A DNA stretch of 64,000 bases from Sorghum bicolor (lineage: Eukaryota > Streptophyta > Magnoliopsida > Poales > Poaceae), in assembly GCF_000003195.3 (NCBI RefSeq), contig NC_012873.2, positions 48,517,166 to 48,581,165 of the forward strand, written 5' to 3'. Positions 1 to 64,000 of the stretch are shown here, piece by piece. The notes under the pieces are model-generated. The model was not told the DNA's origin, did no database searches, and saw nothing but the letters and a program-made list of their open reading frames with translations. Within the stretch, counting starts at the first letter, position 1. Every line of letters starts with the position of its first letter. The translations under genes were made by a program, and so were the position numbers.

Positions 1-249
1 ATCAAGTGGAGCAACATGACTGAAGACCTGGCTACCTGGGAAGATGCTGAAGCCATCAAGCAGCGCTTCCCTGCTTCTCTGGCTTGGGGGCAAGCCGGTG
101 CCCAAGGAGGGGGGGTGTCAGCACCCCACATGCTGGGAGCCCAAGTGCAGCTTCAAGGCCCAGAAGGAACAGATGCTACAACCCAAGAACGGCCGGCCCA
201 GAATGGTCATGCAAGGCCTGCTTTCTCCAGAAGAGTGGTTGAGAGATAA
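1..249 (+). CDS. 3' end of Ty3/gypsy pol: chromodomain tail (partial, enters from left edge)
   Basis: The frame is open from base 1 to the stop at 247-249. The first codons read IKWSN, followed by TEDLATWED and a KQRFP motif; this is the second half of an integrase-linked chromodomain (the W..TWE core). Chromodomains of chromoviruses are thought to guide integration by binding histone marks. The next residues (AWGQ, then a glycine run) match the C-terminus I associate with the Reina lineage. The reading frame runs through the polypurine tract and about 130 bases into the 3' LTR, which is also a Reina habit. The rest of the element lies outside the window, so integrity cannot be judged. Lineage assignment is inference; chromodomain tail is fairly sure. 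Confidence 0.7.
   Translation: MKWSNMTEDLATWEDAEAIKQRFPASLAWGQAGAQGGGVSAPHMLGAQVQLQGPEGTDATTQERPAQNGHARPAFSRRVVER
104..115 (+). promoter_or_regulatory. polypurine tract of the Reina-like element
   Basis: A run AAGGAGGGGGGG directly precedes the TGTCAG start of the LTR. This is the expected site of plus-strand DNA priming. It lies inside the open reading frame of the chromodomain protein. Confidence 0.65.
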
Positions 250-426
250 ATAGCCAAGTGAATGGCTGAGTATGTAACTAAGAAATATTGTATCCAACTT
301 TTACAACCCTAAGCACTCTTCCTCCGTGCGGCTCGATGCCGGCAGCGGTCCTCTCCTTCCTCCTCTTCCTCCAGTAGAAGTAGGAGAGATCGTCGGACCC
401 TCGCCGCAGCGAGCGGGGGTCTGACA
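116..426 (+). repeat. 3' LTR of Reina-like gypsy element (311 bp)
   Basis: The LTR begins TGTCAG and ends CTGACA, a perfect 6-base terminal inverted repeat, and follows a purine tract. Short LTRs of about 300 bp fit the Reina lineage. The 5-base TSD would be TCAAT at 427-431, but the other copy is outside the window. A TATA-like ATAAATA lies near 245. Confidence 0.65.
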
Positions 427-631
427 TCAATGGCCTTCAGAAACTTTTTAAGATAGGGGGGAGGGGGCAGTATCACCTCCATGAGACTCTGCCACTGCCC
501 ACGAGGAAGTGTCCTAAAGCGTATGCGTATTTGATATTGTACATTTTAATTTTTTTAAAAACTATCTCTTGTAATAATGAATAATCGAAGCAGGAACTAA
601 ATTGTGATGTGTCTAAAGCAATTTTCAATGT
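427..631. other. short flanking segment, no feature seen
   Basis: About 200 bases between the Reina LTR and the first MITE. It contains a G-rich stretch near 455-470 and otherwise no recognisable gene or terminal repeat. Confidence 0.4.
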
Positions 632-874
632 GGTCTTGTTTAGTTTCCAAAAAGTTTTGCCAAAAATTTTAGATTCCTCGTCATATCGAATCTTGTGGAA
701 TATGCATGAAATATTAAATATAGATGAAAACAAAAATTAATTACATAATTTACCTGTAATTTGTGAGACAAATCTTTTGAGCCTAGATAGTTTATAATTG
801 GATAATATTTGTTAAATACAAACAAAAGTGCTACAATACCTGAAATCCCAAAAATTTGCCAACTGAACAAGGCC
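632..874. mobile_element. MITE (243 bp) with GGTCTTGTTTAGTT / AACTGAACAAGGCC ends
   Basis: The left end GGTCTTGTTTAGTT and the reverse complement of the right end, GGCCTTGTTCAGTT, form an imperfect terminal inverted repeat that continues into AAAAATTTT-rich sequence. Such GGCCTTGTTYAGTT ends are very common in grass genomes. No coding capacity. I could not identify a target-site duplication, so the superfamily is left open. Confidence 0.65.
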
Positions 875-907
875 ACAGATAGAGAGTGGTATCTAACCTA
901 AATTGTA

Positions 908-1141
908 CTCCCTCCGTCCCAAAAAGAATGTCCTTTTAGGTTTTCGTGCCACAAGTTTGACTCAATTTGTAGAAAATATGTGCAATATTTATATCTCTAA
1001 ATAAATTTATTAAAAAACTAGACTTAAAGATCTTTCCATGATATTAATTCTGTATTATAAATATTAATATTTTTTACTATATATTTAGTTAAAGTTATTT
1101 CTCGGGAAGCGAAAACGACACTTATTTTGGGACGGAGGGAG
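908..1141. mobile_element. Stowaway-like MITE (Tc1/mariner type)
   Basis: The ends are CTCCCTCCGTCCCAAAA and the inverted TTTTGGGACGGAGGGAG, flanked by TA at 906-907 and TA at 1142-1143. This is the classical Stowaway terminal repeat and TA target duplication. The 234-base body is AT-rich with no ORF, as expected for a non-autonomous element. Confidence 0.92.
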
Positions 1142-1202
1142 TAATCATTTAATAATCCCGCTTGAGACCCTGTGGATTCGTACAAAACTGAAGGTAAGGT
1201 CA

Positions 1203-1258
1203 TGTTTGGTTGGCGTTGTTAAACTTTAACTCTCATCACATCAAATGTTTAGACACAT
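1203..1258. mobile_element. MITE-like element, left piece (split by solo LTR)
   Basis: The left terminal repeat TGTTTGGTTGGCGTTGTTAA pairs with the right end of the piece at 44621-44785. The interior resembles a very common grass short repeat that contains TAAACTTTAAC and a motif like GAGATAAATCTTTTAAG. The element is interrupted by the solo LTR; bases 1254-1258 (CACAT) are that LTR's target duplication. No own TSD identified. Confidence 0.55.
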
Positions 1259-2257
1259 TGAAAGGTCTTAATATGGCTAGAGGAGGGGTGAATAGCCTAT
1301 TTAAAAATCTATAACTCTTATAAAGCAAAATCCCACTATCTATTTATCTTGACATACAATGCATCCACCTCAGTAGTCCACTATCAACCCCACTATCTAT
1401 TTCTCTTAAAATATAAAGCGTCCACCTCAGCAGTCCACTATTATTTGCCACTATCAATTTCTCCTGACATGCAATGTGTCCACCTCAGCAATCTATTGTC
1501 ATTTGCATTAAAGTTCACTAGCATAAGAATTATGACATCCACATCAGCAAGACACATCATCCACTATAGATACAATTTCCATAATTCTGTTAATAAAAGA
1601 GTTATATATCTATATTCCTCCTTCATACCCATGGCAACGCGCGGGGAATCCTCCTAGTTCTACAAACTCACTAGATCAAGAGGTTAGTAAATAACAAGAC
1701 GAAGCTTTTTGCTCTAGCTCTGATGGGGTGTTTGCAAGCCACTTATCCAACAATTCTAGTTGACATAATCACTAGGCACACAAGAGCCATATCACCACAA
1801 GCTACACTAGTGAACTATGCTACACAAGGCAAGACTAACAACTAAACTAGTTACATTACATTGCGGTAAGTAAATGAAGAGGAAGAGATATTTATACCAC
1901 TATGTAGAGGATGAACCAATCACCAATATATGAACAATCAAGCACCGGAAGAATGCCAATCAAACACAATTGAGACACCGATTTTTCTTCCGAGGTTCAC
2001 GTGCTTGCCGACACGCTACGTCCCTATTGTGTCGACCAACACTTGGTAGTTCAGCGGCTAAGAGGTGTAGCACGAACCTCGTCCTCACTAGGATACTGCA
2101 AAAATCTACCCACAAGTGAGGTAGCTCAATGACACGAGCAATCTACTAGAGTTACCTTTTGGCTCTCCGCTGGGGAAGGTACAAAACCCCTCACAATCAC
2201 TGGGAGATGGACACAAATAATCACCAACTCGTGCCAATGTTCCTCCGCTGCTCCAAG
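1259..2257 (-). repeat. solo copia-type LTR (minus), first part
   Basis: Read on the minus strand, this is the 3' part of an LTR of the same broad family as the full-length copia LTR: the window-left end TGAAAGGTC mirrors the copia LTR end (GACCTTTCA), and the segment 1970-2180 is clearly the reverse complement of copia LTR sequence near 3880-4110. It is interrupted at 2257 by the copia element and resumes at 43334. The combined LTR is flanked by perfect CACAT duplications (1254-1258, 44621-44625), and no internal domain is present, so it is a solo LTR left by LTR-LTR recombination. Confidence 0.85.
1308..1657 (+). mobile_element. short non-autonomous Helitron (350 bp)
   Basis: It starts TCTATAACTC and ends with a short GC-rich palindrome region (GGCAACGCGCGGGG) followed by CTCCTAG, the CTAG end typical of grass Helitrons. 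It lies between A (1307) and T (1658), the usual AT host site, and makes no target duplication. The two related copia LTRs in this window (near 4400-4420 and 43280-43300) show the uninterrupted sequence TTTAAAAA|TTCTACAA in reverse complement, which serves as an empty site. The interior has repeated CCACCTCAGCA-like stretches and no helicase gene. Confidence 0.85.
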
Positions 2258-4453
2258 TGAAAGCCCTACTTTGGTTTTGGATAATTGATGAAACCTATGT
2301 GTACTAACCTTTGTCATGAGTAAAATATAAAGATAGGTTGGTACACACCAAGTGATGGAGCTAGATGATGGTCATGGTGATGGAGGTGACTAAAAGATGA
2401 TATTCAAGTATTCCAACTTGGAAAAGAAGAAAAGGAAAAATAAAATAAGCTCAAGGCAAAGCTATTTTTAATAGGGCCATTTTGTTTTGCCACTCAAGAC
2501 ACCTAGTGGATGTGAGTGGATTTAGGATAGATAACCGTACTATAAAGAGGGGAAATCTTTAATTGCAATGGTTATCTAATGCCACTAAGTGTGCGCTTAG
2601 TAACGTGGTGAGCTGCATGAGAAAGCCAATAAAAAAATTTGTGAAAAGCTAATTTAAATGTCCAATTTTTTTGGAATATTTTGGTGAAGTTAGCTACTTG
2701 AAAAGGTGCTGAAAATTCACAGAAGGTGAACTGCTGTCCAGACGTAAAGGAACTGCAAGCTGCTGAAACAAGCTGAAAGTTTTTTGCAAGTAGCTAAAAT
2801 AAACTGAAAGCAGTCGCAACTAGTTAAAACTAGTGTGCAGTCGAACAACAAACAGGAGAAAGAAAGCTGGAAGTAGTTGCGACCAGTTGGAACCAGTTAA
2901 AATCAGTGCACAGCTCAACAGCAAGCAAATGAGTGTGGTTGCAGATAACTGGAGGCAGTCGCAACCAGTTAAATCCAATGTGCAGTCCAACAGCATACAG
3001 GTGAAAGAAAGTTAGAAGGAGTTACAGCTAGTTGGAATCAGTTGAAAGATTTTACAACTGCTGCTTGCTGCTGTCTCGTGCGTTAGAAGGAAAAGACAGG
3101 GACCATGCTTGCATACGTTGCATGTTGTGGACCTTTTGCCATAATAAATAAGAGAGAGGTGTTTTGCATGCTTGCATGCATGTGGAACACACCTTGACAA
3201 AAGAAGGCAGCCATTGACCTATGCTAATTATAGCATGGGGTCCACTCAAGTACAAGGAGGTACTTAATTATTTTGAGGTGCTGCTCGTCCATTCAGAATG
3301 GAGATTGGCAGGAGTGCATACGCGTGGACTGCTAGAGGTTGCAGCTCTTTGCCACTTGCTTATTTATTTGATGGGACCCATTGCTGAGGGAATGCAGAGG
3401 GTCACTCAGTGCCTGTGCTGCCCATTGTGGCAAACGGTACTATTGTTTTGCCCATTGGAGAGCTGGCTGACCAAGGAAATATAGGCCGAGCGCTCCCCTT
3501 CCTTGCTCTCTCTGTCTCACGAATACAGAATAGAACGCTTCACTTCTCTCTTTCCAGAGAACAGAGAACTCGAGCTCCCCTCTCCCATCTCTCCCAAGTG
3601 CTAATCCGTCGAGAGATTTTCGAGAGGCCTGCGTGATTGATCCAGTGAGCTCGTGAGCATCTCCTCCCTCTCCTCTCCCTCTCATAACTTGGTGCTCATT
3701 TGAGAGAGGATTGAGGGAAACCCTAGGTGCATTTGAAACTGCATATTCTTGTGGCACTAGGTGATTGTTGAAATTGTGGATTTCTTATTACTCTTGGTGA
3801 TTGTCGTCACCTAGACGGTTGTGGATTTATAGATTTGTGAGGGGATTTGGTGATTATGTCCGCCCTCAATCAAGGTAATATTTGTGAGGGATTATTAGGC
3901 TTATTCCCCGGTGGAGTGCCAAAAGCCACTCTAGTGAATTGCGTGTGTCATTGAGCTACCTCACTTGTGGAAGGTCCTTGCGGTGCTCGTGGTGAGCTTG
4001 GGTGTAGAATCCCAATTAACCGTTGGACCACGAAGTGTTGGTCGACACAACGGGGACTAGCGTGCCGGCAAGCACGTGAACCGCGGGAGAAAAATATTGG
4101 TATCAATATTGTGATTGGTATTCTTCCGATGATTATATTGATATACATTGTGATTGGTTCATCCTCTACACATAGGTATAATTATCTTTTACCTCTTTAC
4201 TTTCTTGCAAATTAGTTGTAACTAGTAGATCCTAGTTTTAGCTAGTTGTAACTAGTTGTAAAGAGTAGTGACATAGCCATTGCTTGTGCCTAGAGATCAT
4301 AGCAACTAAAATTATAGGATAGGTGGCTTGCAACCCTTGTAGAGCTAGAGCAAAATTGCTTTACGTCTTTTGTTATATTAATCCTTTGCTCTAGTACCTT
4401 GTAGAATTTTTAAATAGGCTATTCACCCCCTCTAGCCATATTAGGACCTTTCA
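2258..4453 (+). repeat. copia 5' LTR (2196 bp)
   Basis: Begins TGAAAGCCCTA and ends GGACCTTTCA. The matching copy is 41145-43333. The PBS begins three bases downstream. Between about 2790 and 3050 the LTR holds degenerate tandem repeats of roughly 65 bases built around CAGTT/AGTTGC motifs. Confidence 0.92.
2790..3050 (+). repeat. degenerate ~65-bp tandem repeats in copia LTR
   Basis: Three to four diverged copies of a unit containing AGTTGC, CCAGTTAAA, and CAGTCCAACAGCA-like blocks follow one another. The same array is present in the 3' LTR at about 41690-41960. Their role is unknown; such arrays in the U3 part of LTRs often carry enhancer activity. Confidence 0.6.
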
Positions 4454-4455
4454 AG

Positions 4456-4474
4456 TGGTATCGGAGTCGTGGTC
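4456..4474 (+). promoter_or_regulatory. copia primer-binding site
   Basis: TGGTATCGGAG follows the LTR end by two bases. This is close to the TGGTATCAGAGC site complementary to initiator methionine tRNA that plant LTR elements use to prime minus-strand DNA. Confidence 0.8.
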
Positions 4475-4513
4475 ACCGTTTAGTGAAGGCTTAACAACCT
4501 CGGTGTGCAAATT

Positions 4514-6549
4514 ATGGCTCATGTTGTGTTCAACCATGTTGGGGGCAAACCACCAATGTTTGATGGCACCACATCTTTTGATCAATGGAAGAGAAATATG
4601 AAGATGCATCTTGGTACCATTCATACCAAAGTGTGGAATGTGACCGAGAATGACTTTGTTATCCTTGATCCCGACAATCTCACCGACAAGGATGAAATCA
4701 ACCAACAATGCAATAATGCCGCTCTCAATGCTATATATCAAGGGATTGATTCAAAAGTGTTTGAACAAATCAAAGATCTTGAGAAAGCAAGTGAAGTGTG
4801 GCAAAGATTGATTGAGATATATGAGGGCAACCAAAATGTCAAGGGTGCCAAGTTGTACATGCTCAAGGACAAGCTATTCAACTTCAAGATGGAAAAGATG
4901 AGTCCATTACGGAGATGTTCTATAGACTCCAAGTGATTGTCAATGATCTCAAGAACCTTGGAGAGAAAGTGAAGGATGAGGACTTCTCACATAAGTTCCT
5001 CATGTGCTTGCCAAAGAGATTCTCTACTTTAAGAAGAATGATATTTAGAGAAGGATTGAGCAAGGTGACTCCAAATGAAGTGCTTGGTGACATAATGACC
5101 GATGCTCAATACAATGATGATCTTAGTGAAGGAGAAGAGGACAAGAGGGAAAAGAAAGACAAGAAAGAGAAGAATATGGCATTCAAAGCTTCATCCTCCT
5201 CCAAGGGAAAGAACAAGAAAGAAGAGCCAAGTGAGGAAGAGATTGATAGTGATGATGAGGCTATGGCTCTTCTAGTCCACAAGATGGGCAAGTTCATGAA
5301 GAAGAAGGGCTATGGTGCAAGAAAGAGAAGAGACTTCACCAAAGGCAATGGCAATGGAAGGCTTTGCTTCAAATGCAAGAGCCCTGATCATGTGGTGGCA
5401 AATTGTCCACATCTTGATGATGATGACAACAAGAAGAAGAAGGACAAGAATGATAGGAAGGAGAAGAAGTCTAAGAAAATGAGCTTCAAGAAGAATAAGA
5501 AGGGTGGTGGCTATATTGTCATGTGGGATAGTGATGCCGATGATGATGAAGATAGTGATGATGAGAAGGAGTTGGAGGCCATGAAGAAGGCTTTCGGTGG
5601 TGTTACTATTTCCAACAAACCATCTCTCTTTGATGATGCTACATCAACATGCCTCATGGCTAAGGCCACTAAGGTAACATATAATGATGATGCATGTGAT
5701 GATGATGATTCTTGTAGTGATGATGATGAGGAACCTTCCAAGGAGAAGCTCATGGACATATCTGAGCAATTAAATGAAGGCTTTCAAAAGAAGAGAAAAG
5801 AGTGTAAGGGCTTACTCAAGAAAGTCCAAGATCTTGAGAAGTCCCTTAGGGAGCTCCAAGCATCTCATGAGTGTCTAAAGGAAGACCATGAGGAACTTGA
5901 GAACACTCACACCAAGCTTGCAAAAGCTCACTCTATTCTTCTTGATCAAGCAAAGGTGGAGGACGCGAAGGAGACTAGAAGCATTGGACTAACTTGTGAT
6001 ATTATGGATGAATCTTTTTATAAATCTATTATTATATCACAAACTAACCCTTCTTGTAGCTCTTCATCCATCACAACTGACTCAAGCTCAAGTATGAGTG
6101 ATGGTTTCACTTGTGATGCATCACTTATGGTTGAGAATGAGACCCTAAAAAGGGAGGTGGATGAGCTCACTCACGCTCTAGGCAAGGCCTATGGCGGTGA
6201 GGCCCGCTTGCTTAAGTGCTTGGGTAGCCAACGCTTTTCTCTTAACAAAGAGGGATTGGGCTATACCCCCAAGAAGGGCAAGGCGGCCTTTGCAACTCCA
6301 AAGTCTAACTTTGTGAGAAGCGATGGTCGGTTTTGCAAGAAATGCAAGCAAGTTGGGCATTTAGAGCATAATTGTAATAAAATGAACAAGAACAAGAAAA
6401 TTGCTAATGTACCATACATTTATTTTGATTCTTGTTATATGCTTACCAAGGGTGAGAAGGGTGTGCATGCTAAGTTTGTTGGTACACCAATTATGGGTCC
6501 AAAGAAGAAGGCCATTTGGGTACCAAAAAGCTTAGTCACTAACCTCTAA
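4514..6549 (+). pseudogene. gag: copia gag (frameshifted)
   Basis: Encodes the capsid protein that packages element RNA. The first ATG in frame is 4514. The first part (to about 4900) has a copia Gag N-terminal region (MFDGTTSFDQWKRNMK). One indel near 4890-4900 moves the frame; the remainder is open from about 4900 to the TAA at 6547. It includes a long Lys/Asp/Glu-rich region, a first CCHC knuckle CX2CX4HX4C (CFKC..H....C, near 5364-5405), a predicted coiled-coil stretch (about 5760-5960) and a second CCHC knuckle near 6331-6374. Two knuckles and a long acidic Gag fit the SIRE/Maximus type. Three stops (6547, 6583, 6595) lie between gag and the protease motif. Confidence 0.85.
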
Positions 6550-6597
6550 GGACCCAAACAAGTATGGGTACCTAAGAAACATTAATTTGTTTTGTAG

Positions 6598-9072
6598 GTA
6601 AATTACAAAGCCGGAGGAAGGCATTGGATTCTTGATAGTGGGTGCACTCAACACATGACTAGTGAATCAAAAATGTTCCAAGAAATCAAGCTAAATGATG
6701 GTGATGTGAGGAGTATCACATTTGGTGACAATAGTAGAGGTGATGTGATTGGTCTTGGCAAGATTGCAATTTCAAATGATATGTCCATTTCCAATGTGAT
6801 GCTAGTGGAGAGCTTGAACTTCAATTTGCTATCAATTGCTCAATTGTGTGGTCTTGGCTACAAGTGTATATTTGGTGTTGATGATGTTGAAGTGGTTAGT
6901 GTTGATGGATCAAATGTTGCTTTCAAGGGGTTTAGATATGGCAATCTCTATCTTGTTGATTTCAACACTGAAGCTCAATTGTCAACATGCTTGCTCTCCA
7001 AATCAAGCATGGGTTGGCTATGGCATAGAAGGCTTGGTCATGTTGGAATGAAGCAACTCAACAAGTTAGTGAAACATGATCTAGTTAGAGGCCTGAAGGA
7101 TGTCACATTTGAAAAGGATAAGCTTTGTAGTGCATGTCAAGCCGGAAAGCAAGTTGGCAACACTCATCCAAAGAAGAGCATCATGAGTACTTGTAAGCCA
7201 TTTGAGTTGTTGCATATGGATTTATTTGGGCCAACAACATACACCAGTATTGGAGGCAACAAATATGGATTTGTGATTGTGGATGATCTCACTAGATACA
7301 CTTGGGTGGCATTTCTTAGTGACAAGAGTGATGTATATGACATCTTCAAGTTATTCATCAAAAGGATGCAAAATGAGTATGAAACCACCATCAAGAAAGT
7401 GAGAAGTGACAATGGAAGTGAATTCAAAAACACAAGAGTTGATGAGCTATGTGATGAGTTAGGAATCAAGCATCAATTCTCGGCAAAGTATACAACACAA
7501 TCCAATGGGCTAGTTGAAAGGAAAAATAGAACTTTGATTGATATGGCAAGATCAATGCTAAGTGAGTACAATGTGAGTCACTCATTTTGGGCCGAAGCAA
7601 TCAACACGACATGCTTCTATAACAATAGACTCTATTGTCATCCATTTCTAGAGAAGACACCTTATGAGATATTGAATGGAAGAAAGCCCAACATATCATA
7701 CTTTAGGGTATTTGGATGCAAATGCTACATATTGAGAAAAGGCACTAGATTGACCAAGTTTGACAAGAAAGTTGATGAAGGCTTCTTGCTTGGTTACTCC
7801 ACTTCAAGCAAAGCATATAGAGTATGGAATTTGGGAAGTGGTCAACTTGAGGAAGTGCATGATATTGAATTTGATGAAACTCAAGGCTCTCAAGATGAAG
7901 AAGAAAACTTGGATGATGTGAGAGGCACACAATTGGCCGATGCAATGAAGAAAATGGAAATTGGTGATATTAGGCCAAGAGAGGTAATTGATGTTGAAGA
8001 TGACAAAGATCAAGTGCTTCCTACCTCTAATGTGCAAGCTAGTGGGTCTCATGACCAAATTCAAGCTAGTTCATCATCTCAAGTGCAAGATCAACAACAT
8101 GAAGCTAGTGCACCATCTAAATCAAGTGATCAACCAAGTGCAAGAAATCAAGTGCAAATACTCCAACCAACAAATATTGCAAGAGATCATCCATTGGATC
8201 ATATCATTGGTGATATATCAAGAGGTGTGCAAACTAGGTCAAGATTGACATCATTTTGTGAACATTTCTCATTTTATCATCCATTGAACCAAAGAAGATA
8301 GAAGAAGCTTTGAGAGATGTTGATTGGATAAATGCAATGCATGAAGAGCTAAATAATTTTACTAGAAATCAAGTATGGGAGTTAGTAGAGAGGCCTAAGG
8401 ATCATAATGTGATTGGAACCAAGTGGGTCTTTCGAAATAAACAAGATCAAGATGGGATAGTAATAAGGAACAAAGCAAGATTGGTAGCACAAGGTTACAC
8501 ACAAGTTGAAGGTCTTGACTTTGGATAAACATATGCCCCAGTTGCTAGATTGGAAGCAATTAGGATCTTGTTAGCCTATGCTTGTGCTCACAATATTAAG
8601 CTATATCAAATGGATGTGAAGAGTGCATTCTTGAATGGATATATAAATGAGTTGGTTTATGTTGAGCAACCTCCTGGTTTTGAAAATGACAAGAAGCCCA
8701 ATCATGTTTACAAGTTGAAGAAAGCTTTGTATGGTTTGAAACAAGCACCTAGAGCATGATATGAGAGGTTAATGGATTTTTTACTCTCTAAAGGGTTTAT
8801 TATGGGTAAGGTTGACATCACTCTCTTCACTAAAAGGATAGGCAAGGACTTATTTGTGTTGCAAATCTATGTCGATGACATTATATTTGGTTCAACCAAT
8901 CAAGATTTTTGTGAAGAGTTTGGAAAGATGATGGCAAAAGAATTTGAGATGTCCATGATTGGAGAGCTTAGTTACTTCCTTGGTCTTCAAATCAAGCAAA
9001 TGAAGAATGACACATTTGTAAGTCAAGGCAAGTATATCAAAGACATGCTCAAGAAATTTGGCATGGATGATG
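6598..9072 (+). pseudogene. pol: copia pol, first part: protease, integrase, reverse transcriptase
   Basis: In frame 1 a protease motif DSGCTQHM (6634-6657) opens the region. Next comes the integrase zinc-binding region (HRRLGH.. with CSACQAGK) near 7020-7150, then the DDE core with MDLFGP (about 7215), SDNGSEF (about 7405) and LVERKNRT (about 7510). A stop at 8299-8301 and a frame change precede RT; RT proper (8310-9070) has in-frame TAA at 8526-8528 and TGA at 8757-8759. The catalytic YVDD lies near 8868-8880. The frame is cut at 9072 by the Athila-like LTR; pol resumes at 39295 directly in register once one TGATG copy is discounted. Not functional as it stands. Confidence 0.9.
9068..9072. 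repeat. TSD copy TGATG, left side of the Athila-like derivative
   Basis: TGATG precedes the TGTTGACGG LTR start; the second copy is 39290-39294. The two copies and the copia pol frame on both sides agree, so the 9073-39289 boundaries are firm. Confidence 0.9.
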
Positions 9073-9861
9073 TGTTGACGGTCCTTAAGTATCAAATTTA
9101 ATTATCAAATAAACAAAGAAAAGGATCCAAATGAAATCAACATCTAGACTTAGGGTTTTATCTAACAGAATTCCACGAGTTTTGGTGTTTGTCTATTTCT
9201 GCAGGGGGTTATCAAGAAATACGGAAGAAAGCCCCACACGTCGAGATTACATAGAGATATTAACGTGCCGCGCAATTATCTTACATCTAGAAGACTCCAG
9301 AAGCCACGGGAAGAAAGCGGAGGCCGAACGGGGCCAGAGGTAGGGCGCCCACCCTCCTTCCCTGGGCGCCCACCCTGACTTGGAGTCCAAACAGGACTCT
9401 GTTTTGTGGAAGATCTCCACCGACCTAAAGGATCAAGGATAACCGTTCAATCTAAGTCGGTTTGATCCAACGACCCATATTCACTTGAAGGGACTATAAA
9501 ACCAGACCCCCTGGCCCCTGGAGGAGAGAGCCTCTCAACCCTAATTCATTATTCTTCAAGGGAGAAGAAGCCCCTGATCAAGATTAGAGCCACCACATCA
9601 ATTAGACATCTAGATTAGCATAGCTACATAGGATTAGAACTAGAAGGAGTCAATCTTCGATTGGTTTTCGGATCTGTCAAGAGGATTCTTGGTAATTCTC
9701 TAATTGTGCTTCTAATTATTCTTCTAATCATCTTTGTTCTTCAATATTATGAATATGACTTTGTTCTACTTTAATATATTGCTTATGACTTTGCTCTACT
9801 TGTTTATATTCAAGATTATATTGTTCTTAGTTTATCATAGTTATATACTTGGCTTAGTTAG
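9073..9861 (+). mobile_element. Athila-like gypsy LTR derivative, left part
   Basis: Begins TGTTGACGGTCCTTAAGTA and is homologous over its length to the LTRs of element D (54987 and 62817). It includes paired GGGCGCCCACCC motifs near 9345-9375 and a TATAAAA box at 9495-9501. It is interrupted by element A after 9861 and continues at 38420. It carries no coding sequence. Confidence 0.88.
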
Positions 9862-12800
9862 TGTGGCAGAACCTCCTAAGTGTTTGGGCCCACCGACACC
9901 TGCCATTGTCCTAAGGACCTCTGACGGTGATGCCGGGAGTCCTCCCACTTTAGAAGTCCGATGAGCATTGCTGGGCGCTCATTCCACTGCTACCTGTGGC
10001 GTACCAAGCTGGCTCGTCCTGACCACTGGTAATGGTCAAACAACGAGAACTGTTTCTTCTCGCCCTTACAGGATAGCAAGTGGCCACTTTAACACCAGGA
10101 TCATTCGTTGCGAAGATAAAGCAGTAACTCAACAACACAAGACCAAAATAATATTTCAGAGTGAAACAGCGGAAGTATTACATAACTTAATTTACAAAAG
10201 GAGTTCTTCCAAATAGTAGAGTGTTATTACAAGCCTGGTCCAGCGGAGCAACTGAAACTTTAGTATAGACAGAACAAAATTACAGACCCTGCCCATGGGT
10301 CACGCTCACTCTTCTTCGTCGTCGACCTCAACGACGGTCACACAACAGGGTCCGAAACAAGTCGGCTCCTGAGCTTCACCTGCAACAGGGGTATTGAAAC
10401 CCTGAGTACGGGAGTACTCAACAAGACTTATCCGACGGGAAAAGAGGAGAATTTAGGGATGCAGGCTTAGGGTAGACAAGGGGTGGCTGAGCAAGGAGCC
10501 AAAGTGTTTTGCGTAAAAGCTTACTAGTAGTGCATCCTTATTTTCAAGTTTTATCCCGAATTCCTCCCTCGCAGAGGCAGAGGAATTCGAGGATAGTCTA
10601 ACTGGTTGTTCCCCACAGACGAATCCGTGAGTTCCTAGTCCTATCATTAAGTATTATTTATCGATGGCCATAGCTTCATGTCGCTATGAGTCCGGGAATT
10701 GGGATCCGAACCTCATGAGACATTTTCCCCTTTCTCATTATATCACTTAGTTGCATATTTAACTACGATGAGGGTCGAAGGAATTGAGTCTCCCAATCGG
10801 GGAGCAACGACGATTCGAATCGCTTAGCAATCCAGCTGGAGTTCCTAACCACCCGACATATGTGGAACCAAATCTTGCATATATCAACCCGAATCAAGCT
10901 CTCCCCAAATTTGACCAGGTTCGCGGCACCCGAGAGCACAGTACTCCACCATCCTACAGCCGATCTAGATGTTTTCCGGTCATCTCAGATCCGTAAGGTT
11001 GGCACACGTTACTCTCGCCATCTTTCCACTCCCAGTGCGCGAGTAGCTGTTCGCGTCGAGGGATTACAAGATCGGGCTTACCGAGGGCAAGTGGCTAGTA
11101 CTATAAATTCTCAACCCAGCAGGCCATCAACGGACCGGTCCTTAATCGACACAGTTGGAGACACTACTTTAAGACTCCATTCTTAAAGCAAGTCCACCGA
11201 CCGGTCTCAACTTAAAACATCATTGATCATAAGTGTATCCCACAACAACCCTTCAATCTTTCTTGTTTAAAAACCTATCTAGTAGCAGGGCTAAGCATCG
11301 CTACGCAGTTTTAAAATAAAACAGGTGTCAAGGACAGGATACAGATATCAAGGTAGTAAATGCAGCAAGTAGGTTAACCCAATTCTCAACTACCTAATGC
11401 AGCATTTTCAATTCATAAGTGACAAAAGGTTTAAAACATCCAAGCAGGGGTTAATGCATCCGGGGCTTGCCTTGGTTGCAGGGCAGAGAGGGACCCTCGG
11501 AGACTTCCCAAGTCTCGGATCCGACTTCCTCGAACGGAGCACCGACCTCGGGGTTCGGTTCAACGGGCGCTCCTTCGGTCACGGACACTATACGCAAAAT
11601 GATGAATGCTTATGATATGCGTATGGCAATTATGCAAGATGGACCGAATTAAGTACGATTTGCCTTTTTAATGCAATACAGAATTGTCACTAAATAAAGT
11701 TGTTTACAATTTACTGTTTTTACCCAAGAGATTGCATCAGTAAATTAAAACTCCTTTTAATTCCTAATTATCCTGAATTAACTAATTATTAATCCTATTT
11801 ACCTTAATCAATTCTTAATTAACTACTAATGACAGTAATTAAGCATTAAAGCTGAACAACAATTAAATGCCAAAGGTCATTAGGGTTAATGACCTCAGGT
11901 CATCACATAATCCAAAATCACTCAACCCTAATTATGAGGACCTAAATAATCACTATTTAATTATTTTGGAATTATTACTTAAGTGTTAAATAAGGGTTTA
12001 TTAATATTTTAAACAAACATTATCCAAATGCCACCAAATTTTGTGGGGAGCCAGGGAACAATATTCAGAGGCATCTCACAATTTTTGGTGATTTTTGGAC
12101 ATACTAACAAATTATTAAAAATCATACAAGTTTTATTTGCTAATTAAAAGGGCCAATTTTTGTAGACATGTAAACTACCAAAAAAAATCCACTATTTTTC
12201 TTGGGTTCTACTTATTTCAGAGAATCTACACAAAAATTTCCATGATTTTTGCATTAACACACGAATTATTACACAAATTCAAACATTCAGCAAAAATTGC
12301 ATAAAAGGAAAAAGGAAAAGATTTTTCGCGCGGCGGGCGGCCTGGAACTTGGCCCGCAAGCCGGCCCACGCGCGCTCGGCCTGCTCACGCGCCGCGTAGA
12401 CGGCCTGCGTGGACACGGTCCACTCTGGCCCGAGCGCTTCCCGCGCCAGCGCCCTCTCCCTCTCTCTCTCACGCGGTCGCTGACGGGCGGGTCCCGCCCG
12501 TCAGCTCCGTCTCCTTCCTAGCGCCGCGGCTCCGGCGAGCTCCAGTGAGCCGTCGGCGAGCTCTCGGCCTTCGCGGCGAGACGTGTTAGCTTCCTCGACC
12601 TCCCGTGCACCCAGGGACACCCTTTTCTCCCACTCTCCTCTATCCTAACCCCTGTGACCACGGGCACGGCGGACGGCCGCCTCAGCCGAGCAGACGCCGG
12701 CCACTACGAGCGAGTAGAGCGTGACTTGAGCAGCGCAAAAGCACCAGGGGCTCACCGCGACTTCAACCGAACAAGAAGCGACAGCGGAGAGGCTCTGGTT

Positions 12801-13974
12801 GACGCTGGCCACGGTGACGTGCTTGCGGTGGCGCTCGGCCGGAGTTGGGGGAGAAACGGCTCGGGTGGAAGCTACGGTAGGATAGAGCGTGTGTTTGGGG
12901 GCGCAATCGGTGGCGGGGCTCACGGCGGAGCTGCTGGGGTGCTCAGGTGGCTTGGAACGGCAGCGAGTGAGGCGAATTGGAGAGGCGCAGGGAGCTCGTC
13001 GGCGTCGGGGTTCAAGAAAAGGAAGAGGGGACTCTGGCCACTCGGGGCTTTATCCCCACAACGGAAGGCGGTTCGCGGATGAGGACGTCCACGCGAAGCA
13101 CAGCAGCAAGCAGCTGCGTGGCCAGCTGCGTGGCGGCGCGCGCGGAGGCGGCTCTGCCCCGGCGGCAGAGCACCCCCCCTGCCGATCACTGTAGCCGGCC
13201 TCATCCACTCAGTTTGTCTTTTTGTGAAATCCGACCAAAATTTGAACTAAAGTCAAATTTCCACCAAAACAAAAGTTGTGCCAAATTTTGTAAGCTACAA
13301 ATCATATTTAGGTGTCCCAAGCTGATTCTCAATGGATCAAGGGTAATTTTGCCAAACAGTTTGAAAATCAAACTCAAATCAAAGAAATTCCAAATTTTTG
13401 AATTGGGGCAAAACAGAATTTCCAGAATTACTTTTGATTTTGTATAACAACTTGAAAAACTCCCAACATGAAAGTTTCTCAACTTTTTGTGATCTACAAC
13501 TTTCATGTTGACCACTTTTTCAAAATTCCAAATGGATTTTGAATTGGGGATTTAAGTTGGAAAAGGGGACACTTTCTGGAAATCTGTATTTTCAAAATTA
13601 CTTTGAATTTTGTATTGAAACTTCAAAAACTCAAAACACCAAAGTTGTACATCTTGCCAAGAGCTACAACTTTGCTTTTGAACTCAACCTCAAATTTTGC
13701 ATAGTTTTTGACTTAAGCAAAAGGGGACAAATCTAGGATCCAGAAATCAGGGTTTTCCCCCCCCCTTAGCTTCTCGGAAAACTTCCACCCTAGGGTTTTA
13801 GCAACCACACAAGCAACAACACACCACAGAAGCACACTCTACTTCCCTAAGCTCAAGCAATCAAAGTAAACTTATTTTAAGTTGATGCATACTAATGTGC
13901 TTTAACAATTATGCTTTGCAATGCTTATGATGACATGATCCGTTTTTAGTAACCGTAACATCAGGGATGTTACA
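9862..13974 (-). repeat. element A 3' LTR (element sense)
   Basis: On the plus strand it runs TGTGGCAGAACC to GATGTTACA. The partner LTR is 19997-24108 with constant offset 10135 until a C-run near 13757 (nine versus eight C). The region from about 12320 to 13200 is GC-rich, while 13210-13740 is AT-rich with repeated hairpins. Many short open frames in the GC-rich part show no recognisable domain. Confidence 0.93.
13464..13674. repeat. inverted-repeat cluster in element A LTR
   Basis: CAACATGAAAGTT (13464-13476) pairs perfectly with AACTTTCATGTTG (13498-13510), and CAAAGTTGTA (13640-13649) pairs with TACAACTTTG (13665-13674). A weaker third pair lies near 13271-13300. They sit in degenerate repeats of 150-200 bases. 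The same arrangement is in the partner LTR 10135 bases further on. Confidence 0.7.
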
Positions 13975-14012
13975 GCCCTTCCCCCTTAAAGAAATCTCGT
14001 CCCCGAGATTTA
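13975..14012 (-). promoter_or_regulatory. element A polypurine tract and adjacent hairpin
   Basis: On the minus strand a purine run TTAAGGGGGAAGGG ends next to the LTR start TGTAACATCC. Just upstream in element sense is the inverted repeat AAATCTCG / CGAGATTT (13992-13999, 14004-14011). A GGGGACGAGATTT-like block before the PPT recurs in Tekay-type elements. Confidence 0.75.
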
Positions 14013-14179
14013 AAACCTTAGGGTAAGTAATGGAAAAGGAAATTTGTCAAAACTCTTTCATCTTCAACTTTTCCATAAGGCAAGGAATTGGGGAAAAATA
14101 CTTCATTATAAGCATATATGTACATTAAGTACATGGCTTTGGCGACTCTGTTTCTTCACTGGAGTACATCCTCTGGTTA

Positions 14180-17100
14180 TCATATATGGTCCTGAAGAGA
14201 AGCATAGAATTCAGGAAAATTCTCTAGCAAGTAATCTTCAGATTCCCAGGTGGCTTCTTCTTCAGAGTGCTGGCTCCATTGTACCTTATACCATTTGGTG
14301 GTTGTCCTTCGAGTAACTCTAGCTTTTTGATCCAGTACTCGGATAGGATATTCCGAATAAGTTAGATCTGGTTCAAGCTTTACATCTTCAATATCTTGAA
14401 CTCGATCTGGTACCCGAAGACACTTTTTCAGTTGAGACACATGGAACACATTATGTACCCCGGATAATCGTTCGGGCAGTTTAAGGCGGTAAGCGACCTG
14501 CCCACATCGGTCAATAATTGGAAATGGACCAATGTAACGAGGCGCTAACTTGCCTTTAACACCAAAACGATTTACTCCTTTCATTGGGGATACTTTCAAA
14601 TACACATGATCACCCTTGGTGAACCTTAATGGTCGACGCCTTTTATCAGCGTAACTTTTCTGTCGGGACTGAGCAACTTTCAAGTTATTTTGGATTTGTT
14701 TCACTTTGTTCTCAGTCTCTTTCACTAAGTCAACTCCGAAGAACCATCTTTCTCCAGGTTCTGACTAGTGTAACGGAGTTCGACATCGGCGACCATACAG
14801 TGCCTCAAAGGGAGCCATTTTGATACTCTCTTGATAGCTATTATTGTAGGAAAATTCTGCTAGAGGCAAGCAGTCATCCCACTTATCTGGAAAATTCAGG
14901 GCACAAGATCTTAATAGATCTTCTAGGGTTTGATTTACCCTTTCAGTTTGCCCACCGGTTTGAGGGTGGTAGGCTGTGCTATATAAAAGCTTAGTGCCCA
15001 AGGACTCATGTAAACATTTCCAGAATTGGGAGACAAATTGTGTGCCTCTATCTGACACTATTGTCTTTGGCACTCCATGCAGACTTAGGATACGGTCGAA
15101 ATAAATCTTAGCACAGGTGGAGGCAGGATACAATAGCTTTACCGGCAGAAAATGTGCTGTTTTGGTGAGGCGATCTACTATGACCCAAATGGAATCAAAG
15201 CCCTTGGCCGTCTTGGGCAATCCTACTATGAAATCCATACTTATGTCATCCCATTTCCATGCGGGGATAGGCAAAGGTTGCAACTCCCCAGCGGATTTGA
15301 GATGAATGGCTTTGACCTTTCGACAGGTGTCACATTGGGCCACATAGCGAGCTATTTCTATCTTCATTTTTGTCCACCAAAACCTTTGCTTCAGGTCCTG
15401 ATACATCTTATTGCTTCCCGGATGAATAGAATACCTCGTGGTATGAGCTTCATCTAGGATTTGCTGACGTAGCTCAGGTACCTTTGGAACCACTAACCGG
15501 TTCTTGAACCAGATTACTCCCGCATCATCCACCTTAAAGTCTGTGGGTGCTCTATTAGAAATCTTCTCTTTAAGATGTCTCATGCCTTTGTTTTCTTTTT
15601 GTGCCTTTATGATTTGAGCCTCGAGATTGAAATCAATCTTTAAATTGGAAAGGCTTCCTTGGGAAATCATTTCTATTCCCAAGTTCTCTAGCTCTTGGCA
15701 CAAAGTTATATCCCTAGGCGTCACTGTTAAGCAATTACAGTGAGCCTTACGACTGAGGGCATCCGCTACTACATTTGCCTTGCCAGGGTGATAATGCACC
15801 TCAAGGTCGTAATCTTTAATTAGTTCTAGCCACCTTCGCTGGCGCATATTAAGCTCAGCTTGAGTAAAGATATACTTCAAGCTTTTGTGATCTGTATATA
15901 CATGACATGTGTTTCCCAACAAATAATGACGCCAGATCTTTAATGCATGTACCACGGCGGCTAGTTCGAGATCATGGGTCGGGTAATTCTCTTCATGAGG
16001 TTTGAGTTGTCTGGAAGCATATGCAATTACGCGACCCTCCTGCATCAGCACACAGCCTAACCCGATCCCTGATGCGTCACAATATACATCAAAGGGTTTT
16101 TCAATATCTGGCTGGGCTAAGACAGGTGCAGTTGTCAACAACCTTTTCAGAGTCTGAAAAGCTTGCTCACATTGGGGTGACCAAACAAATTTTGTTTGAC
16201 TTTTGAGCAAGGTTGTGATTGGTTTGGCGACTCTGGAAAAGTCCGGGATGAAACGACGGTAATATCCCGCCATGCCCAGAAAACTACGGACCTCATGCAC
16301 CGTAGTCGGGGGTTTCCAATTCAACACATCTTCTACCTTGCCTGGGTCTACAGCGACTCCTTCCGCTGATAATACATGACCCAGGAAATGGACTTTGTCC
16401 AGCCAGAACTCACATTTGCTGAACTTGGCATATAGCTGATGCTCCCTGAGACGGGTCAGCACGATTCTCAAGTGTTCAGCATGTTCCTTCTTAGTTTTGG
16501 AGTAAATCAAGATGTCATCGATGAAGACGACCACAAATTTGTCTAGTTCTGGCATGAAGACAGAGTTCATCAGGTACATAAAATGGGCCGGTGCGTTGGT
16601 CAACCCAAACGACATCACCAAGTACTCATACAGCCCATAACGGGTTGTAAAAGCTGTCTTGGGCACATCTTCCGGCCTAATTTTAATTTGGTGGTACCCT
16701 GATCTCAAATCAATTTTTGAGAACACTTTGGCCCCAGCTAGCTGGTCAAACAATAAGTCAATGCGGGGCAATGGGTACTTGTTCTTAATCGTCACCTCAT
16801 TTAGAGGACGATAATCGACACACAGCCTTAATGTCTGATCTTTCTTCTTCACAAACAAGGCTGGGCAACCCCATGGAGAAGAACTGGGCTGAATAAAACC
16901 CTTCTGCAACAACTCTTGTAATTGGGTTTTTAATTCGGCCAGCTCTTTCGGTGCCATTCTGTAGGCCCTTCGAGATATTGGGGCCATTCCTGGTTTCAAT
17001 TCTATACTGAATTGTACATCCCGGTCCGGAGGCAGACCTGGTAAGTCTTCAGGAAATACATCCGGAAAATCTCGAACTACCGGAATATCTTTGACTTCAG

Positions 17101-18712
17101 ACACATTTGCGGCATGAACTTGCCCAATTGTCCGTTTGGGAGTAACTAATTGGATTAGCAAATAAGAATTCTCATTGGGCAATGGGATTTTAATGGTTCG
17201 GTGCAAGGTGTCTAGCACAACCCCTCGTTGCGCCATCCAGTTCATGCCTAAGATGACATCAATTTCTTGGTCCTTAAGAACAATCATGCTAGTAGGAAAA
17301 TTGTGCCCACCAAATTCGATGGGTACTTGGTGAACCATTTCTTTAGACAGCAGCCGTCCTCCTGGCGACTGTATATAAAAATGATCTTGTGTTTCCCCAA
17401 TGGGTATGCCATGCTTTAACACAAAGGTGCGATTGATAAATGTATGAGATGCACCAGAATCAAAGAGCATTAAAGCAGGATGCTTCGCAACAGGAAACGT
17501 ACCCATCATCACTGGTTCACCCTCTGGAATTGTCTCCACTTCAGTATGGAAGACTTGCCCTGTCTTCTTTACCGGTCTACCTTTCTGTACCTGTTGCCCT
17601 TTTTGAACCCCAGTTCTGAACTGACCCGGCTGGGGTTGGCCCATAGGTGGCCTTGGAAAGGTAGGGTTGGTTTGACGGGGAAAAGGGCACTCTTTAGAGA
17701 AATGCCCAGGTTTACCACAATTGAAGCAAGGGTAATTGTGGCTGGGCGGAGCAGTAGGGCGAACACCCGGGGCGTTCGGCTGGCGTGGTGCAAAAGCGAT
17801 GGCAGTAGGTCGAGAATATACCTGCTGCCCGGGTCTGTACTGTGGAGGGGAGAAAGGACCACGATAAGGTAACGGCGTTTGGAAACGTCCGTGGCCCTGT
17901 GGATGATAAATGATCCTCTGGCGCTTTTGACCGCGACCAGAGAAAGAAGAGGAAGCAGCCTTCTTCTTGGCTTCCTTATGTTTCCTATTCTTTTCCTCTG
18001 AGGCGATAGCAATATTTACCGCCTCATAGAAAGTAGCATTTTGGCAAGTGGTCATCATGGTCTGAAGTTTAGTATTTAGACCACGCATGAAACAGGCTTT
18101 CCTCTTTCTATTAGTGTTCACATGATCCGTGGCATATTGAGAGAGATGATTAAACCTTGCCACGTATTCCATAACACTTTTATCGCCTTGCTGCAAGGCG
18201 AGAAACTCTTCGGCCTTCATGGCCATGAGCCCTTCGGGGATGTAGTGGGCGCGGAACGCGTCCCTAAATTCAGTCCAAGTGACTTGGTGTCCGGGAGCTT
18301 GAATAGCTAAGAAGTTCTCCCACCAGGCACCTGCAGCTCCCCGAAGCTGCTGAGCTGCAAATAAGGGTTTCTGAGTTTCTGAACACTGAATCAAACTAAA
18401 CTTATGCTCCATAGTTCGGAGCCAGTCATCCGCTTCTAAAGGCTCATCGGCCTTAGTGAACACCGGGGGCCTGGTCTCGGTAAAGTCCACATACCGAGCC
18501 TCTCCGTCCCCGTTGCGCGGTGCCCTGAAGTTTGGAGCAGGGTGTGTTTGACGCTGTGCTAGCTCGCGCAGCAAGCGAGCGTTGTCAGTTGTGGCACTTA
18601 GCAGGACAGCAATGGCGTCAGCCAAAGAAGGTGGAGCAGGTGGAGGGTTGGGGATATCATCCCCTCCCTGGGATGTCCCAGCCCCATCGGATCCGCGAGT
18701 ACGCATCGGCAT
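14180..18712 (-). pseudogene. gag-pol: element A gag-pol polyprotein with chromodomain, one in-frame stop
   Basis: A single frame starts at ATG 18712 and ends at 14180, about 1510 codons, broken only by TAG at 14765-14767 (codon 1316). Domains in order: retrotransposon Gag (about residues 110-210), CCHC knuckle [14 protein letters not shown] (about 330), protease DSGASHTF (about 416), RT with FIDDILIYS (about 728), RNase H starting FDVYCDASG (about 878), integrase zinc finger H..H..CDTC (about 1090-1135), DDE core with [15 protein letters not shown] and QTERVNQ, then after the stop the GPF/Y segment (YIGPFPI) and a chromodomain with KWYKVQW and ATWES (about 1455-1505). The stop removes the GPF/Y region and chromodomain from the translated protein. 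The rest looks intact. Confidence 0.93.
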
Positions 18713-18919
18713 CTGTTACAAGAATCGTAGATACCTGTTACCACGTAAGATTCATAACACAGAACATATCTTCCATTCACTTATTAAACATTAGTTAGAT
18801 ACACACCAAGAGTAAACAAGTACAACTTTTCAAACCAAAAGAGAACTTATATTACAAACCCGAACCCCACTATGGCAAGCTAAGACCCCTACAACGACGT
18901 TGCCCTCGGTTTCACCGAA
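18713..18919 (-). other. spacer between accessory ORF and gag-pol of element A
   Basis: About 200 bases separate the accessory ORF stop (18920) from the gag-pol start (18712). In gag-pol frame it is not open throughout, so gag-pol needs its own initiation, splicing or reinitiation. I see no clear promoter. Confidence 0.4.
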
Positions 18920-19624
18920 CTAATCGGTGTGGCCAGAGCTGTAGCCCGGGTCGTCATTGCCATCATCTTGATTACCCCCTGGGTTGTGGTCATCGGGGTC
19001 GGACTCCTCTTCATCACTGAGGCCTGGATCGGGTTCTCCATCGTCTGCCAACTCGCCATCCGTATCCATTTCTCCTTCGCCGGGAGGTGGATGGAGTTGA
19101 TGATACAGATTAAATGCAATATCACGATACTGCATAGCCAAGTCATTGACTGTATCCAAGTGATGTGCCAGCTCCAGTTTCTCCAGCTGGAGCTGGTCCT
19201 CTCGTTGCCACGCGACATCCCGTTGTGCGGTGACCGTGGCCGCCATCTTCACATACAAATCCTTAAGATACTTTGCCTTGCCCAACTTTGCGTTCATCCT
19301 AGTTAGCTCATGCCTATGGGTGCTCCTAGCTTCTTCCTCTCGGGCAATGGCTGCATTCCGCTCCTCCACCATCCGGGACAACATAGCTTCACAATTTTCT
19401 GTAGCTTGTTTTTCTTTGGCCAGTTGAGCTTTAAGTTTGCCAATCTCCATAACATTGTACATTCTCTCTCTCATCACCTCAGTCAACTCGGCGGACAACC
19501 TGTCCACCTCCTGCTGAGGCGGTGAACGGCTACTACTGGCTTGATCACTGCGTGGAGCTAGCTGATGTCGGGGAACTCCTTTTGGACCAGTCCGCTTACG
19601 CGGGGTCTGCTTCTGACGAGCCAT
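18920..19624 (-). CDS. element A accessory ORF with histone H3-like N-terminus (234 aa)
   Basis: An intact ORF upstream of gag-pol in element sense; the ATG is 19622-19624 and begins right after the leader. Residues 1-13 are MARQKQTPRKRTG; residues 15-23 are KGVPRHQLA. Aligned to the histone H3 tail (ARTKQTARKSTGGK, then APRKQLA), the match keeps positions equivalent to R2, K4, Q5, T6, R8, K9, T11, G12, K14, P16, R17, Q19, L20 and A21, with one inserted residue after K14. Then comes a Ser-rich linker (about 30-38), a long charged predicted coiled coil (about 40-150) and a strongly acidic Asp/Glu/Pro C-terminus (about 178-234). No known enzyme domain. Role unknown; a reader-binding mimic or chance similarity are both possible. 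Confidence 0.8.
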   Translation of the reverse strand: MARQKQTPRKRTGPKGVPRHQLAPRSDQASSSRSPPQQEVDRLSAELTEVMRERMYNVMEIGKLKAQLAKEKQATENCEAMLSRMVEERNAAIAREEEARSTHRHELTRMNAKLGKAKYLKDLYVKMAATVTAQRDVAWQREDQLQLEKLELAHHLDTVNDLAMQYRDIAFNLYHQLHPPPGEGEMDTDGELADDGEPDPGLSDEEESDPDDHNPGGNQDDGNDDPGYSSGHTD

Positions 19625-19996
19625 CCTGTAGAGGGTAAGTTTAGATGAATAAGAGAGACCTTAAAGGTTAGCAAGAATAGGATTGATTCTATTCACCCAA
19701 CCCAACAAGGAGGAAGGAACTTAACCAGTTAATACATCATGATGCATGCACGAACTTACGATTCCTACTAACAATTCGTAACAACAGTACCTTAAATTTT
19801 TACAACATAGGGCAATACTTTAGGTTGCTCCTCCATACCACTTCAAAAATTCTCAGAAAGCCTATAGACAGGGGTAGATTAGGACTAAGCACTTGGACTC
19901 AAAATAGGCAGGTTCATAATATTAGTTCCAAACGAATTTTTGAAGTTTTTCAAAAGGTTCAGCAGTCATCTTAGCAACGAATGCTCTGATACCAGC
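19625..19996 (-). promoter_or_regulatory. element A leader with primer-binding site
   Basis: In element sense the 5' LTR ends at 19997, two bases follow, and TGGTATCAGAGC reads from 19994 to 19983, complementary to initiator methionine tRNA. The remaining 360 bases to the accessory ORF are untranslated leader with no other visible feature. Confidence 0.85.
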
Positions 19997-22900
19997 CGTG
20001 GCAGAACCTCCTAAGTGTTTGGGCCCACCGACACCTGCCATTGTCCTAAGGACCTCTGACGGTGATGCCGGGAGTCCTCCCACTTTAGAAGTCCGATGAG
20101 CATTGCTGGGCGCTCATTCCACTGCTACCTGTGGCGTACCAAGCTGGCTCGTCCTGACCACTGGTAATGGTCAAACAACGAGAACTGTTTCTTCTCGCCC
20201 TTACAGGATAGCAAGTGGCCACTTTAACACCAGGATCATTCGTTGCGAAGATAAAGCAGTAACTCAACAACACAAGACCAAAATAATATTTCAGAGTGAA
20301 ACAGCGGAAGTATTACATAACTTAATTTACAAAAGGAGTTCTTCCAAATAGTAGAGTGTTATTACAAGCCTGGTCCAGCGGAGCAACTGAAACTTTAGTA
20401 TAGACAGAACAAAATTACAGACCCTGCCCATGGGTCACGCTCACTCTTCTTCGTCGTCGACCTCAACGACGGTCACACAACAGGGTCCGAAACAAGTCGG
20501 CTCCTGAGCTTCACCTGCAACAGGGGTATTGAAACCCTGAGTACGGGAGTACTCAACAAGACTTATCCGACGGGAAAAGAGGAGAATTTAGGGATGCAGG
20601 CTTAGGGTAGACAAGGGGTGGCTGAGCAAGGAGCCAAAGTGTTTTGCGTAAAAGCTTACTAGTAGTGCATCCTTATTTTCAAGTTTTATCCCGAATTCCT
20701 CCCTCGCAGAGGCAGAGGAATTCGAGGATAGTCTAACTGGTTGTTCCCCACAGACGAATCCGTGAGTTCCTAGTCCTATCATTAAGTATTATTTATCGAT
20801 GGCCATAGCTTCATGTCGCTATGAGTCCGGGAATTGGGATCCGAACCTCATGAGACATTTTCCCCTTTCTCATTATATCACTTAGTTGCATATTTAACTA
20901 CGATGAGGGTCGAAGGAATTGAGTCTCCCAATCGGGGAGCAACGACGATTCGAATCGCTTAGCAATCCAGCTGGAGTTCCTAACCACCCGACATATGTGG
21001 AACCAAATCTTGCATATATCAACCCGAATCAAGCTCTCCCCAAATTTGACCAGGTTCGCGGCACCCGAGAGCACAGTACTCCACCATCCTACAGCCGATC
21101 TAGATGTTTTCCGGTCATCTCAGATCCGTAAGGTGGGCACACGTTACTCTCGCCATCTTTCCACTCCCAGTGCGCGAGTAGCTGTTCGCGTCGAGGGATT
21201 ACAAGATCGGGCTTACCGAGGGCAAGTGGCTAGTACTATAAATTCTCAACCCAGCAGGCCATCAACGGACCGGTCCTTAATCGACACAGTTGGAGACACT
21301 ACTTTAAGACTCCATTCTTAAAGCAAGTCCACCGACCGGTCTCAACTTAAAACATCATTGATCATAAGTGTATCCCACAACAACCCTTCAATCTTTCTTG
21401 TTTAAAAACCTATCTAGTAGCAGGGCTAAGCATCGCTACGCAGTTTTAAAATAAAACAGGTGTCAAGGACAGGATACAGATATCAAGGTAGTAAATGCAG
21501 CAAGTAGGTTAACCCAATTCTCAACTACCTAATGCAGCATTTTCAATTCATAAGTGACAAAAGGTTTAAAACATCCAAGCAGGGGTTAATGCATCCGGGG
21601 CTTGCCTTGGTTGCAGGGCAGAGAGGGACCCTCGGAGACTTCCCAAGTCTCGGATCCGACTTCCTCGAACGGAGCACCGACCTCGGGGTTCGGTTCAACG
21701 GGCGCTCCTTCGGTCACGGACACTATACGCAAAATGATGAATGCTTATGATATGCGTATGGCAATTATGCAAGATGGACCGAATTAAGTACGATTTGCCT
21801 TTTTAATGCAATACAGAATTGTCACTAAATAAAGTTGTTTACAATTTACTGTTTTTACCCAAGAGATTGCATCAGTAAATTAAAACTCCTTTTAATTCCT
21901 AATTATCCTGAATTAACTAATTATTAATCCTATTTACCTTAATCAATTCTTAATTAACTACTAATGACAGTAATTAAGCATTAAAGCTGAACAACAATTA
22001 AATGCCAAAGGTCATTAGGGTTAATGACCTCAGGTCATCACATAATCCAAAATCACTCAACCCTAATTATGAGGACCTAAATAATCACTATTTAATTATT
22101 TTGGAATTATTACTTAAGTGTTAAATAAGGGTTTATTAATATTTTAAACAAACATTATCCAAATGCCACCAAATTTTGTGGGGAGCCAGGGAACAATATT
22201 CAGAGGCATCTCACAATTTTTGGTGATTTTTGGACATACTAACAAATTATTAAAAATCATACAAGTTTTATTTGCTAATTAAAAGGGCCAATTTTTGTAG
22301 ACATGTAAACTACCAAAAAAAATCCACTATTTTTCTTGGGTTCTACTTATTTCAGAGAATCTACACAAAAATTTCCATGATTTTTGCATTAACACACGAA
22401 TTATTACACAAATTCAAACATTCAGCAAAAATTGCATAAAAGGAAAAAGGAAAAGATTTTTCGCGCGGCGGGCGGCCTGGAACTTGGCCCGCAAGCCGGC
22501 CCACGCGCGCTCGGCCTGCTCACGCGCCGCGTAGACGGCCTGCGTGGACACGGTCCACTCTGGCCCGAGCGCTTCCCGCGCCAGCGCCCTCTCCCTCTCT
22601 CTCTCACGCGGTCGCTGACGGGCGGGTCCCGCCCGTCAGCTCCGTCTCCTTCCTAGCGCCGCGGCTCCGGCGAGCTCCAGTGAGCCGTCGGCGAGCTCTC
22701 GGCCTTCGCGGCGAGACGTGTTAGCTTCCTCGACCTCCCGTGCACCCAGGGACACCCTTTTCTCCCACTCTCCTCTATCCTAACCCCTGTGACCACGGGC
22801 ACGGCGGACGGCCGCCTCAGCCGAGCAGACGCCGGCCACTACGAGCGAGTAGAGCGTGACTTGAACAGCGCAAAAGCACCAGGGGCTCACCGCGACTTCA

Positions 22901-24108
22901 ACCGAACAAGAAGCGACAGCGGAGAGGCTCTGGTTGACGCTGGCCACGGTGACGTGCTTGCGGTGGCGCTCGGCCGGAGTTGGGGGAGAAACGGCTCGGG
23001 TGGAAGCTACGGTAGGATAGAGCGTGTGTTTGGGGGCGCAATCGGTGGCGGGGCTCACGGCGGAGCTGCTGGGGTGCTCAGGTGGCTTGGAACGGCAGCG
23101 AGTGAGGCGAATTGGAGAGGCGCAGGGAGCTCGTCGGCGTCGGGGTTCAAGAAAAGGAAGAGGGGACTCTGGCCACTCGGGGCTTTATCCCCACAACGGA
23201 AGGCGATTCGCGGATGAGGACGTCCACGCGAAGCACAGCAGCAAGCAGCTGCGTGGCCAGCTGCGTGGCGGCGCGCGCGGAGGCGGCTCTGCCCCGGCGG
23301 CAGAGCACCCCCCCTGCCGATCACTGTAGCCGGCCTCATCCACTCAGTTTGTCTTTTTGTGAAATCCGACCAAAATTTGAACTAAAGTCAAATTTCCACC
23401 AAAACAAAAGTTGTGCCAAATTTTGTAAGCTACAAATCATATTTAGGTGTCCCAAGCTGATTCTCAATGGATCAAGGGTAATTTTGCCAAACAGTTTGAA
23501 AATCAAACTCAAATCAAAGAAATTCCAAATTTTTGAATTGGGGCAAAACAGAATTTCCAGAATTACTTTTGATTTTGTATAACAACTTGAAAAACTCCCA
23601 ACATGAAAGTTTCTCAACTTTTTGTGCTCTACAACTTTCATGTTGACCACTTTTTCAAAATTCCAAATGGATTTTGAATTGGGGATTTAAGTTGGAAAAG
23701 GGGACACTTTCTGGAAATCTGTATTTTCAAAATTACTTTGAATTTTGTATTGAAACTTCAAAAACTCAAAACACCAAAGTTGTACATCTTGCCAAGAGCT
23801 ACAACTTTGCTTTTGAACTCAACCTCAAATTCTGCTTAGTTTTTGACTTAAGCAAAAGGGGACAAATCTAGGATCCAGAAATCAGGGTTTTCCCCCCCCT
23901 TAGCTTCTCGGAAAACTTCCACCCTAGGGTTTTAGCAACCACACAAGCAACAACACACCACAGAAGCACACTCTACTTCCCTAAGCTCAAGCAATCAAAG
24001 TAAACTTATTTTAAGTTGATGCATACTAATGTGCTTTAACAATTATGCTTTGCAATGCTTATGATGACATGATCCGTTTTTAGTAACCGTAACATCAGGG
24101 ATGTTACA
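19997..24108 (-). repeat. element A 5' LTR (element sense)
   Basis: Partner of 9862-13974; 4112 bases, with base 19997 being C where the partner has T. It carries the same GC-rich centre and hairpin cluster. It ends GATGTTACA at 24108, followed by GCTAG and immediately the LTR of element B. Confidence 0.93.
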
Positions 24109-24113
24109 GCTAG
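24109..24113. repeat. single 5-mer GCTAG shared as flank by elements A and B
   Basis: The only sequence between A's end (24108) and B's start (24114). A's left flank is GTTAG (9857-9861) and B's right flank is GTTAG (38415-38419). The middle copy differs by one base. All three fit one GTTAG target in the host LTR. Confidence 0.85.
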
Positions 24114-25113
24114 TGTCGAGGGTATCAACAAGGGGTACCCTCACCAATGCGTATAACCAGGCCATCCGTACGCACGCGCGGCCATCGACGGTCGCAGCCT
24201 CGAAGACGGAAATGCCGTCGAGCGAATTGGTCAAGGCTCGAGCGACCACTGCCGTCGAATACGGAAACGGGCTCGAGCGAACCGAGAGGCATCGAGCGCA
24301 AGGACACTGTCCGCCGCCTGACGCGCGCACGGGAGCCAGGGCATTTAATGCGCCTGACGCTTCCCCACCTAACACACGGGTCACGGGAGGCTTCTGTCCC
24401 ATCGTTCTTTTTGCAGCCTTCCCACCGAACGATCAGGGGCGTGTCAGGACGCAGGGAACAAGGATGGAACGTCTAATCGGGACCCCCTCGAGACCTCCAA
24501 GGTCAGCGCTCCAGATATCAGCACATTACACGGCGTCCGACCCTCGACCGAACAGGGTCCCTTCCTAGGGGCAAGTTGGGCGTCGACTGACAACACCACA
24601 GCTACCCCGCCGGATCCGCCGCCATACCGTACCGGCATGCGACCTCAGAACCAGCGCGAGGCGGCGGGCAGGGCCGAACGCAGGAGCACGCGTAATCATC
24701 ACCGGGCTATCAAGATGGGACGGCTCGAGGCCATGCCGTACGGAAGCCTCGAGTAGGTCAGCGCTCCATGCGGCTATCGACCCCTACTCTAGCGTCTACG
24801 CATGTACCCTGGGTCTCTCCTTGGAGCTATAAAAGGAGAGACTCAGGAATAGAACGGGAGGACGAAAACAAGAAGACAAGTCCACGCTCATGCGTAGTAG
24901 AGCTTCACACTTCATACCACGCTTGTATTTGCCCCTGTACAAGCACTTAGGTGCAAGATAATACGAACTCTCTCCCCCCGCTGGACGTAGGGCCTTCTCT
25001 TGCCCGAACCAGGATAAATCTCTGTGTCTTCTTGCATCACCATCCGGGAAAGGGAGCACGCATACAAATTTACTCGTTGGTGTGACCCCCCCCCCCGAGG
25101 GAAAACACCGACA
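24114..25113 (+). repeat. element B 5' LTR (1000 bp)
   Basis: Starts TGTCGAGGGTATC, ends AACACCGACA. A TATAAAA box is at 24828-24834, giving an expected start of transcription some 30 bases later. A C-run of 11 lies near 25086-25096 (10 in the partner). Confidence 0.93.
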
Positions 25114-25114
25114 G

Positions 25115-25135
25115 TTGGCGCGCCAGGTAGGGGTC
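25115..25135 (+). promoter_or_regulatory. element B primer-binding site
   Basis: TTGGCGCGCCAGGTAGGGG lies one base after the LTR end. This class of PBS is typical of Tat-like gypsy elements. I did not assign the tRNA. Confidence 0.75.
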
Positions 25136-25236
25136 CTGCGTGTTTTTTCATCGACTTCCCACTCCTTTCCGGATGGCTACTCTTGCCTTCGCCGTTTCCG
25201 CGCTCCACGGTAATTTGGTTTGGGAGCCTCGAGTTC

Positions 25237-28200
25237 ATGTCTACGGGCTCCGGCTACGACATGATCTTGCTCTCAGTCAAAGGACCAGGAGGAGCCCGCG
25301 TTACGCCAGCACGGTTGAAGGCCCCGAGACGCCCTCACCACCACGCCTCCCCGCCTAAGAAGAGGCGCGGACAGCACCACCGCGGCCCCTCTGCTTCAGC
25401 ACGACCAACAACTCGTGCGAGGCAGGGCGTAGGCCACAAGTCGGCGGCACCGTGGGACGGAGCAACAAGCGCGACGACTCAGCACCGCGCGACGACGGGA
25501 GGTGACACGTCTCGCGCGCTCTCCCCCACCGCTGCTAGGCTACTTCCACACGGGTTGTTCACTCCAAGAGCGGCACTGCCGTTCGGATTGGACAACGCCG
25601 CGGCGTCGCTCGCCAGGACGATATGCCCAAACGCCCAGACGTACGTAGAAAGACCAATGGTCCTCCCACGTAGCTCTGAAGCGCGGCAGTCGGCGTTCGA
25701 GCTGCCGGACCTTTCCCGAGTACAAGGCCTCCGTCGTCTAGGCCCCGGACGATACTCGATCACCTCCCTCAGGCAACGATTGCTGGAGGAAGGACGTGGG
25801 TGTTTCTACGCCTCCGAACCGGACTCCGACTCCGAGACGGACAGCTATGACCCTACGAGGGAATGCTATCACATTGACGGGGCGGTAGAAACTACTGACG
25901 AGACCCGGGATGCTGCTGCGGGAGGTCGAGCCCCCGCGGCGCGAGAAGACCCCAGGACGCCTGGGAACGACGGACAGGTCGACCCCCCTCATCATGAAGA
26001 CAGAACCGCGCAGCTCGCGCAGCTGCGGGAGCTCAAGATGAAGCTCGACGAAGACCGCGAGCGCCTCGTCCTGCTCGAGCAAATCCTCGAGCAAGACCTG
26101 CCCTACCCGCCGGGCGGAAGTGTCCGCAGACGCGCTCGAGAGGTACATCGACAGATCGTCGGCGACTCAGAGCCAGAGCAACCTGTCGGTCGTTTCCCTC
26201 GAGCAGGCCAGAATGTAGTGGCAGCGACGATGCTGCTACGTAACATGCCAGAGCCGTCGAATTCCCAGGCCCGATGCATTCGAGATGAGGTACAGACATT
26301 GCTCCAGGTGGCGGCGGTTCAACAAGCCGAAAGTTCGGCGTCTCGACAGCGAGGAGCTGCCACAGAGAAGCGCGACGAACAGCCTCTAAACGAAGAGGAG
26401 GTGTCAGTCCAACAACAACCTCCCCCTCGAGGTAGAAAGACCGCTCTCATCCTCCCCGTCGACGGTCAACATCGACACGACGCGCGGCACGACATCAAAG
26501 AAAATCGACGCCGCCGGCACGGAGACGCGGAAGAGCGCGGTTATAGCGCGCATCGCGGTGGGAGATACGACAGCGACGAGGACCGGGTGGCCCCCGAGCC
26601 ACCAGGCCCACGGGTGTTCAGTAGGGCGATCCGCAGCACGCCCCTGCCCAATCCATTTCGACCCCCGACCAGCATCGCGAAGTATAATGGAGAGACCAAA
26701 CCAGAGTTGTGGCTGGCCGACTTCAGGCTGGCCTGTCAGCTAGGTGGCGCTCGAGGTGATGATCGAGCCATCATCAGACAGCTACCCCTTTTCCTCTCTG
26801 ACACCGCCCGTCGATGGCTCGAGGAACTCCCCGCCAATCAGATCCACAACTGGGTTGATCTGGTCAGAGTCTTCGAGGGTAACTTCAAAGGGACCTACAT
26901 ACGACCAGGGAACTCATGGGACCTCAGCAAGTGCAAGCAGAAGTCAGGAGAAACTCTTCGGGAGTATGCTCGGCGCTTCTCGAAGCAGCGCACTGAGCTG
27001 CCGCACATCCCTGACCACGACGTCATCTTGGCGTTTGTCTCGGGCACCACCAGTCGAGACTTGGTGCGGGAATTAGGTCGCAATCGACCTCAGACCGTCG
27101 ACGAGCTGATGGACGTAGTAGCCAACTACGCGGCAGGGGAGGAGGCAGTCGGCACCTTCTTCAGCTCAGAAGGAAGGAAAGGCAAGCAGCCCATCAACGA
27201 AGATGGGACCCCCAGTCGAGGCCTCAAGAAAAACAAAAAGAAGCAAAAAGTGCGGCAGTTCCACCGGGAAGATTCCGATGACAACCTTGTCGCCGCCATG
27301 GATCGAAAGAAGCCTCGAGGCCCTCCGGATGGAGGCATCTTTGACAAGATGTTGGAGGAGCCGTGCCCTTACCATAAGGGAGGCGCCAACCACAAGCTCA
27401 AGGACTGTCGTATGCTGAGAAAGCATTTCGACGGTCAGGGGTTCAAAAAAGATACGTGTGATGACTCCAAGAAAGAGAAGGCTGGCAGCAAGGAGGACAA
27501 CAAAGATGACGACGGCTTCCCCGCCGTCCACGACTGCTACATGATCTATGGCGGGCCCTCGACCCAGTTGACCACGAGGCAGCACAAAAGGGAGCGTCGC
27601 GAAGTCTTTGCAGCAAGAATGGCGGTGCCCCAATACCTTAGCTGGTCAAGCACTCCTATCACTTTCGACCGAGAAGACCACCCCGACAAGGTACTCGCCC
27701 CAGGCGTCTACCCGCTCGTCGTCGACCCCATCATCGTCAACACCCGGCTCTCGAAAGTGCTAATGGACGGCGGTAGCAGCCTCAACATCATCTACCTCGA
27801 GACCCTTGACCTCCTCGGCATAGATAGAGGGAAGCTCCAACCAAGTGCCGGCGGGTTCCATGGCGTCGTGCCAGGAAAAAAGGCGCTGCCAGTAGGTCGA
27901 ATTGACTTACCGGTCTGCTTCGGCACGGCGGCCAACTTCAGGAAGGAGACCCTCACCTTCGAGGTGGTTGGGTTTCGAGGCACGTACCACGCCATCATCG
28001 GGCGCCCGGGCTACGCCAAGTTCATGGCTATACCCAACTACACCTACTTGAAGCTGAAGATGCCCGGTCCCAAAGGTGTCATCACTGTCAGTTCCTCCTT
28101 CGAGCACGCGTACGAGTGCGACGTCGAGTGCGTCGAGTACGGGGAGGTGGTCGAGAACTCCACCGAGCTCGTCGCGAAGCTCGAGGCCCTGGCCGCTGAG

Positions 28201-28326
28201 GCTCTAGAGCCTAAGCGCCACGCGGGCAGCTTCGAGGCGGCGGAAGGAACCAAGAAGATCCCGCTCGACCCCAACAGCTCCGACGGCAAAGTACTGACGA
28301 TCAGCACCGACCTCGACCCCAAATAG
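25237..28326 (+). CDS. gag-pro: element B gag-protease (1029 aa)
   Basis: The frame is open from the LTR, but 25237 is the first ATG after the PBS in this frame (MSTGSGYD). A long basic, low-complexity N-terminal part runs to about residue 465. The retrotransposon Gag domain follows (about 470-630, with WLADF, RRWLEELP and LREYARRF). Then come a Lys-rich linker, a zinc-knuckle-like CPYHKGGANHKLKDC (about 710) and a retropepsin with DGGSS (about 844; substitution DGG for DSG is normal in Tat). It ends at TAG 28324-28326; the same frame continues straight into RT, so the stop either needs readthrough or is a nonsense mutation. Confidence 0.88.
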   Translation: MSTGSGYDMILLSVKGPGGARVTPARLKAPRRPHHHASPPKKRRGQHHRGPSASARPTTRARQGVGHKSAAPWDGATSATTQHRATTGGDTSRALSPTAARLLPHGLFTPRAALPFGLDNAAASLARTICPNAQTYVERPMVLPRSSEARQSAFELPDLSRVQGLRRLGPGRYSITSLRQRLLEEGRGCFYASEPDSDSETDSYDPTRECYHIDGAVETTDETRDAAAGGRAPAAREDPRTPGNDGQVDPPHHEDRTAQLAQLRELKMKLDEDRERLVLLEQILEQDLPYPPGGSVRRRAREVHRQIVGDSEPEQPVGRFPRAGQNVVAATMLLRNMPEPSNSQARCIRDEVQTLLQVAAVQQAESSASRQRGAATEKRDEQPLNEEEVSVQQQPPPRGRKTALILPVDGQHRHDARHDIKENRRRRHGDAEERGYSAHRGGRYDSDEDRVAPEPPGPRVFSRAIRSTPLPNPFRPPTSIAKYNGETKPELWLADFRLACQLGGARGDDRAIIRQLPLFLSDTARRWLEELPANQIHNWVDLVRVFEGNFKGTYIRPGNSWDLSKCKQKSGETLREYARRFSKQRTELPHIPDHDVILAFVSGTTSRDLVRELGRNRPQTVDELMDVVANYAAGEEAVGTFFSSEGRKGKQPINEDGTPSRGLKKNKKKQKVRQFHREDSDDNLVAAMDRKKPRGPPDGGIFDKMLEEPCPYHKGGANHKLKDCRMLRKHFDGQGFKKDTCDDSKKEKAGSKEDNKDDDGFPAVHDCYMIYGGPSTQLTTRQHKRERREVFAARMAVPQYLSWSSTPITFDREDHPDKVLAPGVYPLVVDPIIVNTRLSKVLMDGGSSLNIIYLETLDLLGIDRGKLQPSAGGFHGVVPGKKALPVGRIDLPVCFGTAANFRKETLTFEVVGFRGTYHAIIGRPGYAKFMAIPNYTYLKLKMPGPKGVITVSSSFEHAYECDVECVEYGEVVENSTELVAKLEALAAEALEPKRHAGSFEAAEGTKKIPLDPNSSDGKVLTISTDLDPK

Positions 28327-31300
28327 GAAGCGGTGCTCGTCGACTTTCTCCGTGCAAATGCCGACATGTTTGCATGGAGTCCCTCGGACATGCCAGGCAT
28401 ACTGAGGGAAGTCGCCGAGCACTCCTTGGAGATTCGAGCCGGTTCCAAGCCAGTGAAGCAGCGGTTGCGTCAATTCGACGAGGAGAAGCGCAAGATCATT
28501 GGCGAGGAAGTCCACAAGCTTTTGACGGCCGGATTCATCAAGGAGGTTCATCATCCTGACTGGTTAGCAAACCCTGTATTAGTTAAGAAAAAGAATGGGA
28601 AAATGAGGATGTGTGTCGATTATACTAGTCTGAATAAAGCATGTCCGAAAGTTCCCTTTCCATTGCCACGCATTGATCAGATTGTCGATTCTACCGCGGG
28701 ATGTGAAACCCTTTCTTTCCTTGATGCATATTCTGGTTACCACCAAATAAAAATGAAGGAGTCCGACCAGCTCGCGACCTCTTTCATCACGCCTTTTGGG
28801 ATGTATTGCTATGTGACCATGCCATTCGGGCTTCGAAACGCGGGAGCCACGTATCAACGTTGCATGCTCCACATGTTTGGCGAACATATAGGGTCCACGG
28901 TCGAGGCCTACGTCGACGACATTGTCGTCAAGTCAAAGCGACGAGGAGACCTAATCCAGGACCTCGAGATTGCCTTTAGCTGCCTACGCACCAGCCGGAT
29001 CAAGCTCAATCCCGAGAAGTGCGTTTTCGGTGTGCCTCGAGGCATGCTCCTAGGTTACATCGTTTCGCAGCGCGGCATCGAGGCCAACCCCAAGAAAGTC
29101 TCGGCCATCACGAAAATGGGGCCGATCCGAGACATCAAGGGTGTACAGAGAGTCACGGGGTGCCTGGCGGCTCTGAGCCGTTTCATCTCGAGACTAGGAG
29201 AAAAGGCATTTCCATTATATCGACTCCTAAAGAAGGTCGAGCGTTTTTCTTGGACCCCCGAGGCCGAGGAAGCACTCGAAAGGCTGAAGAAGACGTTGAC
29301 CTCGGCCCCAGTCCTGGTTCCACCTCAACCTGCAGAGCCGCTGCTCCTCTACGTCGCATCGACGACCCAGGTCATCAGCGCGGCGGTGGTGGTCGAAAGA
29401 CAAGAGGAGGGTCATGCGCTGCCGGTCCAAAGGCCAGTCTATTTCGTCAGCGGAGACCAAGATGCGTTATCCCCAAATCCAGAAGCTGATCTACGCCGTA
29501 ATCCTTGCCCGCCGCAAGCTGCAGCATTACTTCCTCGGTCACCCCATCACGGTGGTTTCGTCTTTCCCTTTAGGAGAAATAATCCAGAGCAAAGAGGCCA
29601 CGGGAAGAATAGCAAAATGGTCGGTCGAGCTCATGAGTGAGACTCTCACTTACACGCCTCGGAAGGCCATCAAATCGCAAGCCCTGGTAGACTTCGTCGC
29701 GGAATGGACGGACTCCCAGCTTCCCCCGACTCAGGTCCAGGCGGAGCTGTGGACAATGTATTTCGACGGGTCACTCATGAAAACTGGGGCCGGGGCCGGC
29801 CTGCTGTTCATCTCACCCTTAGGCGTCCACATGAGGTATGTAATCAGGATTCATTTTGCCGCATCTAACAATGTCGCAGAATATGAGGCCCTGGTCAACG
29901 GTCTCAAGATCGCTATCGAGTTAGGAGTCCGACGCCTCGACGTCCGAGGTGACTCCCAACTCGTCATCGACCAAGTAATGAAAACCTCGAGCTGCCACGA
30001 CCCAAAAATGGAAGCGTACTGCAAGGAGCTCCGCCGACTCGAAGACAGGTTCCACGGTCTCGAGCTTGTCCATGTCGCTCGACGCTACAACGAGGCAGCC
30101 GACGAACTCGCCAAGATCGCATCGACCAGAGGCACGGTGCCGCCTGATGCATTCTCAAAAGATCTTCATGAGCCATCCGTCGACCTAGGCACGGGGGCTG
30201 GCGTCGACGCCACCACCGCCCAACCAGCCAACGCTGTCGATACGCTCTTGATGGTGGAAGAAATGATGGGGATAGAACGACGACCAGGTCGACCATTCGA
30301 TTGGCGCACACCGTTCCTCGACTGCCTTATCCGCGGCGAATTGCCAGAAGACAAGTCAGAAGCTCGTCGTAAGGCTCGGCGGGCCAAATCATATGTGATC
30401 TATGGCGAAGACAACGAGCTATATCGACGGAGCCCGACGGGGGTCTTGCAACGTTGCATCACTGTGGAAGAAGGCCGAAAACTCCTCGATGACCTGCACT
30501 CGGGGGCTTGCGGTCACCACGCCGCTCCACGGACCCTTGTAGGGAACGCTTTTCGACAAGGCTTCTACTGGCCAACGGCCGTGGCGGACGCCATCGAGCT
30601 CGTAAGATCATGTCACGGGTGTCAGTTCTACGCCAAGCAGACGCATCTGCCTGCCCACGCTCTTCAGATGATCCCCATTACCTGGCCGTTTGCGGTGTGG
30701 GGGCTCGATTTAGTAGGACCTCTGCAAAAGGCAAAAGGAGGATTCACCCATTCGCTGGTGGCCATTGACAAGTTCTCCAAATGGATCGAGGCTCGACCCA
30801 TCACCAACATCCGCTCCGAGCAGGTCGTCCTTTTCTTTACCGACATTATCCATCGGTTTGGGATCCCCAATGTCATCATCACCGACAACGGCACCCAGTT
30901 CACCGGCAAAAAGTTCTTGGACTTCTGCGATCGGCATCACATCCGTGTGAACTGGTCTGCAGTCGCCCACCCTCGAACTAACGGCCAAGTCGAGCGTGCC
31001 AACGGCATGATTTTGCAAGGACTCAAGCCAAGGATCTACAATCGATTGAAGAAATTCGGCAAAAAATGGGTCGAGGAGCTTTCCTCAGTCCTATGGAGCC
31101 TTAGGACAACACCAAGCAGGGCCACAAAATACACCCCGTTCTTCATGGTCTACGGCTCTGAGGCCATCCTCCCCACAGACCTCGAGTATGGCTCACCTCG
31201 ACTCAAGGCCTACAACGAGCAATCGAACAAAGAGACTCAAGAAAACGCGGTCGACCAACTTGAGGAGGCTAGAGACATGGCCCTCCTCAACTCTGCTAGA

Positions 31301-31543
31301 TATCAGCAAAGGCTTCAACGCTACCACGACAAGCATGTGCGCAAGAGGGACCTCAACGTGGGCGACCTAGTCCTACGACGCCGGCAAAGCAATCAGGGAC
31401 GCCACAAGCTGACCCCGCCTTGGGAAGGTCCGTACGTGGTAGCCGAGGTCCTGAAGCCGGGAACGTACAAGCTGGCGGACGAAAAAGGGGCAATTCTCAC
31501 CAACGCATGGAACATCGAACAGCTACGTCGATTCTACCCCTAG
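28327..31543 (+). pseudogene. pol: element B pol: RT, RNase H, second RNase H, integrase (frameshifted)
   Basis: RT runs from about 28450 with YVDDIVVKS at 28909-28935. The gypsy RNase H region follows. At about 29451 the sequence reads GTCAGC|GGAGACC, whereas element C has 11 extra bases at this point, so B carries an 11-base deletion that shifts the frame. Pol then continues open (to 31543): a second, archaeal-type RNase H with MYFDGS and NNVAEYEAL (about 29755-30130), an integrase zinc finger (H..H..CHGC, about 30500-30635) and the DDE core with GLDLVGP, TDNGTQF and QVERANG (30700-31000). The stop TAG is at 31541. A dual RNase H is diagnostic of the Tat branch. Confidence 0.92.
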
Positions 31544-32110
31544 AAGTTCTAAACTTATGTTCCTGCTTACGTTTTGTACCAAGACTTTGTAAACGAATGA
31601 ATGAATAAATAAAGTCTTTCCCTCGAAACAATTCTTCTTTCTTTGCGCCGAGAAGATTAATAAATCACGATCTCGACGTTAGAAGGGGGCACCGACTATG
31701 ACCCATCATAGTCAGCACCCCCTCGGGGGCTACCAGGGGGACGACACCCCCCCCCCCGAGTATCGAAAAAACCGAGAAGTTTTCTTTTCTTACGTAGTAA
31801 ACCTTGCACGGTTCAAGTTGCTAAGGCACCTCGAGCCCCTCAAAGGCCGAGGGACAACGAGCTGGAGATTTCCTATGCCCTCGGGCTACGGAAACTCTAC
31901 TCGCTTCCCCACCATTGAAGTGATCGAGATGATCTTTTACGAAAAATCGAGCAAGGGATACAAACGTAGGCTCAAAGAGAGACGAAAGCATCAAGCGGAA
32001 AGACAAAATAAGCATCTGACAATTACGAAAGTGATATAGCATCAGTTAACCACAGAATTCACAAAGTATTGTACAAGGGGCCTCAGGCGCCCTAAGCAGG
32101 CTCGCAGGCC
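31544..32110. promoter_or_regulatory. convergent 3' region with conserved hairpin and PPT-like motif
   Basis: Pol and the antisense gene end tail to tail here. AATAAATAAAG near 31604-31614 could act as a poly(A) signal for the plus strand. A perfect hairpin GACTATGA-CCCA-TCATAGTC spans 31694-31713, and a CTCGGGGGCTAC copy identical to the true PPT lies at 31722-31733. Element C keeps the hairpin and the PPT-like motif at 52550-52590. Confidence 0.65.
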
Positions 32111-34196
32111 TTAGTCCGCAGCACGATCCTCACCGCCCTCGCCTCCGCCCGAGCTAGCCTCAGGAGGGAGCACCTCAGGCTCGAAAAGCTTGGCCAACCT
32201 TTCCCCAGGAGCCTCCGCGTCGTCGATCAAGGCATGGAGCCTCTCCTCGTTCTCCGCGTCGGTCTTGGAGATGTCGGTGACGAAGCCATGGGACACCACC
32301 TCCATGTCGTAGCAGAAGCCCGAGCAGACAACCGCCATCGCCCGCTTCACCCCGATGTGGAGGGCGTCCCGCACCCGATCTCGCAGCGTCGCGCCTATGT
32401 AGCACAACTGGTCGACCAGGGCATCGCCTCGAGTGTCCTCCCTCGACTCATCCATAGGCTCGACCTCCCAAGAGGTCGAGAGATCACTTATCGCCGTCCG
32501 TACTCGACGGTTCAAAGCAACCTCCGCCTCGAGCTGAGCCTTGGCGTTGCGAGCCTCGGCTTGGGCGGCCAGGAGCTCGTCCTTGAGCCCTGTAAAAGCC
32601 AATATAAAGAGACCTTAGGAAAAACTAAGCACACCTCGGAAAAAGAAATCTGATAGAGGAAACATACCGCGTACGGTCTCCTCGAGGGCCGTGTTCTCGC
32701 CAACCAGCCTGGTGTTGGCCCCCTCGATCTCTTTGTTGGAGCGTGCCAGCTCGGTGTTGGCAACGCGGAGATCCTCGATCGCCTTGCCAGCCTGAGCAAT
32801 GGCCCCACTCTTCTCCAGCAATTCTCCCTTCAGACGCTCGACGTCGTTAGAGAGACTGCGGGATCGAGCCCGCTCCGCCTCGAGATCTTCGAGGGCCTTC
32901 TTCTTGGCTTCGTCCGCGGCGCCCCTGGCGACCTCGCCGTTCACGTGCTCCACCTTCATCTTTCGGAAGGACTCTCGGAGAGAGTCCAGGTCGGATTTAA
33001 GGAGGCCCTTCTCCTTGTCCAGATCCGCGATAACGCTCTTGTAGGACAGGGCCTCCTCCCGGGCTCTGGACGCGGCTTCCTCGACCGTAAGAGCCCGCTC
33101 CCGTAGCTGCATCGTCTCCTCCTCCGCCTTCTTCGAGGCTTCTCGGGCCTCGGCCAAGGCAGCCTCCCTCGCCTTCTTCTCCTCCTCGAGTGCTATGAGA
33201 TCCTTATAAGCTTTAAGGAGCTTTTCCTGCGACTCGAGGAGTTGATCCTTGAGGAGGGGAAGCTGCTCCCAGCCGCCTCTCGTGGCGTGTATGAAACTGG
33301 ACTTGATGCGGGAGGTCTCTTTCATGTCCTGCGAACCAAGGGTTGAATGGTTAGAACACGAAAACCAAAAGGCACCACAAGGATTGAAGTTCGAAAAGCA
33401 CTTACGAAATAAGCCGGGCCGAGCCCGTTGTTGATAACGTCTGAGAGGAGCCCCACCACATGCTTCATCCAAAGGCGGAGCTCCTCGACGTGCTCCCACT
33501 TCTCTGCCTCCTTCCGATCGTCCAGAAAGATGTTAGGCTCGGACGGGTCGTGGGAGGCCCGGATGCGGATCCGATCGGGGCACCAGTGCTCCATCTCCCG
33601 GTCGGCCCGTGCCTTGACACCACGGATGAGATTCTCGACGGTCTCGAGGGAGCCCCCATGGCGCAGGAACAGGTCGACGAGGCATGGGAACCGCCCGTCG
33701 TCGTCCACCGTCTTCCAGGTACCGTCCTTGGTCCCCGACGTCCCGATTTCATCCTCCTCGGAGGGAAAGCGGTCCTCCCATGCCCGACGCTCCCGGAGGA
33801 ACCCTGGGGCGATCCCGTCCATGCCGTAGATCGTCCGCTTGATCTCGGACTCAGGGTCGGTGGGGGTGCGCATCATGCAGGCGAGAGCGCCACCACTCCA
33901 TCCGCACGCCCCGGCTCTGCCCGGATCGCGGCGGGTGCCCCCGGGAGGAGCCACGCTGGGGTCGGGGGGCCGTACACCGGCAAATCCTCTTCTTGTTCGC
34001 CGGGCCCTTGCGGCTCCGGTAGCACTGGCTGGGCCGAACCTTGGGGCGGAGGCTCTAGCGGTCCCTCCTCTTGACCCGCCTGCCGCTGCTGCAGTTGCTG
34101 CTGCGGTGGTTGCTGCTGTTGTTGCTGCTGCAGTTGCTGCTGCGGTGTTTGCTGCTGTTGTTGCTGCTGCAGTTGCTGCTGCGGTGGTTGCTGCTA

Positions 34197-34229
<33 letters not shown>

Positions 34230-36487
34230 CTGCTGTTGCTGCGCCTCATGCTCTTGTGACCGCCGCGCCGCCTCGTGCTCCCGCTGTTCATCCTCCTCCC
34301 TCTTCTTCCTCAGCTCCTCGAGGGTGCGGAGGCCGGCGGGCCAGGGAGTCGATCCCGCGACGTTAGGGGTCGACGCTTCCTCCTCCATAGGGCGAGCGCC
34401 CCCAGACGCTTCGTTACCATCGGACGTATCGCTGATGGTGATGGGTTCCCCCTCGACCCCCAATCGGGGGGGCTCGGGGGCTCCCTCTGACGCTTGCGTC
34501 TGGGGCGCCTCATCACGAGTCGGCGGCAACGGAGTAGGCGCGGGACGAGGCGGAGCCCTCTCGACGCCGGCTGGAGGTTGGGAGCTGGAGGAGCCTACGA
34601 AACAAAGGGTAAGGGTCAGACGTTATGATAACCGACACAAGAACATCGCAACGCCCAGAAATAAACTACGAACCAGGTTCCTTGGAGGCGGCACCCGTTC
34701 TGAGCTTCTTTGCCATGGACGGTTGGGCCTGCTCAAGGGTCCGCTTCAGCCTGAGAAAAGGTTGGCATATGAGGAAAGGTGGAAGAATGGGAAGACAAAA
34801 ACCGCAACATCAAAAAGGCTTACCCCACAGGGAGAACGGCTCGCCTTCCGCCACCCCGACCAGTGGGCCTCGAGCCACCCCGCGTCGGGGCTCCAGGCCC
34901 CTCGAGGGCAGGCACTGGCTTAGGCGCGTTGGTCCCCGCCTGGCGGGCGCCGGGACTGGCGCTCCTACGGCCGGCATCTCCTTTCTCAGAGGCCGCGGCG
35001 CGACCACGAGTTAGTGGCCCCGACGCCTGGGGCCTAGCCAGACTGCTCTCCCTGGGCACCGGGGGAGGGCGCGGTGCGTCTTGGCCCGCCTTGGGCGCAG
35101 GAGGGGTGTCGGCCCGGGGGCGACGAGATCCACTCGGACCCTCCTCTGGCGCCTCCGTCCGGGGGGCGTCGACGTCACCTCGAGGCGGGCCCTCGAGAAT
35201 CCGATCGAGGCGCGACGCCATCCCCTCGGAATCGTCGCTGTCCTCGTCATCATCGTCATCATCGTTAGGGGATTCCTCCTCAGGCTCCCCCCTCTGCCTG
35301 GATTTGGCTCGACGCGCCTCTAATGCTTGGCGGTCGAGGTTTTTCTTCTTCTCCCCCTTCTTTGCAGAGTCCTTCGCAGACTTTAGCTTTTCGGCAGATT
35401 GGCGCCGTTTGTCACGATCGACCTCGTCCTCCTTTACCGGAGGCCTCGAGGACCGGACATCAATCCGACCCTGCCAAAACTAAGGTAGACTTAGAAAAAA
35501 GAGAGGGGAGAAAGGAAACCCAGAATCGAGGCTGCACGCAAAAAGAAGGCGTACCAGATCGATCGAGCCTGCGTCAGGTCTCATGGGGAAGCCGTTAACA
35601 TGCTCCGGCTGAAAATCACCGGCAATTGCAGCCCTGACTTAGGCCGCGACTTCGTCGTCCACCGGAGCCTCGTTGGACATCCGACACGCCTCAAGGTCCC
35701 GAGATGAGACACCAGGGCCCATCTCGTCCATCCTCAACGGTCGAGACATCAAAGGGAGAACTCTCCAGTGATGGACGGCCGAGAGGACGAGAGCGGCGGT
35801 CAAACCCTCCTGGCGAAGCTTCTTCAGGGCGTCGAGGAGGGGGTCGAGCCGAGGTTGATGAGCTTGGACGACGCCGTATGTCCAATCCGCTGGACGCTCC
35901 ATGATCAGACGGCCCGAGTAGGAAGGCAGGAGATTGTCATCGTTCCGCAGATAAAACCACTGGGAGTCCCAGCCGGCGTGGTTGGTCGATAACCCTACCG
36001 GGATGTACTCCCGCGGCCTGTCCGTCTTCCCCGTCTTCTGCACCAGATTGAGGCATCCCGCGCGCACGGGCTTCCTTACGCCCGTGGTTCTGGTGGGGGC
36101 ATGGAAAAGCTCGCCCCTGTAGAGGTGGAGCCACAGCTCCCAGTGCGGCATCATCCCCAAGTAGCCCTCACATACGGCGGCGAAGACCGCCGCTACGGTG
36201 ATGGCATTCGGAGAGAAGTGCTGGAGCTCCACCCCATAATGGAAGCAGAGGGCCCGCATGAAGCGGCTCGGGGGCGCGCCCAGGCCGTGGCGGTGGAACT
36301 TGGCGAACGACACCACGTAGCCCTCGGGCGGCTGAGGCCTCCTGTGACTCGCTGGCGGCGCGATCCACTCTGGCGACGATAGCGAGGTACGGCGGCGCAG
36401 CAGTCCCTCTTTCTCAAGCTCTAACAACCAGCGCTCCGTCATCGACGACGGGCGCCAGTCGTCGGCGGCGACGAGTCTTACAGGCAT
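32111..36487 (-). pseudogene. element B antisense six-exon gene (Transposase_28-like N-terminus, coiled coil)
   Basis: Predicted exons on the minus strand: 36487-35555, 35470-34824, 34750-34674, 34594-33406, 33328-32668, 32589-32111. All introns have GT-AG ends, and phases agree apart from one indel. ATG 36487; TATAAATA box at 36626-36619. Exon 1 encodes a domain with PEGYVVSFAKFHRHG and WDSQWFYLRND, as in proteins labelled 'putative gypsy type transposon'. Exon 2 is acidic and basic low complexity, exon 4 holds polyglutamine and a conserved block (IKRTIYGMDGIAPGF), exon 5 is a long coiled coil. Breaks: TAA in exon 1 (35639-35641), TAG in the polyQ (34194-34196), and a 2-base gain near 33880 versus element C. 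Function is unknown; Tat elements are known to carry antisense ORFs. Confidence 0.8.
34080..34250 (-). repeat. CAG/CAA repeat encoding polyglutamine
   Basis: Plus strand shows CTG/TTG triplets with three near-copies of a longer unit containing TGCTGCGGTGGTTGCTGC-like sequence. On the minus strand this reads as glutamine runs broken by PP, L and T. Element C has a shorter equivalent near 50127-50180, so the tract varies between copies. Confidence 0.8.
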
Positions 36488-36618
36488 CTCGGCTGGAGGG
36501 ATAGCGAGATTCACTACAGCTCGAGGTGGCGTGTGCGCGTGAGACGGCGAGAAAGCGAAGGCAACGAGAGTAAAAGCGAGAAGACGGAAGGGAGAGGAAC
36601 GGCGGCGACGCCACGACG

Positions 36619-36626
36619 TATTTATA
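36619..36626 (-). promoter_or_regulatory. TATA box of the element B antisense gene
   Basis: TATAAATA on the minus strand, about 130 bases upstream of the ATG at 36487. Element C has the same box at 47701-47708 on the plus strand. This gives the antisense gene its own promoter, independent of the LTR. Confidence 0.7.
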
Positions 36627-37415
36627 GGCAGCAGTCCGCCAACGGACAGATCCGAGAAATAAGGTAACTCCCTCCCATAAATGCGCCGTCTAACGGTCCT
36701 CTCTCTCCACACAGGCCGGACGCTCCGAATTCCACGCCAATACAGTGTCGCAACGTCACTTACCTCAAAAGGTGCGCCCAACGGGCAGAAAGACGAACCG
36801 GCACGGCAGTTTCCTTACTTTGTAAGCCAAGGTATGCGCCCAGGATAGTCTCGAGAGGTCGATGGCTGGCCCGTCGAAAGGGTTCGACAGCCGATCTCGA
36901 GCGCCAAGAGTCAGGGATCCCCAGCGAGCGGTCGAAAATCGAGGCCCGCCTCGAGGACTCGCTGGCGATGTCCAAGGTAGGGTCGAGACAGTCGAGAGGA
37001 ATCCCCCCGAAGGGAGGCATCGAGCCGCTGGACTCTATCGAATGAGACCAGTATCCCCGACCACGTCGACCCCGCTTTATGAGGACGCCTCTGGGCTACA
37101 GCTGACTCCCTCGAAAGGGGCACAGGTTCTCACTTGGACTACCCGCTAGGAACTCAATCTGGGGTGGAAGACGCTCGCTCTATCGAGAGTACGTCGAAAC
37201 CTCCACGCAAGGCAAAGCCAAACAGAACCTTCCACCATGGGTGTTGACAGCGTTTCTGCAATTTTGGCAAAATAACCCTCGAAGGAGTTGAATACTCCCT
37301 CGAGGGCTCGGGGGCTACCCCCGCGGGGTCGCTCGCGCGCCCCCGTGGAAGCTCGACCGTAAAAACGAAAGTCTCCACTCGAGCGCCAGCGCTCGAATGA
37401 AGACTCGGGGGCTAC
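36627..37415. other. element B 3' non-coding region with PPT
   Basis: Holds the upstream region of the antisense gene promoter. CTCGGGGGCTAC occurs at 37307-37318 and again at 37404-37415, where it touches the 3' LTR and is the PPT. Confidence 0.65.
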
Positions 37416-38414
37416 TGTCGAGGGTATCAACAAGGGGTACCCTCACCAATGCGTATAACCAGGCCATCCGTACGCACGCGCGGCCATCGACGGTCGCAGC
37501 CTCGAAGACGGAAATGCCGTCGAGCGAATCGGTCAAGGCTCGAGCGACCACTGCCGTCGAATACGGAAACGGGCTCGAGCGAACCGAGAGGCATCGAGCG
37601 CAAGGACACTGTCCGCCGCCTGACGCGCGCACGGGAGCCTGGGCATTTAATGCGCCTGACGCTTCCCCACCTAACACACGGGTCACGGGAGGCTTCTGTC
37701 CCATCGTTCTTTTTGCAGCCTTCCCACCGAACGATCAGGGGCGTGTCAGGACGCAGGGAACAAGGATGGAACGTCTAATCGGGACCCCCTCGAGACCTCC
37801 AAGGTCAGCGCTCCAGATATCAGCACATTACACGGCGTCCGACCCTCGACCGAACAGGGTCCCTTCCTAGGGGCAAGTTGGGCGTCGACTGACAACACCA
37901 CAGCTACCCCGCCGGATCCGCCGCCATACCGTACCGGCATGCGACCTCAGAACCAGCGCGAGGCGGCGGGCAGGGCCGAACGCAGGAGCACGCGTAATCA
38001 TCACCGGGCTATCAAGATGGGACGGCTCGAGGCCATGCCGTACGGAAGCCTCGAGTAGGTCAGCGCTCCATGCGGCTATCGACCCCTACTCTAGCGTCTA
38101 CGCATGTACCCTGGGTCTCTCCTTGGAGCTATAAAAGGAGAGACTCAGGAATAGAACGGGAGGACGAAAACAAGAAGACAAGTCCACGCTCATGCGTAGT
38201 AGAGCTTCACACTTCATACTACGCTTGTATTCGCCCCTGTACAAGCACTTAGGTGCAAGATAATACAAACTCTCTCCCCCCGCTGGACGTAGGGCCTTCT
38301 CTTGCCCGAACCAGGATAAATCTCTGTGTCTTCTTGCATCACCATCCGGGAAAGGGAGCACGCATACAAATTTACTCGTTGGTGTGACCCCCCCCCCGAG
38401 GGAAAACACCGACA
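37416..38414 (+). repeat. element B 3' LTR (999 bp)
   Basis: Partner of 24114-25113 with near identity. TATAAAA at 38130-38136. Followed by GTTAG (38415-38419), the target duplication, then the rest of the host Athila-like LTR. Confidence 0.93.
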
Positions 38415-38419
38415 GTTAG

Positions 38420-39289
38420 ATTGGATCTATATACATATTTAGGATCGTATAGCGTTTATCCATCGGATCCATGTTTAAATGATAGATATTGTGTAGGCGT
38501 GGTGCTTATACCGTATTTATCTGCGATTGTACCCAATATGCCAGATCGTGGGGTAGTTCGTGATAGTGACAGCTTCATTGATTCTTATATAGTCCCCCTC
38601 TCGTGTATTGGGCTGGCAGAGCAATATTATTACAGGGGAGTGATTGCTATGTTTCTCATTTACCTTGCTAATATCACTATGCATGGGCGTAATCTTGTCT
38701 CGCAATGATTGCTAAGTATGCTTGCACTAACTATGATAATGCTAAACTATATAGTTGAGAATAACTTAGGAAATATTCTTGTAGTTTGTTCTAATTCCAT
38801 GCTAATGACTTTCTAGAGTATCTAATTGAGGTGCTTATCATATTTATTATGTGGCTAGTTATGATCAGATTAATTATCCTTGTCACTATTCATTACTTCA
38901 TATATCCTTTATGTGACACTTACCCCTGTATGAAAGAGTTAGATAAATGTTCTCAATTATACATGCAATGATAGATGCTCAATCTCATATTCTATTCTAT
39001 AATCAATATTGATGATTGCTAATCTCTTCCCAGTGGTAAAAATATAAATAACGATACCTGGAATACTTCCCGGTTAAAATGCTACATCAGTATTAATCTG
39101 TGCGCTTGCAGATCCCATTCATTATTTATTTAGAAGAGCAATTGCATATTTCAATACCGCGTCTCTCATATCATGCTGGGGATGACACCTTGGCTTAAGT
39201 GGTATGAGGTGTAGGTTTGGCATTTTTGGCACCGTTACTAGAATTAGAAAACTGTCTACTTTTGGTAATGATGTTAAGAATACCCAACA
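38420..39289 (+). mobile_element. Athila-like gypsy LTR derivative, right part, with PBS remnant
   Basis: Continues the LTR begun at 9073; 38540-38590 matches element D near 55830-55880 (TAGTTCGTGATAGTGACAGC). The LTR proper ends near 39219. Then TTTTTGGCACCGTTACTAG (39223-39241) corresponds to D's PBS region TTTCTGGCGCCGTTGCC, so some 70 bases of internal sequence are present. It ends CCCAACA before the TGATG duplication. This is not a clean solo LTR: most of the interior and the other LTR were probably deleted. Confidence 0.75.
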
Positions 39290-39294
39290 TGATG
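39290..39294. repeat. TSD copy TGATG, right side of the Athila-like derivative
   Basis: Matches 9068-9072. After it the copia pol frame continues. Confidence 0.9.
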
Positions 39295-40043
39295 CAAAGT
39301 CAATTAGCACACCTATGGGAACTAATGGAAACTTGGATAGTGATGCTAGTGGCAACATGGTGGATCAAAAGTTGTATCGGTCTATAATTGGAAGCCTACT
39401 CTATGTGACTGCATCAAGGCCGGATGTGATGTTTAGCGTATGCATGTGTGCTAGATTTCAAGCCTCACCAAGAGAAAGCCATTTGAAGGCAACAAAAAGA
39501 ATATTGAGGTACTTAAAGCATACACAAAATGTTGGATTTTGGTATCCCAAAGGAGCAAATTTTGAGTTGATTGGTTATTCTGACTGTGATTATGCGGGAT
39601 GTAAAATTGAGAGAAAGAGCACATCAGGCACATGTCAATTATTGAGAATGTCACTTGTATCTTGGTCATCAAAGAAGCAAAATAGTGTAGCACTTTCAAC
39701 CGCTGAAGCAGAATATATTTCAGCTGCTATTTGTTGTGCTCAATTACTTTGGATGAAGGCTACTTTGAATGATTTTGGAATCAAGTTCAAACAAGTGCCA
39801 TTGCTATGTGACAATGAGAGTGCACTGAAGCTCACTAACAACCCAGTTCAACATTCAATAACAAAGCATATAGATGTCCACTATCATTTCATAAGAGATC
39901 ATCAACAAAAAGGGGACATTTGTATTGAGAGTGTGGGCCCCGAAGATCAACTTGCCAATATTTTCACCAAGCCACTTGACGAGAAGAGGTTTTGCAAGTT
40001 AAGGAATGAATTGAACATACTTGATTTCTCAAATATGTGTTGA
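39295..40043 (+). pseudogene. pol: copia pol, second part: RNase H
   Basis: Continues copia pol from 9072. Recognisable are the RT-RNase H connection (ISTPMGTN, SLLYVTASRPD), and RNase H residues in GYSDCDYAG, STAEAEYIS and LCDNESA. The C-terminal QLANIFTKPL is typical of copia RNase H. Open to TGA at 40041-40043. Disconnected from its 5' part by 30 kb and so non-functional. Confidence 0.92.
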
Positions 40044-41144
40044 TGCACCCCCAAAATATGACATGCCTCACCTTCGAGTAAAACAAGGTACAATTGTTTG
40101 ACATATCATCCATCCTTTGCTAAGGACTTGTTTAGTGCATCTAGTCATTCCTCATATGTCCTAGGCTCATTTATGAAAATAAAATGAATTTGATGCTTGT
40201 ATGGTACCACTATTGCTTCTATGTTTGAAATGATCTAATGGTAGCATATGACATGTTTGTGGGCTTGCAATCCTAGTGTTTGATCTAGAAAATGAGCTAT
40301 AAGTGTTTAACTCAACATTGTCAAGATAACCATTGAAATGAGGTGTGAAAAAGAATGTCATTGGATCAAACCGAGTTAAATATCTTAGGCAAGTAATCTA
40401 GATTGAACCAAATTTGGGAAAATGATCCTCACATAACATGGTTTCACACAACCTATCAAAAATTTGAGCTCACCATTTGTGGTCATCGATGACAAAATGG
40501 GAGAAGTAATTCACAAAGATAGGTTTTGCTAAAAGAAGGGGATCAAATTATTTTGAAACACACAAGTAGGGGGAGCAAGCTCATAAACTTGTATGTTGCA
40601 TTTTGATGTGCATTACATATGCTTGCTTGCATAGCACATTTTCTTTAATACATGCTTGCGTGATGTATGCTAGTTGTAAAATTAATTGATGAAATGAAAA
40701 ACTAGCATGTATAGGATGATAGTTAGATGTACCTTGCATGTTTTTTTGTTTTACAAGTGGTACTAGAGCCTTGTTTATAATGTTGATCTCACGAGGTATC
40801 TAGTGTTTATGTTTGCAAGAGCTATCTAACTAATCATGGTGCTAAGAATGGTGTTCAAATGGCAACTCTGATTGGTATCACGCTTCAAAGGTCCATTCTT
40901 TACACCTTAGCATCATTTGGTAGTCATTGTCTCCTATGTTTCCTATCTAAGCATATGTGCAAGCTTTCAAGTCCAAACTCTTAGCACATACGTATGGGGA
41001 GCCATTGCTACCGATTTGGGTTTATGAAACTTGTCCATATCCTTTACACATGGTAAAATGCTTGGGCAAGCAACATGAATCTAAAAAGATTTTATTGAAT
41101 ATCTTTGTGAAAAGGTTGTCATCAATTACCAAAAAGGAGAAGAT
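40044..41144 (+). other. copia 3' non-coding region with PPT
   Basis: About 1.1 kb with no ORF of note. A TGGTACTAGAGCC sequence at 40758-40770 resembles a primer-binding site. AAAAAGGAGAAGA (41131-41143) is the PPT next to the LTR start. SIRE-type elements can have an env-like ORF here; I see none. Confidence 0.7.
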
Positions 41145-43333
41145 TGAAAGCCCTAGTTTGGTTTTGGATAATTGATAAAACCTATGTGTACTAACCTTTG
41201 TCATGAGTAAAATATAAAGATAGGTTGGCACACACCAAGTGATGGAGCTAGATGATGGTCATGGTGATAGAGGTGACTAAAAGATGATATTCAAGTGCTC
41301 CAACTTGGAAAAGAAGAAAGAGAAAAACAAAATGAGCTCAAGGCAAAGCTATTTTTAATAGGACCATTTTGTTTTGCCACTCAAGACACCTAGTGGGTGT
41401 GAGTGGATTTAGGATAGATAACCGTACTATAAAGAGGGGAAATCTTTAATTGCAATTGTTATCTAGTGCCACTAAGTGTGAGTCTCATTTGCATTTACCT
41501 AGCGCTTAGTGACGTGGTGAGCTGCATGAGAAAGCCAATAAAAATATTTGTGAAAAGCTAATTTAAATGTCCAATTTTTTTTGAAATATTTTGGTAAAGT
41601 TAGCTACTTGAAAAGGTGCTAAAAATTCACAAAAGGAGAACTGTTGTCCAGACGTAAAGGAACTGCAAGCTGCAAAAACAAGTTGAAAGTTTTGTGCAAA
41701 TAGCTGAAATAAACTGGAAGTAGTTGCAACTAGTTAAAAATAGTGTGCAGTCCAACAGCAAGCAGGAGAAAGAAAGCTGGAAGTAGTTGCGGCCAGTTGG
41801 AACCAGTTAAAATCAGTGCACAACTCAACAGCAAGTAAATGAGTGTGGTTGCAGATAACTGGACGCAGTCGCAATCAGTTAAATCCAGTGTGCAGTCCAA
41901 CAGCATGCAGATGAAAGAAAGTTAGAAGCAGTTGCAGCTAGTTGGAATCAGTTGAAAGATTTTACAGCTGCTGCTTGCTGCCTGTCTCGTGTGTTAGAAG
42001 GAAAAGGCAGGGACCATGCTTGCATACGTTTGTGGACCTCTTGCCATAATAAATAAGAGAGAGGTGTTTTGCATGCTTGCATGCATGTGAACACACCTTG
42101 AGAAAAGGAGACAGCTATTGACCTATGCTAATTATAGCATGGGGTCCACTCAAGTACAAGAAGGTACTTACTTATTTTGAGGTGTTGCTCGTCCATTCAG
42201 AATGGAGATTGGCAGGAGTGCATGCGCGTAGACTGCTAGAGGTTGCAGCTCTTTACCACTTGCTCATTTATTTGATGGGACCCATTACTAAGAGAATGCA
42301 GAGGGTCACTCAGTGCCTGTGTTGTCCGTTGTGGCAAACAGTACTATTCTTTTGCCCGTTGGAGAGCTGGCTAGCCAAGGAAATATAGGCCGAGTGCTCC
42401 CCTTCCTTGCTCTCTCTGTCTCGCGAATACAGAATAGAATACTTCACTTCTTTCTTTCCAGAGAACAGAGAACTCGAGCTCCTCTCTCCCATCTCTCTCA
42501 AGTGTTAATCCCTCGAGAGATTTTTGAGAGGCCTACGTGTTTGATCCAGTGAGCTTGTGAGCATCTCCTCTGCCTCTCATAACTTGGTGCTCATCTAAGA
42601 GAGGATTGAGGGAAACCCTAGGTGCATTTGAAACTGCATATTCTTGTGGTACTAGGTGATTGTTGAAATTATAGATTTCTTTGCCGTCACCTAGACGGTT
42701 GTGAATTTATTGATTTGTGAGGAGATTTGGTAATTGTGTCCGCCCTCAGTCAAGGTGATATTTGTGAGGGGTTCTTAGGCTTATTCCCCGGCGGAGTGCC
42801 AAAAGCCACTCTAGTGAATTGCGCGTGTCATTGAGCTACCTCACTTGTGGTAGGTCCTTGCGGTGCTCGTGGTGAGCTTGGGTGTGGAATCCCAATTAAC
42901 CGCTGGACCATGAAGTGTTGGTCGACACAATGGGGACTAGCGTGCCGGCAAGCACGTGAACCTCGGGAAAAAATATTGGTGTCAATATTGTGATTGGTAT
43001 TCTCCCGGTGATTATATTGATATACATTGTGATTGCTTCATCCTCTACACATCGGTATAATTATCTTTTACCTCTTTACTTTCTTGCAAATTAGTTGTAA
43101 CTAGTAGATCCTAGTTTTAGCTTGTTGTAACTAGTTGTAAAGAGTAGTGACATAGCCATTGCTTGTGCCTAAAGATCATAGCAACTAGAATTATAGGATA
43201 GGTGGCTTGCAACCCTTGTAGAGCTAGAGCAAAATTGCTTTACGCCTTTTGTTATATTAATCCTTTGCTCTAGTGCCTTGTAGAATTTTTAAATAGGCTA
43301 TTCACCCCCCTCTAGCCATATTAGAACCTTTCA
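41145..43333 (+). repeat. copia 3' LTR (2189 bp)
   Basis: Starts TGAAAGCCCTA and ends GAACCTTTCA. Compared with the 5' LTR it shows many substitutions and small indels, so the insertion is clearly older than A, B and D. The tandem repeat array is at about 41690-41960. Confidence 0.92.
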
Positions 43334-44620
43334 CCTAGCCGTCTAGGTGGCAGCAACCACCAAGAGTAACAAGAAAACCATAGCCAAATCGATCCCCAAG
43401 TGCCACTAGATGCAATCACTCAAGCAAATTCACTTCGAATCACTCTCAATCTGACAAAGATGGTTAATCTATGAAGGAGATGAGTGGGAGATGTTTGCTT
43501 AGGCTCACAAGGATGTCAAGTATGCTATAATTCCAAGAGAGTGAGCCCCAAGCCAGCCAACAACTATTTATATGCCCCTCAAACAAATAGAGTTGTTGGC
43601 TCTTTTACTGGACAAAAATCGAGGCCACCGGACGCGCAGAAGGTGAGTCACCGGACACTCGAACCCAGCGTCCAGTGCTCCAGATGACACCCACGTGTTA
43701 GCTTTTGAATCTCACGCGTTGATCTCTAACGGTCACTTTCAAACCACCAAACGCGATTAAGTAGACATCGGTCGTGTTCGGTGCACACCGGACCTATACG
43801 CAAAGAGGACTGTAAAAGCACGGGGTCACCAGATGCGGTCACCGGACGCTCTTTAGGGAGTCCAATGCTCAGCAGTCAGAAAATGCTCGCCTGCGTACTT
43901 GCTGATGTCATACCACACCGAACGCGCGAACGGTGCCTGACTCGCGTCTGATGTGAGCGTTCGATGCACACTTCACCTGTGCCGGAAATCGAGAGTGCAC
44001 CGGACACACAGGATCAGCGTCCGGTGAGTGTTTTTCTAGTAAAAAATACTCTCACGACTTCTCCAACTTTTCACCGGCGCAATAGAAAATATGCGCTTCA
44101 TTTTCTCAAAAGGAGAGGAACCCAAACCCCTCTCTACCCTTCAAACTCCACCTCCTTCTTAAAGTATGCCAACACCACCATATGTATACCAACATGTGCA
44201 AGTGTGTTAGTATTTTCACAAACATTTTCTTCGAAGGAGTTAAGTTAGCTCACTAGGTTCTAAATTCATGCACATGAACAATGACACCTTAGTGGCACTC
44301 GATAACCACTTAGTAAAGAATTCCCCTCTTTATAGTACGACTATCTATTCTAAATGTGATCACACCCTCTATGGTGTCTTGATCACCAAAACTAAAACCC
44401 TAAGCAATACCTTTGCCTTGATCTGCATAGGGTTTTGTTTTTCTCTTTCTTCTTTTCTAAGTTGAGCACTTGATCATCTTGTGGTCATCACCATCATCAC
44501 CATGATCATCTTTTGCTCCATCACTTGACATGTACCAACCTCATGAAGTCTACACACACTTAGTATAGAGGTTAGTACTAGGGTTTCATCGATTATCCAA
44601 AAACCAAACTAGGGCTTTCA
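43334..44620 (-). repeat. solo copia-type LTR (minus), second part
   Basis: Continues the LTR from 2257. It ends AACTAGGGCTTTCA, the reverse complement of the copia LTR start. The central part (43600-44030) with repeated CCGGACGC-like motifs differs from the full-length copia LTR, so this is a related but distinct subfamily. CACAT (44621-44625) is the perfect TSD. Confidence 0.85.
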
Positions 44621-44785
44621 CACATGTATAGAGTATTGAATATAGACTATTTATGAAACTAAAAATACGGTTAGAGAATAATTTGTGAGATAAATCTTTT
44701 AAGTTAATTAGTCCATAATTAGATACTAATTGCTAAATAAAAAAATTCTACAATACTTGTTAAACTTTAACGCTCCAATCAAACA
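44621..44785. mobile_element. MITE-like element, right piece
   Basis: Right terminal repeat TTAACGCTCCAATCAAACA is the imperfect inverse of the left end at 1203. The interior includes TAATTTGTGAGATAAATCTT, a motif also found in the 632-874 MITE region. Confidence 0.55.
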
Positions 44786-45928
44786 CTTGACACCTTCGAC
44801 ACATGACACCTTCGACGATGGTGTCACTGCATCAGAGTAGAAGGCTGGCTGCTAAAGCCAGTGTCTCCAACCCAACTATCCAGGTATATAAAATGTACTA
44901 ATGTGAAAGCTGGGAGTTACAAACGTTGCATAGAGCCCGAACCCAGAGGCTTTCGATAGATACCAGACTATCTTTACTACTCCACTGTCAACCACCAAGC
45001 ATGAGGCCCTTCAAGCGCTAATCCATAATGGCCCAGATCCGGTGGTCATGGAGCTGGACTTCATAGCATTGGAGATCTTTTCTGTTTGTTTATCTAAAAA
45101 AGTCATGGCTAAAAGTAATGTTTATTAATTTTTTGTAAGAGAAAACCACCACTGGCTGATAGAAAAAGTACGGCTTATAAGACAAACGAATAGAGCCAGC
45201 CTGATTGTTGCCACCGTGCTGGTAGCTCAATGTTATTGCCAAGTAATATATTTGTAACCATAACCTAATGAGTTCGGTGGGTGTTTGGCTCACCAATTAC
45301 CATCCATCTTTTTAATGTTAAACTGTACTTCTGCTTAATGAAAAACATGTCTGGCATGGTAGTGAACACATATACAGACCGAGACGGACTCCCTATAGAG
45401 CAAGGTGAGGCATCCGGCCTACCTCCCCTCTAGTTAGGACCCTAACCTCCCCCTCCCCCTGGGGTGAGCGGACTTGCTTCTCACCGATGCGCCGACACCT
45501 AAGAATTAAAGTTGACGGACATGAGAAGCCTGAATCATTGAAGGTTGAAGACAACTATTGGAGTGGGCTTCTTTGCTTTTGGGTTGTTTACCTTTTAGCA
45601 TGTTCCATTACTTGGATGGATCATTGGGCCTCGTTTAGCCCATCAGGCATTAGGGGAGGTCGGTTGTCCTTCTCAGCTTGCCACTTCTCGCGAATAGGTG
45701 GACAACAATGATGGCAGCATGACACTCTCACACGAAGGTGGAGCCTCGAGCACTTGGCAGATCCCGTCACTCGGTGCCTAGGCCTCACCACTCCACGTCT
45801 GGGCTTCTAGCTTCTGCCTCTAGCCTCCTCACTCCCAAATGGTGACTCTCTTTGCTCAACATTGCGGCTCACTCCTCCTACTTCTCGCCTCACTCCACAC
45901 ACTAGGTAGCTTGCGCTCGCTAGACGAC
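44786..45928. other. flank between MITE and element C; no gene seen
   Basis: About 1.1 kb without a convincing ORF, apart from a short MITE at 45082-45193. This is one of the few parts of the window that may be non-nested host DNA or very old decayed repeats. Confidence 0.45.
45082..45193. mobile_element. short MITE, hAT-like
   Basis: Ends CTGTTTGTTT and AGACAAACGAATAG with an interior AGAGAAAACCACCACTGGCT and CGGCTTATAAG. This matches the form of a very common grass MITE whose ends read CTGTTCGTTTGGCTTATAAG and its inverse. Degenerate copy; no TSD recognised. Confidence 0.6.
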
Positions 45929-46950
45929 TGTCTGTGTTTTCCCCCCGGGGGGTCACACCAACGAGTAAATTTGTATGCGTGCTCCCTTTCCCAGATGGTG
46001 ATGCAAGACGACACAAAGATTTATCCTGGTTCGGGCAAGAGAAAGCCCTATGTCCAGCGGGGGAGGGAATTTTGTATTATCTTGCACCGAAGTGCTTGTA
46101 CAGGGGCGAATACAAGCGTGGTATGAAGTATGAGAGTTCTACTGCGTATGGGCGTGGTGTTGCCTGTTGTATTCCTGAGTCCCTCCTTTTATAGCACCAA
46201 GGTGAGGCCTAGGATACATGCGTAGGTGTCAGAACTGGGGTCGATAGCAGCCTGGAGCGCTGACCTACTCGAGGCTTCCGTACCGGCATGGCCTCGAGCC
46301 GTCCCGTCTTGATAGCCTGATGATGATTACGCGTGCCCCTGTATCCCGCTCCGCGCGCCGTCTTGGGCTGGTTCACCGGTCGCACGCCTGTACGATACGG
46401 CGGCAAACCCTGCGGAGTGGTTGTGGTGTTGTCAGTCGACGCCCAGCTCGTCCCCATGAAGTAGCTACATCTGGTCGAGGGTCGGACGCCGTGTAATGCC
46501 CTGATGTCCGGAGCGCTGACCTTGGTTGTCTCGAGGGGGTTCCGATTAGACGTTCCATCCTTGTTTCCCGCGTCCTGACATGCTCTGGGTCGTTTGGTGG
46601 GGAAGGCTGCAAAAAGAACGATGGGACGGGTGCCCGTTTCCTATCACGTTAGGTGGGGAAGCGTCTGGCGCATTAAATGCCCCGGCTCTCGTGCGCGTGT
46701 CAGGCGGCGGGCGGCGTCCTTGCGCTCGACGCTTCCTGATTCGCTCGAGCCCGTTTCCGTATTCGACGATAGCTGGCGCTCGACCCCTGATCGATTTGCT
46801 CGATGCTATTTCCGTCTTCGAGGCTACGGCCGTCGACGACCGTATATATATATATATATGACCAGAGCGCCGAGTCGAGAGCCTCGACCTACGTACGGGT
46901 AATCTCGCTATGCGTGTCGGTGAGGGTACCCCTTACTGTTACCCTCGACA
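45929..46950 (-). repeat. element C 3' LTR (element sense)
   Basis: Plus strand starts TGTCTGTGTTTTCCC and ends ACCCTCGACA; reverse complement of the B LTR with many differences. TATAAAA on the minus strand at 46203-46197. A (TA)n microsatellite lies at about 46842-46858. Confidence 0.88.
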
Positions 46951-46962
46951 GTAGCCCCCGAG
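46951..46962 (-). promoter_or_regulatory. element C polypurine tract
   Basis: CTCGGGGGCTAC on the minus strand, touching the LTR. Further copies are near 47044-47058 and 52550-52562, as in B. Confidence 0.75.
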
Positions 46963-47846
46963 TCTCCATTTGAGAACTGGCGCTCGAGTGGAGGCTTTGT
47001 TTTGCGCTTGAATTTCCGTGGGGGCGCGCGAGCGACCCCGCGGGGGTAGCCCCCGAGCCCTTGGAGGAGTTTTTGACTCCTTCGAGGGTTATTTTGCCTA
47101 ATTTGCAGAAACGCTATCGACACCAGTGGTGGAAGGTTCTGATTGGCTTGCCTTGCGCGGAGGTTTGGACGTACTCTCGATAGAGCGAGCGTCTTCCACC
47201 CCAGATTGAGTTCCTAGCGGGTAGTCCAAGTGAGAACCTGTGCCCCTTTCGAGGGGGTCAGCTGTAGCCCGGAGGCGTTCTCATAAAGCAGGGTCGACGT
47301 GGTCGGGGGTACTGGTCTCAGTCGGGGATCCCTCTCGACTATCTCGACCCTACCTTGGACATCGCCAGTGAGTCTTCGAGGCGGGCCTCGATCTTCGACC
47401 GCTCGCTGGGGATCCCTGACTCCGGTGCTCGAGATCGGCTGTCGAACCCTTTCGGTGGGCCAGCCTGCAACCTCTCGAGGCTTTCGCGAGTACGCCCCTT
47501 GGCTTACAAGGGAAGGAAGTGGCCACGACAGTTTGCCTTTTTGCCCGTTGGGCGCGCCTCTTCAGGTGTGTGACGTTACGACACTGCGTCGGCGTGGAAT
47601 TCAGAGCGCCCCGCCTGTGAGGGGGAAAAGACTGTTTGATGGCGCATTTATGGGGGGAGTTACCTCATTTCTCAGATCTGTCCGTTGGCGGACTGCTACC
47701 TATAAATACGCCGTGGCGCCGCCGCCGTTCTTTCTTCTTCCTTCCGCCTTCTTGCTTTCACCTTTTCGTTGCCTTAGCTCTCCTGCCGTCTTACGCGCGC
47801 GTGCACCCCCTCGAGCGGTAGCGAATCCACCATCCTTCCAGCCAAG

Positions 47847-50127
47847 ATTCCTGTGACACTCGTCGCCGCCGACGACTGGCGCCCGTCGTCGATGATGGAG
47901 CGCCGGTTACTAGAGCTTGAGAGTGAGGGACTGTTGCGCCGCCGCACCTCGCTGTCATCGCCAGAGTGGATCGCGCCGCCGGCGAGCCACAGGGAGCCCC
48001 AGTCGCCCGAGGGCTATGTGGTGTCGTTCGCCAAATTCCACCGCCACGGCCTGAGCGCTCCCTCGAGCCATTTCATGCGGGCCCTCTGCTTCCACTATGG
48101 GGTGGAGCTCCAGCATTTCTCCCCGAACGCCATCACCATCGCGGCGGTCTTCGCCGCGGTGTGTGAGGGCTATCTAGGGATGATGCCCCACTGGGATCTG
48201 TGGCTCCACCTCTACAGGGGCGAGCTTTTCAATGCCCCACCGGAACCACTGGCGTGAGGAAGCACGTGCGGGCCGGGTGCCTCAACCTGGAGTTGAAGAC
48301 GAAGAAGACGGAGAGGCCGCGCGAGTACATCCCGGTGGGGTTGTCATCGAACCATGCCGGGTGGGACTCGCAGTGGTTCTACCTGAGGAACGACGACGGT
48401 CTCTTCCCTGCTTACACCGGTCATCTGATCACGGAGCGCCCGGACAACTGGACATACGGCGTCGTCCAAGAGCACCAGTCGCGGCTCGACCCCCTCCTCG
48501 ACGCCATGAAGAAGCTACGCCTGGAGGGCTTGTCCGCCGCTCTCGTCCTCTCGGCCGTCCATCGTCGAAGGGTCCTCCCTCTGATGTCTCGGCCGTTGAG
48601 GATGGACGAGATGGGGCCGGGCGTTTCGTCCCGGGATCTCGAGGCATGCCAGATGTCCAACGAGGCTCTGGCGGACGATGAGACTGCCGCCCGAGTTAGG
48701 GCGGCCATCGCTGGCGACTTTAAGTCGAAGCACGTCAACGGCTTCCCTATGAGGCCCGACGAAGGCTCGGTCGACCTGGTATGCTTTTTCCTCGCACATA
48801 ACTCCAACTCTGGATTTTCCTCGATCCTTTTTAAACCTTCCTTTGTTCTGGTAGGGATGTATTGATGTCCGGTCCTCGAGGCCCCCTATGAAGGAGGATC
48901 AGGTCGATCGCGACAGACGGCGGCAGTCCGCCGAAAAGCTAAAGTCCGCCAAGGACTCTGCAAAGAAAGGGGAGAAAAAGAAGAACCTCGATCGCCAAGC
49001 ATTGGATGCGCGTCGAGCTAAATCCAGGCAGAGGGGGGAGCCTGAGGAAGAATCCCCCAGTGAAGATGATGACGACGACGAGGACAGCGATGATTCTGAG
49101 GGGATGCCGTCTCGCCTTGACCGGATACTCGAGGGTCCGCCTCGAGGCGACGTCGACGTCCCTCGGACGGAAGCTCCAAAGGAGGGTCCGAGCGAATCTC
49201 ACCGCCCTCGGGCCGACACCCCTCCTGCGCCCATGGCTAGTCAGGTTGCGCCGCGCCCTCCCCCTGCGCCTAGGGGGGTGGCCATGCTAGGCCCCAGGCG
49301 ACGGGGCCTCTGACTTGCGGTCGGGCCGCGGCCTCCGAGAAAGGAGAGGCCGGCCGCAGGAGCGCCAGTCCCGGCGCTCGTCAAGCGGGAGTTGTTGCGC
49401 CAAGGCCAGCGCCTGTCCTCGAGGGGCCTGGAGCCTTGACGCGGGGTGGCTCGAAGCCCACCGGTCGGGGCACTGGGAGGCGAGCTGTTCTCCTCGTGGG
49501 GTAAGCTTCTTCGTCGTTGTGACATTTGTTTTCCTATTCGTCTGCATTTTCTCACATGCCGATCTTTTTATGCTCATCCCTTTCTTTTCTCAGGCTAAAG
49601 CGGACACTCGAGCAGGCCCAGCCTTCCATGGCGAAAAGGCTCAAGGCGGGAGCAGTTTCCAAGGAGCCAGGTTTGTGGCTCACTTTTGGTACTTGTGATG
49701 TTCTCATGTTGGTCGTCATAGTGACCGGCCTCCATTCCTTGTTTTGCAGGCTCCTCCGACTCTCGTCCTCTGGCTGACGCCGAGAGCGCCCTGCCTCGTC
49801 CCGAGCCTGCCCCGTCGCCGCCGACGCGGGTCGAGGCGCCACAGACTCAGGGGCAAGAAGGAGCCCCCGAGCCCCCCCGATTGGGGGTCGAGGCGGACCC
49901 CATTACCATCAGCGACACGTCTGGCGGCAACGAGATATCGGGGGACGCCCACCCTATGGAGGAGGAGGCATTGACCTCCCTCATCGCGGGACGGACTCCC
50001 TGGCCTGCTGGTCTTCGCGCTCTCGAGGAGCAGAGGAAGAAAGAGGAGGAGGATGAGGAGCGGGAGCGTAGGGCAACGCGGCAGCCGCAGGAGCAAGGCC
50101 GCGGGCAAGAGCCGTAGGAGCACGAGG

Positions 50128-50161
<34 letters not shown>

Positions 50162-52178
50162 ACAGCAGCAGGTGGAGCACCAATAGCAAATGCTCGAGGT
50201 GGAGCAGCAGCAGCATCAGGGGGGCAAGGAAGAAAAACCGCTTGAGCCCCCGCCTCAAGATCTGCCTCAACCAGTACCACCAGCGCCACAAGAGCCTGGC
50301 GGGCAGGAAGAAGATCTGCCGGTGTACGGCCCTCCGACCCCAGCGTGGCTCCTTTCGGGGGCGCCCGCCGCGATCCGGGCAGAGCCGGGGCGAGCAGAAG
50401 GTGTGGTGGCACTTGCCTGCATGATGCGCACCCCCACCAACCCCGAATCCAAGATCAAGAGGACAATCTACGGCATGGACGGGATCGCCCCAGGGTTCCT
50501 CCAGGAGCGTCGGGCATGGGAGGACCGCTTTCCCTCTGAGGAGGATGAGATCGGGTCGTCGGAGAGTAAGGATGGTACCTGGAAGACGGTGGACGACGAT
50601 GGGCGGTTCCCATGCCTCGTCGACCTGTTCTTGCGCCACGGGGGCTCCCTCGAGACCGTCGAGAACCTTATCCGTCAAGGCGCGGGCAGATCGAGAGATG
50701 GAGAACTGGTGGCCCGAACGGATTCGTATCCGGGCTTCCACCGATCCGTCCGAGCCCAACATCTTCCTCGATGACAAGAAAGAGGCCGAGAAGTGGGAAC
50801 ATGTCGAGGAGCTCCACCTTTGGATGAAGCACGTGGTGGGGCTCCTGTCGGACATTATCAACAACGGGCTCGGGTCGGCTTATTTTGTAAGTGCTTTTCG
50901 ATCTTTAATCCTCATGGGGCCTTTTGGTTTTGTGTTCTAACCATTCGACCCCCAGCTCGCAGGACATGAAAGAGACCTCCCGTATCAAGTCGAGCTTCAT
51001 TCACGCCACGAGAGGAGGCTGGGAGCAGCTCCCCGTCCTCAAGGACCAACTCCTCGAGTCGCAAGAAAAGCTCCTTAAGGCCTATAAAGACCTCATAGCG
51101 CTCGAGGAGGAGAAGAAGGCGAGGGAGGCTGCCTTGGTCGAGGCTCGAGAGGCCTCAAGGAAGGCGGAGGAGGAGACGATGCTGCTGCGGGAGCGGGCTC
51201 TGACAGTCGAGGAGGCCACATCCAAGGCCCGGGAGGAGGCCCTGTCCTACAAGAGCGTCATTGCGGACCTGGACAAGGAGAAGGGCCTTCTTAGGGCCGA
51301 CCTGGACTCCCTCCTAGAGTCCTTCCAAAAGATGAAGGTGGAGCACGTGAACGGCGAGATCGCCAGGAGCGCCGCGGAGGAAACCAAGAAGAAGGCCCTT
51401 GAAGATCTCGAGGCGGAGCGGGCTCAATCCCGCAGGCTCTCTGACGACGTCGAACGTCTGAAGGGAGAGCTGTTGGAGAAGAGCGGGGCCATTGCTCAGG
51501 CTGGCAAGGCGATCGAGGATCTCCGCGTTGCCAACACTGAGCTGGCACGCTCCAATAGAGAGATCGAGAGGGCCAACACCAGACTGGTCGGCGAGAACAC
51601 GGCCCTGGAGGAGAGCGTCCGTGGTACGTTTCCACTGTCAGATTTCTTTTTCGAGGTGTGCTTGGTTTTTCCTAAAGTTTCTTGTATTGGTATTTACAGG
51701 GCTTAAGGATGAACTCCTAGCCGCCCAAGTCGAGGCCCGTAATGTTAAGGCCCAGCTTGAGGCGGAGGTTGCTTTGAACCGTCGCGTGCGGACGACGATA
51801 AGCGACCTCTCGACCTCTTGGGAGGTCGAGCCTATGGACGAGTCGAGGAAGGATGCTCGAGGCGACGCACTGGTCGACCAGCTGTGCTACTTAGGTGCGA
51901 CGCTGCGAGATCGAGTGCGGGATGCCCTCCACATCGGGGTGAAGCAGGCGATGGCGGTTGTCTCCTCGGGCTTCTCCTACGACATGGAGGTAGTATCTCA
52001 CAGCTTCGTCACCGACATCTCTAAGACCGACGTGGAGAACGAAGAGAGGCTCCACGCCTTGATTGACGACGCGGAGGCTCCTGGAGAGAGGCTGGCCAAG
52101 TTATTTGAGCCTGAGGTGCTTCCTCCTGAGGCTAGTTCGGGCGGAGGCGAGGGTGGTGAGGATCGTGCCATGGACTGA
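47847..52178 (+). pseudogene. element C antisense six-exon gene (defective)
   Basis: Homologue of the B antisense gene. Exons 47847-48778, 48855-49500, 49594-49670, 49750-50886, 50963-51623, 51700-52178; every GT-AG boundary is preserved, and exons 3, 5 and 6 have exactly the lengths of B (77, 661, 479). TATAAATA at 47701-47708. Breaks: the start codon position reads ATT (47847-47849), one base is missing near 48238, a TGA lies in exon 2 (49311-49313), TAG codons occur in exon 4 (50116 region and the polyQ tail), and five bases are missing near 50680. These differ from the breaks in B, so the two copies decayed independently. Confidence 0.82.
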
Positions 52179-52735
52179 GGCCTGCGAGCCTGCTTCAGGG
52201 TGCCTGGGGCCCCTTGTATAATACTTTGTTAATTCTGTTTTTAAGCGATACAGTATCTTTTTGTAATTGTTAAATGTTTATTTGTCTTTCCGCTCGAGGT
52301 TCTTTTATTTCTCTTTGCGCCTACGTATGTGTTCCTTGTTCGATTTTTCGTAAAAGACAGCTTCGATCACCTCGAGGGTGAGGGAATGAGTAGAGTTTCC
52401 ACAGCCCAAGGGCGTAGGAGTTCTCAGGCTCGTTATCCCTCAGCCCTTAAGGGGCTTGAGGCGCCTCAACTACTCGACCATGCAAGGTTTACTAAGTAAG
52501 AAAGAGAGAAAATTTTGGCTTTTTTCGACACTTGGGGGGGTCGCCCCCCTGGTAGCCCCCGAGGGGGTGTTGACTATGATGGGTCATAGTCGGCGCCCCC
52601 TTCTAACGTTGAGATTATGACTTGTAAAGCTTTGGTACAGAAAGAAGTTGCTCGAGGGATGGACTTCATCTATTCATACATTCGTTTACAAAGTCTCGGT
52701 ACAAAATATACGTAGGAACATAAAGTTTTGAACTT
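52179..52735. promoter_or_regulatory. element C convergent 3' region
   Basis: Tail-to-tail space between the antisense gene and pol, as in B. The hairpin GACTATGA-TGGG-TCATAGTC is at 52572-52591 and a PPT-like motif in reverse (GTAGCCCCCGAG) at about 52551-52562. Confidence 0.65.
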
Positions 52736-54986
52736 CTAGGGGTAGAATCGACGTAGCTGTTCGATGTTCCACGCATTGGTGAAGACCGCCCCCTTCTCGT
52801 CCGCTAACTTGTACGTTCCTGGCTTCAAAACCTCGGCCACCACGTACGGGCCTTCCCAAGGCGGAGTCAGCTTGTGGCGTCCTTGATTGCTTTGCCGTCG
52901 TCGCAGGACAAGGTCACCCACGTTTAAGTCCCTCTTTCGTACGTGTTTGTCGTGGTAGCGTCGAAGCTTCTGCTGGTATCTGGCAGAGTTGAGGAGGGCC
53001 ATGTCTCGAGCCTCCTCAAGTTGGTCGATTGCGTTCTCTTGAGTTTCCTTATTCGACTGCTCGTTGTATGCCTTGAGTCGAGGAGATCCGTACTCGAGGT
53101 CCGTTGGGAGCACGGCCTCAGAGCCATAGACCATGAAGAATGGGGTGTGTTTGGTGGCCCTACTTGGTGTTGTCCTTAGGCTCCATAGGACCGAGGAAAG
53201 CTCTTCGACCCACTTCTTGCCGAACTTCTTCAAGCGATTGTAGATCCTTGGTTTGAGCCCCTGCAAAATCATGCCGTTGGCGCGCTCGACCTGGCCGTTA
53301 GTTCGAGGATGGGCCACTGCAGACCAGTTCACACGGATGTGATGCTGATTGCAGAAGTCCAAGAACTTTCTGCCAGTGAACTGGGTGCCGTTGTCGGTGA
53401 TGATTGCGTTGGGGATTCCAAACCGATGTATGATGTCGGTGAAGAAAAGGACGGCTTGCTCGGAGCGGATGTTGGTGATGGGTCGAGCCTCGATCCATTT
53501 GGAGAATTTGTTGATGGCCACCAGCAAGTGGGTGTACCCACCTTTCGCCTTTTGCAGGGGCCCCACTAAGTCGAGCCCCCACACCGCAAATGGCCACGTG
53601 ATGGGGATCATCTGAAGAGCGTGGGCGGGCAGATGCCTCTGTTTGGCGTAGAACTGGCACCCATGACATGAGCGTGCGAGCTCGATGGCATCTGCTACGG
53701 CCGTTGGCCAGTAGAAACCTTGTCGGAAGGCATTCCCTACGAGGGTCCGTGGAGCAGCATGGTGGCCACAAGCCCCCGAGTGTAGGTCCTCGAGTAGTTT
53801 CCGGCCTTCTTCCACGGTGATGCAACGCTGCAAGACCCCCGTCGGGCTTCGTCGGTATAGCTCAGTGCCTTCACCGTATATCACATATGACTTGGCCCGT
53901 CGAGCGATTCGGCAGGCTTCAGATCGATCTTCTGGCAGCTCGCAGCGGATTAGGCAGTCGAGGAACGGTGTGCGCCAGTCGAACGGTCGACCGGGCCGCC
54001 GTTCTACCTCCATCACCTCAGCTGCCATCAATAGTGCGTTGATGGTGTCGGTTGGCTGGGCGGGAGCGGCATCAACGCCGGCCCCCGAGCCCAAGTCGAC
54101 GGATGGCTCGTGAAGATCTCTCGAGAACGCGTCAGGCGGTACCGTGCCTCGGGTCGACGCGATCTTGGCGAGTTCGTCGGCTGCTTCGTTGTAGCGTCGG
54201 GCGACATGGACGAGCTCGACGCCATGGAACTTGTCCTCGAGTCGACGGACTTCTTTGCAGTACGCCTCCATTTTCGGGTCGTGGCAGCTTGAGGTCATCG
54301 TTACTTGATCGATGACGAGTTGGGAGTCGCCTCGGACGTCAAGGCGTCAGACTCCTAGCTCGATGGCGATCTTGAGACCGTTGATGAGGGCCTCGTATTC
54401 TGCGACATTGTTGGATGCAGCAAAGTGAATCCTGATGACGTACCTCATATGGACGCCCAAGGGCGAGATGAACAGCAGGCCGGCCCCGGCCCCCGTTTTC
54501 ATGAGTGACCCGTCGAAATACATCGTCCATAGCTCCGCCTGGACCTGAGTCGGGGGGAGCTGGGAGTCCGTCCATTCCGCGATGAAGTCCACCAGGGCTT
54601 GCGATTTGATGGCCTTATGAGGCGCATAAGTGAGAGTCTCACTCATAAGCTCGACCGACCATTTAGCTATTCTTCCCGTGGCCTCCTTACTCTGGATTAT
54701 CTCGCCCAAGGGGAAAGACGAGACCACCGTGATGGGGTGACCAAGGAAGTAGTGCTGCAGCTTGCGGTGTGTGAGGATTACAGCGTAGATCAGCTTCTGA
54801 ATTTGGGGGTAACGTGCCTTGGTCTCCGAGAGTACCTCGCTGACGAAATAGACTGGCCTCTGGACTGGCAATGCATGCCCCTCCTCCTGCCTTTCGACCA
54901 CCACCGCCGCACTGACGACCTGGGTCGTCGAGGCAACGTAAAGGAGCAGTGGTTCTGCAGGCTGAGGTGGGACCAGGACTGGCGCT
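52736..54986 (-). pseudogene. pol: element C pol fragment: RNase H, second RNase H, integrase
   Basis: In one frame from the cut at 54986 down to the stop at 52736. It has the C-terminal part of the first RNase H (RPVYFVSEVLSETK, no deletion here, unlike B), the second RNase H (MYFDGS, NNVAEYEAL), one in-frame TGA at 54347-54349, then the integrase zinc finger and DDE motifs GLDLVGP, TDNGTQF and QVERANG. It is truncated at the RT-RNase H region by D. Confidence 0.9.
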
Positions 54987-56500
54987 TGTTGATGGTCCTT
55001 AAGTACTAAAATTAATAATCAAATAAACATGAAAAAGGATCAATATGAAACAAACATCTAGAATTAGGGTTTTATCTGACAGAATTCCACGAGTTTTGGT
55101 GTTTATCTATTTCTGCAGGGAGTTATCAGAAAATATGGAGAGAAGGCCCACATGTCATGTTTACAACGAGATAATTACGTGCCGCGCAATTTTCCTCAAT
55201 CTGGAAGGGTCTAGAAGCCACTGGAACGAACGGGAAGCGATTCGGGCTCGGGGGCAGGGCGCCCGCCCACCCCCCTTGGGCGCCCGCCCAGGGTTGGAGG
55301 CCAAACAGGACTCTGCTTCGGGGCAAGACTCCACCGACCTAAAGGATCAATCTAAACCATACAATCTATGTCGGTTTGATCCAATGGCTCACGTTCACTT
55401 GAGGGGACTATAAAACCAGACCCCCTGGCCCCTGGAGGAAGAGAGGAGAAATCATTATTCAGAGGTAGCCATCAAAGTTAGGGTTTAGAGCTTCTCTCCC
55501 ACAGAGAATTAGAATTAGCTACTCCCTAATCCTTCAAGTTTAGAGGTTGATTAGATAGCATTTAGAGAAGTAGAGCACTACGCTCTGGATTCGGATCTTC
55601 GGCAATAAAGATTGGTATTATTCATATCTTTCTCTAATTCTATTGTTCTAATTGCATTATGTCTCTAATTATTATGTTCTTAGTTTGCTCTAGTTCTATA
55701 TTTGATATAGTTCTAATTGATAATGAGTTTATGTATAAGTTTGCAAAGCGCTTAGCTCTTGTCGCGAGGGAGTTAAGTGATAGATCACATGTGAGCGTGG
55801 TGCTTAGATGTTATTTATCTGCAAATGTATCCTATTGGCCAAGTCGTGTGGTAGTTCGCGATAGTGACAGCTTCGTTGATTCTTATATAGTCCACCCTCC
55901 GTTGCTAGGACAGGCAGAACCGGTATTGTGGAGTAAGTCATGCGATGTTCTGATTTACTTTATCAATGTTCCTTATACATGAATGAAGAGTCTTTTATGC
56001 TATATATGATCTTGTAGATAACTAGAGTAGATTATGACTTAGTAGTTAGTAGATAACTTAGAATCCATTCTCTAGCTAATCCGACATCACCTACATATAT
56101 GAGGAGTAGTCTATTTTCTAATCGCTGTGCTATCTACCCATGAACTTATACTTTATTATCATTATCTTTATGGTTTACCCCCTGCTAAAGTAAGTGACTG
56201 TGTGACGAGTTTCTCATTAGTAATCATGTTCTTGCAAGTTTATCTCTAGTCTATGCCTTGATAGATTTTGTCCCTTGATTTAATTCCATCTTCTTTAGAT
56301 CCCTAGAGCAAAATTATAAATAACGATACCTGGAATACTTATCCTGGTGAAATGCTACAATGAGGTGTTTTATCTGTGCGCTTGCGGATAGAATAGATTA
56401 TTTTCTAGAGAGCCTTTACATTTATAAATACCTTTGTACACTCTGGCGCCATGCTAGGGATGACAACCTAGTATCTAAGTGGTGTTAGCTAGTGTCAACA
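54987..56500 (+). repeat. element D 5' LTR (1514 bp)
   Basis: Begins TGTTGATGGTCC and ends GTGTCAACA, so the ends are inverted (TGTTGA/TCAACA). Two GGGCGCCCGCCC motifs lie at about 55256-55289 and TATAAAA at 55409-55415. Confidence 0.9.
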
Positions 56501-56508
56501 AGCATTTC

Positions 56509-56525
56509 TGGCGCCGTTGCCGGGG
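56509..56525 (+). promoter_or_regulatory. element D primer-binding site
   Basis: TGGCGCCGTTGCCGGGG begins eight bases after the LTR end. This PBS, thought to match aspartate tRNA, and its offset from the LTR are usual for Athila elements. Confidence 0.8.
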
Positions 56526-56852
56526 AATTATAGGATCTTATAGGAATTATACGAGCCTCAGGAATAAGTCATTAAAGGGAACAAAAGGGTAATATTAAGG
56601 AAAGCCAGAAAATCAATCAAGGTTATTCATATAAAATTTTAGACTAGACTATAGAGAAATAATTGCATAAAACAGCTACTAAGTGAGAAATCATAACAAG
56701 GCACCTCTGCTTTGGCAAGTTCACCCTGTTGTTTTTCTATGTTTATATTTTATACAGGGTATAACAGGATTGACTTTGGGTACATTCGACTCTTCATCAT
56801 CAGAACCAAAGCAATCAAGAGAAGAAGAAGCTAGCTACCAATTGCTGAAGCT

Positions 56853-58808
56853 ATGGCACAAAAGACCTTGCAAGAATTCTCTGCTCCAAGTCTTGACAAC
56901 ATTCCAATTGGTCCAAGATTTGCAGTAGAAGAAGGAATACCTGAGTTTGAGCTCAAGTCAAACCTCATCAATTTGGTACAAGCTACACAATTCAGTGGAA
57001 AGGCACATGAAGAAGCCAGTGCACACTTACAGAATTTCTTAGAGATTGGAAGCACAATCCACATCAACGGAGTTGACAAAGACGTCATATTGCTTCGCCT
57101 TTTTCCATTCTCACTAGAAGGAAAAGCGAGGAAGTGGTTCTACACTCATCAAGATAACATCAACAACTGGACGAACTTGTCAGATGTCTTTCTATCAAAG
57201 TTTTTCCCTATAGGCAAAACAACTGCCTTAAGAGGAAATATTGTCAGTTTCCAACAGCAGAAAACAGAAGCCATTTCAGAAGCATGGGAGCGTTTTCAAG
57301 GATACATATCAGATTGTCCTCACCATGGAATGGCTACATGGTTACTTATGCAGACCTTCTACCATGGATTAACCTAGAAGACTCGTGAGTGCCTAGATGC
57401 ATCTGCTAAAGGATCATTCTTGGAGCTTACAACTGGAAAAGCAGAGATACTTTTGGATAAGATAGCAGAAAACCAAAGCTGGTTCCAAGATAAAGCTCAA
57501 CAATGTCATCAAACTGAAGAAATACCAGAAGAAGTAAAAGCATTATCAACTAAGATGGAAAATTTGCTCCATTGGATTGACCAGAGGGCCAAGTTCAAAG
57601 AAGATCAAAGGGCCATTGAGACAGCATACAAATATCAACCAACTTCAAGTCAACCCAATAGCAAAGGTATGAATTCAGGTAATACTGTCAAGCAACTTTC
57701 ATTAAAAGAGATAATTGCTCAACAAACCAAAATTAATGATGAAGTTAAACAAAGGCTAGATACAAATGAATCATCTCTAAAAGATATACACAATAAAATG
57801 AATTTTCTACTAACTGCCTTTGATGAGCAAAACACTCTTAATAAAAGGGTAGAACTTAAATTAATAAAGATAGCTGCTGCACTGCCTGTTGCTACTAACA
57901 TTGAGCAGGTAAAGAATATAACTACTAGAGGAGGTAAAGCTACCAGAGATCCACCATACCCAAAAGAGAAACAAAGAACATCAGCACCAGTGCAACCAGC
58001 AGTGATAGAAGAAGAAGGCCCAGTTGAAGCAGAAGATCTGCTCCAACCACCAAGAACTGGAGAAATGAGGAAAGATTTTTACGACAACAACTATTTGCCA
58101 TTTCCCAGAAGAAACAGAGGACTGCAGTCGGATGAGCAGTTTGGTAAGTTTGTAGAGGTCATTCAGAAATTATATGTCAACATACCTCTGCTCGATGCCA
58201 TACAGGTACCTACATATGCAAAGTACATCAGAGATATTCTTAACAAAAAGAGACCACTGCCCACCACTGAGGTTATCAAGCTGACAGAAGAATGTAGTGC
58301 GGCCATCCTCAACAAACCACCAAAGAAGAAGGAAGATCCCGGATGTCCCACTATTGATTGCTCAATTGGAAACCAACACTTCAACAATGCACTTTGTGAT
58401 CTCGGAGCAAGTGTCAGTGTGATGCCAGCATCAGTCTACAAAAAGCTTAATCATGCAACCCTAGAACCAACATCAATGTGCCTACAACTAGCGGATCAAT
58501 CGATTCGACACCCATTGGGCATCGCCGAGAACATTCCAGTCAAGATCAGAGATTTCCTTATGCCAGTAGACTTCATAGTACTGGACATGAGTCCTGACTC
58601 AAAAGTATCCATCATCCTTGGAAGGCCATTTCTGAGCACTGCCAATGCCCACATTGATGTCGGAAAAGGAGAAATCAAGTTCAACATAAACGGTCAAGAA
58701 GAACACTTCACATTCAAACCCAGATTAGAGAGAGACTCTACAGTGAAGGAAGTTCATGAAGAACCACTGGAGACACCATCTCCGGAGGAAGGAAACTCAG
58801 AAGGTTAA
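56853..58808 (+). pseudogene. gag-pro: element D gag-protease, one in-frame stop
   Basis: ATG 56853 starts a 651-codon frame broken once, by TAG at 57375-57377. The Athila-type Gag core has FELKSNLINLVQ, LRLFPFSLEGKARKWFY, KFFPIGKT and CPHHGM (about residues 30-170). The second half has a charged helical region, then KNITTRGGK, and a retropepsin with CDLGASVSVMP (about residue 515) and ILGRPFL. It ends at 58806-58808 with no RT following. The nonsense codon removes the protease from the translated product. Confidence 0.88.
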
Positions 58809-59714
58809 AAGAATTGGAGGTCCAGCTTGGGGGACCTAAAAATCCCAAACCCTCACCAGGAGGTAAATCGGTATTTATCCGCATTATTATTTTTCTCATA
58901 TTTAATTTCTTGCATAATTAAATCTTGCATTAGTCACATTTATTCATAGCATTATTATAATAATCAAAAAGCCCCAGATAAATAATATTCGTGGTGTGTA
59001 ACAACCCATATTTATTAATTATTGTGGGGGCACAAAAATATTTTCCAATACCATTTTCAATAAGTTTCGATTCTCATAGATTTTCCTGCATTATATTTAA
59101 TCATATAAATCTTCTAGAAGCATGACCCACACTCTTTGGGTCCCACATGTCATACACTTCATCTCACATACATCCCATCACATAATTTCATCCACCAATA
59201 TGTTTCCACTCACCTGACATCTTTCCACCGTCCAACCACCACCGACACAATATTATTCTGCGTGAGATCAAAGCAAGGAAGCAAGTGGAGGAGGCACACC
59301 CAGGATGGGCATCACAAGTGGGCGCCCGCCCACCTACCAAGGGCGCCCGCCCTGTCCCCTCTTCCTCCTATAAAAGGCCACCTCCAGCTCCCCTTCTCTT
59401 CACACAAACACTTCAGAAAACCACACAAATCTCAGTTTCCTGAGGAGGAGCTTTTGTAGTAAAGAGAAGAGAGTAAAAAGAAAGAGGAGAGTGGAAGAGA
59501 AGGTTGGAGTTCTTATGAGAGAGTGTTTGTCACCTAGCAAGTAGTGATCCCGTTGTCTAAGCGGAAGTAAAAGTTGTTTAGGGGGAGGCTCTACCAAAAT
59601 AGAAACTTGTCTTGAACAATTAACCCCTTACTACTGACACTCCGGACAGCTAACCACTAACATTTTATCTCACATTTTCCACCAGTTGTGTTTTTGCCAA
59701 CTTTTGTTTGCAGG
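58809..59714 (+). promoter_or_regulatory. element D central non-coding region: PPT-like motif, TATA box, splice acceptor
   Basis: Occupies the place where RT and integrase would be. AGCTTGGGGGA at 58824-58834 is identical to the PPT core. AG|GTAAAT at 58861-58868 is a candidate splice donor. Paired GGGCGCCCGCC motifs (59319-59353) like those in the LTR are followed by TATAAAA (59369-59375). CTTTTGTTTGCAG (59701-59713) is a good splice acceptor ending one base before the ATG of ORF2. Confidence 0.6.
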
Positions 59715-61272
59715 ATGTTTAAGAAGGTGAAAAATGCAGGGAAGGCTCTCAAGAACATTGGTACAAGGAGTTCAACCCGACACTCCTCACAGCCATCAGA
59801 GATGAGCGTCGATCCGACACCCACACAAGCTCCATCATCTTCATCAGGCCAGCAAGTCAAGGTCCTTCTCAAGATAGGAGACCTTGGACTGAAGACCCGA
59901 AGAGAGAAGGAAGTCTATCAGCAATTGAAGAATAAATATTTCATTCACACTCCTACTATCGATCCAATCCTACTACGAGAAACAGGTATGGACACTGAAT
60001 TTGACTTAATTTTTCAAATGATGGGTTGGACAAATTTTTGGAATATAACTGAGCTGGGTTCTCGTCTTCTCACCCTCGAATTTCTTTGCACTTTACAATA
60101 CTATGAGGGGGGGAATTGCTTTTCGGATGTTTAAACAGGAAATTATGTTATCTTGGAGAGAGCTGAGCGACCATCTTGGTTTCTCTACAAGATGCATCCT
60201 GAACATTGACTCCGATTTACCCAATTTTGAGAGACACCAGTTTTGGAGAGAAATATCTAGAGATAATTTTTACAGTCAAGCCCGAACCAGTGACATGGAA
60301 CACCCCACTCTTAGGATGTTTCACAAATGGCTTGGGTACAATCTTTTCTATCGCGATGATATTAGGAAAGTAAGAGTAGGAGATTTACAACTTTTATATG
60401 CTGCTATTAGTAAAGTACCCACTTCACCTGTCACACTATTAGTTTCACATTTGCTTAGTATACCTAGTCTTCAGGGACCAGTAGGATGTACTTCACTTAT
60501 CACTCGTCTAGCCTCTAATCTTCATTTATTAGAAAACTCATCGTTGGACTTCATAGAAGAATTAAGAATTTATCATGGCTATGACACATTTAGACAAGCT
60601 CGGATGTTAAAGAAAGAGGGAAATATAATGTACATGTTGTATGATGATAAAGGCAAGATTCGGTTACCTAACCCGAACCTTGGCCTCTATGCTGTGCAAA
60701 ACTTTTTGATTGAGATTGCAGCAACACCAGTGAACCAGAGAACTCCATAGCGAGTGGCATCTGAAAGGATAACCACTCACCGAGAACGCACTTGGTATGG
60801 AGCTGACCCTGGACCAGAAGAAGCAGCGCACCTGCATTATTGCGATTACAACCCTCGAGTCCTTCGAGACCCATGGGCTCGTCATGCGCAACCACAAGAG
60901 CCAACAGAAGAGACATGGCCGGAGAGCCAAGATCACCAGTGGACAAACCCGCCTTTTCATACGGGCAGGTACTCCACTGATCCATATGGAGCTTCAGGAT
61001 CCAGACCTCCGCCCCAATTTGATGCAGGACGATACTCCGACGCCTCCTACGCCTTCACGAATGACTATTATCAAGAGGCCGGTGCTTTCTTCACTCGTAC
61101 CGACAACACCCTCCTCGACATCCAGAACACGCAAGCAGAACATGGAAGACTCCTGGAAGAGCAACAAAAATGGAACCAGGACCATGCCGCTGCAGTAGAA
61201 GAGCTGAGACAAGATACAACAACAATAAACGACAACATCACAACTATGATGCGGTTCTGGAACATCGGGTAA
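59715..61272 (+). pseudogene. element D ORF2 (Athila-type ORF, frameshifted)
   Basis: ATG 59715 (MFKKVKNAGKAL). A run of eight G at 60105-60112 shifts the frame: the first frame stops at 60134, and the continuation is open from 60103 with a TAG at 60748-60750 and a final stop at 61270-61272. Motifs such as MGWTNFWNI, LTLEFLCTL, and LSWRELSDHLGF resemble the plant retrotransposon ORF called ATHILA ORF-1 or the env-like region. The C-terminal part is Pro/Tyr-rich and then coiled coil. No membrane segment is visible, so an envelope role is doubtful. Assignment is from memory of the family and moderate. Confidence 0.65.
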
Positions 61273-62816
61273 GATCGACGGCAACATCTAGCTTGGGGGA
61301 GTTCCTCCCTAAATTTATCGAGTAAGTTTTTATTTGCTCTTCTTATTTATTCTTTTTTTATTCTAGTATTTAATTTACCTTAAAAGGAAAATTTAGAAAA
61401 CCAAATAAATATTTTCTTGCTTTAATTTACTGCACTTTATAAACACGAAAACAAAATAAAAAGAGTGTGTAGATAAGTGTGTTTTATTTTTTCTGCTAAG
61501 TTTAATCTCTAGAAAAAATAAAAAAAAGACCAAAAATATACATGATGGAAATGATGAATAGTTGCTCTGTTTGCTTACTTACAAGTACCTAGCTTTTATA
61601 TTAGAATTCTTCCAGGAATTACTAAAACTAAAATTACTATCTTTGGGAGGCATAAAACTAAAGTCTAGGTAAGAGAAAGGCATGATATAAAGTTGAGCTA
61701 CTGTTTATCTTGTTTCTACTACACTAAGTTCTGGAGATTTATTTTGAAAACTTACAAATCGCATGATGAGTTCCTAGCATAACAAAACTACCTACCACAG
61801 CCATACTTGCTATAACAACTTTTACTATATTCACATTGAGTTTGATCGAGCTGTGTAGACCCTTAGGAGCTTTTCATGTGGTTAAATTAAGATATTCACT
61901 TGCACACATCTACCACAGCATTCATCACCAATCATTAAAATTGCTAAAAATATTATCACTCATTGTCCCGAATATTGTTATTCTCTCGCTAAAAAGATTC
62001 AATGCAGAAGAGGCATGGGTTATGCAAAAATATACGAGGAAATAAAAAAGGGGCAAGTGCCTGGAACCTCGAAAAAGAAAGAAAAAGAGTGAGACGAGAG
62101 GTAAAAATGGACAAGTGTCCGAAGTAGAATTAGGGGTACAAAGATGCCCACTTGAGCGGAAAAAATGGACAAGTGTCCGACAGTAGAATTAGGGGTATCT
62201 ACTACCCATCTCTAAAAAAAAGAGAAAAAGATAGCCCATGTTCTCCCAAAGCAAAGATCAAAGAAGAGGAGAGATAGCAATACGAGGAGCGATGAGAACC
62301 AAATTTTATTATCACTTATGCATTTCCACCATCATTATCATTTACTCCACCACACATGCACATCTTGATTTAATTATATGCTGAGTTCCTTTGGATCCAT
62401 GGCTCGATTAGACAATATATGTATGAGCTGTTTTCCACTCCTATGAGCTCCACTTAAATATTCCATTAGCTATAGGTAAGTGATATCATGGTAAGGATCC
62501 ACAAATACCACATATAGAGAGACCTGAGAGAATCATTGCTGGGAACTCTGAGTTTTATTTTGAAAATTTATGAAAAACTCTAGAACAAAAGTGAAGTATA
62601 GACAAGAGGGATAGTGCTTGACTTAACTATTTTGTCTTTTGATTACTTAAGATTTAAGTGCAGGTACTAAACTCCATAACACTTCACTTTAATCTGGAAG
62701 AATTTTTATGTACAAGCATGTGTACCTGTCAGGAAAGAAAACATCGAAGCAACTCCTGATCCGTCTGAGTTTAGCTGTTTGCTCAGGGACGAGCAAAGGG
62801 TAAGCTTGGGGGAGTT
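61273..62816 (+). other. element D 3' non-coding region with PPT
   Basis: About 1.5 kb, AT-rich. AGCTTGGGGGA at 61290-61300 follows the ORF2 stop by 17 bases, and the same 11-mer at 62803-62813 is the PPT before the 3' LTR. Two near-copies of AATGGACAAGTGTCCG followed by AGTAGAATTAGGGGTA are at 62106-62143 and 62165-62200; GGACAAGTGTCC is itself palindromic. Confidence 0.7.
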
Positions 62817-64000
62817 TGTTGATGGTCCTTAAGTACTAAAATTAATAATCAAATAAACTTGAAAAAGGATCAATATGAAACAAACATCTAGAATTAGGGT
62901 TTTATCTGACAGAATTCCACGAGTTTTGGTGTTTATCTATTTCTGCAGGGAGTTATTAGAAAATATGGAGAGAAGGCCCACATGTCATGTTTACAACGAG
63001 ATAATTACGTGCCGCGCAATTTTCCTCAATCTGGAAGGGTCCAGAAGCCACGGGAACGAACGGGAAGCGATTCGGGCTCGGGGGCAGGGCGCCCGCCCAC
63101 CCCCCTTGGGCGCCCGCCCAGGGTTGGAGGCCAAACAGGACTCTGCTTCGGGGCAAGACTCCACCGACCTAAAGGATCAATCTAAACCATACAATCTATG
63201 TCGGTTTGATCCAATGGCTCACGTTCACTTGAGGGGACTATAAAACCAGACCCCCTGGCCCCTGGAGGAAGAGAGGAGAAATCATTATTCAGAGGTAGCC
63301 ATCAAAGTTAGGGTTTAGAGCTTCTCTCCCACAGAGAATTAGAATTAGCTACTCCCTAATCCTTCAAGTTTAGAGGTTGATTAGATAGCATTTAGAGAAG
63401 TAGAGCACTACGCTCTGGATTCGGATCTTCGGCAATAAAGATTGGTATTATTCATATCTTTCTCTAATTCTATTGTTCTAATTGCATTATGTCTCTAATT
63501 ATTATGTTCTTAGTTTGCTCTAGTTCTATATTTGATATAGTTCTAATTGATAATGAGTTTATGTATAAGTTTGCAAAGCGCTTAGCTCTTGTCGCGAGGG
63601 AGTTAAGTGATAGATCACATGTGAGCGTGGTGCTTAGATGTTATTTATCTGCAAATGTATCCTATTGGCCAAGTCGTGTGGTAGTTTGCGATAGTGACAG
63701 CTTCGTTGATTCTTATATAGTCCACCCTCCGTTGCTAGGACAGGCAGAACCGGTATTGTGGAGTAAGTCATGCGATGTTCTGATTTACTTTATCAATGTT
63801 CCTTATACATGAATGAAGAGTCTTTTATGCTATATATGATCTTGTAGATAACTAGAGTAGATTATGACTTAGTAGTTAGTAGATAACTTAGAATCCATTC
63901 TCTAGCTAATCCGACATCACCTACATATATGAGGAGTAGTCTATTTTCTAATCGCTGTGCTATCTACCCATGAACTTATACTTTATTATCATTATCTTTA
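62817..64000 (+). repeat. element D 3' LTR (cut by window end)
   Basis: Matches the 5' LTR at constant offset 7830 with about five substitutions. TATAAAA at 63239-63245. The remaining 330 bases lie outside. Confidence 0.92.

Follow-up and report, generated by a model that had tools for sequence, protein, structure and literature searches.

The locus analysed here raises the question of whether the accessory protein of a plant retrotransposon begins with a copy of the histone H3 tail and, if so, what such a tail might do for the element. Retrotransposons in plant genomes are silenced through methylation of H3K9 and of DNA. Should an abundant element, present here in at least 150 copies at 97-100% identity, make a look-alike of the substrate of that silencing, the 5' accessory ORFs of chromodomain elements would gain a testable role. 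Throughout the text, the window denotes the whole stretch of DNA that was analysed, 64 kb in length.

A recently inserted chromodomain element with an accessory gene

The ORF in question belongs to an LTR retrotransposon that reads along the minus strand of the window. The parts of the element, in reading order, are the following:

19998..24110, minus strand: 5' LTR, from the LTR-LTR alignment
19983..19994, minus strand: primer-binding site TGGTATCAGAGC, directly inside the 5' LTR
19624..18920, minus strand: accessory ORF (ORF0, or 5' additional ORF), 234 aa
19547..19624, minus strand: H3-tail-like block MARQKQTPRKRTGPKGVPRHQLAPRS, residues 1-26 of the accessory protein, from the H3 alignment and family comparison; disordered in the AlphaFold2 model
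19094..19519, minus strand: single long alpha helix, residues 36-177, AlphaFold2 pLDDT mostly 95-97
18923..19093, minus strand: acidic disordered C-terminal tail, residues 178-234, from charge and AlphaFold2
14765..18712, minus strand: gag-pol ORF with gag, zinc knuckle, protease, RT, RNase H and integrase, from the ORF list and Pfam
14180..14584, minus strand: ORF with the C-terminal SH3-like part of integrase and the chromodomain, from the ORF list and Pfam
14207..14338, minus strand: chromodomain, type II-like with an incomplete aromatic cage, from Pfam (PF00385, E 6e-7) and alignments
9863..13976, minus strand: 3' LTR, from the LTR-LTR alignment

The two LTRs form a 4114-bp alignment with six mismatches and one gap (99.83% identity), so that the insertion is recent, and the flanking pentamers CTAGC and CTAAC constitute an imperfect 5-bp target duplication. 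The primer-binding site TGGTATCAGAGC is presumably of the initiator tRNA-Met type. A Gypsy gag-pol in which integrase is followed by a chromodomain is a feature of Tekay/Del elements, and it is present here in the Pfam domains and their order, with the chromodomain in a separate frame; we infer that this is a Tekay-type chromodomain retrotransposon. Because the chromodomain lies in an ORF (14584..14180) separate from gag-pol, the pol frame is interrupted in the window copy. A preliminary description of this locus had stated that the same element encodes a chromodomain, and the Pfam match bears this out, though in the separate ORF.

The accessory ORF extends on the minus strand from an ATG at 19624 to a stop at 18920-18922 (234 codons), and the coordinates given in the preliminary description, 18920..19624, were exact. 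Frame 1 of the opposite strand is not open over the same coordinates and contains three stops. Barring seven short upstream ATGs, the ORF is the first long one after the primer-binding site. This site is found ahead of ORF0 in all eight near-identical loci checked, the window locus among them, and the start of gag was located in six of the eight, at a spacing of 912, 918 or 920. The accessory ORF and gag share a frame in this copy, but read-through from one into the other is unlikely, as five stops, including that of the accessory ORF itself, stand between them.

The accessory protein begins like histone H3

Residues 1-23 of the accessory protein align to the initiator Met and residues 1-21 of H3 with 16/22 identities and one inserted residue. 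The alignment thus agrees, when Met is counted, with the match of 16 in 22 and one insertion that had been read from the sequence at the outset, and R2, K4, R8, K9, K14 and R17 of H3 are all present in the window protein, as had also been claimed. The local score against H3 was 68 and the best of 20,000 shuffles, made with the first Met fixed, scored 57, so that none of them reached it. The six frames of the window contain 706 N-termini that start with Met, and the next-best H3 score among these was 33.

Single-sequence searches gave weaker signals. With phmmer against the PDB, the top match of the window protein was a chorismate mutase (E 0.083) and H3 chains appeared at E 0.31-1.8 (among the best 60 of 87 matches). 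The relative P0084 matched an H3-type chain first (E 0.006) and PI3K coiled-coil chains next (E 0.010). A profile of 16 family members, hand-picked for diversity, had H3 as its best match among solved structures (E 6e-7); the best 60 of its 169 matches were all H3 or H3 variants, and the top alignment paired residue 1 with residue 1. The profile scored 30.2 bits against one H3; with the columns of the block permuted, the score did not exceed 8.3 in any of 200 trials. The shuffles and the family profile place the N-terminal tail feature of histone H3 in the accessory protein, and the H3 resemblance of its N-terminus is confirmed.

The remainder of the protein is not histone-like: no histone family occurs in the Pfam tables, and the AlphaFold2 model (21 sequences in the alignment, single chain, pTM 0.39) shows one helix, residues 36-177, in place of a histone fold. 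Residues 1-35 are unstructured in this model, with 10-residue pLDDT means of 54-68. Judging from the model, we take the helix to be a coiled coil that would form an oligomer. No Pfam family exceeds the curated cut-off for the window protein or for P0084, and the relatives P0084, P0089 and P0091 bear precomputed coiled-coil labels (PF17675, PF08614). The net charge over the last 45 residues of the window protein is -17.

Conservation of the H3-like block across relatives

Three protein searches yielded a family of 149 proteins including the query, to which the third contributed the best 120 of its 180 matches. The block was complete in 110 of these proteins, cut at the start in two and not found by its anchor in 37. 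Since the queries of the second and third searches contained the block, counts out of 110 are enriched for it; this bias is limited, without being removed, by the 57 matches of the first search (21 with the block and 36 starting after it) and by links based on the core of the protein only. Of these 37 proteins, all but one begin at reference position 34 or beyond and so resemble truncated ORF calls; one of the 36, P0008, carries eight unrelated residues ahead of reference position 42. The remaining protein has an altered form of the block. The preliminary description had named homologues lacking the H3-like residues as evidence that would count against it, and among these 37 proteins none clearly has an intact, different N-terminus.

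We grouped the 110 proteins by greedy clustering at 60% identity on the part after residue 26, which gave 15 clusters, two of whose representatives (P0138 and P0066) are short. With the block removed, the 15 clusters still join as one family (phmmer, E up to 1e-3, database size 5.8 billion). Mean pairwise identity between representatives was 73% in the 26-residue block and 29% in the rest, and the block was the more similar part in all 102 pairs compared; the other three of the 105 pairs, with fewer than 60 aligned columns, were left out. The block has a net charge of +5 to +8 in all 15 representatives. The last 45 residues are negative in 13 of the 15, the remaining two being a 94-residue fragment and a protein at +3.

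The positions of the H3 tail are kept to very different degrees. K9 is present in 15/15 clusters (109/110 proteins), T6 in 15/15 (104/110) and R8 in 14/15 (94/110), and the combination T6-x-R8-K9 occurs in 14/15 clusters and 88/110 proteins. Other well-kept positions are L20 (15/15 clusters), G12, R17, Q19 and A21 (14/15 each) and T11 (13/15). Less well kept are A1 (11/15), R2 and T3 (10/15 each), K14 (9/15), Q5 (7/15) and S10 (4/15); A7 is retained in 6/15 clusters and is P in 7/15, including the cluster of the window protein. K4 is K in 12/15 clusters and R in the remaining 3/15; among the 110 proteins, K occurs in 61 and R in 48. A Met-Ala start is found in 56/110 proteins and 11/15 clusters. 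In the largest cluster, of 45 members, the representative carries R at K4 and one additional residue at its N-terminus. By these counts, the shared centre of the mimicry is T6-x-R8-K9-x-T11-G12, not A1-R2-T3-K4. The free N-terminus and K4 region conserved in SNAG-type sequences are not kept, with A1 and T3 variable and K4 changed in 3/15 clusters.

Four features of the block depart from H3 in every cluster (15/15 each): G13 is replaced by P, A15 by G and K18 by H, and a V is inserted. In Met-based numbering these are P14, G16, H20 and V17, non-H3 residues that are as invariant as the H3 ones, which weakens a reading of the block as pure mimicry. The sequence MARTKQTARK is found exactly as in H3 in two clusters, those of P0080 and P0084, which the rest of the protein links to each other only through other clusters. 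The H3K9-mimic motif [GCSAKLN]RK[TGQSVMALNKER] has been given for mammalian EHMT2 (PMC10611923). The window protein, with PRKR at the K9 site, misses this motif, which is mammalian, and plant enzymes may differ; 45/110 proteins and 6/15 clusters fit the mammalian motif.

Purifying selection among copies in the same genome

The host genome contains 1475 candidate matches to the accessory ORF, of which 150 were scored; these are 97-100% identical, and 145 are without a stop. For variant counts we used 68 copies, the eight best and 60 picked from the 150, three of which have a stop. Variants present in at least three of the 68 copies comprised 0 nonsynonymous and 7 synonymous changes in the block and 15 and 68 in the rest; the 7 such variants of the block are too few to support a difference between regions. 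Single-copy variants were 8 nonsynonymous and 8 synonymous in the block and 43 and 45 elsewhere, near-equal numbers that fit decay of the copies once inserted. In an earlier count, which covered 28 copies and variants in at least two of them, the block had 1 nonsynonymous and 4 synonymous and the rest 12 and 40.

More distant paralogues were collected with a 71%-identical relative as query, giving 128 loci and, with the window copy, 129 sequences. After removal of 51 sequences (19 with stops, 32 on account of length), 78 full-length, stop-free ones remained, from which 13 lineages more than 6% apart were chosen for dN/dS. The block had dS 1.12 and dN/dS 0.077 (bootstrap range 0.030-0.157), the rest of the protein dS 1.02 and dN/dS 0.096 (0.071-0.127), with 0.090 in the helix and 0.122 in the acidic tail. 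The accessory protein is under purifying selection, the absence of which from the H3-like stretch had been named in the preliminary description as evidence against its reading. The block fell below the rest in 1407 of 2000 bootstraps, which does not show a difference between them. Synonymous sites of the block are as diverged as those elsewhere (pS 0.58 versus 0.56), which indicates that the constraint acts on protein and not on RNA, and a nucleotide-level cause of the conservation of the block is rejected.

Across the 13 same-genome lineages, K4, Q5, T6, K9, the R at the S10 position and G12 are invariant. A1 is G in 11/13 lineages, T3 is L, W or Q in 13/13, and R8 is H or C in four. Two expectations of the preliminary description thus fared unevenly. 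Stronger conservation of the block than of the coiled coil was found across deep families (73% versus 29%) but not within the genome (dN/dS 0.077 versus 0.096). Retention of the key H3 residues was found for K9 in all clusters, whereas K14 is kept in only 9/15, K4 is R in 3/15, K18 is H in 15/15, and most same-genome lineages have other residues at A1 and T3. Overall, the earlier interpretation is partly supported.

Origin and possible function of the tail

The H3-like block most likely descends from the histone H3 tail as captured host coding sequence, since it is collinear with H3, starts at the initiator Met and comes closest to H3 in two clusters that are linked only via others. That a retrotransposon protein under selection carries a conserved tail derived from H3 is well supported. 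For its function we favour, with a probability of roughly 40%, a reading in which a 5' accessory gene with a captured H3 tail would encode a nuclear, oligomeric bait for host proteins that bind the K9 region of the H3 tail. The starting point is the selected ORF with its H3-like unstructured tail, long helix and acidic tail, joined to the strongly supported origin of the tail from H3. The helix would then form a coiled-coil oligomer that displays several H3-like tails, with the acidic tail at the other end. In the nucleus, where the protein would presumably act, these tails may engage host proteins that recognise H3 around K9; candidate partners are a chaperone of H3 and the proteins that write or read marks in the H3K9/DNA-methylation silencing loop. 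More speculatively, these partners could be drawn off the element, so that its silencing is lowered or redirected, or the element's complexes could be tethered to chromatin.

This bait reading is favoured by K9 in 109/110 proteins, by the identity of the block (0.73 versus 0.29) and by its dN/dS of 0.077. Counting against it are P at A7 in 7/15 clusters, the PRKR of the window protein, which is off the mammalian EHMT2 motif, the variation at K14 and the loss of K18. The dN/dS of block and rest are also alike within the genome, and P0084 matches the PI3K coiled coil about as well as H3.

The first alternative, possible though on balance unlikely, is that the captured tail is a signal for nuclear import or chromatin retention, acting via importins or nucleosomal DNA and carrying the protein, perhaps with Gag or integrase, without any mimicry of histone marks. 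The H3 tail is itself an import signal, and the positive charge of the block in 15/15 representatives fits such a role. Other Tekay 5' ORFs are predicted to be nuclear (PMC11728184). Charge would suffice for import, yet T6, G12, Q19, L20, A21 and the Met-numbered G16 and V17 are kept in 14-15 of the 15 clusters. K14 and K18 are lysines important for the import of H3, and here the first varies and the second is H.

Somewhat less probable still is that the block began as an H3 fragment and is now an element-specific interface, for Gag, for the element's own type II-like chromodomain or for RNA, with the resemblance to H3 a relic. The four non-H3 residues P14, G16, V17 and H20 (Met-numbered), invariant in 15/15 clusters while the H3-matching positions 2, 3, 4, 6, 8, 11 and 15 vary, suggest that the block may since have taken on its own interface, and the partners of type II chromodomains are not known (PMC6317226). 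A mere relic would sit poorly with K9, T6 and R8 being among the best-kept positions and with an exact MARTKQTARK in two clusters that lack a direct link through the rest of the protein. The import or retention signal and the element-specific interface are the main rivals of the bait reading, and the data do not separate them from it.

We consider it improbable that the block is a bait for readers of the A1/K4 type (LSD1-like demethylases, PHD fingers), comparable to the SNAG domain of animals. K4, Q5 and T6 are unchanged in 13/13 same-genome lineages, and the Met-Ala start of 56/110 proteins and 11/15 clusters would suit such readers. LSD1-like and PHD readers require a free N-terminus, however, and the representative of the largest cluster has both an extra N-terminal residue and R at K4, a replacement shared by 48/110 proteins; within the genome, A1 is G in 11/13 lineages and T3 is L, W or Q in all 13. 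A chance or convergent low-complexity basic N-terminus, for which the single-sequence E value against H3 of only 0.31 at best (among the best 60 of 87 matches) might be cited, is very improbable and is rejected by 0/20,000 shuffles, a profile E of 6e-7 and 0/200 column permutations.

A broader form of the bait reading strikes us as doubtful: that the family, probably present in many plants, combines a captured and long-maintained H3 tail, multimerised by a coiled coil, with an acidic tail into a nucleosome-like bait for the H3K9 silencing machinery, and would be the first histone-tail mimic encoded by a retrotransposon. If this is true, such a bait would give chromodomain elements a means to steer or blunt their own silencing.

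The chromodomain of the element

The preliminary description had also proposed that the tail could bind the element's own chromodomain. In alignments with Clr4 and CDYL, at positions that we take to be the aromatic cage sites, the middle site retains W and the last has H. Without a gap, the first site is E; HMMER places a one-residue gap that pairs a neighbouring Y with the Y of Clr4. Type II chromodomains have lost the first and usually also the last cage residue, and have no known partner (PMC6317226). By its sequence the chromodomain of this element resembles type II. Because the aromatic cage is incomplete (last site H, first E or Y), a classic methyl-lysine contact between the chromodomain and the H3-like tail looks unlikely, though the two might interact in another way, and binding of the two looks less likely than was proposed. 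If the bait reading is true, the H3-like tail would nonetheless be a candidate partner for type II chromodomains.

Relation to known accessory ORFs and histone mimics

Additional 5' ORFs (ORF0) are known in Tekay/Del chromoviruses, namely Retrosat2, RIRE3, RIRE8 and homologues in maize and sorghum (Gao 2012, PMC3485330), and additional ORFs have been reviewed (PMC7264820). The window element resembles the Retrosat2 type in its extra ORF between 5' LTR and gag-pol and its long LTRs (above 3.2 kb in Retrosat2), and also in fast overall divergence and occurrence in grass genomes including sorghum (PMC3485330). An ORF0 upstream of gag-pol and an LTR above 3 kb are thus both present, as in Retrosat2-like ORF0 elements. 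The difference is that enzyme-like functions were proposed for the latter from homology models (PMC3485330). The LTR ends TGTCACACCC and GGGCGTGACA, described as common to Retrosat2 and RIRE8 (PMC3485330), have no exact match in the window; the LTR of the window element starts with TGTAACATCC, and its 3' copy ends with CTGCCACA.

The 5' additional ORF of sunflower Tekay group 2 encodes a protein predicted to be nuclear, with helices and disorder (PMC11728184). It occupies the same position as the window ORF and shares its helices plus disorder, but is without reported amino-acid similarity to the grass ORFs (PMC11728184). The same study models a sorghum 5' additional ORF (Sb7), which may or may not belong to the family of the window element, and proposes for the maize and sorghum proteins a fold of the dsRNA-binding-like kind. 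The word 'histone' does not occur in the main text of PMC3485330 or in the text of PMC11728184 and PMC7264820, and a review of host factors that treats additional ORFs and chromodomains (PMC12786077) describes no H3-like ORF in its relevant passages.

A literature search for mimicry returned, among the matches listed, no title or abstract opening describing a conserved H3-tail mimic in a retrotransposon. The work of Steinbauerova in Genetica in 2011 reportedly found part of the extra ORFs of grass chromoviruses to be partially similar to the histone H3 gene, and is said to have handled this similarity as gene capture only. Those ORFs are very probably of the same class as the one analysed here (grass chromoviruses, a 5' ORF, similarity to H3). 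If that work did describe it, the H3 resemblance itself is not new.

Mimics of the H3 tail occur in host and pathogen proteins such as EHMT2, the SNAG-domain factors and influenza NS1, in which few residues are copied. The accessory protein resembles them in having a short unstructured stretch that copies an H3 modification site. It differs in length and setting: the collinear stretch covers about 22 residues, starts at the initiator Met and occurs in a transposon protein, across 15 clusters.

Additional observations

We scanned one prokaryote genome per species (84,980 species) with patterns derived from the block, hence not as an independent test of it, and obtained 129 matches, of which three were confirmed, all of them histone H3. 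These three (L001, L002 and L003) are two complete histone H3 genes and one 109-aa ORF that starts as H3, and their contigs, binned as bacterial metagenome-assembled genomes, must be eukaryotic contamination. Scans of viral contigs found no relatives.

The C-termini of P0056, P0084 and P0133 carry hydrophobic-acidic runs (VIYISDD, VVVIDDD and MIIIDDD, respectively), which we take to be like SUMO-interacting motifs; the window protein has none.

The seven short upstream ATGs follow the 5' LTR and precede the accessory ATG, at window positions 19737-19969 on the minus strand. The accessory ATG itself has A at -3 and G at +4. A donor-like ATC|GTAAGT is located at window position 19759 on the minus strand. 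Acceptor-like sequences ending in CAG directly precede the accessory ATG (CTTACCCTCTACAG|G, 19625-19650, minus strand) and the gag ATG (GATTCTTGTAACAG, 18713-18730, minus strand). The former is present with small changes in 8/8 near-identical loci, the window's included, and the latter, also with small changes, in 6/8, those with gag located. Alternative splicing at these donor- and acceptor-like sequences could choose which ORF comes first.

The plus strand of the window carries further retrotransposon sequences. Large ORFs at 25237-31543, with gag-, RT- and integrase-like translations by eye, mark a second Ty3/gypsy-like element, and Ty1/copia-like ORFs with zinc-knuckle gag and integrase-like translations, likewise by eye, are found at 4915-8301.
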